Origin: Lanius collurio
Taxonomy: Eukaryota > Chordata > Aves > Passeriformes > Laniidae
NCBI GenBank assembly: GCA_020086605.1
Contig: JACBWW010000016.1
Span: 3,772,456 to 3,836,455, forward strand
Reading direction: 5' to 3'
Length of the DNA stretch: 64,000 bases
Below, piece after piece: positions 1 to 64,000 of the stretch; position 1 is the stretch's first letter; each line of letters begins with the position of its first letter. The notes under the pieces were generated by a model. It saw nothing but the letters and a program-made list of their open reading frames with translations, searched no databases and was not told where the DNA came from. The translations under genes were made by a program, and so were the position numbers.

Positions 1-310
1 GCCTGGGAAAACTGGGCTGCCACCATTTGATTTTCTTCCTTGCCTCCATCAGTCAAACACAGCAGCAGCTGCCTCATTCACCCATATATAAAGCTGACTC
101 TAGAAGCAGGGAAATGAAAGGAAAATGAGTACCACGCAGGGACATATTTCTTCAACGAGTTTTTCTTTACTCCAGATTCAGACCCTAATCCCACAATTGG
201 ATCCACATGGCTGGCTGTGTAAATTGAAGCAGGGGCTGGAGGTGTAGGCTACCAGCAGCAGCGTTGCTGCGCTGCCCTTGCAGGACACGGCCCCTGGCTC
301 TTGCCAGGCA

Positions 311-424
311 GTGTCCCCTGACCCTGGCCGTGTCCTCTGACCCTGGCCATGTCCCCTGACCCAGGCAGTGTCCCCTGACCCTGGCTGTGTCCCCTGACCC
401 CGGCCATGTCCCCTGACCCTGGCC
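311..424. repeat. Minisatellite, 19-bp unit, six copies
   Basis: Six head-to-tail copies of a unit of the form GTGTCCCCTGACCCTGGCC, with a few substitutions per copy (GTG/ATG at the start, CTGGCC/CAGGCA at the end). Because 19 is not a multiple of three, the repeat cycles through frames and keeps two minus-strand frames open. Those frames are not genes. Confidence 0.9.
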
Positions 425-2169
425 GTGCCGTGCGCGTGGCTGCTCCGGGGCCCTCGGGGCCACCTCGTCCACCCAGCAGCTGGAGCCAAGCTCAGCCCAG
501 ACGGCTGGTTCCAATATTTCTAAAATAAAATAAACACACCCGATCTCACTAAACAACTAATCACCTACAGCATGTACATGATTTTCTTCTCCTCTCTTTT
601 TATTTTTATTTTTTTCTAATGAAAACTATTTTAGGTGTGACAAAACATGTGAAACAAGTGGAAAAACATTTCCAAGTACTTTTGCTCTCAGAAAACCTTT
701 ACTGATTGAAGAGATTAAGGGATTGGGGGTTTTTACCACTTTAAAAAAATCCATTTTTACAGAAAATTCAAACTAGTCTATGAAACTTTGGGCCAGCAAC
801 ATTTAAAAAGATTGAATTACAGCATGCCATTCTGAATGTAGCACATTATGAATTCCATATCCCTCATCTAGAGTGACATATTTAATGATTAAGCCAAGCC
901 ACTCAAGTCTATTTCTATTTTAATTTTTTTTTCCTAGCCAGTATTAACTTTATATGTACATTTCAAATGGCAAGAGGAAAAATAGCAGAATAGTGAATTT
1001 GTCTGCAAGAAAGGAATAACAAGGTCTTAGAACTTTTTGAAATTAGAGTTCTGTGTGAAAGGTATCAGGTGCAAATTAGCCCAATGTTAACAAATTATTT
1101 TTATCCTACTATTTTAAAGAATCCTGTTTTCCATGTACTTCAGCTATGCTATGTGTTCTGTCCTTCATTTTACACAAGCTTTTCCTGCCAGGAGAGCAAC
1201 AGAAATGGCCATGCAAGATCAGAGCATTGGTCACATTAAGTTCAGTATTGAATGTAAGCCAGTTCTTTACTGAAGAAAAACAGGAGAAAAAAAAATCCAT
1301 TTAAATACCCCTCACTTGCTCTACACTGATGTACATAAGAGGAAAACCTCTTTCCTGACCTGCATGGTGACTGATTTATGCCCACAATCATGGGGTTTAA
1401 TTATGATGACACAGAGATGGTCAATTTATTTCCTTGCGCTTACTCACTCATGAACCTCCATTTCCTCCTTCCACCAAAAAGTAATTATCTCTTTGCAATT
1501 ATCTGCACAGATGTGGCAAAGTTAGAATTTTCATGATTGTGTGCTAAAACCTGGGGCCCTGAAGAATATGTGCTCTGCCAGATCTTTCTGCTGGCCTCAG
1601 GATTAATGAGTCCCTTGAAGAGAGAGTTGTTTGCACCTGGGGTAGGATTTTATAACAGACATTTCCAAAATTTTAAAATGTAGGCAAAGGAAGTGCTATT
1701 TCAAACTCTTTGTCTTCTATAAAGCGGTTCTAAAGGGTATCCTATAATCTGTGTTTCTCCAAGGTTTCCTCCTGCTTGCATTTGATACCTGTGTGTGCAG
1801 GTAATAGTTTGACACACCTACAGCTCAATTGCTGGGAATTATTTCATTCAAGGGAGGCCCAAAAACATGGAAAAGTAGACTTGGAAGGGACAGACATGCA
1901 GGTATCATTTGGACTGTCTGTGTGTCTAAGGCAGGATCTTCTGGCTTGTGTCTCACTGCGTTTTTGTCTCTAACCTATTTTTAAGGATCCACAATAGAGT
2001 TTATGGCTCCCAGTGGGCATCTTAAACAAAGGTCTCGTTGTCTTATTATCATTGGCAATATTTTCTTAAAGCATGACCTGGATGTTCCTTGTGTGGGCCA
2101 AACCTGTGACTTTTTCACCTGGTAACTCTGGTCTCAGGGCACAGTTTGCATTCTTTTTCATACTGAAAA

Positions 2170-2345
2170 ACTCTTACCACGTCCCATTTCCTCTGCTTGT
2201 CTTTTGACTGAACAACCCTACATTTTTAACCTTTTCTCACAAGCCATATTTTGTTGACCTGCAATCCTTCTCATTGCTTTCCTCTGAATTCTTCCTAATT
2301 GATCCAAGTCTTCCTTGCAGTGCAGAACTAAAAGTGGACTCGGTG
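2170..2345 (-). mobile_element. Degraded CR1-like LINE fragment
   Basis: The order of phrases (CTGAACAACCC, then ACCTTTTCTCACAAG, then a CTTTCCTCTGAATTC-type segment, then CAGTGCAGAACTAAAAGTGGAC) resembles the 3' part of amniote CR1 elements read on the reverse strand. Similarity is weak and from memory. It could continue as far as about 2690. Confidence 0.4.
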
Positions 2346-3788
2346 TAACTGAAGCATTGCAGACAGAAACTATTCTTCTACCTGATTGCTGGTTATTCTG
2401 GCCTGAGACTGTAGAAAATGAGTGAGCCCTTCCAGAACTGAATACAATATTTTTCAGACCATTTCTCCAATTTCTTGTATTAATCTATAAAGGTCATTTT
2501 GTCTGTAACACAATCACAAGTTTCACTTAACCATGCTTTATCAGACAATTTTTTAGGCAAGCTTTCTCTGCCAACATCCACATCTTTTAAGAAAACACCA
2601 ACCAGAGCAAAGCCAGGACAATCCCAAACCATAATCAAACCCCAGTTTGACAGAGAATCCCTGACAATTACTTTCTGAGCAGGATGACACAAGTTTTATA
2701 CCTGCTTTACGGTGGTTTCACATGGAATTTTCTCCTTTGTCAGTATATGAAAATGTTATTAAACACAAAATCTGACTGCAATTAGAATATCTGCTCCTGA
2801 CAGGTTTGTTCAGACTCCCACCAGTGGCTGTGGCCTGGCTTTGGGAGTTTGCTGAATACCCTCCTCTGCAGTTCCCCTGTCTCACTGTGCCACCAGTCCC
2901 ATATTGTCACTGAGCTGTAATAGCAGATGTCTGTCCCCCCCGTTGCCTCTGTGTCTGCTCATACCCTTCCCTCAGAGTCACATTGTCACAGCCATACTGC
3001 AAAAGGAATGACAGTTACTGAGAACCTCCAACTTCTCGCAATATTCAAAATAAGGTGCACGTTAAACATCAAACTGTAGCATGAGACATCTGATTATCAC
3101 TACTAATCAAGTGCATTCACACTAACTTATCAAAATGAACTTTACTTTGTTTAAAGCTTCCTTTCTTACAGTTCCAAGAGTCTGAATGACATTCTTACCC
3201 CATGGTATTTAAAAGTATTATAGGAAAACTCACTCAGTGCCTATGTCAGAAGCTGGAAGAAGCAGCAGCTCTCTGAGCATCTCTATAAAAACAATTGTGA
3301 ACCGTAGATTAAATGAATCCAAAATTGTGTTCTGTGCATAAGTCTTTTGGTGAACCTAAACACAAATGTGACACAAGGTCAGTAATTTCCTAATTAGTGA
3401 ATAAATGAGTTGAGGGAGAAGAAGGAAGTGATAAACATAAGTGACAAAAATAATGTCTGCTGCTAAAATTATCACAGAAATAAGCAGTTAAATCTCCTGA
3501 ACTCTATTTTCCCCTCATTAAATTTGGTCTAAATCAAAATCTCTTGCTCAAGAGCTGAAGAAAAAGCTTTAAAGAAAAAGTTTTACTAAATATTTTTTTT
3601 CCTGTCTATAGCACACTCAAAAATCTAGAGACACAGACTTCCATTAAGTAGAGAGAGCAAATGGAACAAAAAATACTTAACAAAATAAAGAAACAAGATC
3701 AAATTTTACATTTTTTCTATCTGCTTATTGAGATGTTTCTCTGAATGACAGTTTCTCTGAATGACAGTGACCATGAAAGAGTTGATCT

Positions 3789-4072
3789 GGATTAGCAAAC
3801 CTGTTGAAAGGAAAAAATGTCTTAACGAACAACATCTTGTAGAACAAAAAGGGACCAATCAGTTTTGAGCAGATCCTAATGACATACATTTCTGTGGAAC
3901 ACAATCAATATTCAGTGTGGGCACAAACTAGGAGAAAAAAAGAATTTAAATAGGATACATATCTATTGTGTAAGCAGTTTAATGGGTCTTACTTTAAGCC
4001 TTGTTGATCTGGCTTGGGCAAAATACACCATCAGACTACATCAGCAGGTACAGAAGTTGAGCATGCTAATCC
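3789..4072 (+). promoter_or_regulatory. Candidate CRB1-B promoter region with CRX/OTX-type motifs
   Basis: The 400 bases before the signal-peptide exon contain GGATTA at 3789-3794 and TAATCC at 4067-4072, the core of CRX/OTX2 sites used in photoreceptor genes. An AT-rich TTTAAATA-like stretch lies near 3945-3953 and could serve as a TATA element. If transcription starts just after it, the leader would be about 210 bases and would include an 11-codon upstream frame at 4063-4095. Motifs this short occur by chance, so this is a positional suggestion only. Confidence 0.3.
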
Positions 4073-4185
4073 TGGAAAGGAAGCCTTTACACTAAGAACT
4101 GTTGAGAATTTTACAGAAATTTGCTCTGTGGACTGCTTAAGTGCTAAACGATCTTTTTCTTTTGGAAACTTTCCTGTGGAAAAAG

Positions 4186-4237
4186 ATGGTTGCAACTAGG
4201 ATTCAAGTTTACATCATTTTAATGACAATGTTTACAG
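4186..4237 (+). CDS. CRB1: CRB1-B-type alternative first coding exon (signal peptide)
   Basis: An ATG in strong context (A at -3, G at +4) opens a frame that runs 17 codons plus one base to a good donor, ACAG|GTAAAT. The peptide MVATRIQVYIILMTMFT has a short basic start, a hydrophobic core and a small-residue end, as expected for a signal peptide. The single leftover base is exactly the phase needed by the acceptor at 7628, giving a glycine at the junction followed by the calcium-binding EGF of the next exon. A photoreceptor-enriched short isoform, CRB1-B, starts from an internal promoter with its own signal-peptide exon in mouse and human; the position and phase here fit it. Splicing this exon through to the read-through end at 20968 gives one continuous frame of 1001 residues. 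Retinal transcript data are lacking, so the call is an inference from sequence. Confidence 0.72.
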
Positions 4238-7200
4238 GTAAATATTTTCTTTTTGGGGATTTGTATGTGCACTTAGACTGTATTGAACATGTAGCACTTA
4301 TAGAGGTTGCTTGCCTGTAGTTTCTTGATATTTATTTAGTGTCAGGGGACCGGAAAGGCAAAAGGCTGTAAGCACATTTCTAACCAAATGGGTGTCTCAA
4401 AAGTGTAATTTAGATAATAGTTTTATAATTGTTTAATCAAAATGAAAAACAGTGGCATTCAGCAGGATTATGCTTGAATAATTGCTTTTGTCATCCTGCT
4501 TCTGCAGGAAACCTTTGCTGCTAAATTTGAGAGTTTAATTAAGAGGTTAACAGTTAGAAAATAGCTGCCATATAGTAATAACGTATAAGTGAAAAAAGGG
4601 GACAGATGACTGAAGCTATCAAACTGAGTCAAAGGAACAGTTTCATCTCTGTTTTGAAAAAAAAACTCCACAGGTGGGAAAAGTAATCACCTTAATTATT
4701 CTTAATTATCTGAAATTTTAAGTCAGTGTGTAATATGTAGAAGGGAAAATGCTGTATGATTCTACTTTACTTTTTCCTTTCAAAACACAAATATGCTTGG
4801 CTGAGCTAATGCATGTAACCACTGAAAATAAATCATTGCCTTTGCACTTGTTTTGGTTTGTCTTACATCTTTTGAGAACACTTTTTTTACATGCTAACCT
4901 GAGCTATTTGAACTGCTTATACAGTTCTATAAATATGGACTAATCCTTTTATCTAGAGTGCTTTTATCTTGACTGACAGTGGTCTTTGCTTGTATAGCAA
5001 TTGGCAGGTAACGAGCAATATCAACACCACTTGCAGGAACAGCTGATTTATTTATTCTTGATATGAAAAAAGTGACTTATTATTTGTCTTGTGGTGTGAC
5101 CTATATTTGTGTTTGTGCTAATCATATTATGAAATAATAGGCCTATTTATGTAAGTGCATACATGTGTGTATCTATATGCACAACTAGATAAAATAATTA
5201 TTTTGCAATGTATTTTTAATATCATTACTTAAAATATAAGCATTGTATTGAGACACTGAAATTACTATGAAATTTATGTATTTAAGTGGCTCTATCAGAG
5301 TCACTTTAATAACTGATATTATTCATTTTCTATAGGCAAAGAACACACTAATAATAATATTTGTACCTCCTCATAAAAATAATTTTATTTCTTTGTTGGA
5401 CATTGATGATTCCTTTTATCAAGTGTCTTCTCTAAATTTAAAGATATAAATATATATGATTTCCAAAAAAAAAAGTTTAGCATTCTCATGAAATTATTTT
5501 GTTAATTTTCTGTCTTATCTGATGAAGTAGAGAGCAACACAGACAATAAAGAATGTTGTAAAGTTAAATGCATCTGAATCATCCTTTCCACACGCAAGTC
5601 ACCCTTGCAAAGTGAGACTCAGACCACAAGTTACAGGGCAAAGGGAATGTCTGGCAGGTGCTGTGGGACACTAAAGTAACACACAGAGTCACCACATCCT
5701 GATGAAAATGCAACAGCTAAGGACCTAGCTGTTCCCAATGCTGATTGTTTTATGAAAGGTTTCAAGGGGGCTCCCAGTCTATAAATCCTTAAGCACAGTC
5801 TGTCCACTCTGAAGCCTTGTGGCAGAGCTAAGCACAACCTGATCCAACTGCTTGTAGGCTGGACTAATTTTTGTCTCTGACACAAAAATGCAAAGAGACC
5901 TGCATTTCTACAGCCATCATATTAAGAGTGAGTTGTACAAAAGACCTGAGGACACATTGTTCTCGATGTCAAAGCAGGGAAGGGAGCAGCATCAGGCAGG
6001 AGATGTACAAAACATTGACCAAAANCTTTAATTGAGGAGGGATGGGTGAGTTGGATCACTGCAGAGAGAGTCTTCTGTGTAACTGCTATGACCTCTCACT
6101 CTGGCTGATCTTTTAAACAAATCTCTCCCAAATATTGGTTCCTTCCTGGCTCTCCTACCACTCTCCAAGGTGGGTCCAGTTACAGCTGTGATTGAATAAA
6201 ATGGACAGGCAAGGAATTAGCCTGAGTAACTACACTTACCTACTGCTATTTGAAGCAATTCATTGTGGCTGAATGCTGCTCTGTAATTTTCCATGAGAAA
6301 TGGCAGTGTTTTTTTACAGAGATAAAGCTTGATGTGAATTTGTAGGTATGGTGCCTGGTACACCCAGCTGCCTCTCCATGAACCTCAGCACATCTCATTA
6401 CCTGATTTACAGGCAGCAGTTTTGCTGTGGAGATGGATGAAATATTATCTATTTGATTTGTGTTGATGATACTAGTTTGGAAACTAACTGCAAAGTGTTT
6501 CTCATTTTTCTCTAAGATAACTATGAAGGGAAGTGGAAATGTTAAGAGTTTTACTTAGCATGAGTTATCAAACAAGTATTTGGATATTTTGGCTGCTTCC
6601 AAGGGAGACGAGAAACAGATTTTCCCCGACTGGATTGCTCAAGGGAGAAGTTACTGTAATTACCACTTTATAGATGAACAACAGTACAGAGGGATAAACA
6701 GATTAGTTTTACAAGAGAAACAGATTTGTTTTTCTTTGTGAAGTGTGATCCAGCAGACTCACTTAGGCCACATCTATCAAATTACAGCGCAGTTGAGATG
6801 AGGAGTTCTCCTTTTACCAGATATACCAGAAGCCAAGCATTATATGGAAGAAAAGGAAATATGAGACTGTATTGACAATCTCCTGCAGAAGTGCTCTCAT
6901 CACCTATCAACCTCTGAGGCATTTGAGAAAATATTCCTTTTCCTTACCTTGCTTTATATTTTGTATAGAGGAGAGGTAAAAAAGTTTCCCCGTAGTGCAT
7001 ACTTTTTGCAGCACATACGTTTTGCAGGCATGTTCAGCCACTTGTCCATCTCACCAACCATGTCTTGTGACTCTCACTTGAAGACTATTGCTCCAACATG
7101 TTTCATATGGGACCAGGAATAATAGTCTGTAGTTCTTGCACTGTTTGAATGAACACAAAAAAGAAGGAAAGAGCAGCAGATCGTACTCTAGCTCATGACC

Positions 7201-7627
7201 ATATTATATTATGGATAGGAATTAAGCAACAAGTTTTGTGGGTTTTGTATGTGATAAAGAAATACATTCTGTACAAAGCATTCTAAATTTCTACCACAGG
7301 ATATGTGGGAAGCAATTTCTTGATCTCATCTGATGATGTTTATCTTAATTTCACCACATTAGCCATATCAAAACTGTCCATTTGTTTGGTTCTTTTCTCC
7401 AAAATGTGGTTATCACTAAGGTGCTTATATAATACTTTGCACAAATAAACCATGACAAGTACATGGCATTTTTATATTTAATGTATTTTTTTTTTACTTG
7501 TACATCATCTATTTATCAAGGCATTCCCCTCTAATAAAAGATAATTTAATAAAACACATTGTTAAAAGTGTTATTTTGGGCTCCAGTTACTCAAACCAGA
7601 ATGCCTAATTCTTTGTTTCTTCTTCAG
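4238..7627 (+). other. CRB1: Intron between CRB1-B first exon and exon 6
   Basis: AT-rich intron with no coding exon, RNA gene or clear mobile element seen. There is one ambiguous base (N) at 6025. The acceptor at its end is TTTCTTCTTCAG at 7627. Confidence 0.6.
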
Positions 7628-8575
7628 GTACTCACTGTGATGAAGACGTCAACGAATGTTACATGAACCCTTGCCAAAATGGTGGGATCTGTGAGAATTT
7701 TCCTGGAAATTACACTTGCCATTGCCCACCTGCAGACAAAGAAGGGATTTTTTATGGTGGCTGGAACTGTACAGAAGTTCTACATGGCTGTACTGATCAT
7801 CAATGCCAAAACAATGGAATATGTATCCCACATTTAAAAAATGGCCAACATGGATTCAGCTGCATATGTTCACCTGGGTATACTGGAATACACTGTGAAA
7901 CCATAACCACATTTTCTTTTCAAGGAAACAGTTTCCTTTTGTTGAAGAATCCCCTGACCCATAAAAAGGATTTTTTCTATAATATAAACTTGAGGTTTCA
8001 AACTGTGCAACCCACAGCTTTTCTGTTTCACCGAGGGGAGAAGGATACATTTGCAAAGTTGGAGTTACTGAATGGCTACTTACACTTATCCGTGCAAGTC
8101 AATAATCAGCCACAGGCTCTTTTGCATATTCCACACAATGTCAGTGATGGAGAATGGCATTCAGTGGAGGTAACCTTGGCAAGAGCTGTTATTCTTAATT
8201 TGCTTGACAGCTCTTGTGTAGCATCCTGTCTCAATAAAACGTCTGCTAAGATAGAAAACGAGCCGGTGATGTTCGCATTTCAGAGCACGTTTTTGGGCGG
8301 CTTACCGGTGGGGACCAGCAACCCTCTACAGAACACCTTTAATACACATTCTGCACCTTCATTTGTAGGCTGTCTCCAGGATATTGAGATAGACTTGAAT
8401 GTTATTACTCCAGAGAATGTATCATCTGGGTCATCTTTAAATGTCAGGACAGGCTGTGCTAGAAAGGACTGGTGTGACCCCCACCCATGCCAGAACAGGG
8501 GACGCTGCATCAACCTGTGGCTGAGCTACCACTGCGACTGCTACCGGCCCTACACGGGGCCAGACTGTGCAACAG
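7628..8575 (+). CDS. CRB1: CRB1 exon 6 homologue: EGF repeats and laminin-G 1
   Basis: 948 bp with acceptor TTCAG at 7627 and donor ACAG|GTAAG; it enters with two bases of a split codon and leaves with one. In order it codes a calcium-binding EGF (EDVNEC...NPCQNGGIC), a longer EGF with the GWNC and HGFSC segments, the first laminin-G domain (about residues 95-270 of the exon, including FLGGLPVG and [12 protein letters not shown]), then an EGF beginning [14 protein letters not shown]. The domain order and many residues match human CRB1 as I remember it. The protein is a single-pass apical membrane protein of retina that binds the Crumbs polarity complex through its cytoplasmic tail; this part is extracellular. 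The frame runs a few codons past the donor, to a stop at 8607, and that part is intronic. Confidence 0.95.
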
Positions 8576-11500
8576 GTAAGGGAGCACTGCTGGCACTTGT
8601 GTTTTAAATACCTGCTGAAAACATGGCCATAAACAACCCTGTTCACCTGGCGGTGAAACAGCGTGTCCCATAAGATCTTTGGAGCTTAATGTCAAGTGGT
8701 AAGCAAGTGCAAGAGGTTAGTCGTGGCATACCTTTGTTATTTTCTAGTTACTTTCCCAGGAAGACTGCTTTTGAGCCTGACAAAAAAAAAGTCAGGCTAA
8801 ACTGGTGGATTCCACTCCTCTTGTTTTAAAATCTTCTCAGTGCTCTTAGCACTCCATAAACTCTGAAAAACTAGTTCACTGGAGGTTATCCATGCTGAGT
8901 AAAATGTAGAAAGCAAGCAACTCACTTGAAGTTTAAGACTTATTTTCAAAGCATTCTTTGAAAATTTTATCCTCAAACTCTAGGCTTTTATAAAGACAGA
9001 CATTTAAGGCAACAAAGGCGAGCAAAAGTACTGCAAGTTAAAAAAAGACAGATTCAAATTTTTAAAAAATGAACGAGATCATACTCTTAGCCTAATCTGA
9101 TTAGCCCAAGGAGCAGGCAGGGCTTCAACAGCTGGAAACAGGGCCCATTCATCCTTCAGCTGGTCCCAAGGCAGGGCTGGACCATCCCCAGCTCAGGCTG
9201 CTGTTCCCGGGGAGCTGTGTGGGGACCTGAGGGGAGCATGTCCCTGTCTGAGTGAGCAGAAGAGCTCGTCTCAGCAAACAGCCTCTGTGGCAGTGCTGAG
9301 CAGGAACACAAAAGCTGCAGATGCCTGTAGCACTTTCCCTGCTACAAATGATCTTTGCAAGTGCAGGCTGGGGCAAAGTGGAAGGACAACAGGAGGTCCC
9401 TGCCCAGCTCCCTGCTCTGCTGCATCTGCTGGGTGAAGCCCCCTAGAGCTGCAAATGCAGCAACCCTCAGGAATGCTTGAGGATGAGCTCTGCAATCCTT
9501 CCCCAGGCAAAGTTTGAGGGATCTCACACAAGCAGTTTTGAATGGGAAAATTGCACAGGACTGTCTTCATGCTGTGCCCTTGCCTCTGCCTTCCTCATGC
9601 ACATGTGGTCAGCAGAGCAGTGTTTAGGGAGCAAGAAATACATACATACATACATGTATACATACGTATGTATATTTATGTAGATATATTTGCCAAGTGG
9701 ACTGGAAAAAATTAAGCACAGCAGCAGAGCTTTGGTCAGATTGGAATGGACAGGTCCTAAACTTGTGTAAACTGGCATGGGTGCAGTGAAGCTCCATTGA
9801 TTCACATCAGCTGAACAACTGGCCTCAGGGGTTACTGAATGCATTGCTGCAGAAAGCTGGGGCTTCAAATACATTTCAAATGTTCAAATACAGTTTCACT
9901 TTGCATGCTCTACCTAATACTTATCAATACCTTTCAATAGTTTTTCCTTTTGGTTTTATTGCAAAATGACAAAGTCTGAGAGGTAATTGTAACAGACTTC
10001 TTTGAAGTGTAGCTGTAATTTATCCAAAGATTTGGAAGGCAACTTTGGAGTATAGAACAACATCTGGCAAATATGTTTGCCTCCTTATATGAAGCAAAAT
10101 TAAAACCAGTCAGGGCCAGGAGCAGCTTGTACTGGCATTAGAACTGTTGAGAATGATTAGAAAGCACTTTTTTTTTTTTTTCCTGCTGACCACAATATTC
10201 CTTGCTAATCATGGCACCGTGCCATTTGGTACATAGGTCCTAGATATGTGCCACATGTAAAAGACTGTGGCAGGTTTCTAAAGAGGTGGAGTGAGCGAGA
10301 CTTGTGGTGAAGGACATAAGAAATGCTGGTGGCTTTCTGAAGAAAAGTTGCTGCCAAGTATTTAATTGACAAGAGGCAATATTTTCTCTACATATACAAA
10401 ATAACAAACAGATGTTGACTCATTTTGATCAACATCCAGATGTTGTGACCCAAGAGGTTACCATTGACCAAGGTGATGCTAGTCATCTCATCAAACAGAT
10501 CAGACTGACGATATATGTGTACATTTATAAACAGAGAGGAATGTGACAAGGTAATTGTAAACATGAAATACCTTTTTGAAGATCAATGCTTCTTTCTAAA
10601 ACTGCAGTTGTGGAATCCTCATTCCAGCAGAATTTTTCTTTTTACCCTGATGAAAAAAGTGCCTTAGTCTCTAGTACCACCTTAAGAAAAGATATAACTC
10701 AAACAGACTTAATGCCTCAAAACACCAATTTCAACAAATAATTATTTCTACATACAAGAGTTTTAACAGGCAGATGTAGATATATAGGTAATCTTATTCA
10801 TAGAAATAAACGGTTTCAAATTAAATTAAGAAATTGTCTGCTTAGGAACAAATATGGGATTTATTCCTGTTGCTAAATGATATTACCATACCACATAGCA
10901 GTGCAGTGTGGTTATTAAGGGTCTGTTGGGGCTTCATGGTCAGTCCCTTATTTTCATCATTTTTTTAATGCAGTCATAAAAAAAGTAGTTCTGCAGGCAG
11001 AAAACTGGCCTATGGCATCCCACTCCAAGAGTTTTACTGCACAACAGAGGACTGAATCTTTAGCTATGTGAGCATTTTAAAAAAGCTTGGGTTATTCTTT
11101 CTATGAATTTGATATATTAAAAATAGCTCCTGAAACTGCTTAGGCAGGAAGTCTGTAATACTGAGGACAAGATCACAAAACTTATAGTGTAAAAATAGAA
11201 ACGCTTTGTTGTTCTTTAACGAGATGATTGATCAGAATAAAATACAGTTTTGGCTACATATTTTGTATCCTTAAAAGACTGAAAATCATTACTGAAAAAA
11301 AGAGGTAAAGGACAGACAGATGGTTTTCATTTAATAATTTTAATTGATAAGCAGAAAGAACAAAAAAAACAACTTACTTGATCCTGGATCATGTTTCTCC
11401 CCAGCACTGTGGCAACTCAGGGACTGAGCAGGACTCATGACTGGATACAAGTTGTTGTAGGTGAGCACATGTTGAGCCCCAGCAGCAAAAAGTCTCTCAG

Positions 11501-12041
11501 AGAACTGGGGAGCCCAAGCAGCACCACACAGGTGATCTATTCACACAAAAGGGGTTTGCCCAGCAGCTGTCTGCGACTGGAATTTGTGCAAAAAATATCA
11601 CAAAATCCCAGAATTGCATTAACTTCCATGGGCATCAGAGGATCAAAGCAGCTAGGCTCTTTCCAAAATAATCCTTCTGAGGGCCAGTGGAGGAGAGTAT
11701 AGAAATATGTCCTTCTTTAACTACTTGAAAACACAGCACTGCACAGAGCATGAAAAAGAGGAAAAACGTGCCCAGTAATATAATATCTGGTCCTGCACTG
11801 GGCCTTAATGCTACAGCCATGGAAGCCAACAGGAATTTTGAAATAGAAGCTATTTACAGCTGGATCAAGTCTTTATTCATCCATAAATACAAGCACATCT
11901 TACTACTATACATAAAGATTCACAGAAGTAGTTATTTGATCATTGCATTGGCTCCCTCATCATTTAATCCTAACTATTTTCTTTTTTTCCCTTCTCTTCT
12001 TTTTTTTTTTTTTTCCTTTTTTCCATATCTCTAACCTCAAG
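8576..12041 (+). other. CRB1: CRB1 intron; no further gene seen
   Basis: About 3.5 kb. It contains a tetranucleotide microsatellite near 9.64-9.69 kb, a moderately GC-rich patch at 9.1-9.5 kb whose open frames have no recognisable domain, and a T-rich polypyrimidine tract at about 11.98-12.02 kb that serves the downstream acceptor. Confidence 0.6.
9637..9691. repeat. Imperfect CATA/GTAT microsatellite
   Basis: About 55 bases of ACAT-type repeats that turn into the complementary TATG/TATT form partway along, so the two halves could fold on each other. No function inferred. Confidence 0.8.
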
Positions 12042-12592
12042 AGTACATCCCAGGCCGGTTTGGATCCGAGGACTCCTCAGGCTATGCTGCTTTTCCTGTT
12101 GATTCCACTCAGAATGAGAACTTCATCATATCAATGTTTGTCCGAACACGCAAACCTTCTGGCTTGCTACTGGCTCTGAGAAACAGTACTTACCTCTACA
12201 TAAGAGTCTATTTGGAAGGTGGGAAACTCACCATGTTAGCTCTAAATTCCATGAAGTTATTAGGGAAACACTCCGTGAACGATGGAAACTTTTTCTTAAT
12301 AACATTAAAAATAGGACCAAGTAAGATGGAGTTGTTCCAGTCCTCTCACTACCTAGGCTTCATTTCTACTCCTACACTAACCATCCAAAGTAAGGATATT
12401 CTTTACATTGGAGGCCTACCAGATAACAAAGAAACTGATAGAAATGGCAGGTATTTCAAAGGCTGTATCCAAGATGTAAGGGTAAATAACCAGCCACTGG
12501 AATTCTTCCCCATCACCCATCCACTGAATTCTCTTATCAACCGAACTCTGATCAACGTCACGCAAGGCTGCACTGGTGACAACCTCTGCAAG
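12042..12592 (+). CDS. CRB1: CRB1 exon 7 homologue: laminin-G 2
   Basis: 551 bp with acceptor CTCAAG after a long T tract and donor GCAAG|GTAAG. It completes the glutamate codon split from exon 6 and ends on a codon boundary. It codes essentially one laminin-G domain: it starts [17 protein letters not shown], continues through [16 protein letters not shown] and ILYIGGLPD, and closes with [10 protein letters not shown] and the disulphide cysteine in [11 protein letters not shown]. This matches the second laminin-G domain of human CRB1, whose equivalent region carries many retinal-dystrophy missense changes. Nothing looks broken. Confidence 0.95.
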
Positions 12593-12983
12593 GTAAGAAT
12601 GACATTTTTCTGAGCATTTTTTTGTGCTGATAATGGGGAGTTTATTTAATTTTTTTAGTATGTTCCCACACATTATTTAATTATAGTCACAGCTTAGAAA
12701 ACATGCAAAAATAATAGAAAGAGCAGATATTGTTAAGCTGTGCTACATACGATGAATATCAGAAGCAAAATCTATTTGCATAGGGGAGAATTAAACTATT
12801 TTGAGGTTGAAATACTGTTTCTCACCAATTATTGAACATGCTGTACTGTCATAGTACTGTTCTTTATCATTTTCCATCTGAAATAAAAAGAAAACTTCTT
12901 TTTGCCAAACAGTCCCCCATCCCTAGAGCTGGGAGTCCAACAGCCTTGATTCATACTGAGGTTATCTCTTCTCTTTCCCGTAG
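12593..12983 (+). other. CRB1: Short CRB1 intron
   Basis: 391 bases between exons 7 and 8, ending in TCTTTCCCGTAG. No feature seen within it. Confidence 0.85.
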
Positions 12984-13149
12984 TCCAACCCCTGCCACAA
13001 CGGTGGTGTGTGCTATTCAATCTGGGATGACTTCACCTGTGCATGCCCCCCTAACACAGTGGGGAAGGCATGTGAGGAAGTTAAATGGTGTGAGCTTGGG
13101 CCCTGTCCTCATGAAGCACAATGCCAGCTGGTGCACCAAGGATTTGAAT
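12984..13149 (+). CDS. CRB1: CRB1 exon 8 homologue: two EGF repeats
   Basis: 166 bp. It codes an EGF ([19 protein letters not shown]...) and most of a second ([15 protein letters not shown]...). The donor needs care: the more obvious GTACAT at 13154 would put the next exon out of frame and give an immediate stop. The donor GTAGGT at 13150 leaves one base, and joined to the acceptor at 15471 restores cysteine followed by LANAVFSG, which parallels human CRB1. I therefore end the exon at 13149. Confidence 0.88.
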
Positions 13150-15471
13150 GTAGGTACATTTCAGTTGTTCCAATCATCTTTGGAGATCAGCAATAGACAT
13201 TTTCAGCAACATGTCCTTGAAATGAAGTATTCACTGCCTTTAAAGTTCATTCAAATGTTGTTTATGTATTAAAATAATAGCTATGTCAGTTTAATTAACC
13301 TTAATGGGAAGAGTCTGCCCTACCCAACCCAGAGATTCTCACCCAGACCCCCTGACTCAGACACTGATGTTTACAGGACCTTCAGTTTTGACTTACTCAG
13401 CCCAGCTAGTCAAGGTTATCCAATAGATCAGTACATTACCCTCACACTTCCACTGCAAAGAGATAAGAGGTTAATCCAGGGGTGGATTAACCTTAGAATG
13501 TTCTCTATCCTCCTGAAAAGACAAGCTACATAACTTACATGGCATCATTTGAATTTCTTAAATCTTGAATAGCATTGAAGGAAGTCACCTCAATTCCTGC
13601 AGTGCAGTTGTTCAGGCAGCATCTTCGTAAGGAGCACCTGCATGCCAAGCAGTCCATTTGAAAACTGATGACCATTAGTTGCCTTAGCCACCCTGCACAT
13701 CTCGTTCCTTCTTCACTTTCCTTCTCCTCACCCTGGAGTGGAATTAAAAAAGCAAATAGGTATTTTTAAGAAATTTTTTTTTATTTCTACTATCGAAGAA
13801 AGCCCTGCAAAGGCTGGGTAGGCTTTAAGTCTGCCACTCAGTCTGATGGAATCTGATAGAACAGCTGACTCTTAGGAATGGGAAGGCTGCTCAACAAAAG
13901 ATCTCTACCACAGACTGACCAATATGATACTATTTTTTGTGCAGATTGTTAGACTCAGCATTGCAGGACTGGTTAAAATTGTAACTGAAATTAAAATAAT
14001 AGCTCCTTCTCTCAGAGATGTCTTTAATAACATCAAAATACATTCTCTTGTAAAATCTGCTATTGCATTTTAGGATAGAACAGAAACACTCAGAAACAGT
14101 GAAGTGAAAAGTATCTGAACTGGCTCCTTCTGCTAAACTCAAGTTCATTTACACGTTCAGTGACTCAAGGTTGTCTCATTTAGATTTCTGTGCTGGTTTA
14201 TGTGACAACAGTAGGAAGTTTCCCTAATAGATATTCAAAAATTCCTGCACTACAGAACTGAATTTTTAACTAGTTGTATTCTTAGCTACAGGATAAACTT
14301 CTTGTTATTCAACACAGGATAACAAAATAAAAGCCTTCCTGGGCAGTGAGTTCTCTGCCTGGTGTCTTCTGCTTAAAAAACCTCAGCAGGTTTGTGAGAT
14401 ATTAAAAAAGCAGGAATAATGAAAAACTCTGAATTTCCTTTTAGTATGATTCCCTCTGAGGAAACTTTTTCTATGAGAAAGGCACCACATTTGATGCCCC
14501 AGGAAATGCAGTTATGCCTCTGCTGCCTTAGCATCAGGATATACAGTCAATAACTTTGTACTGGGACTCCCAGGGTTCTTTTCCTTAAGATTGACTAAGC
14601 CCAGAGATAGTTCAGAAACCCATCTTATCTCAGACCTTTCAGAGCTATTTCTTTCTGAAGTACAGACAGAAGACATTACTTCCTGTCCCTCCTCCCTGCC
14701 TATAATTCTCAGAAACCTCGGAACGTTTAAATTTACAGCCCAGTGAGTAAGTGCATTTTAGTAGAAACCATGTTAATGAAAGGTGTCAAATACCTTTGTG
14801 AAAATGTCCATAAAGCTGCCACAAGGTTGCCCGTCAATTTTCACTCACAGCAGTGTGAGCTGAGAGCTGCTGCCCTCCCAGTCCCACCAGCACAGGGCTG
14901 TAGCAGTGCCTGCCCAGCAGGAGAAGCTGGCTTTAAATGTGGCAGGAGTGATTCTGCTTACAGGAATTTTGAAGGGGCTTTGCATAATTGACTTCAAGTA
15001 AATTCATCCTTTTGCATTGGTTAGATAAAATTGGGATCCAGACAGATACTTGATAAAACATCTTAAGACACACCTAAGAAAAAAGGAATTGGGAAGAAAT
15101 GTTCACCCCATCTGGATCTGTCACAGGGAATAACTGGTTGCCCACACTCGGGGAACAAGCATAAAATGAAAAATATGTCTTCTTTTGAAATACAGGATAA
15201 CAGTAATGTAGAATTGTATATTAGAGTGATAACCTGAGATGATGGAGAGCAGTACACTTTGGATGTCTCTACAGCTGATGCTGGCACTGCCCTGTAATTT
15301 CCACAGCCATGAGAGGCAGATCAGGAAAAATGAAACACTGGTGGAATTTGACTGTTTTTCAGCAAACCCCAAAGGAGTTACATGGCAGGGAGCATGTGCA
15401 CTTGGAGAGACATTGCTCCACATGCGTTGGTGTAAAACTGGCCTGGTTTCTCAATTGCTGTCTTTGCACAG
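13150..15471 (+). other. CRB1: CRB1 intron with one notable palindrome
   Basis: About 2.3 kb, mostly unremarkable. The inverted repeat at 13468-13493 is listed separately. The open frames at 14743-14991 and 15239-15471 show no domain; the second runs into the next exon only because no stop happens to precede the acceptor. Confidence 0.6.
13468..13493. promoter_or_regulatory. Perfect 11-bp inverted repeat of TAATCC/GGATTA sites
   Basis: AGGTTAATCCA, then GGGG, then its exact reverse complement TGGATTAACCT. Each arm holds a TTAATCC core, the sequence preferred by bicoid-type homeodomains such as CRX and OTX2, placed head to head in an intron of a photoreceptor gene. It could be a dimeric regulatory site or simply a chance palindrome. 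Confidence 0.4.
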
Positions 15472-16378
15472 GTCTTGCTAACGCGGTGTTCAGCGGCCGG
15501 AGCAGCGCGATATTTTACAGAAGCAATGGGAAAATCAGCAGAGACCTCACCAATATCATCTTTGGCTTTCGAACCAGGGACACTGACGTGATCCTGCTGT
15601 ATGCAGAGAGGGAGCCTGAGTTTGTCATCATCAGTATCCACAACTCCAAACTCCTGTTCCAATTGCAAAGCGGCAACAGCTTCTACAGGCTGACCCTTGC
15701 GAGTTCAGTGCCTGTGAGTGATGGCAAATGGCACCAAGTGATGGTCTCCATGGTGGAGCCCCTGTCCCAGTCCTCCAGGTGGCACATGGATATAGACAAC
15801 AAGAAAGACATAGCAACCAGCACAGCTGCTGCAGGAAGCCTCAACTTTTTAAGAGAAGAGACAGACATCTATGTGGCTGACAAGGCTTTTGACAGCCTGG
15901 ATGGCCTGCGAGGGTGCATGAGCACCATAGAAATCAGTGGCATTTATCTCTCATACTTTGAAAATGCTGACATCCCTACTAAAAAACCTCAAGAGGAGCA
16001 ATTTCTCAAAATATCTGCAAATCCCACTTTTACTGGGTGTTTGCAGGCAGATTTCTGCAGCTCAGACCCCTGTATGCATGGAGGGATATGTGAAGACTCA
16101 TACACTTCCTACCACTGCGTATGTACCGATGGATGGACTGGCAGCTACTGTGAAGTCAACATTGATGAGTGCTCTTCAAACCCCTGCATCCATGGGAACT
16201 GCACAGATGGGATTTCCTCCTATGAGTGCAGCTGTGAGCCTGGTTACACAGGGGAGAACTGTGAAGAGGACATAGATGAGTGCCATGGCCACCAGTGTGT
16301 GAATGGGGCCACTTGCATTGATGAGGTTAATGGATACTCCTGCCTGTGTGCTGCTAACTTCACTGGGAGGTTTTGCAG
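15472..16378 (+). CDS. CRB1: CRB1 exon 9 homologue: laminin-G 3 and three EGF repeats
   Basis: 907 bp, acceptor CTTTGCACAG and donor TGCAG|GTACTG. It enters with two bases, completing a cysteine, and leaves with two. It codes the third laminin-G domain (about exon residues 5-195: [52 protein letters not shown], ending before ADFC), then three EGF repeats. The last two begin VNIDEC and EDIDEC, so they are of the calcium-binding type. The plus-strand frame is open upstream of the acceptor from 15309, but that part is intron and lacks similarity to CRB1. Confidence 0.95.
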
Positions 16379-17633
16379 GTACTGTAAGCAAGGCTGATCC
16401 ACATGATTTTGTCAAGTCTCTTCTGAAGGGTTTTTACCTCACTGATGTCTTTGTTTTAAACACAGATGTTTTGCATCTGTCTCTATATAGATCATGGCTG
16501 TGGAGCCAGTGTATGAAGAGTACAGAAAGTTGTACAGATCAATTAGTTGTGGACTGAGGCAGTGGAGAGCTGCCAGCTCAGGCAGAGACTGATGAGGCAA
16601 GGATTGAAGGAACCAGGCACAGCTCTGCTGCCGTGTTCTGCTGCCAGCATTGGTCCTATGAACTCTCTGATGACAAGATTACAAGCCTTCCAGAGATTGA
16701 AAATACATGTGCTGCATCTTCTTTTCAGAGAAAAAAAAGTCTTAAGGTTTTTAAATCACTAAAACTATAATTTATTAGACCAATGTAGCTATAGAGCTAT
16801 AAATAAAGGAATTCAGAATTGCTCAGAGAAAATAACAATAAGAAAAGAAATAGTTTTTCTCCTCACACACCGCATGTTTTCTGGTTTGGTCTTTTCCTCT
16901 CAGATTGCACTCAGTCCTGCTGGCTACAAACACCACACAGCCCACTTTTCCCATTGCTTCTGACACTGCTCACATGCTGTTTCCTATTCTTTCCAGACTC
17001 TCCTCTAGAACGGCTGCAGGGTCTCCCTTTAAGTGCCTTTCTCTGCACACTCCTAAAATTCTCCCCTCTGAGCATGTCCCATTCCTCTCCGAGAAGGCAA
17101 AATCCTTCTCCTTCCTCCAGAGGACTCCAATAAATCCAGTCTGCTGCAGCCCAAAGGATGCAAACAGACAATCACCTTTATGCTACCTCACTACAGTATT
17201 TTAGGATATAATTACAAAATTTGGCAGGTTTTGTTTATTTTTTCTGAGTTGTGAGGACATCCTCAGATTTGAACATGCCTTATGGTTGCCCAGTATAGTC
17301 TGTTTTGTATGTTAAGTCTCTCTTTTGAAATCTTATACTAAGTTGTCCAGGTACCACACAGAGCCACATCAGTAATGTAAGCAGAGTGATGCCCTTTTTT
17401 TTTTTTTAAAACTGAGAAATGAATCATTAATTTGCCAGTAGATATTTGGAGAAGAAACACTAAATCCATCAAATTAAAAAAGTTAGGCAAAACATGTTCT
17501 GGGAGTCTTAAATCTGAGTTCCATCTGTCATTCCTTTGGGCAATACCCTGCTCCCCTGCTTCAGCTGAGAGAGCACGAGACACCCAGAAACAAGGACAGT
17601 GCAAATAACTGCTGCTGCCTTCTTTTCACCCAG
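16379..17633 (+). other. CRB1: CRB1 intron; nothing else seen
   Basis: 1255 bases, pyrimidine-rich around 16.85-17.1 kb, with a short T run near 17.4 kb. The acceptor at the end is CTTCTTTTCACCCAG. Confidence 0.7.
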
Positions 17634-17762
17634 ATATCGAAGATTACCTTACACAGTTTGTGGGAACGAAGAGAGGAACCTCACCTGCTTCAACTACGGC
17701 AACTGCACGGACCTTGGTGGCGAGCTGACCTGCGTGTGCCTGCCGGGCTTTGTGGGAGAACG
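17634..17762 (+). CDS. CRB1: CRB1 exon 10 homologue: EGF repeat
   Basis: 129 bp, entering with one base and leaving with two (donor CG|GTGAGA). It codes [19 protein letters not shown] and the rest of an EGF to GFVGER, the cysteine after it being completed by the next exon. Where I remember the human EGF reading NGGNC, this copy has NYGNC, so a usually conserved glycine is a tyrosine. Fold-critical cysteines are all present. Confidence 0.93.
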
Positions 17763-20715
17763 GTGAGAGGCTTGTCCTGCACATCTGTGGGGAGCACCTG
17801 TTCCAAAACCTGTTCCAAAGAGCCCAGAGGGTAACAGTCAGCCCTCTGGCAGAAATACAAAGGAGCTGTTTAAGTGCAGCAGTTCCTTGCTTGAGTGACT
17901 CTGAGGGTCAGAGGTATTGCAGTTTTAGGCAAAAATCACAAATGAATGCAGCAAGGCTCAGTCCAATGCAGCACCAGTAATCCAGATGCTATTTCTTAAA
18001 CAGCACTGCATGTTTGCTTGTCTGTGCGTTCTTTTGGCTTCTGTGCCAAATTTTCATATGACAAGTTGTTAGAATGTTACTTTTCCATAGGTGAGGACAC
18101 ATAAACACATGTATCCTGCTCATCTATATAAACCAGCTACATGCTCTGGCACATGAACATGCAAAGCTGTTTCATTTTCACATGTCTGCTGTGAATATTC
18201 AGTTTATTGCATCACAGAGATGGTAATAGGAGTCATACCTGGTGGCATGGTATGCCATGCTCTCTTACTGAATGCTGAAGTATGAAAACAGAATTATTTC
18301 TTTTAGAAGAGATTAAGGAATACTTTGCACATGTTATTGTTTATCCCAAAACAGAGGGACCTTCCTCACAGTGAAATTTTTATCTTGCATTCTTGTAACA
18401 CCAGTTAACACTGGCCTTCAAAGAGCTCTGGAGCAGGGAGGGCTGAGAGCCTCTGGGCATCAGGTGCTGTAGAAATTTAGGAAGGCATTGTCCCAGTCAT
18501 AGTCTGAACAGGTAAGGGCATTTTGGATAGTGAGACAGGAAATATTGTATATACTCATGGAGAAACTAGCTTTATATCAGAGTATAATATCCAAAAGTTC
18601 AACAGGACCAAGCTGTAACACAGAGAAGTTTCCAACAAAAGGTTTTCATTCTCTCAAAAACTTACAAGCCCACTGATTTTGTGGAAGGAGTACAGTAGGC
18701 TGTAAAACAGATTAAATGAAAATTTCCACCCACTCAATGCACAGTTTAGTTGGTAGATACGTTTGAATTGCACTGTTAACAGCCAAGTCACCTGTGTACC
18801 ACCTCACAATATTCAACAAGGGGGAAAAGAATACAATAAAATAAAATTTTAAAAAGTAAAAGCATATTCATAGCCACTTCTGTACTGCGTATATTTCTTG
18901 GGACTTCAAGGTAGGAGCAAAGCACTTTTTCCTTCTCCCTTCCCCTGCCAGCCAACTTGCTAACTACAGCTTTGGGAATGAGCCGTCCTTCCATCCATCC
19001 CACTGGCTGGCAATAATCTCTCTTTTATGGTTCCCAAGGTTCTCGTATGGAGCAGCAGCCTTGTGCCCGGCGAGCTGCACGTTAACTGCGTGTGGCAGCA
19101 GGCACTCTTCTCCAGGGTCTGAAATGCACCATTTGGCCTCTGTTCCTCCAGGCTGCCAAACCATAAACCAGCAGTACTTCCATGCTTGGAGGTCTCACTA
19201 GATCAAATGAGAACATTTCACCCTTTTTTTTTTTTTTTCTTTTCAGAATAAATTCAAATATATCTGTTAATAAGAAAATTAAAACCAAACCCCTTTGTGC
19301 ATTTATCTATTAGGTTGATAAAGCAGGCATTTTCCTTTAAGACAATATTTCATCCCTCAGAAAGCCACCAGTGCACACTATAGAGAAAAAAGCATCCTTC
19401 TATGCCAATCTACTGACTTGGGATCACACAAAAAAACAAAGCCCAGTGAACTTAATAGCAGCTAGAAAGGGCAATGTGGAAAGATTACTCTCCATAAAAG
19501 AAGATAGAGCTCTCTCTCAAAAACAAATTTGTCATTCAATTCAGGCTGGAACTTTCAAATTATGTAAAGGGAGTCAGGTTTTTAAGTGTCCCTGAAACTC
19601 ACTTGGATTCAGATACCTGATTCCCTGGAAGATTTGAGGGGATTTTGGCTTTTTTTTTTTTTTTTTTTTTTCCATAGGTAATTTCAAAGCTATAAAATTT
19701 ATGTATATTGGATAAATACCTTAGCTCTTTGAAGTATATGAATATAATTTACCATTTAAGGAAGACATTGAAAGATGTTTAGATTGAGTAAAAGTGTTTC
19801 ATAGAAAAAAATACTCTGATGCAAGATTAAAATTTTATTGCTTGATTATGAATATGATTGAACAAAGCAATTCCTTATAATTCAGAGATAATTTCTCACA
19901 TTCCTCTCCAAATATAAACCTGTATTTTTACTTGGAAAAATTAGGATTAGCTGTTAGCATTATTTGATAAAAGGGAGCAGGGAATTAAAAGGGAACATTG
20001 TCAGAGCAGAAAAATCACCAAATCATTAGTGGTTTTCAGACAATCTTACACCATTATCTTTCTACTGGCTGCCTTGAGAAATAACAACTCATATTTCTTT
20101 TATCACCAGAATTAACTCCAAAACATTTAGCAATGTGTATTAAAGCTTATAACACGTGTCCTGCACCGCTCTTACCACTCTTGGGGCCCATCTCAGAGAG
20201 ACTGGACAGGAAATGGTGCTGGGATCTATTGGCATTCCAAATTGAAGGAAGAAAATAAAAGGGTTAAAAAAACCCGAAAAAAGCAGGTGAATATTTGCAG
20301 GATCACTCAGCTGGGAAAAGCACACATTTGTTTGACTGATATCCAGATTGCTGAGAAGGAAAATGTGCCCTCAGCTTCTTAGAACAATGAAAAGGACAAG
20401 CAAGCTGACAGCAGGACTTGCACCAGAGCTGGCTCTAAAATCATGCAAGAACTTTCACTGCACCTTGCTAAGCACCATTAACCAGCTTTACAGAGATGGA
20501 ATTGCCTGTTTAACTATCTGTGTTTGAAAATCATACAGGAAGTTCAGGATTTGAGTGGGGCTAATCAGCTAGTTAATAAAACATAAACATGTGTGGAAAT
20601 ATGCCCCAGAGCATCTTCCTCTCCCTCCCCACAAAGCTTCTGAATTAAAAATGTGCCTGTTTGACGCATTTGGTTCCTGGTTTCAGAGGCTGACTGTTTG
20701 CAGTCTCTCCCCCAG
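17763..20715 (+). other. CRB1: CRB1 intron; no gene seen
   Basis: About 2.95 kb of AT-rich sequence with T runs at about 19.22 and 19.65 kb. Open frames here have no recognisable domain. Confidence 0.6.
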
Positions 20716-20842
20716 GTGTGAGAAGGACATTGATGAGTGCAGCTCTGACCCGTGTCTCAATGGGGGCCTCTGCCAGAACCTCCTCAACAAGTTCCACTGC
20801 CTGTGCGACGTGAACTACGCTGGCGACCGCTGTGAGATCGAT
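20716..20842 (+). CDS. CRB1: CRB1 exon 11 homologue: membrane-proximal EGF (canonical form)
   Basis: 127 bp, acceptor CTCTCCCCCAG, donor GAT|GTAAGC, ending on a codon boundary. It codes the last calcium-binding EGF, starting [19 protein letters not shown] and ending AGDRCEID. In the canonical transcript it joins the transmembrane exon at 45482 across a 24.6-kb intron. The same acceptor also serves a read-through form described in the next entry. Confidence 0.94.
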
Positions 20843-20968
20843 GTAAGCGACCTCTCCTTTTTTGTCTCTTTGCTCTTGTGGCAGAATCTCTTTCAGCTTC
20901 TCTCCTATCTCATTCTACGAATGGATGATGAGCCAGCAGTCGAGTGGGGTGATCAGGATGACTATTGA
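20716..20968 (+). CDS. CRB1: CRB1-B-type alternative terminal exon (read-through of exon 11)
   Basis: If the donor at 20843 is not used, the frame stays open for 41 more residues to a TGA at 20966-20968. The added part begins [20 protein letters not shown], continues hydrophobic for a few residues (a membrane-span-sized segment of about 22), then turns into a short acidic tail, [16 protein letters not shown]. This replaces the canonical transmembrane and FERM/PDZ-binding tail. The switch from soluble EGF to a clean membrane segment plus charged tail is unlikely in random intron and resembles, from memory, the alternative end of human CRB1 short isoforms. With the exon at 4186 it gives a 1001-residue protein with signal peptide, EGF and three laminin-G domains, and its own anchor, but no Crumbs PDZ motif. 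Confidence 0.75.
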
Positions 20969-21307
20969 GCAGTCTTTAAACTTTTGTGTTTTACTGCAGC
21001 AGAAGATGCCTTGGCTAACCAGCTTAGCAAAGCAATACAAGTATCAGAGTTTTAAAACTTGTTTTATATTTCTCTGAATGGTTTTTCTGTGAATTGCTCC
21101 GGATCTGGTTTAGTTAATTCATTTAGTTTTAGAACAAATGCTAACAGATGTTAAAGAGTGTTTCACCCCACCTTTGCCAGAGCATTTCACCACATGGACA
21201 CTGCCAGTGGGTGACAGTGGGAAAACTAACAGGCAACACAATTGTCACATTTACTGAGGGTGGCATTCAAACCCTACTGCAATGAGTGGCAAAGACCCAC
21301 TGCCTTC

Positions 21308-21313
21308 AATAAA
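21308..21313 (+). terminator. Candidate poly(A) signal AATAAA for the alternative end
   Basis: A canonical AATAAA about 340 bases after the read-through stop codon. It would give a compact 3' UTR for the short isoform. AATAAA is common in AT-rich DNA, so this is positional support only. Confidence 0.4.
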
Positions 21314-24300
21314 TCTAATCTTAAATTAAATCTTCCAGGTGGTCACTACTTTTACATCACACACACCATGTTCATTGCTGTTCCTTTGGCAGTTAGGCCT
21401 CACAACTATGAAATCATGCAGGCTATTTTTGGATAATTAGGTAATGGTTTGGATTAGCAATTCACAACATGCTGAGGAGGCTCCCACATCCATTTGAATT
21501 AGTGTCAATCCTGCACTGATATCACTAATCCTGATCCTCTGCTCCAGTTACCTCTACACCTCCAATGTACTATATAGAGAACAAATAGGACTATCTTAAT
21601 CTTTACCAACATTTCCCCTTCCAAGAAATGCCCAATAAGTATTTCAGACTTGAAAAATCACAGATTTGTTGTTTGTTTAAAGATTTCTATAACTTCAAGT
21701 AAACCTGTGTTATTTCTTAGTAGATCAGTGTCATCAGACAAAAAAAAGGGATTTTTCCTTCTTAGGAAGCAAGTGAAGTAATTGGGTTGGTTGTTCATGG
21801 ATTCTTAAAAGAATGAAAATAAGGGACCTGAAAATTATGCACACCAGGAGATGTAACAAAATTTTTTTAGCAAAATATCTTTGTAGTTGCCTTCGAGAGT
21901 GCAGACACAACTGAAATACATTGCTAAATACTAAACATTTGTAAAAAGTGAAGGGGTTTTGTTTTTTTTAACCATTCTTTAAGGCAAAAATCCCGTGTAT
22001 AAATGGTGAAATAATTTATATGGACATTCATTATTATATTTGCATAGATTCTCTCTCTATGGTCCTTGAGTGAGGATTCAAAAGAATAAGAGTGTAGAGA
22101 GTGGTGTTTTGTTATTCAGCTATATGGCAGATAGCAGTTATAGGAAGGACTAATACCAGACTGGGAGGTTTTCTGACTGCAGAGGGAAAAACTGGTCTTT
22201 TGGAAATGCCCTAGAAACCACTGATATCATTTTCCCCCACTTCAAACCTGACCCTGTTCCTTCATCAGTCCTCCCTAACTCTCTGTGGGTTGGACTTGGT
22301 GCATCCAGGAAAAGCAAATCCCACCTTTAAATCTCCAGTGACGTTAGGACACCCTGAAATGTGTGCAAGTGAGATGCTAAGCTTTCTGTTTTCTGCCACA
22401 GCAGGATATGGCAGAGGCCCTGATGATGGATCAAGACGATTTTTTCTTTATAAATGCCCCCAAGTCTGTTACTTTTCTGAGTACTGTTCAGTGCACAAAT
22501 GCAGCAACATTTGTGCTACCAAAAACCCTACTCCTGTTTCAGGGGGGAGAAAACAAACAAACAAACTTTTGAACATTTGTGGAAAAAAAATCATGATTCA
22601 TCCCCGTCATATATTCCTGTTCCTAGCATCTGTCTTAGTATGAAAATTAAGCACAGTAAATTTACCTATAAGAATTGTACACAAGGATAAATATATATAT
22701 ATATAAATTCAGCAAAAAAAATGTTTACTCTTTGTAAGCAATCAATAAACACTGGATGGGAATGCATTGGAGATGTAATTAATGTAGCAGTGTCAGAAAC
22801 AAAACTATATATTCTATCAGATATAGGTTTACTTATCTTATTGGCAATCACATGTAATACTGGGAATTACAGAACACAGGCAAAGAGAAAAAAACAAAAC
22901 CAGACTGCATTTTAAATATATCTTTTTCCAATGAAAATACGGTTTTGGAAAATTGCTTTTATGTGGGAAAATCTAAAATAATATCGTATTATGTTGGGAA
23001 TTTTATTCCAAACTGTAGCTTTTATTTAATCATAGCAAAAAACATTCCTCAGTTCAGTATTATTGAAGTGAAAAATGAAAAATTAATCACAAAACTTGAA
23101 ATAAAAACTGTCCTATTTCAGAATGCTAACCAAAGGCAAAGAAATAGAAATCTTAAAAATTCAAATGAAAAAAAAACTACTGCTACTAACCAAAGCTGTT
23201 CAAAACTTTTTTTTTTTTTTCTTAAATAACTATAATTAAGAAAATAATGAAGTTTGGCCTGGTTTTATTTTCTCACTGAGTTTAGTTCAGCTTCCACGTA
23301 ACTAAATTGAACTCTTATGTACTTTATAGAATATGCACTACAGGACACACTACATTAAGCAAAGATTTCATCATGGTATTAATGTTGAGGAAAGGTAGAA
23401 AGCAATAAATGTAATCACAGTATGTTTGGCATTAGACCTATATCCAAAATGTGAAAACAAAAATAATACATTTGTCTAGAGATTCCAATACTCTTTCTGT
23501 TCCATACTAGAAACTTCATATGAGTGTTTATACAATATTAATATAAGCTTTATATTAATTTATAGCAATACATAAGCTTTAAACTAAACTGTATTTGCAG
23601 GGTATCAGTTCACTCTTTCTTTTACTAAAACACTCACCTGTAATTGAATTCTTTCCTTCCTCTAATGCCTTGTCATCATGAAACATCCCCTGGCCTCAAA
23701 AATGCTGCTCTTCTCCTCTTTGTACTTCTGTATCCTCAACTGCATTGTGCACGTGTACATAAATTTCCTATCTTTATACACAAAATAAACCTTCTGCCTT
23801 TGTCTCTTTATGTCTGCTCCTCATTTCCTGCTGATGGCTCTGTTCATTTGCTTTCAGTGTGCCATGTTTTCTGAACACTTCACAGGAACACCACACACCA
23901 ACGAAGGTTGCTTCATCCCAGGGTTTTCCAGGAGTTCTGGCAGGGCAGGGCCAGGCAGGTGCTTCCCTCTGAAGCTCTTCAACCACTCCAACCTCCCCAG
24001 GTGCAGTGCTGCAGGCTTGATATTTCTAGTTTTAAAAGCTAAAAAATAAATAAACAAATGCCAGATTAATTTAAATCATTTTCTTGTCTATTTTTTTTTC
24101 AAGAGCTGCAGGGTTCAGACAAGTGAAGGGAAACATGTATAGAAGCAAACATTGAAAAATAGCTGGATGAATAATGGCACTAAGCACTAATGTTTTTGTA
24201 AATACATCCAATTGTTAAGATTTTTTTAGAATTTGAGGGCCTGAAAAGGCCATTATTCATTATTAAAGTATAAACAAAGATCTTCCCACATCTCCCATGT

Positions 24301-25956
24301 TGCAATTGTGCTTCAAATCTTTTGATAGTTGATTTTTTTTTACTCAGAAGACAAATCCCCTGCTGAATTTGTGCTTTTGTGGAAAATCAGTTTTTATAAA
24401 AAAATAAAACATCAAAACACACTCCTACTAATTTGGGCATTGAGAAGAGGTTGGGGAATCATCATCTCAATATAGTCAGAATTAGAGGAGGGGTACAAGA
24501 CACGCAAAAGAAAGCAAGCCAAAAAGCAAGGTCATGGTTTTTGAAGGTGTGGGCTGTGATGCTCCATGTTGGTAATATCTGTAATGGATCCCTCTATGAT
24601 AATAAGACTCAAACTGTTTTTCAGATGCCAGCAACTGTCATTCAGAAAGCTGGGTAATGAGAAGTAACAGTGTTTGGGCTTGAGGCAGAATTAAGTTTTC
24701 TAAAAAGAGGGGGAAGACAGCAGTGATGGATACACTGGAAGGGAGAGCAGAGGGATTTGCATCAGCTGTGGGATGAATGAAAGCAGATTCTTCACTGTGT
24801 TTGGAAAATGCACGAGGGGCATTGCACTGAGGGAATGGCATATTTGCCTTATTCACCATTGTTCCTACTTCTGGCCCTTAGAAAAACAGGCTCTGACTGA
24901 ACCCCTCTCTGCATCAGTATCTTATGAAAATGTTAAATGCAAAGATCCCATGTGTTTGTGAATCTGAAAATATCCTCGATGCATGCCTATTTAGATTCTC
25001 TTACTCCCAGATTACTGAGGAAACTAGATCTGATAATCATTTACTCACTGCACGTGACTACAGTACTTTGGTAAACCTAAAAATAGGAAAAAATCTTCTT
25101 CAACCTAACAGTGATGAAATAAGATTTCATTCTTTCTTTGCAAATATTTTTTCTGTCCTGACAGCCAGAAGTTCAGCCAAGAGGGCATTTTACTTGTTTC
25201 TATTAACTTTCAGCACGTGAACTTATATATTTATATCTTGAGTTAGTGATTCTCCCTAAAAATAATGAAACTCTTGTTTGCAAAAACTTATTTAAAATTT
25301 CTACTTCAAAACTCACAAGGCCTGGTTGTAAGAACTATAACCCTAAAAAGGCAATAAAATAAAAGCTGCAGCAAATCTTCTTTTTGTGTTACTGAGATTT
25401 CTATTAGTTGAAATGGATCTCCAGGGAGTAAAGACAAAAGCCAGGGTTGGGTTTTGCATTTTGTTTCTTGTTTCAGGAGTGCCCTGAGCCCCATTAGATC
25501 GGGAGCACATCCTGCCAGGGCTGTGTCCTGCTGGTGCTGGCAAAAGGCACCAGCTGAGCTTTGAAAGTGCTCCTTGAACATTGTCACCAGCAGCACCTTT
25601 GGGACAGCACTCCCTCACAAAACACCCCCCTTCTCCTATTGTACGTGTGAATATACATGAGGCCTGAAAGTGGAGGTGGATTTCATGTCCCAGAATTCAA
25701 GTTCTCCTCGGCTGACAGAGCTGCTGCCCTGTGCTGCACCGCTGCTGCTTCCACGTCCTCTTCCAGCTGGTACCGTTCCATCCTCCTGGGCACAAGGACA
25801 AGCATCCTGCACTGGAGGTTATGATTCACACTTAATGTCATTAAAAATACACTGATAAGCATGTTGGATATGTTCAATATTGAATCTAAATTCGATAAAA
25901 CTCTCTCAGGCTTCCATAGCACAGACACAGGGAATTCTGATTGAATCTGCTCTACA

Positions 25957-26115
25957 GTGATTAGCTAATGTATTCATTAACTGGAAGGGTTAGGAATATG
26001 AACGTAGCAAATGATACTTAATTACAATAATGAATGCCTGGTGATTCATGAATAATGCATTCCATAGCTATTTACATATTCATACTTAGGAGGCTATTAA
26101 TGGATAATTATCATT
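25957..26115. promoter_or_regulatory. Candidate conserved enhancer: cluster of homeodomain-type palindromes
   Basis: Within 160 bases lie three perfect palindromes: ATTAGCTAAT (25960-25969), TTCATGAA (26045-26052) and GATAATTATC (26103-26112). There are also CTTAATTA (26017-26024) and several TAAT/ATTA cores. Dense TAATTA-type motifs of this kind mark developmental enhancers read by paired and LIM homeodomain factors. Conservation cannot be judged from one sequence. Confidence 0.35.
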
Positions 26116-29100
26116 TGACTAAAAGACGTGGACATCAGGAATGTAACAACCAGAGTGTTTTCCCCCAATCTCACTGTGGCTTTACCTGTATGTCTTGCTC
26201 TTGTACACCTCTACCTTGTACCTGATCACAGAAACATCAACAGGATTTTATTTTTGAGGCCTGTAGAGTGATCTAATGGCAAATACAGCCATGCAGGCTA
26301 AGTTTCCACTCTGCACCACTTCTAAGCCAGTGCTCCCATCAGTTTCTGTCTTGAGATTGCAAAAAATTTGAAAGCATTTCATTCTCTTTGTCAACAGTAC
26401 AGATTTGTTCTTGTCCTGAATTTATGCTCTTTCCTATTGCAGATGGTTGGGACCCCTTAAAATTTTTTAATTGGTGAGATCAGGGTAGAAATACTGGCAA
26501 AAATAGGAAAATTGGAAAATTAGGGTAGCAATAATGGAATCACCTTCAAACTGAACAATGCTGCCCTAGATATCTGGTATTTATGCTCCCACACACATTT
26601 TAGTCTCCATATAAGCAGATAAATTGCTAGACCTCCCAAGAAGACTTCAAAAGCAATACACAGACAAAAATACAACACAATTTTTTTTAAAAAATTAAAT
26701 TCCTGTTAGCATATATTTTAAGGCAGTATGATAATTTTTATTCTTTAGCCCAAGATTTAATGCCCAATGTTGACAACACCAAGACAGTAATTTTCAGCTG
26801 CCAGCCTCAAGAGTGTGACAAAATGAACAAGTAAAGCTGGGTAAGCCTGAAAAATTCTGCCAGCCTGAGTTTCAGACAGGCCTCTCACCCGCTGCTCCTC
26901 CCCAGCTCCCCAGGAGCTGAGGGTGCCCCAGGTCCCTGAAAAGCTTATTCCAGCTGTCCCAGCCTGCAGGGAGGGAGCAGAAGGTCTCACCCAGCGTGGG
27001 GGTCAGCTCCAGGCTCTCCTCAGATGGTGTCACAGAACATCCCAGGGCTCCAGGCAGCAAGGTCAGGCCAAGCTACTGGGGAGCATCAGGCTGGTGTCTT
27101 AATGAGGAGAATGTCTGTACCTGCTGTGACTTTTATCTTCCCCAGAGCTCCTGCAGCCTATTGAAAAAGACTGGTGTGGCCAGTAAAACATTTTCTAAAT
27201 GACACCCTTCTTTGCAGTGCCCTGTCCTATTTCCACTGCAGGTCAGGTGCCTCAAATGATACAACCTCAGGAAATCAGAGGGGTTTAAAACCACTCACTA
27301 GCATGTTCTAACATCATACTGAACCCAGCAGTGGTTGAGGAGCAGTGGAGAGAGGACTGAATCCCTGTTCACAACTGATGCCCGCAGCTTGCAGCACCCA
27401 CAATCAGCACAGGCAGCCCATGACATTCCTGCTGGCATTCCTCCTCAAGCAGGGAGCAGGCCCTGTGGCAGCAGAACTATCAAAGAGCAGAAGACAACTC
27501 TCACCTGTCAGCTTTCCCAAGGCTCCCAGGATCTAGGAGCAGGCTGTGGGAAGGAAATAAACACTCTGGGCTGTGTAACTCATGCCCTGCAAGGCTGCTT
27601 GTTGCTGGAAGCATAAAGGGCATTTCCTGGTATTTCTGATTTACTCTCTGTAGTGCCTTACTAGGTTTGAGAAAACTCTTATCATGACAACTGTTTTTAC
27701 AGCACAGGTAAACTCATAACAGTCTGATGGTAGGCTATTGAAATACAATTATTTCATCAACTGAAGCAAATTTTTACTTTTATTAGCCTAGCAGAATCAG
27801 CGTAACTGAGCTGGGAAAAAGCTGGAGTTTATTTGTTTTCACATCATTTGCATGGCTGTAGATCACCCACCATGGCAGAGTCATTACCATTGATGGTAGG
27901 AGCCAGAGAGGGCTCAGCTTTATTCCAGTGCCAGGTCGAATGTGGGGTAAGAAGAAACATCTTTAGATTTATAAAATGAGCAGTCCTGCTCTGGAAGTCA
28001 TTGAAAATGTCACAATGCCATTTCTGCTATTGTTTTTCAGAGCAGAACAACGCCTTAATACCCTTTGCTATTTTGTATTAGTCTGCCTTCAAAACACAGG
28101 ATTTAACTAAAACTTCTAAAAGGATATTGCACAAAACACATTTAATGTGTGTCAAAACATAAGGTACAAAAACATTAGGATGCAAAGACAATAAGGTTAC
28201 CTAATGTGTCTTAGCTGGGAAAGACAAGAAAGCTCTTCACAAGGCCAGGATTGCTGCACGCATCAGTGAAAAGCAGTTGAATATTTAATGTGCATTGTAA
28301 ATATAAGCAGAAAAGGGAGGCCAGATGACATATGACAGCATAACACTCTGCAGAACAGGAATCAGCTCAAGCACAGTGTTCACCTGAGTATTCAGACTAA
28401 CACATTTTGCCTGTACACCATCCTTTCTGTTGCAATGGCATTGTCTTCCCTCCCCTCACCTTCTGATGTTTTCCCTGTGGACCCACATCCACATCACATG
28501 GGCATTGATTTCAGTCATTGCTCACTTTATAACACATTCATGCACTCCATGCAATGTTCAGATGCTAAACTTTATGTCTTTTTTTTTTTTCTTGTATGGT
28601 TCATGAGACTTAATGTTCTATCTATTTTTCAGTTCTTGATATGAAGCTGCATTCCTAATAACATCTGAAAAAAAAAATTACACACTTTACTAGGCTTATG
28701 GAATATGATGCCACTTAAAAGGAATAAAAAGAATTTGTGTTCCCGAGAATCTGAAAAATATTTTGGTTTCAAATGATCAAGAACATTTATCGATTTTGAT
28801 ATGGACAACTATTTAAACTAGAGGCAGAGCTTGTTACACAAATATCTGAACTTTCTACCAATCTAAATGTGCAGCAAACAAAACAGTCCTTAAATTTATT
28901 CAAATCATATTTGGTAGAACAAATTATTCCCTTTTCAAAAAGAATAAGAGTGATGAAGTAAAAAATGTGATACTGCTGTAATTCAAAGGACAAGATAATC
29001 AGCAGCTTTACGAATCTATGTAATTATTTAGAGTGAACAGATTTTGCACCACTGGAGACTTTGTTGGTGGTCCCTGTGAAATGGTAGGGTAGGGATTCTG

Positions 29101-29416
29101 GAGATTCTCAAACATTCATACTTTGGTGTCTAATTTATCCATTACAGAAATAAATAGAAATATTTCTCTTTCTGTCGGGGGAAGCACTGGTAACATCACA
29201 AGCTGTCCTCTCCTTATCTCCCAAGGGACAAGACCCTCTGTTCCCTCTTCTCCAAGCAGTAACCATTTGTGGGAGAATTAAAGGTGCAGTTGCTTCCCTG
29301 ATCATGCTGTAACAAGACTTTTTCTCCCCGACTGACTTTGTATCAGTTGTCCAGGAAAAGGATGCATGGTGTGAACACAGCCTGGCTGACACCTGGGAGC
29401 TGATAATCCTGGAACA

Positions 29417-29590
29417 ACAACAAAAAACACAACAAAAAAGCCACAACAAAAATCCCTAACCAACTAACCAACCAACAAAACCCCAACAACATTAAGCAAA
29501 AATACACACACACACACATGAAAACCAACACCCAAAAAAAACCCCAACCCAAGCCAAAATAAAGAAACCCCAAAGAAAAACCCAAGCCTG
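29417..29590. repeat. A/C-rich low-complexity tract with a CA microsatellite
   Basis: About 170 bases on the plus strand almost lacking G and T, built of AAC, CCAA and CCCAA words with a short (CA)n run at about 29503-29518. The long minus-strand frames here (G, F, V and C rich) are artefacts of this composition. Confidence 0.85.
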
Positions 29591-32500
29591 CTCCCAGTTA
29601 AAATCAATGACAAACTAGAGACTAGGCTGTGGGAGGGCCTGGCAACCTCCCACCTCTTCTGCAAGGCTAATTTCAGCTTGTCTTCACCAATGCTAATGCA
29701 TGTGTCTGGACTTATCTAGGCTGGCTAATCCCTCAGTGAAATGGCAGCAGAGGCGCAGAATTTATACAGGGATGTCACTGTTGCCTCTTTTTATCCCAAA
29801 TGCTACCATTTTTGTGAACTAATCAGAATACTGCACACAAGAATCAGGCAGGACACTGTGCTGTGTCTCGTGGAAAATTGCACTTGGTCCTTTCTTATTT
29901 TATTTTTTCCTTTAATCAAACACAAATCTCATTCAGGCTGAAAGAAAATGCTTGGTTTCTATGAAAGCGTAACACATCATTCATGGTAGACCAAATCCCA
30001 GTAGTAAAAGGTTTTCTGTCACTTTCTACAGGTTTGGAAGTTATTATCCCACCCAGATTTCCTCCTGTCCTTTCAGTCAGTGATATTGTCAGGGAACCCC
30101 AGGGGTAGCTGTGGATCTGTGCAGGGAAGCCCTCAGTCCCGTTGGTGTTGCCATTTCTGGAAATCATCAAAAAAGGTGGTTCTGAAGGAGAGGCACAAAG
30201 TGATACTGAGGGAAATGAAATCACACAAATAAGGAAAATCATAAGTAAAATGGATTTGTAAAAGTCAAACAGATGGGGACAGCACTGAACACCTGGGCTG
30301 TATCTGAACATGGGAAAAATGACTTTTTTATTTCAAGTGAATGCTTGTGGCACCCCTGTAAGGTCCTCAAGTGTGATTATTGTGTTCTTCACTAGAAACT
30401 GGACAGTGAGAGAGAGAGACCACAGTCTACCCCAGGATGCTTTAAACACTTTAAAACTACTAAAGCATTAGGGGTAGAACCTGCTGCTAAGCAATAGTCT
30501 CCAAAGCAGTGAAGTTCTCTAGATGGGGTAGGCTTGGAAGCTAAATTTTCACTCAGTATCAGCTACCCACTCTCCCTTGGAGGAGTATTCAGGCTGCTCA
30601 GACTGCAACTGGCCTGGACCCAGAGCCCTGAAACAACTTATTTCACCTCCACAAAGTTTTGAGTCAAAGATTCCTAGCTCATGATCACTTTTTTCCATCC
30701 TCTCCCAAACTACTGATGAAGGAGGAAACAGAAGTATTCGTCCAGGAGAAAACACTAATTTATGACATTTCTGCCAAAATTTTATATAACTTGCCTGATT
30801 TCCTCATTGCTTTGCTAATACATATGAGTTTGGGAATATTTTAAGGAAGCATGCAAGTATCAATCAGAAGAGTTACTCAGAGCCATAAAAAAAAGGATTC
30901 TGGAAATCACTTATAACATTTTTAGTTGAATTTAATGGCTTATTTTGGTATGAAAAATATAGATAGTCAGCAAACAAAGTATCAGGTCTGTGAGACTTCA
31001 GGATGGGAACTTTAGCAGAGGATGAACAATCTCCAAACACTGCAACATGACCACAGCTGGGTACTTAAACAAATGGGTCATAACTGGTTTGAGGCAGTTA
31101 CAGGTAATGAGGCTGGTGGAGCCAGATCCTTTCAATATCTCAGAATATATAAAACCAAAGCGTGCTTGAATCTGTGATAGTCCCACGGGGCATGGGGCTG
31201 AGCCTCAGGAACAGGGGAGTGAGGTCTGCACTCAAGGGTATTTGCCTGAGAGGAAAGAGCATCAGTCCTTGTGCCCAGGCAATAAATAACAACAGGTCAG
31301 TTGATGTGGAAATGTGAGTTTAGTCTAAGTTCAGACTGCAAACCCGTAGTAGGCACATATGAGGGATTTATTATCAGTATAAGTGCAGCATTGCAGTTTA
31401 AACAACAGAGAATGACACACTTCACTCCAAAAAAGATATGCCATACAGTAAAAATGTCTGATTGCAACAGCTCCATGGAAGACCACCTGTCAGGCAGAGC
31501 TCCTCTTGCTCAGGGCTTCTGCCTCAGTGTACCAGCAGCTGTACAAGCATCCTGCAAGGCAGAGCCTGGGGGGCAGACCCTGAGCCCAGCCTCGCCAGGG
31601 CCACTGACAGGGGCTATGTTAGAGCTGGGCAGGGCTGTGCTGCCCTGGTGTGACTGACAAGGCAGAGTTTGGGCAGAGGGAAGAGATTCAATTCAATCAC
31701 CATTTCCACCGTGGGTTACCTAACAGGTCATTGGCTAATTGGGTTTCTATTTCACCCCTCAGTTCCTCTCTCTGACAAAAGGCTGCTTTAAAGGCATTCT
31801 CCAAACTGAAAACTACTGTTTAAGAAATAAGGCATCAAGGGTGGAGCTGAGAAGGAGGAACCACTCAGGCTGCCTGTTGGACAGCAGATACTCTCGTATC
31901 TGAGATAGGTGGAAGTGAAGGGGGGTTGTATCAGAAATACCTTACACCTGCAGATAAAGGTGAATTTTTACCTGACACCACACACTATAGAAAATGCTAC
32001 TTTCAGCCTGTATTGAGGATGAGTTAATCATCTGGCCAGAAACAGGGTGAGTTTGCCTCAGAGGCAGTGGGCTTTGCCTTGGAGGACCAGAGGTAAACTC
32101 AGTGAGCTGAGCCAGCAGATTTTTTCCTATTTCCCAGAAGTATGATCTTCAACAAAATCTGAAAGTGTAGGGATTCTTCTTGAAAGAGATATATTGACAA
32201 GGCTACCATTCCTTCCCAGCAGATCAGAGTAAAACTCCCTCAAGTACAATGTATTTTCTGTTACTTATCTTTAGGTGGCAGTAAGGTAAAAGCATGGAGT
32301 AGGAAGTTAAGAGAAATTTCTACTGCATTTTCAGAGACCTTTTTCTCATGTACTATGCTGTCTATAACATAGAAAGAGACTTTCTAAAACACTTGCATCT
32401 TCAGCAGATATCCAAAAAGTAATTATCAGGGTTGGCTTCATCCAGTTCACATTCATATGCAAACCTGTTGAATGCCAGTAATATTAATACAATGATTAGG

Positions 32501-35500
32501 TCCTATGTCAGGTATGCAGGACTTGATAGAAGAATCCATGGGGACAGTGGTGAGGTTCAGAGGTAGAGACACACACTTGGTTCTATCAACAACATGAAAG
32601 TAGACTTTAAAGAAAGACAAAAAATAACTCTGCTAACAAATTAAAGGTCTAAACCAAGTCTGAATAATTATTAGCATAGCAGTTTTTAGACTTTTTTCAT
32701 TTACAATTTACCTGCATGCATCTTTTCCAAAGTCTCTGCTGAAGCCAAACCACAATGATTTCTGTTGTCTCAAATCAGCCTTCTACTAGAAAAAAAGGCA
32801 GCCAGTAGGATAAAAACACACTGAAAGTTTTTATGGAGGAATATAATTAGCGAAGTACCGTGACAGTGTCACGTAGCGTGTTAAGGCAAGTATTATGTAG
32901 CCAATAAAGGTCTATCTTATACTATTAATATTTACAGTTGGAAGCAGGAGATGGCTGCAATCGAAGTGCTGCTCCCAGCAAAGGCTCACTGCTGACTCGA
33001 TACCTTCTTGTCTGACAGTGTGAAACAGTCACAGCGCTCCTTACTTCATCACCACTTGACAGCATCCTATTAATGCTAGGTAGCAACACATGGCTGGTTT
33101 GCAGGAGCTCAGCACCAAGTACGGAGGAGAATTCCATGGAACAGTTTTGAGATCGTTGGCTCCACTTACTAACAGAGAAGCAGGGATGGAAAGTGTCTGG
33201 CAATTTCAAAGTCGGCCAGGAACCATAACAGGCTGTGCCGACCCATACACAGCTGACCCACCTCTTCATTCTGCATCACTGGGTGGAGCAGGTCCTCATT
33301 CCCACAGAAGGTGGGGAGAGGCAGGGCTCTCAATTTCAGCACAGGTTGCACCTCTGCAAGAGAACCAGGACCAGGGGTCAAGAGGACCTGACCCTGCTAC
33401 CTGTGGTGGCAGCCAGGGACCACAGCCCACAGAAGGTGCCCATGCACATTTGTGATGCTGGGCTTTGCTGGGGATGTGGGGCTGCCCTCAAAGGCCTGAT
33501 TACAGATACAAAAGAACACCTACCACTAACATCACTAATTAAGAAAGTGGTCTTTAACTTCAGCTGTTGTGTGCTGAAAAGTGGAGTTTTGAGCAGCTCC
33601 ACACTGTGCACAAGTCATGTTGTGCAACTCCATTAAAGTTACTTGAGATTGATAATTCCTAGTACGGGCAAATCATGCCTGGTAAAAACAAAGGGCAAGG
33701 AAACACATTAGTGAGGAGAAACAACAAGCAGGTATTCACTCAGACAGTACTTCCAGATTGCACACACCTCAGCAAAATATCTTTTTTTTCTTTTTTTTTC
33801 CCCAATACAGAAAAGATTGACCTATTATCTAGAATGACCAATAAAATATACATGCAAAAAATCAGAAAAGCAGGAGTTTGCAGTAGGAATGGTTTAGTTG
33901 CTTCCTTGGCTTAGCTGTTGATAGCCCACGTTACCCTTTCCTGCCCCATTCTCTTATCCAAATGCTGTCATTACCATCAGCCCTATCTTGAGTGTCACAA
34001 CATCATCCTGCACACACTGGTTTGACCAACACCTATGCAACCAATGAAGAAAGCAGTTTTGAAATCCATTCTTCTTTCTCATAATTGCAACTGTTTCTCT
34101 CTGTCTACTGAACCTCTATTCACCTCTTTTCCTTGGAAACTGTCCTGCCCTCATCTTCACACTGTAGCATCTTTTCCTATTCTTCTCCTCTTTTGGGGTT
34201 TAACCTACTGGCCCCTTCACACCCACTTCACTCTCCCGTGACAAAAGACTTCCTCAAAAGGCTATGTGCTCTTCCAAACCCCTCTTCAGGTGCCATTTCT
34301 ACTTTGCCAGCTACAGGGACACAGTAAACTCAATCTGGCCACATGCAAGGCAAAACCAGTGTTTTCAGTGGTAGTCTCAAGTTTAAATATCTCCTATTGC
34401 TTCCTGCAAGATGCTTGCCTGATGAGGTTTTTATCCACCACCAAGATGTACTCATACAGAATCTGCTGTCTCAAAGCTGCAAAGCAGTTATCCCCTGTGG
34501 AGAAACACCACCTGATACACTGTGCTGGCAGCCATGCACAAAAATAATTCTGTATGATGCCCCAAAGCATTTCCCAAACTGGAAAAGGATGTTGCACCCA
34601 AGAGACTGACACCTTTACTAAAACATTTGTCTAGTCTGTGATATAGCAGCTATGGGACAAACTCCTCCTCAGCATGGTTTGCCTGGATTTGCACCAGCTA
34701 TAGATTTTTCCCTCTTATCCTTTCAGATTGCAGCAGATGGTGAAGTTCCTACACCAGAGGCTGTCGATAGAATTTTAAAAGGCATCTCATAACAACACGT
34801 TGGAGCTGCACATTTAATCTGTGCTGCACCACTCAGATGATCTTAAAAAGAGCTGGAGCACTCACAAAACCAGCACAGGCAGTTGCTACAGAAGCACTAT
34901 CAAGGAGCCTTCTCAAAGCCCACAGCTTAATGAGAGCTGCCCTCGCAAACTGGCACTCAAATCACTTCTCCCTGTGCAACCAACACGCTGCTGCCTAGAA
35001 GGCATTCAGTGATCTGGGAGATACTGATCCAGCAAAACACCTGATGGAGATTTTAGGGGACTGTTTATGTACTTCTGGCTCTTTTGGGTCCATGGCTGAG
35101 CTCATGCACTGATTTGGGTGGCCAAACCCAGAAATCTTGTTCCTTCTGCCAAAGACAGTCCATTCCAACCATACTAAGCACCTCTGTTTTCATGGCTGGA
35201 CTGCTTTCACTAAACAGTTAATATAAACCAGAAATCAATACTACAAGTAGTTAAAGAAATTACAGTTACCGTAGGTAGTCTGATCTTTAGGTTTAATTCC
35301 TAAAAATGAGTCTTCTCAGCTGGAAAATCTTCTTGGCCAAAAGGCTGATAGTGCTACCTGAGCCACATATTACTGCATGTGCCAGCACTGAGGAGGGGGA
35401 AAATTGGTTTGATTTAAACACAGCACTGTTTGAAGTGATCTGAGAATGGTCCTGCAGCCCAGTGTGGGGAGGAGGAGGTCTGGGTAAGCTGATCTGACTG

Positions 35501-37016
35501 GGAGATCAAGACTAATGTGAGCAACACACTTGTTTCACTGAAGTCTGCTTTACAATTTAGTTGCAACGCTTCAGAGAGCTCCGTCTCCCATCTCCAGTTT
35601 CTTGCTCCACTATAATTAGAACAAACTTCCTCATTAACTTCTGTAGTGTCACAACAGTGCAACTTCACGTGCCAGGAGGGAGGCTGTCAAAAATTCTTAA
35701 TGAGGTGCTTTCTTTGCAAGCCCAGCTAAATTCTAGACTTCAATCATTTCCATCTTCTTTATTTTCTCATGGACTGCCACAGATGTAACTCTTCCTTCTT
35801 AGTAAAGATTGCATTTTTCTGATCTATGATCAATTTATCATTATAGCAGCTAACATGAATTCTCTCTATGCTTTTTCCTTTATTTCAAGAACTGTCAGAA
35901 AACTAAAAGTTGACATTTTTCAGGAAGGAATCAATTAAAACTGTCAGGTGTCAACTAAGACAAACAATTCAAACTACATTTTATAAAAAAAATATACTAT
36001 AAAGAGGTGGTAGTGAACCTAATTTCTTCAGAAACATTTTAAGAAAATATTCAGACAATAACTCACATGAGAAAAAAAAATTTAAATAATTACTTAAAAT
36101 CTTTCTTCTTCAAGATGAACTGACTAAATACTGTGGATATTCTGCACATATCAGAAGCAGTCACCAAAGTTTTTTCTTCAGCAATGTCCATGGGGCAGGT
36201 ACAGGACTCAGAGTCTCATTCAGGCCCTCCAGGCAGTGGGATTGTATTTCCCTGCAGCTATCAGGAAAATAACTCAGAGGCTGATGGCAGAAACAGCAAT
36301 GGCATTGCTGGGAAGTCCAAGATGAAATGCAGAGATATTTTCAGGATATTACAGAGGGAGGTGAGGAACAACAGGATAGCCTCCTCCCAGTGAACATGGG
36401 GTCAGGGGAAAAAGTTCCTAAGATGTGGAGAAAAAAGCAGTGATGCTACCTTGGGTGTTGCCCTGCATAGAGAAGGCACCCGAGCCAATTTTCGGCAACC
36501 ACAGGCCACCCAGAACTGGAGCTGTGGGCTGACTTACTGCAGGGGGAAGCAGCCACACCTTCAGGCCACTGAGATCTTCAGGTGTTCAAGGCTCCACAGC
36601 TGAATCTGATCCTACAAACTGGTCTTGTTCTTACTTATGAAAGAAGCAAAACTAGAGAAAAGCCCTGCAGCAGTCTTCCTAGGTCTGTTTTTAAGTCTTG
36701 CTTTCTGCTTCTCAATCTGAGAGAATTCAAGCACTTTTCTGACCAGATAATCCTAAAACTTGTTAGGCATCAGGTTTATAGTACAGCAAATATTGCACGT
36801 TCCAGGAATCACTTCAGAGGGCAAGAGGGATGTCTATACAATGCAATTGCCACTTTCGAAGCTTACAAGGTGAACTGAAGGATTCTGAGCTGTGCAGAAG
36901 GAAAAGGAATTGGTGGTCTCGCTGATGATAAACAGTGGAAAATCAGATAAGGTACACTCAGTGCTGCTTCCTTTGTTGCCACAGGTACCAAAGCAGCAAG
37001 GAGTAAACTGCTGCAG

Positions 37017-37301
37017 TGTTGTAGTGCAGGGAATCTTTACAACAATATATAAGATAGCAAAGGACTTGGAAGGAAAAGATGAAGCGATATTTCTGTAGAT
37101 GTTCAGGGATTATTTTATTCCTCCAGCCGCATGGCTGGAGTTCCCAGGCAGACTCCTGGGACCCTGATCTCTCCCAGGCCCCAGGCACCCCCACCACCCA
37201 GTCAGGAACAGGTATGGGGCACACGTGACATGGGGACAGGGACAGACCCGTACCCTGCAGGGTCCCTCCCCCCGGGGATTTCAGGGGAAGGTACCTCCAC
37301 A
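37017..37301 (-). repeat. 3' LTR of the Y-box element
   Basis: 285 bp, matching 39200-39484 almost throughout. Shared landmarks on the plus strand are a CACGTG E-box (37222-37227), a perfect 8-bp hairpin with a GCAT loop (37121-37140), and TTTATT (37114-37119), which is AATAAA on the minus strand immediately beyond the hairpin. A hairpin next to a poly(A) signal is the usual layout of a retroviral R region. Confidence 0.9.
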
Positions 37302-37318
37302 ATTCACCCTTTCTTATT
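37302..37318 (-). other. Polypurine-tract-like sequence
   Basis: Reading the minus strand into the 3' LTR, the bases AATAAGAAAGGGTGAAT directly precede TGTGGAGG. The AAGAAAGGG core in this position fits a plus-strand primer site, though the five bases next to the LTR are not all purine. Confidence 0.5.
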
Positions 37319-37540
37319 AAATAAAATAACAGGGGAAATAGTTGGATAAACAACAAAACATCTTCAAAGGAAAGGAAGCTACTATCTTGAGTCCCTAAAT
37401 GTCCAAACAGATTTTCCTTGGAGCATCAGAAGGAAGACAGGACTTGAGCACACTTCAGATGGAAACGGAGGAAGGGATTGTCTTTTTTGTACCTGTTGGA
37501 ATCTTAGAAAATGACAGTTAATTTTTTCCCTCCCTCCTTT

Positions 37541-38107
37541 TCATCCCCCCATCGGCATTGCAAAGGGATTCATGGCAAATGGAAAAGCCTGGTTTTGTGA
37601 GGGGAACCAGAAAGGGAAATTTGGGCTGGGCATATATGGGGGATAAAGGGACATGGGATAAAAAGGGAAAGTGGTATAGGAGAAAGGATAGGGATTATGG
37701 GGATATTGTCTAGCATATCTACTGCCTTTGACAGGGACACCCACAGGGCCTGTAACACAGGAGGCCTGTGGGCCCTTCCTTCCTTGCATAATTTTAAATT
37801 CTACTCTTTCTCCTTCTTCTAAGCTTGGAACGTCACTTTTGGGGTTCTTTTTTACAATAGCAGATTTATGGACAAAAATACTTTCTCCAGTATCGTTTTT
37901 CAACAAGAAACCGTAATTTTTCTTTACATTATACCACTTTACAGTTCCAAAAACCCTAGCTGTGATAACCTTTTCATCTTTCCGAGTTCCTTTGTTCTTG
38001 CTTTCACTTTCAGTTTTTCTCGCTCTCACATCAGAGCTGCCACAGCCGGGACTGCTGGGGCCGGGGCCGCCAGCGCGTTCCTGCCGTGGGGTTTCGACTC
38101 CTCGGGA
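37541..38107 (-). pseudogene. Captured Y-box cold-shock-domain gene, intronless, N-terminus uncertain
   Basis: A minus-strand frame opens after a TGA at 38108-38110 and runs 188 codons to a TGA at 37541-37543. Its first part is Gly/Pro/Ser-rich, then a basic stretch leads into a complete cold-shock domain with GTVKWYN, an RNP1-like KNYGFL, the RNP2-like IFVH, GERVEF and VTGPVGVPVKGSRYA. These features are specific to Y-box proteins (YBX1, YBX2, YBX3), which bind and package mRNA. In YBX genes this domain is split by introns; here it is continuous, so it came through cDNA. The usual basic/aromatic tail is absent. Instead there are 54 residues with, by my count, 14 Pro, 9 Phe, 6 Tyr and 5 Met. 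There is no in-frame ATG before the domain; a neighbouring Ala/Pro-rich frame starting at 38343 ends at 38026, next to it, so a small indel may have separated the start. Called a pseudogene for that reason, although the domain itself is unbroken. Confidence 0.75.
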
Positions 38108-38776
38108 TCACGTGTGGGGCCGAGCGGGTCCGGTGTGGCCGTGCTGCTGCACGCTGACCCTGCCGGCTGCTCCACCTTTGGCCACCTCTGCACTGCCGCT
38201 TGGTGCCATGCTTGCTCCCCCTCTGGAGCTCCGTATGACTGCTCCACGCTTTCCGGGTGTTCACGCAGCTGCACGGCCGCGCCCTGTGAGGCGTTCGCCT
38301 GTGCGTGGCTTTGTACTGCCAGCACTGCCACTGCTGCTGTCACTGTCGGCGGCTGTGTGGCCGCTGGCTAGCACGGTTCCCTTCTCACCCCCGCGCTCCG
38401 GCTTGGCGTGGCTCACTGCGGTCGCCATAGCGACTGCCACAATCACCACTGCCTTTCTCAGTGTGGGGCTTGAACCCTCACTCGCCATGTGGCGCGGGGC
38501 GGCCATCACCGCGTCACACCTCGGCCGCCACCGCCCTCGCCGCTGCCTCAGGGCGAACACCCCCAGGCCCGCGCCACCGCGTCGCTCCTGGCTCCACTCC
38601 CACTGCCTCCGGTCTCCCCGCCGGCTCTGCTCCCGCCGTGCCTGGCCTCACTGGCTCTCCCACGTGCGGGAGCTCCCTCGCCGCCGCCCGCAGTGCACTC
38701 GGTGCCCACGGCTGCCCGGTCTCCAGGGTGGCGGAGGAGCCCACTGCGACGCGCGCGCTGCTCGACCACGTGGTCG
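38108..38776 (-). other. GC- and CpG-rich segment 5' of the Y-box frame
   Basis: A sharply GC-rich block inside an AT-rich intron, with overlapping Ala/Pro/Gly/Arg-rich frames on both strands (for example minus 38261-38560 and plus 37962-38783). Most are composition artefacts. Its left end abuts the cold-shock frame, and Y-box genes have CpG-rich first exons, so it is probably captured 5' UTR and N-terminal coding sequence. It ends at a perfect 14-bp palindrome, CGACCACGTGGTCG (38763-38776), with an E-box at its centre, beyond which the sequence is AT-rich again. Confidence 0.5.
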
Positions 38777-38799
38777 CTGCTGATACAGTAGCGGGACAC

Positions 38800-39099
38800 A
38801 GCTGATATTGCTCAGCAGTCTCTGAAATCAGGTAATATTCACGGAAATAGTCCTGCATCGGCATATTTTTGATTCGGAAATTAACTGTGTCCAAACATTC
38901 TTCCAAAAGTCCTTGGTAAGAATTAAATCCCAAGAAACATAGAAGAAGTTTTTAAACAGCCATGCCAAAATTTTCTTAATTCTTTCTGAGCTTGAATTAA
39001 GCTAAAATCTACATATTGCTGTTCCAGAACCTTTTTTAATTTAAGGTAAATGTCTCTTTGTGGTTCGGACAGCCATGAGTCCTTCCATGAGTCCTCCAT
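38800..39099 (-). pseudogene. Degraded gag matrix-like remnant
   Basis: Between the 5' LTR and the GC-rich block a minus-strand frame starts with ATG at 39099 and stops after roughly 58 codons; a neighbouring frame remains open further on. The composition (alternating Leu/Lys, Trp/Phe clusters, spacing of helices) recalls the N-terminal matrix region of avian and betaretrovirus-like Gag. The resemblance is weak and by eye. It is frame-broken and far shorter than any gag gene. If correct, capture of the cellular sequence occurred just downstream of the start of gag, the usual site in transducing retroviruses. Confidence 0.4.
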
Positions 39100-39179
39100 C
39101 ATTCAGAGATGGGACATCAAAACGAAAGTAAGAAGATATATCGAGAGTTACTCACGAATTATCTTCTCCAGGGATTGTT

Positions 39180-39197
39180 TGCCCTCATTCTCCACCA
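39180..39197 (-). other. Primer-binding-site-like 18-mer
   Basis: Two bases after the end of the 5' LTR the minus strand reads TGGTGGAGAATGAGGGCA. TGG at this position is the mark of a tRNA-primed site. I could not match the remainder to a tRNA 3' end from memory, so the primer is unassigned. Confidence 0.35.
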
Positions 39198-39199
39198 TT

Positions 39200-39484
39200 T
39201 GTTGTAGTGTGGTGAATCTTTACAACAATATATAAGACAGCGATGAACGTTGGAAGGAAAGATGAAGTGATATTTCTGTAGATGTTCAGGGATTATTTTA
39301 TTCCTCCAGCCGCATGGCTGGAGTTCCCAGGCCGACTCCTGGGACCCTGCTCTCTCCCAGGCCCCAGGCACTCCCACCACCCAGTCAGGAACAGGTGTGG
39401 GGCACACGTGACATGGGGACAGGGACAGACCCGTAACCTGCAGGGTCCCTCCCCCTGGGGATTTCAGGGGAAGGCACCTCCACA
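39200..39484 (-). repeat. 5' LTR of the Y-box element
   Basis: 285 bp, same TG...CA ends as the copy at 37017-37301. The E-box is at 39405-39410, the hairpin at 39304-39323 and the minus-strand AATAAA at 39297-39302. Differences from the partner are concentrated near positions 39210-39255; the GC-rich part is nearly identical. Confidence 0.9.
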
Positions 39485-39701
39485 CTGAAGGACCTGCAAA
39501 ATAACTGCGTATAGACACACTCAAAGATCAGTGCCCACATGGACAGCAGCATGAAGCAGGAAACTAGGATAAACCATTAAAGGATAAAGCAGTTATAGAA
39601 AATAGGTGGTATTTATAAAATCATTTTAAAATTTGCCTTTTCCAGTGGTGTATGCAGTGTTTGGCTTGACATCAATCTGTGCTCCTTAAATGAGTCCCAA
39701 A

Positions 39702-39734
39702 ATGATGATGATGATGATTATTATTATTATTATT
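39702..39734. repeat. Compound ATG/ATT microsatellite
   Basis: A run of ATG triplets passing directly into ATT triplets, 33 bases in all. Confidence 0.9.
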
Positions 39735-40747
39735 CCTTGTTCAACTCAACAGCCCAACAGCTCTTGGGACATGGTGGATGGTGTTTAGCACAAACAGAGC
39801 AGCTGCATTTTGCAGGTGATGTCAGGGAGAGCAACAGGTCACAGTTTGCTAAAGTGAAAAAAGAAAACCACAGACTTCCTGTGCTGGTCATTTGATGTAC
39901 TTTTACTAGGACAAAATCAGTCTATAGATTTATGGCCACTTTACTGCTGTTGGAAAGAAACTGTAGCCTCACAGGCTGGAGTTATCAATGCATCTCATGA
40001 TAACAGATTTGTGTGTGACTGACTGGATTTCTCCTTGAACTACACAATTCTTATTTGGATTCAGCCTGTAACAGAAAAAAATTCCAATAAGATGGCTGTA
40101 AATCCTCTATGAAATAAACTCAGCACATATCTGGGCCTTTTAATAAAGTAAATGGCTTTTCTTTGGCTGCTCACTATTATCCCTATATGCCCCCAAACCT
40201 TTCAAAATAATTCTGACATGGATTAGGACTACTCAAGCCAATCGTTACCACAGCAAATGGTTTTGATCTGGGGACAGTAAATCTGGATGGCATGGATCAG
40301 ATGTTCTTACCGGGAATGAAGTGATAACCTTGTGAGTGGTGTCAGGACTCAGGATCCAGAGAATTCTCCGGCAAAAGCTCCAGTGCACACGAGCAGCTGC
40401 AGAATTCCCGGCAAGCCCCGCATGTGGCAGGGAAGGGAAGTCTCCGGGGTTTGTTGATCCCTGTGTTTTAAAGCCTGCGTTGATATCTCTGTCTGAAGAC
40501 GCACCCAGAATCGTTCCTGAGCAAGTGCTGGAGTGAAGGCGGATTAATCCTTGGTGCCCAGCCACAGAGGCAGGCAGGCTCCTGCCTCCAGAGCACCTCA
40601 GGCTCCCACAGCCCAGGGACACATCCCGAGCTTTCCCACAGCAGTGCCTGAGGAAGCGCTCGCTGCCTCTCTCACGCCTGCTGCCATCGCTCTGCCAGCG
40701 CCGCGGCTGCATCTTCTCTGTGCCTGGTCTGCTCAGCCCTGGCGCCC

Positions 40748-41103
40748 GTGGCCACACCGCTCGGCCCGTGGCCACGCTGCTCGGCCCGTGGCCACGCCGC
40801 TCGGCCCGTGTGGCCACACCGCTTGGCCCATGCAGCCACACTGCTCGGCCCATGCAGCCACACCGCTCGGCCCGTGGCCACACTGCTCGGCCCATGCAGC
40901 CACACCGCTCGGCCCGTGGCCATACCGCTCGGCCCATGCAGCCACACTGCTCGGCCCGTGCAGCCACACCGCTCGGCCCGTGCAGCCACACCGCTCGGCC
41001 CATGCAGCCACACCGCTCGGCCCGTGGCCACACCGCTCGGCCCGTGGCCACACCACTCGGCCCGTGGCCACACCGCTCGGCCCGTGGCCATGCCGCTTGG
41101 CCC
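40748..41103. repeat. GC-rich minisatellite with 20- and 22-bp units, 17 copies
   Basis: By hand I count nine 20-bp units of the form GTGGCCACACCGCTCGGCCC and eight 22-bp units that begin ATGCAGCC, GTGCAGCC or GTGTGGCC, totalling 356 bases exactly. The units interleave rather than forming two blocks. Because neither length is a multiple of three and the unit lacks stop triplets, several long frames are open on both strands; they are not genes. Confidence 0.92.
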
Positions 41104-41957
41104 ATGCGGCCACGTGGCCGCACACCGCAGGGGTAGCTCAGCTCAGCCATGCTCATGTCGAGCACACAGGAGGAGGAGGAGGCCCTGTGCATTTGGCTCC
41201 ACCTTCCTTTGACACTTGGCACACGTGGAAATGGTCATTGCAGCAAATCCCTAGTGCTCCCTCTTATCAAATAACCATCTGGGAGACAGCTTGCTCAAAG
41301 ATAAGCAAGCATACACTGGGTTAGTAAATGCCTTTGAGCTCCAACTGCTGAACTGGGCCCTCCTTATCCAAAATGTTCCTCTACAAAGCGGATCAAGGAC
41401 CCAAAGCAGAACAATAAATCTATTTCCTTAACCAAATGAAAAGCAAAACCCAGAGCTACAATGAAATGTCACTCTATTCATTGATTTATTTTATGCAATC
41501 TAAATATTCTAAATAATTTTAATTTAATAATTAAAATAACCCTAGAAAAATTAATCAATTTTGATGTGAAACCACCAGTGAAAAGCCAAAAGACTTGACT
41601 TTAGAAAAAGACAAAGATTTTTTGCCTGCATTTTCTTCTATCTTTGCAGAGGAAGCTATCCTCTACATGAAAACTAAATTAAATAATTTTTTTTTCCATT
41701 TAAAAAAATTTTGCCAAAATAAACTTGTCTTGCTCCAGCTGACATCCAAAGTTATATAAATAGAACATTCTACATAAAATAACTTAGTGAGAAGCAGATA
41801 GGCCTTCCAATGGTAGCAAACTTTATTTTGTTGGTATCATCTTGCCATCAGCATCCATTATCACCAAGGAGGAAGCTTTTACTGGCAAACCCTCTATATT
41901 AGGGGCTGAGGAATTCTTAAAACTGTTATGTCACCAACTACCTTCTAAAAAGGCTCA

Positions 41958-42035
41958 TAAGATAATTCAGGTTGGAAGAGCCCTCAGGAGTCCTCTCAGT
42001 CCAGCCTCAAACTACAATGAGAATCTCTAAGGTAT
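41958..42035 (-). mobile_element. CR1 LINE 3' end fragment
   Basis: The phrase CATAAGATAATTCAGGTTGG, then AAGAGCCCTCAGGAG and CAGTCCAGCC, follows the reverse complement of the CR1 3' terminus common in bird genomes. Short and diverged; orientation minus. Confidence 0.55.
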
Positions 42036-45000
42036 TGCCCAGCCAGTTAGTTATCCCTCCCTCATTTACTTTGCATATATTTAGTTATCCATAAGCAATG
42101 CTGAAGTTACATTCAGAAATAGCTGTGATCACCATGTGTTATCTATTAACAAGAACTATTTCTGAAAGACAATTACAATGTAGGGGAGGGTCTCATATGC
42201 TTCCCTGACAACAAAGGTTTTCAGCAAAAAATGAGGAACTTGTTTCCCTTCACAAGATTCCAGCTATCCTGTGGCTTCCTTTTGTGCCAAAAAAACCTTT
42301 TCTTTCCAGAGCTTTCCCCTTCTGCTTTTGAAGCTCTAGGCCAAAGAAGACCTCTTGCTTGGGGCTCTGCAACAGCCTTGTGACAAACCGTATATTGCAG
42401 TCTCCCAGGCACTCAGCTCCATGGCCAGGTCTCAACCAGATAGCATGGGGAAGGGAACTGTGATATGAAGCTGGAAAGTGATATTGGAGTGTGGCCATCT
42501 GGTCCCTTAGGATGCCCCAGAGCCAGGGGATCTGAGAGCTGTGGTGCTACACACGTGAGCAGCCCCAGGGCACTCTTCAAAACACCCCAGATGTTCATAG
42601 CCCAGCCCCATCCACGGTGGAAGCACCAGCAAGATTTACCAGAGAAGCCTGAAGCACTGATTTAGGACCTTTAATTTCAAACTGCTTTTTTAATGACCAC
42701 TCCCTTCCTTTATGCAAAGTACACAGTATGGTCAGTGACAGAAAACCTCTTTTCCACTGCTTCAGCAGCACTAATGGTACTAAAAATGTTGCTCAATCTT
42801 TTTATTTTTGGGATCACTAGTTACAGTTATTTCAGTCTATCATCATCACCAAACACGCCGTGAACAGACACTGAGATGACAGGGGACAGAGCTTTTCAGA
42901 TATTTTTTTTCCACATCAGCCAGCTGATTTTCCAAATTAATGTAACAATTCAGCCATTAATTACTAAAGAAGCAGTTGATTTTGATGGGACCAGACTGCA
43001 GAGCCTTCTGGCAACTCTTGTTACCAGTTCAGTGCAACTGCTAAGGGGGTACCTCATATTGGAAACTTTGGCAGGGACCTGTGGGCTGATAAACCAGGGG
43101 ACAGCACTGGAATATCAGGGGGGTTTGATCAATAGAATCCACCTAAAAAGATGAAGTAAAGGCCTTTTGTTCACATTCAAAAATTAGAGGCAATTTAGAC
43201 ATAGAAATAAAATTAGCTTACATATCTGATCATGGTAAAACCCCCAGATCTCCAAATGTTAATCAGTGGAGTAACTTCTTTTACATATTGGCTCAGGATA
43301 GGTAAGGTTTCTCTAATAAGTAACTATTGCAAAAGGAAAAAAAATCCCTATTAGGATGATTTTAATTTGAGAGTGGGATTTAGATGTGTGACTCCATTTT
43401 AGCAAGTTAAAGATTTTTTCTTTACCCCAATTCTTTGCAAAAAGCTCTTCTTTAAGAAATCAAATTAATTTGAAGGTTATCATAAATGAAAATGTCTCCA
43501 TAGATTTCAACAGACATGCTTGCAACAGGAAAGGAAAGAGTATGGACTGGAAAACAGGAGACAGGTTCACAAATTTCACATATCAGAGGTGAGGCCATGC
43601 CATCCATTTGCCTGTGGTAGCGAATTTCTTTTGCAAATGGCCTGTTCAACTGTAGGATCAGAGTTAACCTGGACTATCTTAGTCTTTATTTTCCCACAGC
43701 TGGCAATGAAAATAAAAGAGAGCTTCTGAGAACAAAAATTCCATTAAAATTTTGCTGCCTCTCTGAGAAAAGAGGAACAAGAGTCATATAGTCCAACAGA
43801 ATACAGAGCAAAACTAGGATGTCAAATATGTCTGTAACACCATGCCCAGAGGAAATAACCTCCCCAAACCAATACAATTTAATAGACCAACAGGCTTCAT
43901 GCCACCTTGTTTTAGAGCAGTAGTCATTTGGTCTGTCACCTGCATTATATTATTTCTATTGGGAAAAGTGTTTTTAAAATCACAGGGCCAATCTATTTAG
44001 CCATCAAGGACAGAGGAAAATATCCTAGTCGATCATTTATCCCCTGGAGAGACCCCCTGAGCCAAACTTGCTTTTACTATTATAGCAGTACCTTTTACAT
44101 CAGCGTGGGAGTGGAGAGAGGAAAAAAAGAGGCAGGATTGTTTTAATGTTTTCCCTGTGGCATCGTTGTTCTCCTGCAAAGGCACGAGTCCAGGGGATGC
44201 ACACACAAAGCAGCATCCACTTCCAGGGCAGCCATCGCTGAGTGCAAAATCTTCCTCGTGCTCTGGGCTGGGATTGCTCTTCCTTAGAAATGACGAGTAA
44301 GCAGGTCACTAAAATATCCTGCAACATGGAGTGCCTGACTGGGAAATGGGCTCTGACCTGCTGTTTTCCCTTTCTAAATATTTGGGGATTTGAAAGTTCA
44401 GCCTCAAGCGCACATTCATCTCGGGCAGTTCAGCTGTCACTTGTAATACAAATCAAAAGATGATGGATGGCAGAATCTGCCCAGAAGTTCAATTCCTGCT
44501 AGGGTCATTCTGTCCATAGTGACCACTTTTCCACACTAACCACATCACTTCGTTGCTCTCCTCACCATAAGCACTTTTTACAGATGAAAGTGCATACATA
44601 GATGTGTACAAAATATTCCTCTACCAACTATAAAATTTCTCTGGTCTGAAGCTTTCCAGCTGACAAGGTTGGTTTATATGAACTCTGCTTTCTGACATTA
44701 TTACATTTCCCACTGCCATGTGAAAACTGAAAAAACCCAAAACCTTGGAGCATCCTTACGTTCATCCTGTACTGTACTGCTTGTGTTTATTTAGATAAAG
44801 CTATGAGGTCTGTATGTGGAAGAAGAACTGCATGAATATTTTAAAACTTATTTATGAACGTATGCTCATTATCCACTCTTGTGCAGCCTCTATACGCTCA
44901 TTTCATGCAAACATGCTGGTAGAAAAGCTTACTGGTAGGAATGTCTGTAGAAATACTACATTTTACAATAGTTAATGTATGAAAATTTTCTATATATATA

Positions 45001-45481
45001 TGTGTATATAAATATTCACATAAATTTCACTCCTCCAGCAAGATAAACAGAATTGTGACTCAATATATATTTAAATTAGCTCACGTTTAATTTGCAGGAG
45101 CAAAGATCAGCAATAGCGTGCTCAAAAGCAAATTAGGAATAATAAATTGTTATTGAAGTGATTAAATATTTGCTGAATTACTACTGCAGCCCACAGACAT
45201 ATGAACTTACAGGTCATTTTCAAGGTAAGGAAGATGTCAAAAGGAGTGGGTCCTCACATGAAATTCATCCAGCTCTGCCTTGAACAATAAGCATTTTCTG
45301 AGGAGCCCAAAGAATGAAATCTGGAGGGGTTAATACCCTACCAGTAAAAGGTGCTTCAGCAGTAGCTCACCTGTGCAAAGCCCTGTCCACAGAATGGTTT
45401 CTGTTCTCCTTCCGGGGCAGCCCAAGTGTGTCTCAGCCTTCTCTGGACAGAATTACATTGCAATTATCTCAATCCTTGCAG

Positions 45482-45697
45482 CTGACAGCTGGCCTGATCT
45501 CGAGCATATTCACCTCCATCGGCTCGGTGACGCTGGTCCTGCTGCTGGTGCTGTCCTTGGCCATGGTGGTGCTGGCCGTGACGGCCACCAAGCGCGCCAC
45601 GCAGGGCACCTACAGCCCCAGCCGGCAGGAGAAGGAGGGCTCCCGGGTGGAGATGTGGAACATGGTGCAGCCACCGCCCATGGAGAGACTGATCTAG
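45482..45697 (+). CDS. CRB1: CRB1 terminal exon: transmembrane helix and PDZ-binding tail
   Basis: 216 bp, on a codon boundary, ending TAG. It codes 71 residues: a short extracellular piece, a membrane helix rich in Leu/Val ([19 protein letters not shown]), then a 37-residue cytoplasmic tail starting at about [19 protein letters not shown] and ending [13 protein letters not shown] is the FERM-binding region and the C-terminal ERLI is the Crumbs PDZ ligand for PALS1 and PAR6. Both are intact. Canonical CRB1 encoded in this window totals 1013 residues across seven exons in one continuous frame. The exon is GC-rich compared with its surroundings. Confidence 0.97.
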
Positions 45698-46230
45698 GAG
45701 AAAGCAAAGCCGCTCCTCCGTCCTCGGACGTGGCTGAAAGGGGACACTGTACATATGTTAGATATATTCATTTTCATTCTGATAAATATTCACGGTGGTT
45801 TTGGGCTTTCACTGCTTTCCTTTTAAGTTCAATGATGTGAAAAATCTTTTAGCACTTAAGTGAACCTTGCTTTGGACCAGCCCATTGAAGGACAATTTTT
45901 TTGTGCACTGGAAACTTCAGCCTTGATAATCAGCAGCAGGCACTACAGACAGCAATGGCTCCTGGGATAAATGTAAGTGCCTGTGCTGGACACCACACGG
46001 ATAACAGCTTCTCCTTTGCACTCTCCTTTGGCTGCCTACCACTCACTGCTGCAGAGGATGATGCAGACTAATCAACTAAGCCTGTACAATAAAGACATTG
46101 TAATTCTGTTATCAAAGGGTTTAAGTACTAGAGCTGTGTCTCAGTGTATCTTCTTTCATCTGTTAATCAGGGATTAAAAGGAAGCTGTGTGAAAACTCTC
46201 CAAAATAAATGTTTCAAATTTGGTTTTCTT
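45698..46230 (+). other. CRB1: CRB1 3' UTR with two candidate poly(A) signals
   Basis: AATAAA occurs at 46088-46093 and again at 46204-46209, about 390 and 510 bases after the stop. Either could end the canonical transcript; the end given here assumes the second. Confidence 0.6.
46088..46093 (+). terminator. Poly(A) signal AATAAA, CRB1
   Basis: First canonical hexamer after the CRB1 stop codon. Confidence 0.5.
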
Positions 46231-46428
46231 CCTTCTGGTTCTTTCATTTTACTTGCTGCCCCTCCACCTTCTAGTAAAATGAAGGTGAAATGAATTTGAG
46301 TTTCAACAAAAGCACATGTTTCTTCTAGGATAAAAGACTGGTTTAAAATACCTGGTGGGCACAAACTGACCTGTTAGGAGACATGGAGTCTAAATATCCC
46401 AAACAAATTGTGTGCATCCACACTACTG

Positions 46429-46438
46429 NNNNNNNNNN
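46429..46438. other. Assembly gap of 10 N
   Basis: Ten consecutive N; true length unknown. A single N also occurs at 6025. Confidence 0.98.
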
Positions 46439-46489
46439 ATATCAGAAATAGCAGTGGAACAGTTATAATAAATATCTAACTTTGAAGTC

Positions 46490-46566
46490 TGCCCCTCTTT
46501 GAGCAGGAGGTGGAACAAGATGACATCAGCAGGTCCCTTCCAGGCTTAATTATTACCTGATTCAAA
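46490..46566 (+). mobile_element. CR1 LINE 3' end fragment
   Basis: The order TTTGAGCAGGAGGTGGAACA, AGATGAC, GGTCCCTTCCAGGCTTAATT, then TTACCTGATTC follows the standard CR1 3' terminus, plus orientation. It starts about 50 bases after the gap, so the rest of the element may be missing from the assembly. Confidence 0.65.
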
Positions 46567-49500
46567 GAATAAGGACAAAAGGGAGAAAGCAGCTGAAGAT
46601 GGAGGCAGTTTGCAAGAAGAACTAACTTGAAGGAAAGCACAAGGAAAGACAGAGCAAGAGTAAGGAAGGGCTGGAGAGTAAAACTACTCTTCTCTGTGGT
46701 TTCACTTTCTGGATGAAATCTGGGAGACAGTAGAAAAACAATCTGTAGAGATGTAATAAAATATTCCAGAAAGTGTTGCCACAGAGAGAATCTGTAGGGC
46801 TGAACAAGATACCCAAGAGCGTGTACAGAGGAAGGAAGAGGCAGAGAAGATGAAAGCCTGAAGACTTTTCATACAGACCAAAGAGAGTTCAGGAGGAATA
46901 TGCTCCTAGAGAATTAAAAAGACACCCATAAAAGCACAACAAAGGGAAAAATCTCACAGTGAAATACGAGTGTGGTTTGTAGAAAGTAAGTCAAGGAGAC
47001 AGAAGGCAGGGGAAAAACCTTTAAACTAAGATTAGAGTAAGTTGTGATTGCTGTCAGCCCCGGTGGAAAGGAGGTGATAAAAGTAAAAGTGGTGGAAATT
47101 CACAGAAAAATGGGAGAAGAAAAGGAAATGAAAGTAAATGGCACTTGAGGGAGGTGGAGGCAAAAGCTGGATCGCAGCAAGGGTGAAGCTGGACTTTCAC
47201 AGCAGTGAGGCCAAAGGAAGCAGAGGGGGGAGAGGATGGGGAGTCAGGAATGAGAATTACCCATCGAAGCAGATCTGTGTAGGATAACTTAGAGGGAGCA
47301 TGTTTTACTTCAAATAAAGTTTAAAATGTGAAATATTCAAACCTCTACAATCTTGTAAGAAACAAACGAGAAAAGGCCCAGAAGCAACAAATGTCAGCTC
47401 CAAACACACTTCCTGAAAATCTGAATTAACAAAGCAACATCCAAAGGCAGCAGGGAGGTAGATGCTGCAGCTGGAAATGCTCAATGGCAGCAAGGAGAAG
47501 CACAAGAAGTCCCAAAGCTGTTGCTACATGAACACGCTATAACCACCATAAAATGCATGGTTAGGAAGACTGACCCTTCTGGGCCGTCTCTCAACCAGGG
47601 AACAACAGCTAAAACAAAAGAGAATACATTTTAAAGAGTGACTAATAACATCCCTGGAGAAATTTAACCCACAGATAAGGACTGAGATAGCAGATGTAAA
47701 GCTATTTCTGCTTCTCAGCCCAGGAGTTTAATAGAATGTACAGGAGCATAGACATTCAGGGAGGAGCACTAACACCTAGGAGTTGTGGAGAGCAGCTGTG
47801 CTGCTGTAAGGAAAAGATATTGAAATTGGGTTCTGGTTCCCAGAAAAACACTGATAACCTCCACTAATGTGGAGGGATTTCCACATAAAAGACTTAAAAT
47901 ATTTCAAAATTCCATTTGTTTAATCTCTCTCACTATTTGACTCACAAGCTTGAAGTATAATGCATTATTCATGATCACTTGCAACCTATCCATTAAAGAA
48001 AAACAAATGCTCAATATACTCCCAAACCTTACATATTTAAACTTTCTCTTCATGTCTTATAGCCTTCTACAAAGAAAGAGAGGGTGCTAGGTTAGAGCAC
48101 ATGATCTGCTCTGCACCAAATCCCTCCAAAGATACTCAGAGACAGGGGAAGGATGAAGCAATTCATCCCCCTTTCATAGTCCATTCCCTTTTCCTTGGAA
48201 AAAGGTGAACCTGTGAAACAGTGAGCATTACCTTGCATTATGTGCCCGCTATACTTTATGTAAAATTAACTGTTCCCTCTCTGTATGTATATAGTATGTT
48301 CATAGTTTAGATGCTGTATTCATATTACTATTTTGCTCTGTGCAGGATCAAAATGAGCAATAAATAAGGATTATACTGAGTCACATGAAGCCTGTATTAT
48401 TTTTGCTTTATGGGATTATTTCATTGTGCAATTACAAAGAAATTATCCCCAGGTCAGGTATATATTTACAGTTTAATAAGTCAAATTTGCCATTGGGAAT
48501 CAAGTAATCAATAAACATTTTCCATACTTGGGAATGAGATGACCAGTGGGGGCTGCCAGCCTCAGCACTGCAGTCTCCACCATCGTTGGCTGCAGCCACA
48601 CTGACCCACTGCCCTGGAGCATCAAAGGGATGTGTTTGTGCCACGTCTCAAGGTGGCACAAATCAACACAGCCCCACAGAAGCCAGTTTATACAAGGTGA
48701 GAAGCACATGCTTTGGGTTTGGAATTACTGCTGTCTTTCCAGCGCTGTAGACAAGTGCAGGCAGAAAAGTGGCAGATCTGTAAGGATTTTCTTCACTTAA
48801 TGTAAGTCCCATTTTCATGAGGGACTTTCTGCTCTCTTCAAAAGTCTTTCTGTTACCTTTCAATAAAGATCAATGACCTCAGAAGCCAAGAGTCCTTTTG
48901 TCTCAAAAGCATCAGCACCCCGACAGGGAGCCCTTGGAGCAGTTCAGCTCCTCTGCAGCCCAGCTGCAGGACAGGACACCTCCAGGAAAGACAAAGGTCC
49001 TCCCCTCTGATGCCTCCGAGCAGGGCCCAGCCCTGCCCCAGTGGCCTAGGAGCATCTGACTGTCCAAAGAGCAGAGACCTGAGGAGGCAGCACCTAAAGA
49101 AACCACTCCCAACAGTGAAAAGATGCCTTTGAGGCTGTGGGCCAACTCTGCCTCCATTCTGGTCCCTTCCGTACTCTGCACAGTCTCTTGCCCAGCTGAA
49201 GCCTGCTATTCCCACCCCCCTGTCCTCTGACTCTCTTGGAAGAGGCATCTGTGCTCACCCCAGCCCTCCAAAGGCCTGTCATGAAGGCAAGGAGGTGGCT
49301 ACAAATTCTTTCGGCAAGAACAGCTCATTTTGCAGAAGTGACACACCCAGGACAGAAGGTGAATGTGAACTTTTGGGAGAAATTTTTTTTTCTCAGCATG
49401 TTGGCATGTAACCAACCAACTCAAGCAGCAGCATCCTGTGCTGCAGCCAGAGCAGCCATCGTGCACCACCAGATAACCACAGGGTACCTTGAGCAATTAC

Positions 49501-52500
49501 TCATCTCCTCCTTTGGTGTGTGTCAGCCACTACTTCCTCACACACACTCCCCAAAACTCTGTTCCAGGGGCTATGTTAAGCATCACTAGGTGTTTTTTAA
49601 AAAATAATTGTCAAATCCTTTTGTTTCTTGGACATCTAAATAAAAGTTTATCTATTCTTCAGAATCACAAGTTAAAGCAGGAGAATCCACGTGTGTCCAA
49701 GGGATTTCTGGGGAAGTCTATTTCACTGCTTGAATCAACAGCACCTCTTAATCCTGAACCTGAGGAACATCTCCAAAAATATGAAACTTATGTTTGCCAA
49801 TATTTTGGTAACTGACTGTTGTTAAGACCTCACTCTCCAAAGATAATCATGATCCTTGTGGGGTTTAAATAGAAAACACTGCTTTTCAGTGTTCTCTGGA
49901 AGAGGAACACCACCACCATGGATTTTTTTTTCACTCTGCCTCGAGGAAGCACAGGAATTCTTACTTGTTTCAACAAAATAGGATTATCTTTCTATTGAGT
50001 ACAACTGAGTGATCTGAAACTTTCAGAGTACATTTCACAGACTTACAGCTGCAGCAGGCCATTCTCAGGTGGGGAATCGTCTCTCTTCCCAAGCCTCCAA
50101 AATACACTTCCTGGTCCTGGAGGACATGAGGAATCATCTTGCCCATACAGGTTTCTGGCCATTGATTAGCTAAACCACATTTTTTTTGGTCATTGTCTAC
50201 ATCTGGCTAGTTATTATTGTTCACACAGATGCTAATTAATAACAAACTTCATCTAATTTACAGTTTTAAATAAAGAAAATAGTTGACACACTTTTTAAAA
50301 TGGCCATAATAAATACAATACTGCAGAAGAAATCTTATCTCCACATAAGAGACAGCAAAGTCTTTTTCCCAGCCTCAAATGTCTGTACTATGTTTTATTT
50401 AACATAAGCCCCAAGTCTCACTGCAGGACAAACCTTACATGTGTAATGTCACATAACATCAGGAATCACGGATCAGAGGATTTTGGCCAAGTTCCTTTTC
50501 CTGTGCTATTCAATCACCTCTCAGCTAAGAAAACTGACACCTCTGAAAACAACTCAAAAAAAAGAGCATCAGATTAGGCATTGTAACTCAATAAAGTTGA
50601 GCAGCAAATAGCTGACACCACTAGAATTTTGCCTATTGCAAGATGTCACAGCTGAATGAATGGATGGGGCTTTCATGCCCCACTGAAGCATGCACAGCCT
50701 TCAAACTACTGGCATGTGTCAAGATGCTGCAAAACCTAACATTTATAAAAGATACATCTGGTGTGCATTTATTGGGAGCAGAGTGAGGTCTTGTTTAAAT
50801 TGCACACATGAATTTGATGTGGACGGTATCCCAAGCCTCACAGTAAAAGCATGTTTTAACCTAAACTCCTCCATCTATAATGCATGCCAGGAGGTGTGAA
50901 GACCTCTAGCACAGCGAAAAGCCAGAGCATAAATTATGAATCAAGGCACAGGTGGAGTACTGAAGGCCAGGCAGAGTTTTCAATTCAACAGTGATTTTTC
51001 TGAGTTTACATTTCTTCAAATTATATTTATTGGATAAAAATGTATTGGGAAATTTTAAATTGCAACCAATTTGAGCAACTTTGCTGTTTTTTGACTGATT
51101 TTCACAAATGTTGCTTTTAATTTCTGATTTTATCAGGCTATGATTTTTCTTTCCCCAGAGACATTTAACAAAATAATTCCTTCCCCAGCAATCCATCTAA
51201 CATTGTTGAGCACCACCGAGGTGGGCATGTCCAAATCATGGCTTTAAATCATCTTTTTTGATCAGAGAAAAGCCACACAGGCCTTCATCTGGTTCCATGC
51301 TCTCCATGGCACCGTTTGAAGCATGCCATTCTCAGCTGAATATTGTGTGTGACCTTTCAGGTTCCACCTGTAGTTCCAGCAACAGCGCAATTTCCACTGG
51401 CACGCACTGTAATAACCAGCGCTGACAAAAATGTGTGTTTCCAATTTAAACCCACTCAGTTTCACTTGGCACCTGCGCTAACCCTTCTTGGCAGCAGAGA
51501 TTCGGCAGGAGCAGCAGCAGGGGAGGGGTGGGAGCAAGGGAAGGGCTGTGCAGGGCCACCTTAAGGCGATGTGACCACGCTGGCCGTGGCCCTTGTCACC
51601 TGTGCCAGCAGCCCCTGCACCAGCGGGTGTGTGCAATGCCCCGGCAGTCAGGGCCCGGGGCAGCCTCGGGGTACAGGGCTGCTTTGGTCCCGCAGAACGA
51701 ACTACTGAGCATCGCCCTGGCAGCGGGCACACAGAAACAGGAGCTCGGCTGTTACCCTGAGGTAGCTGCACAATCGTTAGGCAGATTAGGGAAGTATAAA
51801 TCCTCAGGGAAGACGTGTGGAGTGCTCCCACATATTTTTGCTCAGAGGACAGAACAATTTAAACAAATAAATGCAGTTTTAGCTGCTTCTTATCCCCTCC
51901 TCAGCAAGCAAGGAGAGGATGCTCATGAGCACCAGTGAGCCAGGGCACCCTGCCTGTACCACAGCCACTTCAGGGCCAGCCAGGAGCCCAGGGGTATTTC
52001 AGAGGAAAAAGCACCAGGCTCTCCTTCCTGGTTGCCTGCAGCACCACTGTGGGAACAGCACTTCACACCTTGGCTACAACAACCTAGAAACAGCCACAAA
52101 AGGACCAACCTCGCCCCAGATCCCAGTGACAAAGCAGGAAAAAAGCAAACCAGAAGAGAACACAGGTGCACTGCTCTTCTCCCTCAGTTTCTGGCAGTGC
52201 ATCCTCATGTGCCAGTGACTGCAGCTCTTCCAGAGATTTAAATATTCCTTTGGGCACAATCCTACATAAAGCAAGGGTCATTTAAAGCAAACCAGTAGTT
52301 TGGGACTTTCCTTCTGGAATGTATAAAACCTCAATGTCCAGTTGAACAAGCCCAGTGCCAAGCATTTTCTTCCAGAGGGATCCATGGCAGGATCACAGAC
52401 AACTGATAAACCTGATCCCAGGGAGAAGGAAGCTCCAGCAAGTTTTTGCATGAGAAATGAGCCCAACAGAGAACACACAGATCTGCCTTTCAGGGCAGGC

Positions 52501-55082
52501 CAGTGCTGGCACAAGTGATTAAATCTGCCCCAGAGAAGATCATTCTGGTTTAGAACCACGGGTAACAGTGACCACTGGCCAGAAAAATATGTGGCTGCAC
52601 TCAAGACCTGCACAGGCCGGGTTAGTTTGTGTTTGTCACTCAGTCCTAGGATGTATTTTTCTTGTGTAGCTTGCCTAAGATGTAGAAATCACTTGTCAAA
52701 TTTTATGACATTGGGGAGAAAAGAAGTAAGGGGAAAAAACCAATTACACAAATACTGGTCTGTTGACATTTAAAATGAGACAATGATGAGCATAAAAAAA
52801 AAAAAAGGTTAAAAAAAAATCCTGGGCCAGCAACCCAAAGGACCAAAGACAAATCACAAAATAGGATGCAACTAATTAGGCTGAAATGCCAACAATGTTC
52901 AGTATATCGTTCAAAGTATCTGCAGTGTCACACTGCTACCGTGACCCCCAGTACAAATATGCCAAGGGGAGATGTAGAATAGGACTGAATCCGATAAATT
53001 GAATACAAATATTTTAAAATGACATTTTAATTTCTACCTCACCATTTTAACATTTTTGAAATCGTTAAATAAGCATGTCGCCTATTCTCAGAGTAGGCCA
53101 AATGTCAGATGTTTGTATGTATTATTCAGCTGAACATTTTAAGTACATAATCCTCCTCATTGCTAAACAGGTGGTACTACACTAACAGGTTATTTTCTCA
53201 AAAGGAACAGTGAACAGAACACTGCTGACTCCATAAAGTGATGTATTGCTGAATGTGGAGCCAATGCAAGGATGTAACTGAGCTGAGGTCTGTAGGCAAG
53301 ACAGAACTTTCTGCTGTACCTACAACTTCCAAAGCACATTTCAAGGCAGAGTACCACAATTTAGCTGAGTTATTCATATAATTATACACATCTGGAAATC
53401 AAACTTCTGTAGGCAAATGAGTATTGTGTAAGCTCTACATGGCAGAGAACATCTTTACTGTGTCTCATCCATGAAACTGAGTAGTTTAGGATTTAACAAT
53501 TAAAAACAGCCAATAGACCTAACAGGAAAAGCCTTGAAACCGAGTTTAGTAGATTCTTTATAGGCCATGCTGTACCTTTCTTCTTTAAAGGTGCATGCTG
53601 GGGTTTGTTGCTGCTTTGTTCCCCATGTTTCAGTGAAAATTATCTGAGAGAAGTGGACCCAAAAATAAAAAATTAGTGGAGTAGTACACCATCAGGAGCC
53701 CAGCCCTTTTACTTTCAGGAGGAATATGAAACAGTCACAGAAAGGAAATAATATACAGCCCATAGCATATTCCAAATGTGCTTCCCAAACTTTGCTTTTA
53801 GAACTAGTACTTGTTTATATTTCACACAGAATTTCCAACAGGATTGACTGCCTCTGGGCTTTTGAAGTGCAAGAAGCTGTTAGCATTTTTTTCTGACTGG
53901 TGAAAACCTGCAGACTGACTCTACTCTGCTTTATCTGAATACCAGTAAACCCATAACAGCACTCCAGGCATTGCTTAGGTTTTTGTTGTTGTTATTGCTT
54001 GTCACATCAAATAAAAATCTAAATCCCTGAATTTGATAAAGTAACTTTTCATTTTGTAAACATGAGGTTAACACACAGTGAGTCCTGGAATGAAAATGAA
54101 ATGCTTTGTCCATCATTCAGGATCGGCTGCAGCTGCACTGTGTGAAAGTGAGTTGCAAAAGCAATTCTCATCTGCTTTTGAAGCACAACCAAGAAGCTAC
54201 TAATGAATAGGAGACTTTCTGATTTCTCCTCCTAATAAGTCCCCAGTAAAACAGTGCTTTGAGCTGCCTTTCCCCTCAAACAGCACAACTCCTAATACAT
54301 GAGCCAGCTTTCGTACCCAGGGTGCTACCACGTGGCTGCTACACCAAACCCCTCGGAGTTTTTCACAAATGCCTGGTATTGTATCAACAGGAAGAGTCCT
54401 GCTGTACCATCTGTGTAAAATCTGCCAGACTACCATTTATTACTTCTTTCTCATTCTCAGGTTTGAAAGAATTTAACTCAAACATCCACAGAAGGCAACT
54501 TGCAACCACACTCTCAGTGCCCTCAGAAAAAAAAACAACTAAAGAAAGCAGGTGACCTTTACCTGAAAGACTTCATACCTTCTACTCCTTCTGCAAAGAT
54601 TGCTTTTCTAATGCCCTCAATTGACTCATAACCTGGATCTATGACAAAAACTTTGTTTTCACAGCTGTCATTTTAACAGCTGAATAAATGTGGGCATATC
54701 TACAAAGAAAATCAAAGAAATGGCTGCAAGATGTGCTATGCTTCATCTAGCAGTGAGGATCCCTTTGCTACCACTCTTCACAGCTGGTATCTCTCTTCTA
54801 GCTGCATTAAGCTAGCACAGGTCTAATGGCAAGTGTTAAAATCACACCCTCTTTGTTTTGTATCAAGGTAATTTGTAGTTTTCTCATCAGCTGTGGATTG
54901 ACTATATAAATATTGAAACCACAGCCTCCAAGGTTAGCATAAGATATCAAAATGGTTTAATTTAGAAGAATGAATCATGGATCAGATTACACTGCACAGC
55001 CATTTAATGGAAAATTCTAGCTGAATTACAGCCATACACTTGCAACTACATTAAAAAGCTTCTGTGAGAAAGCTCCCCCATG

Positions 55083-55560
55083 TGTGGTGAAGTCAATGCC
55101 AGCTGGCTCCAGGACAGACCCACAGCTGGCCAAAGCTGAGCTGATCAGCCACAGTGGCAGCACCTCTGGGTAACAGCTCAGGGGGGAAGCACCCTGTGCA
55201 ACAGCAGCTCAGAGAGAGAACAGAGAGTAAGAGAAAGCAGCAGCTCTTGCAGACCCCAAGGTCAGTGAGGAGGGAGGGGCAGGAGCTGCTCCAGGAGGAG
55301 CTCCAAGTGCCAGAGCTGGATTCCCCTGCAGCCCATGGTGAGGCAGCTGTGCCTCTGCAGCCCAGAGGTCCAAGGGGAGCAGAGATCCACCCCCAGCCCA
55401 TGGAGGAGTTCCTCCGTGCTGGAGCTGCGGAAGAGCCAGGAGCCCTCCCCCAGAGAAGGATGGAGCAGCAGAGACCAGTCAGGGTCAGCTCGCCCCTTAC
55501 AGGGCTCTTGAGCCCACCTAAGTTACAAATAAAACCCACCTTCATTTTACTCCTGATCAC
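55083..55560 (+). mobile_element. Avian-type solo LTR fragment
   Basis: GC-rich sequence in an AT-rich setting. The succession GCCAGCTGGCTCCAGGACAG, CCCACAGCTGGCCAAAGCTG, TGCAACAGCAGCTCAG, CAGACCCCAAGGTCAGTGAG, CCTGCAGCCCATGG and GAGGAGTTCCTCCGTGCTGG resembles, from memory, a widespread bird endogenous-retrovirus LTR with internal CAGCCCATGG-type repeats. Ends are not clear, and the frames on both strands through it are not genes. Confidence 0.5.
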
Positions 55561-56200
55561 CACCAAAGCCAAGAGGGGCTTTCTTCAGCAGCCTCTCCCC
55601 CCAGCAGCAGTGAGGCCGGGGCAGGAAGGAGGTCCCCAGCTGTGCCCGTGGCTCACACGGCCCAACAGGGCCATCAGTTGCCGGAGGGGCGGCAGCCAGG
55701 CCCGGGGCGAGTGGGGCAGGAAGAGCAGGGGGTGTCAGGACCAGGTTTACAAAAAGGGGGGGTCCCAGCACCTCTCAGCAGCACAGTCTGACCCCTCCTC
55801 ACATCCCACTGCAGCTACCACAGGAGGTCAGGCACTCCTCCTCCCTCACCAGCAAGATCCCCAAGAGCTCTCTGACTATACCTGGCTGAACAGTACGAAA
55901 ATACTCAGTGCCATCACAATTATTATTACTTTTTCTAACATCTAATGTGAAAGGTTCAAACCATTGCACCCATCAGTTATTATCACTGTACCTTCTGCTC
56001 ACAGTTTCTCCTTAATATGTAAATTTCATAACCTGTGAAGTAAGATAATATGTCTACTTTTTCGGCAATAACTTGAAGATCTAGAGCTCAAGAAAAGACA
56101 TTTAACAAAAAGGAATGATTAGCTAAGGTTTTTAAAAGATGCAAAATACCACTGGAATTTCAAAGGACATCAAGATTTAACATCTGCACTAATCAATTCA
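55561..56200. other. GC-rich patch then AT-rich DNA; no gene assigned
   Basis: Sequence to about 55.87 kb is GC-rich with several CpGs and may be a continuation of the neighbouring LTR repeat or an unrelated patch. The rest is AT-rich. Nothing coding is supported. Confidence 0.4.
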
Positions 56201-59200
56201 TTATTGCATTCAAACACATTTTGTTTTCTCTGTATTTGAGAAAGTTAAATGATCATTCAATGGACAAAAACTTCCAAAATAATCCAGTATCATGCATACA
56301 AATGCTGCTCAGATCAACCCATTGAACAAAAACCTGCATCACCCAAGGAGTTTTGGTATTATTAAATTTTATTTTATAGTACAGTGTTGGGCACTTTATG
56401 GTAATGTGGAATTCACCGAAAACTTCTACTGACGCCACAAACTTTGGAAGGAAAAAGAAAAAACAAACCACACCACACATCACAGCTCATTTAATACATC
56501 TAGACAGTGCACTACTAACAGTAGTCTAAGGTCTGAATTACAGTTCTCGAGGTGGCTTTGAACAGTAGTCCAGAAGGTGCAAAAGCATGGAGTAAATTTG
56601 GCTCTAGTTTTGTTAAAAGGTCAGTAACTAACTAAATTTTTAAAACTGTAAGGACAGTGCTGGTTGTTTGCCATGTGGGGTTTTTTTAATCTCTAAATTA
56701 AAATTTTCAATAACATCTCTATGTGTCCTGTACTTTATGCCTCTCCTTTAAGTATTAAAGGCTCACAATAAGGGCCATTATTGGGAATGGTTTTCAACAG
56801 TCACCAAAAAAATGTTCGGGAAAAAATAAAAAAATTAGAAGCATCAAGATATATGATGTTGCTTTGTTCCATGTCGAGGCATTTCTCATCAGATCTGACA
56901 CAGACTTAAAAATAACAAACACAAATTGTCAGTTCGCCAAACATCTAAGCATTTTAAATTGCCCTTCCTCCTCAAAAATCCTGAAGTAACAGATGTGATG
57001 TGCTTGTGTGCAAGCTGCACCAAGATTAGCTCTTCCACAGTGCTTTATTGCCTCATTCAAGTATATTCATTTAAAGAAGGTCTCAAAGAAAAATCAAAGG
57101 TTAAAAGAAAATGTACATCAATATACAAAGAAATTAATTTACAAAAACTTAAAAGGACACTGGCAACATTAGTAGATATTTTAAGTAATGACTTATGATA
57201 ATTAGGGATGTCACAAACTAAATTCTTGTGGTCATTGCTATGAACTCTAACCTCATTGCTGGTCCTGGAAAGCAATGCTTAACACCTCAACTTTTTACCC
57301 ATGATAAACAAGTGATCAAAGTATAAACTAAACATCATAAATTCTAATAGTTAACCTTACTTCAGTTTAACCAGGTTTTACTTTTAAGAGTTAACTGGAA
57401 CTACTGGTATGTGAACATTGGCTTAGGCCTCACTATTTCTACAGAATGTGACATCCATAATCACTCAGTCACGGGAAATACACATTTGCCTCATTAGAAT
57501 ATATTTCTTCATGTTTTTATCATACAACCATATTTCAAAGCTACATGTAATTTTACACAACTCTGAAAAATACAATTTAATGGATCTGCATGAAAGCAGA
57601 TATGCACTACTAAATTACTTTGAAACAAGGACAAATATTGCACAAAATTCACTGAAGATTTGAAAGTCAACACATTTCCCCCTCCCAACCAAATAGCTCC
57701 CTTATTTTTAACAGAAAGAATGTTAATTCACACAGAATCGTAATAAATGTCAACATATTTGAACTCAACTTATTTTCCAAATGCTAATACTGTTACTGGA
57801 TTCCAAATACAAGTGTCATTAGTATTGACCTGTGTAATAGTATAATGTGAGTACCCTTTACTACAGTAACCTTGGAATAACTTCCAGCTGTGTTACCTGC
57901 TTCATACTCCAACCCAGCAGAGGATGGCAATGGCCCTGCCAGCTACGTGGGATGGCCCTCTAGACTGAGGTGGCTGTGGACTCACCAGGAAACTCTACAA
58001 GAATAAGTGAAGCAGCTTTCAAAAAGACCTGTCAAGTACTTTCAACTGGCCACTGACTGAAACTGTGGAACAGATATTGCAAAACAAATCAAGGAAGGTT
58101 TTTGCACAAACAAACCGTATCATCCCTTTCCATTCCTTTATTTTCAACACCCAGAGGAACATGAATTCTAGGCCAGCTGTGGTCCATGCTCCTGGGGGGA
58201 AGATGAGGACACGTTCTGGTCAGCTCAGATTCTGCTAACAAGTAAACAGCACCTGGCAGAGACAGACATGCCCAATAGCAGCAAAGTTACCGAAGGCAAG
58301 TCACATCACCATTCATACTGGTTTTGCTGGTGCAATTATTTCTACATTCATTCTTCACAGATTTACTGCAACACCACAGGAACAGACAGCCTTCACCATC
58401 CTGAGCTTTGCAATAAGGAAGCTGCTTGCCTCAGTCTTAATTTTATTGTCCACATTTGTTTAGCCTGAAATTTCTGGCTGTTGGGAACACACTGGCTGAA
58501 GTCTCAGCACCTGGACTAGAGGCTGGTGCCAAGGGAGAGGATGCCAACTCCTTGGAAATAAAGCTCCTCTTGAGCTCTCCCTGTGAAGTCAGGGAGGCCC
58601 ATGGTTAGGGGTTCTTCCTGCAGGACAGGGTACAGTCAGGATTACACAGGGGGCATCTGCAAAAGGGCCTCATGCTGGCAACTTGATTATTGCATGAAAT
58701 GTTTCTTTGATTGCTTACATGCATAGAGAAAGTATTTTAGATGCTCCTAGCAATTTTATCAGACAGCTGCATCAACCAAAGATTGTTCTGTAGGACTGAA
58801 TGTGATTGACTGTAGATGGATGAAGAGAAGCTGTTTTAAAACTTGGTTTAACTGTTCTTTTGCCTAGACTTTACATTGGTTACAAGAACACGAGGTTGTA
58901 AACTAGCTCATCCTAAAAACTGAAAAGACATCTAAACCAGAATTTTAAAGTCTAAAACACTCTTCTAATAGATTGGGTGGGATTTTCAGAAGCACCCAAC
59001 ATTTGTCTAAAACTCTGCCTGAAGTCTGTGTTGCAATGCCTGAGAGGGGACTTCAGCCAGTGTTGAGAGCTTCTGATGATCCCACCCCAACAGCAGCAGC
59101 AACACTGAAATGCTAAATGACAAGGAAGGGTTCAGTCAACAAGTTCTATGACAACTTCTACAACTACATTTTTTCTTCAGAACAAGTCTATTTTTCAGAA

Positions 59201-62200
59201 CTACATGCTGCCCAAATATGTGAGATGGAAGAGCAAACCACTGCCTATTCTACACAGACTGCCCTCTGCATGCATAGAGGGTGGGTAGGGATCACCTCTG
59301 CCTCCACAGTCCTTCCCTGAATATCTGCAGTTTTCCACGTTACATCTCTGTACATGTGACTGGGAAGGCTCTGAGTGGGACAACATATTCTCCATTCTGC
59401 AAATCCCACAGGGGGTTAACTCCACAGGCAATATGGCTTTTGCCTACATGACTGAGCTGGAACCACTGTAACTGAGCTAGAACTGAAATCTGGATTCCTT
59501 CAAAGTTACTATCCCTCCTGTGGGCTTCCAGGCTCCGCTTCACCACACTGCACTGGAACAAGCCAGGAATTCCTTTCTTCTTCCACTGCCCTTACTTTTT
59601 CCTCCCAAACCAAATGAGTGATAGGGCTCATTTCAGGCAGACATCTATGCAAAATAACCTCAAAAACATTAATTTCAAGTCCTAATTTGACTTTCTAGAT
59701 TGGAAATTTGTTCCTATGTGTAAGTAACAGACCACAAAGCTTAATCAAATAACCTGGTATCTCCCTTAAACAGGAGAAATGGGAAGATTTTTGAGATCCT
59801 GAAGAAAAGAGATGCCTCTGAAGAAGACAACAGGAGCTCTGACTGAGCAGAATTCAGTTCTCACCAGTAGCTGGTGATCAATGTTGACGATTTTCAAAGA
59901 CACTAGAAGGATTTCCACAAATAAGAAGCATACAAGTATAAAACTTGCAAAGTACTGGACCTGGAAAATTTATCTTAATATAGAACCCAATGCGGTAATA
60001 AAAATACTGCATATGTAGCAATGAACAGTTTTATATTATCACAAGGACAGAGAACAAGATTGTTGAACCAGAAATATCAGTTTGGACTCATCTATTTGGT
60101 AACTGGCAATTCTATTTAAATAAGGCACAAATATTAGCCTTTTTAAAAGATCACTGATAGTAAGTGGAAAAGATTCTGTATATTACAGAGTAAAAAATGT
60201 ACCTACAGTTAAAATCAATATATATATAAGACTAAGCTATTTCTGAACCCATACAAGGTTCAAAACCAAAAAAGACATACTATTTAATGAGTGTAAACAA
60301 ACTGGGCTTTGTAAATAGTAAGGAAACAATGCAGCATAAGCACAGAAACATTTTGACTGAAATTAAAATAGTTCTAAGTTGAATGTTACCATCTTTTATT
60401 TAATCTGTTTACTTCTTTTCAGCCTGCATTTTCACTCCATGAAGCAGGGAATTATTTCTACAATGCCTCAATTTTTAAAGATTCCACTATCAAACTTTCA
60501 ATTTTATGATCCTTATAAAAACTATAAGAACACTGCCAGTATTCTCACATGGCTTCCACATTTATTCCACAAAGCTGAGAATGGGATAACCTATGTGATT
60601 AGTGTCTAATCCTCATGTAAAATAAGTAAGATTTATGCCTGTACTAGAGATTCATTTTTGAAAACCATTTTCTGGCAGCATTCCTGGACTTAGGTGTTTG
60701 ATTGCTTTGAAAGTAATGATGGCCATAATTTCCATTTTTTCCCCCTATTTTACTCCTTAAGACATCAATACTGTTTACTATCTTTAATAATTGAAGAAAA
60801 CAAAACAACTTAGATTGAACCATGGACACAAACATCATGGGAGATGCAGAGGAACAGAAAAGGTGAATCTTGATATTCTCATCACAAAATGCAAAGAGAT
60901 GAATGAGAAGGAGTGAGAAGTGCTACAAGAACAAAAACCTGTGTATTGCCTGTCTTCTCTTAGACACAACTGCAGCACTATGCTTGGGCAATGTTTTGTA
61001 CCAGCAAGGGAGAAGAATGGCTTCTATCAAGTCAATAATGCCAGCTTTAAACAAGGAACTACGAGGTTGCTCTGGAGCTTTGTCATCTGAACAGCACATG
61101 AGACACTTGGTCTGACCACCTGGAAAGCTGAGAGCGAAGATCTTTATTACTTTTATGACACTTTCAACTTTTAATAGTGCAAAATATTTTGCCAAATAAC
61201 ATTTTTTGTTATTAAAAAATACTCCACAACATATCATGTTGATGCACAAGAGGAAATCAAGGAATAAACAAACAGCTTGGAGTACAGACCTCTGGATGTA
61301 CAACTGCTAGCTCTGGAACACTGAGATTCTCCAGCAACATCCTCTAGAATGTTCATGCTCGATCAGACACAGATACTTCTGCAAGATTTGCAGTTTTACC
61401 TTTTAGCTTTGCTGTTCTGATTAAAAAAAATAATTCTGGAGTTTCATCCTCAGTGGCAAGTACTGGCCCAAGCCCTTCTCATTCCAAAACAAGCCAAAAC
61501 TTTGCACTAACAAACCTCAGGTTTCACTCTTCTGAGTCTTTCTGGTGAGGTTTCAAACAGTGCCTCTGCCATGATATGGAGCAATTCCCTTAGGTCAGCT
61601 GCCTTGTAAGAAAGCAGCCAAAAAAACCCTTTCCATTTGTGTCAGCCAGAAGGAAAATGAGTTAATAAATCTCGGTGAGGTAACTGATATGAAACTGCTG
61701 CAAACTACTATGAAGGTACTGAAGCACAATCTGATCCAAGTACTGACCCCAGCAACGCCCTCACTCAGGCCGAGGCTGAGATTAAGAGAAATCATTCCTG
61801 CCAAAGAGGGAAAGAAAGAAAAAAGGCTTCATGACTTAGAAGAGGAGCAGAACATTCTTCTCAGGCAGGGTTCATTCTATACCCATGTGCTATTTCTACT
61901 AATTGTACCACAAATATCCCTCAAAGCTGATGACTCCAATCTGCTAAAACTGATTAATTGTCTTTTCTATCCTGAGCTGTTGTGGAGACAAGGTATGTAT
62001 GGTGAGGTGGAAAAAGAAAAGAGGAAGATAATTTTAAAAATGGAAGAGCTGCTCCATAGAGCATTAAAAATTTTCATACTTTAAAAATCCAAATATTCAT
62101 CAGGAACACTGCCAGAAGGAGGACAAATGCTTGTTCTAAATACAATATACATCAGGACCATTTATTCTCCTTCACTGAATTTAGGAAGAAGGTTCTGGTT

Positions 62201-63173
62201 GTTAACTTGGCTAAAATGAGAGTTGGATATATGCAGTTTCAAACTGAATCTATAATTTTAGCTTTCTAATGTTACAAATTAGGCACAAATTAGTTTTCCA
62301 ACTATTAAACTGCAGAAAATAAAAAATAATAGAAATCTATCAATTCCACTTACACTTTCCTTTCTGAGAATTTTTAGATGAATTAGTCTACCTAGGGAAA
62401 CTGGATAATGTGTCTTTAAAGTGTCTTAGTTGTAAACAGAAGTCAATAAATGTCACATTATAATTCAGCACTTCATGTACTTTATAGAAGAGAGAAAACC
62501 ACGTGCTACCTTTTTGAAGTCTGGAAGACAGAGCCACAGTTTTAGTCTGGAGTAAGTTCCAAGTTATATTCACAAGAAATTCCTTAATCTGAAAAACGTC
62601 TCCTTCCCCCTACCTTTGCTGAAGCAAATTCCTGCCATGGAAAATCATTATTGCTGTTTTGTAGATTTGCATTCATCTTCTAAGATAGTTAAACCTCTTC
62701 TCAAAAGATTAAGGCAATTATTATTCATTAAAAATATTAACATTTGTACATTTCAGACAAATCAGATTGCTTGGTTCATTTCATGCTTAATGGGATTAAC
62801 ATAGTACCTTCAAAACCTGGTTACCTTTAGGCGACACCCCTCCTGCTGCTTAGAGGAAGCCAATGCTAGGAAGCACCATACACCTGCTGTACTTTTAACA
62901 CAGAGATTAACTAGTACCTGATTTAAGAGTGCATTCATATATTTAGCTCCATTTTGTGGACCTAACTACAGCCAACAAATGAACTGAGTAAACGTAGAAG
63001 CGGCCGTCCAATGGCAGAAAATGCATACTCAACTGAAGAGAATTATTTTTATGACTGAAGACCTCTTATTCCTTTTCATTTTTTGGTTATCATGTTATAT
63101 GGAGTTACACGGAGTCCTGAGTAGTCTCCCTTTAACTTCTGATGGGAGTCAAGTTCCTCTTCTCATACTTTTC
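56201..63173 (-). other. DENND1B: Probable DENND1B 3' UTR and downstream DNA
   Basis: Directly downstream of the DENND1B stop on the minus strand lie almost 7 kb of uniformly AT-rich sequence with no repeat I recognise. Several minus-strand AATAAA hexamers are present, for example near 60.39, 58.44 and 56.37 kb. Human DENND1B transcripts have a long 3' UTR as I recall, so much of this could be UTR; the real end cannot be set without RNA data. Open frames in it have no domain signature. Confidence 0.35.
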
Positions 63174-63725
63174 TTATGTTTTATTTCCACTGCTACTGCT
63201 GGATAAGCTATCTTTTGAAATATTTAAACCATAGTGAAACGCAGAATTCAGTTTACATAATGACACCACTTCTTGAAGAAGTCCACCTTCTTCTGGAGTT
63301 TCATCTCCTTCCTTCCCACCTTTCTCCCAAGGGACCAGAATGGATGGCTGTTGAGCAAGACCTGCTGGGAGCTGATCTTCTGAGGTATTGCTTAGTGTTT
63401 CACTAGGCTTTGCATACTGACAGGAAGAAAAGCCTGCTTTGAAACTTTCTAGGGAAGTAAACTGGGCACTTGGTCGTACTGGAGATAGGGATGTCATACT
63501 AGTGGTGTCCATCTTGTCAGTAGTAAAGGTTTTGCCATTCTTTTCTTCTTCCAGCCTTGAGAGAGATTCTCTCTGGCCATCAGCAGAAACTTGCTTCCTT
63601 GGCGAGGGGGGGAGCTGTTTCCCATGGAGGACACTGTCATCCTGGCCGAGGTTCCACTCTGCCTGGTCATTAGCACTGCTGCAGAGCAGGGTAAGGTTGC
63701 TCTCACTAGGTGCATTTGACTTGTT
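63174..63725 (-). CDS. DENND1B: DENND1B terminal coding exon
   Basis: On the minus strand an acceptor CTTTCAG (AG at 63726-63727) opens a 552-bp exon, read from its first base, with 183 codons and a TAA at 63174-63176. It codes the disordered C-terminal tail: Ser/Thr/Glu-rich with AEWNLGQDDSVLHGK, LPPSPRK and ending SSSSSGNKT. The WNLGQDDS and LPPSPRK segments match my memory of the DENND1B (connecdenn 2) tail, and the gene's place and direction beside CRB1 match human 1q31. The protein is a DENN-domain exchange factor for Rab35 that acts with clathrin and AP-2 in endocytosis. The catalytic DENN domain is coded upstream, outside the window. The poly(A) hexamer AATAAA overlaps the Asn-Lys codons just before the stop. 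Confidence 0.82.
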   Translation of the reverse strand, partial: NKSNAPSESNLTLLCSSANDQAEWNLGQDDSVLHGKQLPPSPRKQVSADGQRESLSRLEEEKNGKTFTTDKMDTTSMTSLSPVRPSAQFTSLESFKAGFSSCQYAKPSETLSNTSEDQLPAGLAQQPSILVPWEKGGKEGDETPEEGGLLQEVVSLCKLNSAFHYGLNISKDSLSSSSSGNKT

Positions 63726-64000
63726 CTGAAAGAAAAAACCATGTGTTTATAGTTAATGTCACAAGAAACATCTCTACACTGGCATATTTGAAACACAAGT
63801 GTTGGAAGGAATTTTGTATGATCCTAAATCATGGATACCCCTTAGGGCTGAGTGTTACAAAACAACTATCCCAGACACAATGCAAGGCCAAGTGTTTTTA
63901 CATTTCCTCACAGAACACTGCCTCTTAGCCTAAGGTCTGCCTCTGGTACAGGGGAAGGACTTCTGTCTCCTCTGTCCATTCAGTCTTGGCACAAGCAGTT
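63726..64000 (-). other. DENND1B: DENND1B intron (partial)
   Basis: 275 bases preceding the terminal exon on the minus strand, with a T-rich tract before the acceptor. Nothing else seen. Confidence 0.7.

What the first reader, a model, noticed from the sequence alone, without database searches (positions are those of the whole stretch)
37017..39484. Non-autonomous LTR element that carries a Y-box cold-shock gene
Two 285-bp LTRs with TG...CA ends, a likely 6-bp target duplication (CTGCAG/CTGAAG), a polypurine-like tract and a TGG-starting site frame an interior without pol or env. The interior contains a complete Y-box cold-shock domain. Transducing retroviruses known to me carry kinases, transcription factors or growth factors; I do not recall an RNA-packaging Y-box protein being captured. 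A cold-shock protein could plausibly bind element RNA, so the cargo might be useful to the element instead of being a passenger.
Basis: partly seen in the sequence, partly recalled or inferred. Interest (0 to 1): 0.9.

Follow-up and report, generated by a model that had tools for sequence, protein, structure and literature searches.

The report
Mobile bird element with Y-box protein
A short virus-like jumping element in a bird genome carries, in place of the usual viral enzymes and envelope, one fused protein that ends in an RNA-binding cold-shock domain of host type, and the signs are that this protein was kept in working order while the element spread into a large family.

Summary
At 37017-39484 lies a 2,468-bp LTR element (285-bp LTRs, TG..CA, near-perfect 6-bp duplication, tRNA-Ala primer site, purine tract), coding on the MINUS strand, apparently in a host intron. 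It is not a one-off capture: the genome holds a mobile family with the same LTRs and Y-box interior at places with their own duplications, one copy nested in another. The family encodes one protein of about 505 aa: a conserved N-terminal domain where Gag matrix would be, a variable Ala/Pro/Gly-rich linker, a Y-box cold-shock domain (CSD) and a Pro/aromatic tail. It is open in six of six copies chosen for long frames, in none of 13 chosen by LTR, and is broken here. Crow proteins share the architecture (45% identity over 98%), and the genome holds older LTR-flanked lineages. Shared CSD changes are third-position biased and private ones are not, which indicates selection during amplification. 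The interior has no room for pol or env. Most likely it depends on a helper, and the fusion protein binds its RNA; that function is inferred. Matrix homology is only suggestive. Ten paper searches listed no description; Repbase and Dfam were not available.

The parts
37017..39484 (-). whole non-autonomous LTR element, 2468 bp
39200..39484 (-). 5' LTR (sense strand minus)
   Evidence: LTR family in own genome, 40 of 40 scored hits at 88% identity or more
37017..37301 (-). 3' LTR; K2P to the 5' LTR 0.074
37011..37016 (.). target duplication copy CTGCAG
39485..39490 (.). target duplication copy CTGAAG (5 of 6 identical)
39180..39197 (-). primer-binding site, complement of a tRNA-Ala(AGC) 3' end with 1 of 18 mismatches; 0 mismatches in L031, L061, L063, L064, L070
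   Evidence: that tRNA 3' end occurs 6 times in the genome
37302..37315 (-). polypurine tract AAGAAAGGGTGAAT
38770..39102 (-). N-terminal domain, at the position of Gag matrix; frame-broken in this copy (limits approximate)
37982..38769 (-). Ala/Pro/Gly/Arg-rich GC-rich linker, frame-broken here, variable between copies (limits approximate)
37709..37981 (-). Y-box cold-shock domain (YBX-type, about 91 aa); PF00313 core 37748-37948
37541..37708 (-). Pro/Tyr/Phe-rich C-terminal tail and stop
7609..45697 (+). host gene with laminin-G and EGF exons (two of the frames tested), read as CRB1 (name recalled; the frame at 45302-45697 has no Pfam hit and is assigned by its ERLI end, also recalled); the element lies between the frames at about 21.0 and 45.3 kb, antisense, so apparently in an intron

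Best explanation
An old family of non-autonomous LTR retroelements (ERV class II-like by its 6-bp duplications) without pol and env, which keeps one gene: a fusion of a short Gag-like N-terminal domain to a captured Y-box cold-shock domain, about 505 aa in full. SHOWN: LTRs, target duplications, primer site, purine tract, many copies, common architecture, signs of selection on the ORF, CSD nucleic-acid-binding residues kept, presence in crow proteins. INFERRED: the RNA is transcribed from the LTR and reverse-transcribed and integrated by enzymes of a helper ERV; the fusion protein binds and chaperones element RNA through the CSD and brings it into helper particles or assembly granules through the N-terminal domain, so the captured gene serves the element.
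For: Mobile family: 12 of 20 fetched LTR loci with CSD interior; perfect 6-bp duplications in 6 of 6 long-frame copies and in L010, L023, L026/L027; L060 nested in another copy whose halves overlap by 6 bp. Scale: 150 of 150 scored CSD hits at E <= 2.5e-81, from 1753 first-look candidates. Coding: 504-509 aa frames in 6 of 6 fetched copies chosen for long frames; at the CSD match, (each capped at 150 rows) list 12 places with frames of 500 aa or more and no stop, of which these six were read. Selection: dN/dS CSD 0.28, N-term 0.48, tail 0.55, linker 0.68; in copies chosen by LTR, shared CSD changes fall 7/3/15 on codon positions 1/2/3 and private ones 25/26/20, one-sided Fisher p 0.005. Crow proteins P0001-P0003 with the same architecture. 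Older LTR-flanked lineages L065-L070 with CSD and tail in 6 of 6 and N-term traces in 5 of 6. CSD aromatic/His residues mostly intact. Precedent: MMTV Gag uses host YB-1 for assembly (PMC6797609, passages); YB-1 binds the HIV-1 packaging signal (PMC11768693, passages).
Against: No transcript, protein or binding data. No copy chosen by LTR (0 of 13 with the window) or by CSD score (0 of 29) has a frame of 450 aa or more at the CSD, and 7 of 13 and 7 of 29 have a stop inside the CSD match: most copies seen are decayed, and the intact frames come from copies picked for them. No helper was identified: the fetched flanks (about 3 kb) were not searched for pol beyond reading the frames of L015, and the polymerase-family search did not complete. 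N-terminal domain: no Pfam hit, no PDB hit, comparison with one Gag_p10 domain P 0.07, with five no better than shuffles (136 of 300 as good); the positive test (0 of 150, but hhalign probability only 12%) came after adding older lineages. The crow model is too poor to use (pLDDT 35). For the tail, shared and private changes do not differ by codon position (p 0.62).
Confidence: 0.6

Rival explanations
1. Selected but acting on the host: the fusion protein acts in germ cells as a Y-box mRNA-masking, translation or stress-granule factor (or against silencing), favouring element expression, not packaging.
For: The crow P0003 CSD is closest to YBX2 among solved structures (143.9 against 138.7 bits), which I recall as the germ-cell Y-box protein. 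The same selection evidence fits.
Against: The N-terminal domain is a separate conserved unit placed like Gag matrix (suggestive). The tail lacks the basic/acidic islands I recall from host Y-box proteins. YBX2 ancestry is weak: by my reading and 95 other lineages carry YBX1-like residues at the same sites.
Confidence: 0.22
2. Passenger: the captured Y-box sequence has no role; a helper mobilises the element through cis signals only (LTR, primer site, leader, purine tract).
For: The window copy and all other copies read that were not picked for long frames lack a full frame (0 of 13 and 0 of 29). Cis signals are kept.
Against: ORF open at 504-509 aa in 6 of 6 fetched long-frame copies, chosen for that; crow proteins of the same architecture; codon-position bias of shared changes in copies chosen by LTR only; lowest dN/dS in the CSD.
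Confidence: 0.12
3. Domesticated host genes: some copies, such as the crow 24-member cluster, are now host genes and selection is at host level.
For: Crow copies are listed as proteins.
Against: The selection signal is in changes shared among dispersed LTR-flanked copies, i.e. before insertion, while private changes look neutral.
Confidence: 0.05
4. Chance nesting: an independent Y-box retrocopy with its own poly(A) and duplication fell inside an unrelated LTR pair.
For: None found.
Against: The same interior lies at the same place in the full copies fetched.
Confidence: 0.01

Closest known systems
Avian acute transducing retroviruses with gag-host fusion genes (gag-myc type; recalled)
   Same: LTRs kept, pol and env lost, a host coding sequence fused behind a Gag-like N-terminus, helper-dependent by inference
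   Different: Endogenous, amplified, old and shared by two bird lineages; the cargo is an RNA-binding Y-box domain, not a growth-control gene; Gag origin of the N-terminus only suggestive
CrocERV29 with KIT-ligand and CrocERV31 with nectin3 (PMC4299795; passages read)
   Same: Endogenous elements carrying captured host mRNA with purifying selection on the cargo
   Different: By that paper the KIT-ligand capture lost no ERV domain and nectin3 replaces env; here pol and env are absent and the cargo is fused to the only other domain
corCorLTRK1b, the 2.25-kb ERVK insertion near crow NDP (PMC7341801; passages and one section read)
   Same: Songbird, similar total length and 296-bp LTR
   Different: Its two insertion-side primers match none of the loci held (best 4 and 5 mismatches of 20); membership not shown
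YBX1/YBX2/YBX3 Y-box proteins
   Same: CSD with Y-box-type extensions, aligned over 90 aa; W, F, F, H residues kept in the window copy
   Different: C-terminal tail is Pro/aromatic; N-terminus replaced by another domain; encoded by an LTR element

Membership tests
LTR retroelement | paired LTRs with TG..CA ends | tested here: met
LTR retroelement | target-site duplication | tested here: met
   5 of 6 bases in the window; 6 of 6 bases in each of the six long-frame copies
LTR retroelement | tRNA primer-binding site | tested here: met
   18-nt tRNA-Ala(AGC) complement, 0 mismatches in L031, L061, L063, L064, L070, 1 in the window; 16 of 37 listed leaders within 2 mismatches, 21 with 6-8 by ungapped count; reference tRNA recalled, typed by ARAGORN
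LTR retroelement | polypurine tract at the 3' LTR | tested here: met
   AAGAAAGGGTGAAT; older lineages L068-L070 AAAAACAAAAGGGTGAGA
ERV class II (ERVK) | 6-bp duplications | tested here: met
ERV class II (ERVK) | class II reverse transcriptase | not testable with these tools
   the element has no pol
Betaretroviral matrix domain (Gag_p10) | Pfam PF02337 match | tested here: not met
   no hit up to E 10
Betaretroviral matrix domain (Gag_p10) | profile similarity above shuffles | tested here: inconclusive
   P 0.07 against one domain; 136 of 300 shuffles as good; with older lineages 0 of 150, hhalign probability 12%
Y-box protein family | CSD above curated cut-off | tested here: met
   71.8 bits against 27
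Y-box protein family | nucleic-acid-binding aromatic/His residues (W, F, F, H; role recalled) | tested here: met
   intact in the window copy and in six of six long-frame copies
Y-box protein family | alternating basic/acidic C-terminal islands (recalled) | tested here: not met
   tail is Pro/Tyr/Phe-rich by reading
Transducing gag-host fusion | host sequence captured as spliced mRNA | tested here: inconclusive
   CSD uninterrupted by introns in the copies seen; host exon structure recalled, not retrieved
Transducing gag-host fusion | replication by a helper | not tested
   helper search not answered

The most novel reading that the evidence does not exclude
The Y-box cold-shock domain has taken over the job of the retroviral nucleocapsid: the element makes a minimal Gag consisting of a matrix-like domain, a disordered basic linker and a CSD, which selects element RNA for helper particles. 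This would be an LTR element whose RNA-recognition module is a captured host cold-shock domain and not zinc knuckles, maintained since before the crow and window lineages parted.
Probability: 0.3. Interest if true: 0.9.

Novelty: new variant of a known kind. Interest (0 to 1): 0.72.

Why it matters
Captured host genes in retroelements are, as far as I recall, mostly growth-control or surface genes or short-lived passengers. Here an RNA-binding host domain fused to a Gag-like domain shows signs of selection through a large amplification, and occurs in two bird lineages. Since a betaretrovirus Gag recruits host YB-1 for assembly (review passage), an element that carries its own Y-box domain makes it directly testable whether such RNA binding can replace nucleocapsid and how pol-less elements compete for helpers. 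It also adds a multi-copy source of Y-box-like proteins to bird genomes that may confuse annotation.

Tried and rejected
Independent retrocopy inside an LTR pair: rejected. One-off capture: rejected. Identity with the crow NDP insertion: its two insertion-side primers had at best 4 and 5 mismatches of 20 in the loci held, so only a size coincidence. Matrix homology: Pfam and PDB negative, first profile tests negative, last one positive, so left as suggestive. Structure of the crow protein: too poor for a fold search. Relatives in viral contigs: one hit, to a CSD in a 76-kb viral record, not followed. Protein database: first search with the 188-aa window frame scored none of 25 candidates; the full frame found the crow proteins; a profile search added only P0006, a 229-aa CSD protein of unnamed source; only the 7,985 and 7,987 best word-sharing candidates were scored. 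L015: its LTR has the purine tract but another interior upstream; I saw no pol-like frame in the listing. Host YBX genes: the genome search returned CSDs at 56-74% identity in 150 of 150 scored (1304 candidates), several at places already known as element copies; host exons were not recognised and the donor gene (YBX1, 2 or 3) is undecided. A count of 25 long frames that I first took was dropped, because that call gives frame lengths that differ for the same places.

Full report
What is there. The two 285-bp repeats at 37017-37301 and 39200-39484 are 93-94% identical, end in TG..CA and are flanked by CTGCAG/CTGAAG. The sense strand is minus: two bases inside the 5' LTR (39484-39200) lies TGGTGGAGAATGAGGGCA, 1 mismatch in 18 from the complement of a tRNA-Ala(AGC) 3' end. 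The tRNA is recalled; ARAGORN types it as Ala-AGC, and its 3' end with discriminator base occurs at six places in the genome, five within 80 kb on one contig, with none for the reversed control. Of 37 leaders listed (only those with a given motif and at most 8 mismatches were printed; L026/L027 and L069/L070 are probable allelic pairs), 5 match exactly, 11 have 1-2 mismatches and 21 have 6-8 by ungapped count, mostly through a one-base insertion.

A family, not a single capture. A search of the window's own 1.097-Gb genome with the LTR gave 40 of 40 scored hits at 88% identity or more, from 3,464 first-look candidates. In 12 of 20 the CSD interior is present; L026 and L027 share flanks and duplication and count once. 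The other 8 show the LTR only; four of these (L013, L014, L019, L024) have perfect duplications, i.e. solo LTRs. Among full copies the duplications are 6 of 6 in L010, L023 and L026/L027, 5 of 6 in the window, L012, L017, L018 and L025, and 4 of 6 in L016. The six long-frame copies have 6 of 6 each, and L060 sits inside another copy, whose two halves overlap by 6 bp at the junction. A protein search with the window CSD gave 150 of 150 scored hits at E <= 2.5e-81, from 1,753 first-look candidates. Candidate counts are not copy counts.

One fusion protein. Seven places had frames of 500 aa or more; six were fetched and have open frames of 504-509 aa: a conserved N-terminal domain of about 110 aa, a 240-aa Ala/Pro/Gly/Arg-rich linker, the CSD, and a Pro/Tyr/Phe-rich tail. 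together list 12 such places. Against this, 0 of 13 LTR-chosen copies (window included), 0 of 29 CSD-chosen copies (L030-L058) and 0 of 6 older-lineage copies have a frame of 450 aa or more at the CSD. The window copy is frame-broken upstream of the CSD; its 188-aa CSD frame is open. The full frame fills most of the interior, which leaves no room for pol or env.

Relatives. Searching with the whole frame found three New Caledonian crow proteins, P0001 (440 aa, 24 cluster members, 45% identity over 98%), P0002 and P0003; N-terminus and CSD align well and the linker poorly. The window's bird is unnamed; its best match to P0003 among 111 scored candidates is 63% identical, so it is probably not a close kin of that crow. 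That search found older lineages; six were fetched (L065-L070; L069/L070 share flanks), all with a 5' and 3' repeat of 206-303 bp about 2.2-2.3 kb apart, five of six with a divergent N-terminus (26-34%; none seen in L068) and all six with CSD and tail. In a CSD tree of 23 sequences picked from those held (about 88 columns), the 18 element CSDs separate from YBX1, YBX2, P0004 and P0005 with support 0.933, and crow and window-genome lineages interleave (P0003 with L065/L066 0.887; P0001/P0002 with L067 0.905). The capture therefore probably predates the split of the two birds; short alignment and modest support are the caveats.

Selection. Among the six long-frame copies dN/dS is 0.48 (N-term), 0.68 (linker), 0.28 (CSD), 0.55 (tail); these were chosen for open frames. 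For copies chosen by LTR only (11 for the CSD, 9 of 11 for the N-term; L011, partial, and L027, duplicate, were left out beforehand), changes shared by two or more copies fall 7/3/15 on CSD codon positions and private changes 25/26/20; one-sided Fisher p 0.005, and 0.010 for N-term plus CSD, without correction and treating sites as independent. The 29 CSD-chosen copies, biased by protein score, give p 0.011. The tail shows no such difference (p 0.62). Shared changes arose in active ancestors, private ones mostly after insertion, so the pattern fits a protein under constraint while the element moved. The key CSD residues W, Y, F, F, H are kept in 11, 11, 10, 10 and 11 of 11 LTR-chosen copies, in 26, 27, 28, 29 and 29 of 29 CSD-chosen copies, and in all six long-frame copies.

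N-terminal domain. It has no Pfam or PDB hit. The genome search gave five Gag_p10 matches among 20 scored candidates. hhalign against one of them gave P 0.07; nine N-terminal sequences against all five gave nothing (136 of 300 column shuffles as good). With five older-lineage sequences added, the collinear match scored above 150 of 150 shuffles, and the older ones alone above 149 of 150, though hhalign's own probability stays at 12% and 2%. The crow model is unreliable but predicts helices there. I call it matrix-like by position and weak profile similarity.

Age. LTR-LTR K2P is 0.074 in the window, 0.049-0.110 in eight other LTR-chosen copies and 0.017-0.095 in the six long-frame copies, the last over about 230 alignable bases. 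With a recalled bird neutral rate of 2-3.3e-9 per site per year the window insertion is roughly 11-18 million years old and the youngest seen a few million; the rate is not from a call.

How it probably works. LTR-driven RNA, primed by tRNA-Ala, copied and integrated by a helper ERV; the fusion protein binds the RNA by the CSD. Support from reading: a review passage says MMTV Gag interacts with YB-1 in RNA-containing foci and YB-1 knock-down lowers particle production (PMC6797609), and another that YB-1 binds stem-loop 2 of the HIV-1 packaging signal (PMC11768693). These are analogies. No helper was found; the polymerase-family search did not complete and the fetched flanks were not searched for pol.

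Novelty. Ten paper searches listed, in the titles and abstract openings shown (at most 20 per search; some searches found 101, 47 and 162 papers), none describing a Y-box or cold-shock LTR element; term look-ups in PMC6523648 found none of the terms asked, and the passages seen of PMC11009239 and PMC4299795 mention none. Most subscription journals, Repbase and Dfam were not searchable, so the repeat may already have a name.

Noticed in passing
window 40245-41234: Repetitive GC-rich minisatellite-like stretch, open in several frames on both strands, 0.8 kb from the element.
   Followed up: no
window 7609-45697: Laminin-G/EGF frames and a frame ending ERLI, read as CRB1 (name recalled); the element is antisense between them.
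   Followed up: partly
P0003 (crow) with L065, L066: P0003 looks mosaic: N-terminus like the window lineage, CSD and tail like L065/L066, suggesting template switching between lineages.
   Followed up: partly
L060: A full copy inserted inside another copy's CSD region, with the host copy's two halves overlapping by 6 bp.
   Followed up: yes
L026/L027 and L069/L070: Same flanks and duplication on two contigs each, so the assembly probably holds some allelic duplicates; copy counts are inflated a little.
   Followed up: partly
L015 2900-3285: LTR of this family with its purine tract but an unrelated interior upstream; could be another element sharing the LTR.
   Followed up: partly
L074: Gag_p10 match unlike the other four, by eye nearer to the element's N-terminal domain; a lead for its origin; its single hhalign comparison was not better than the others.
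   Followed up: partly
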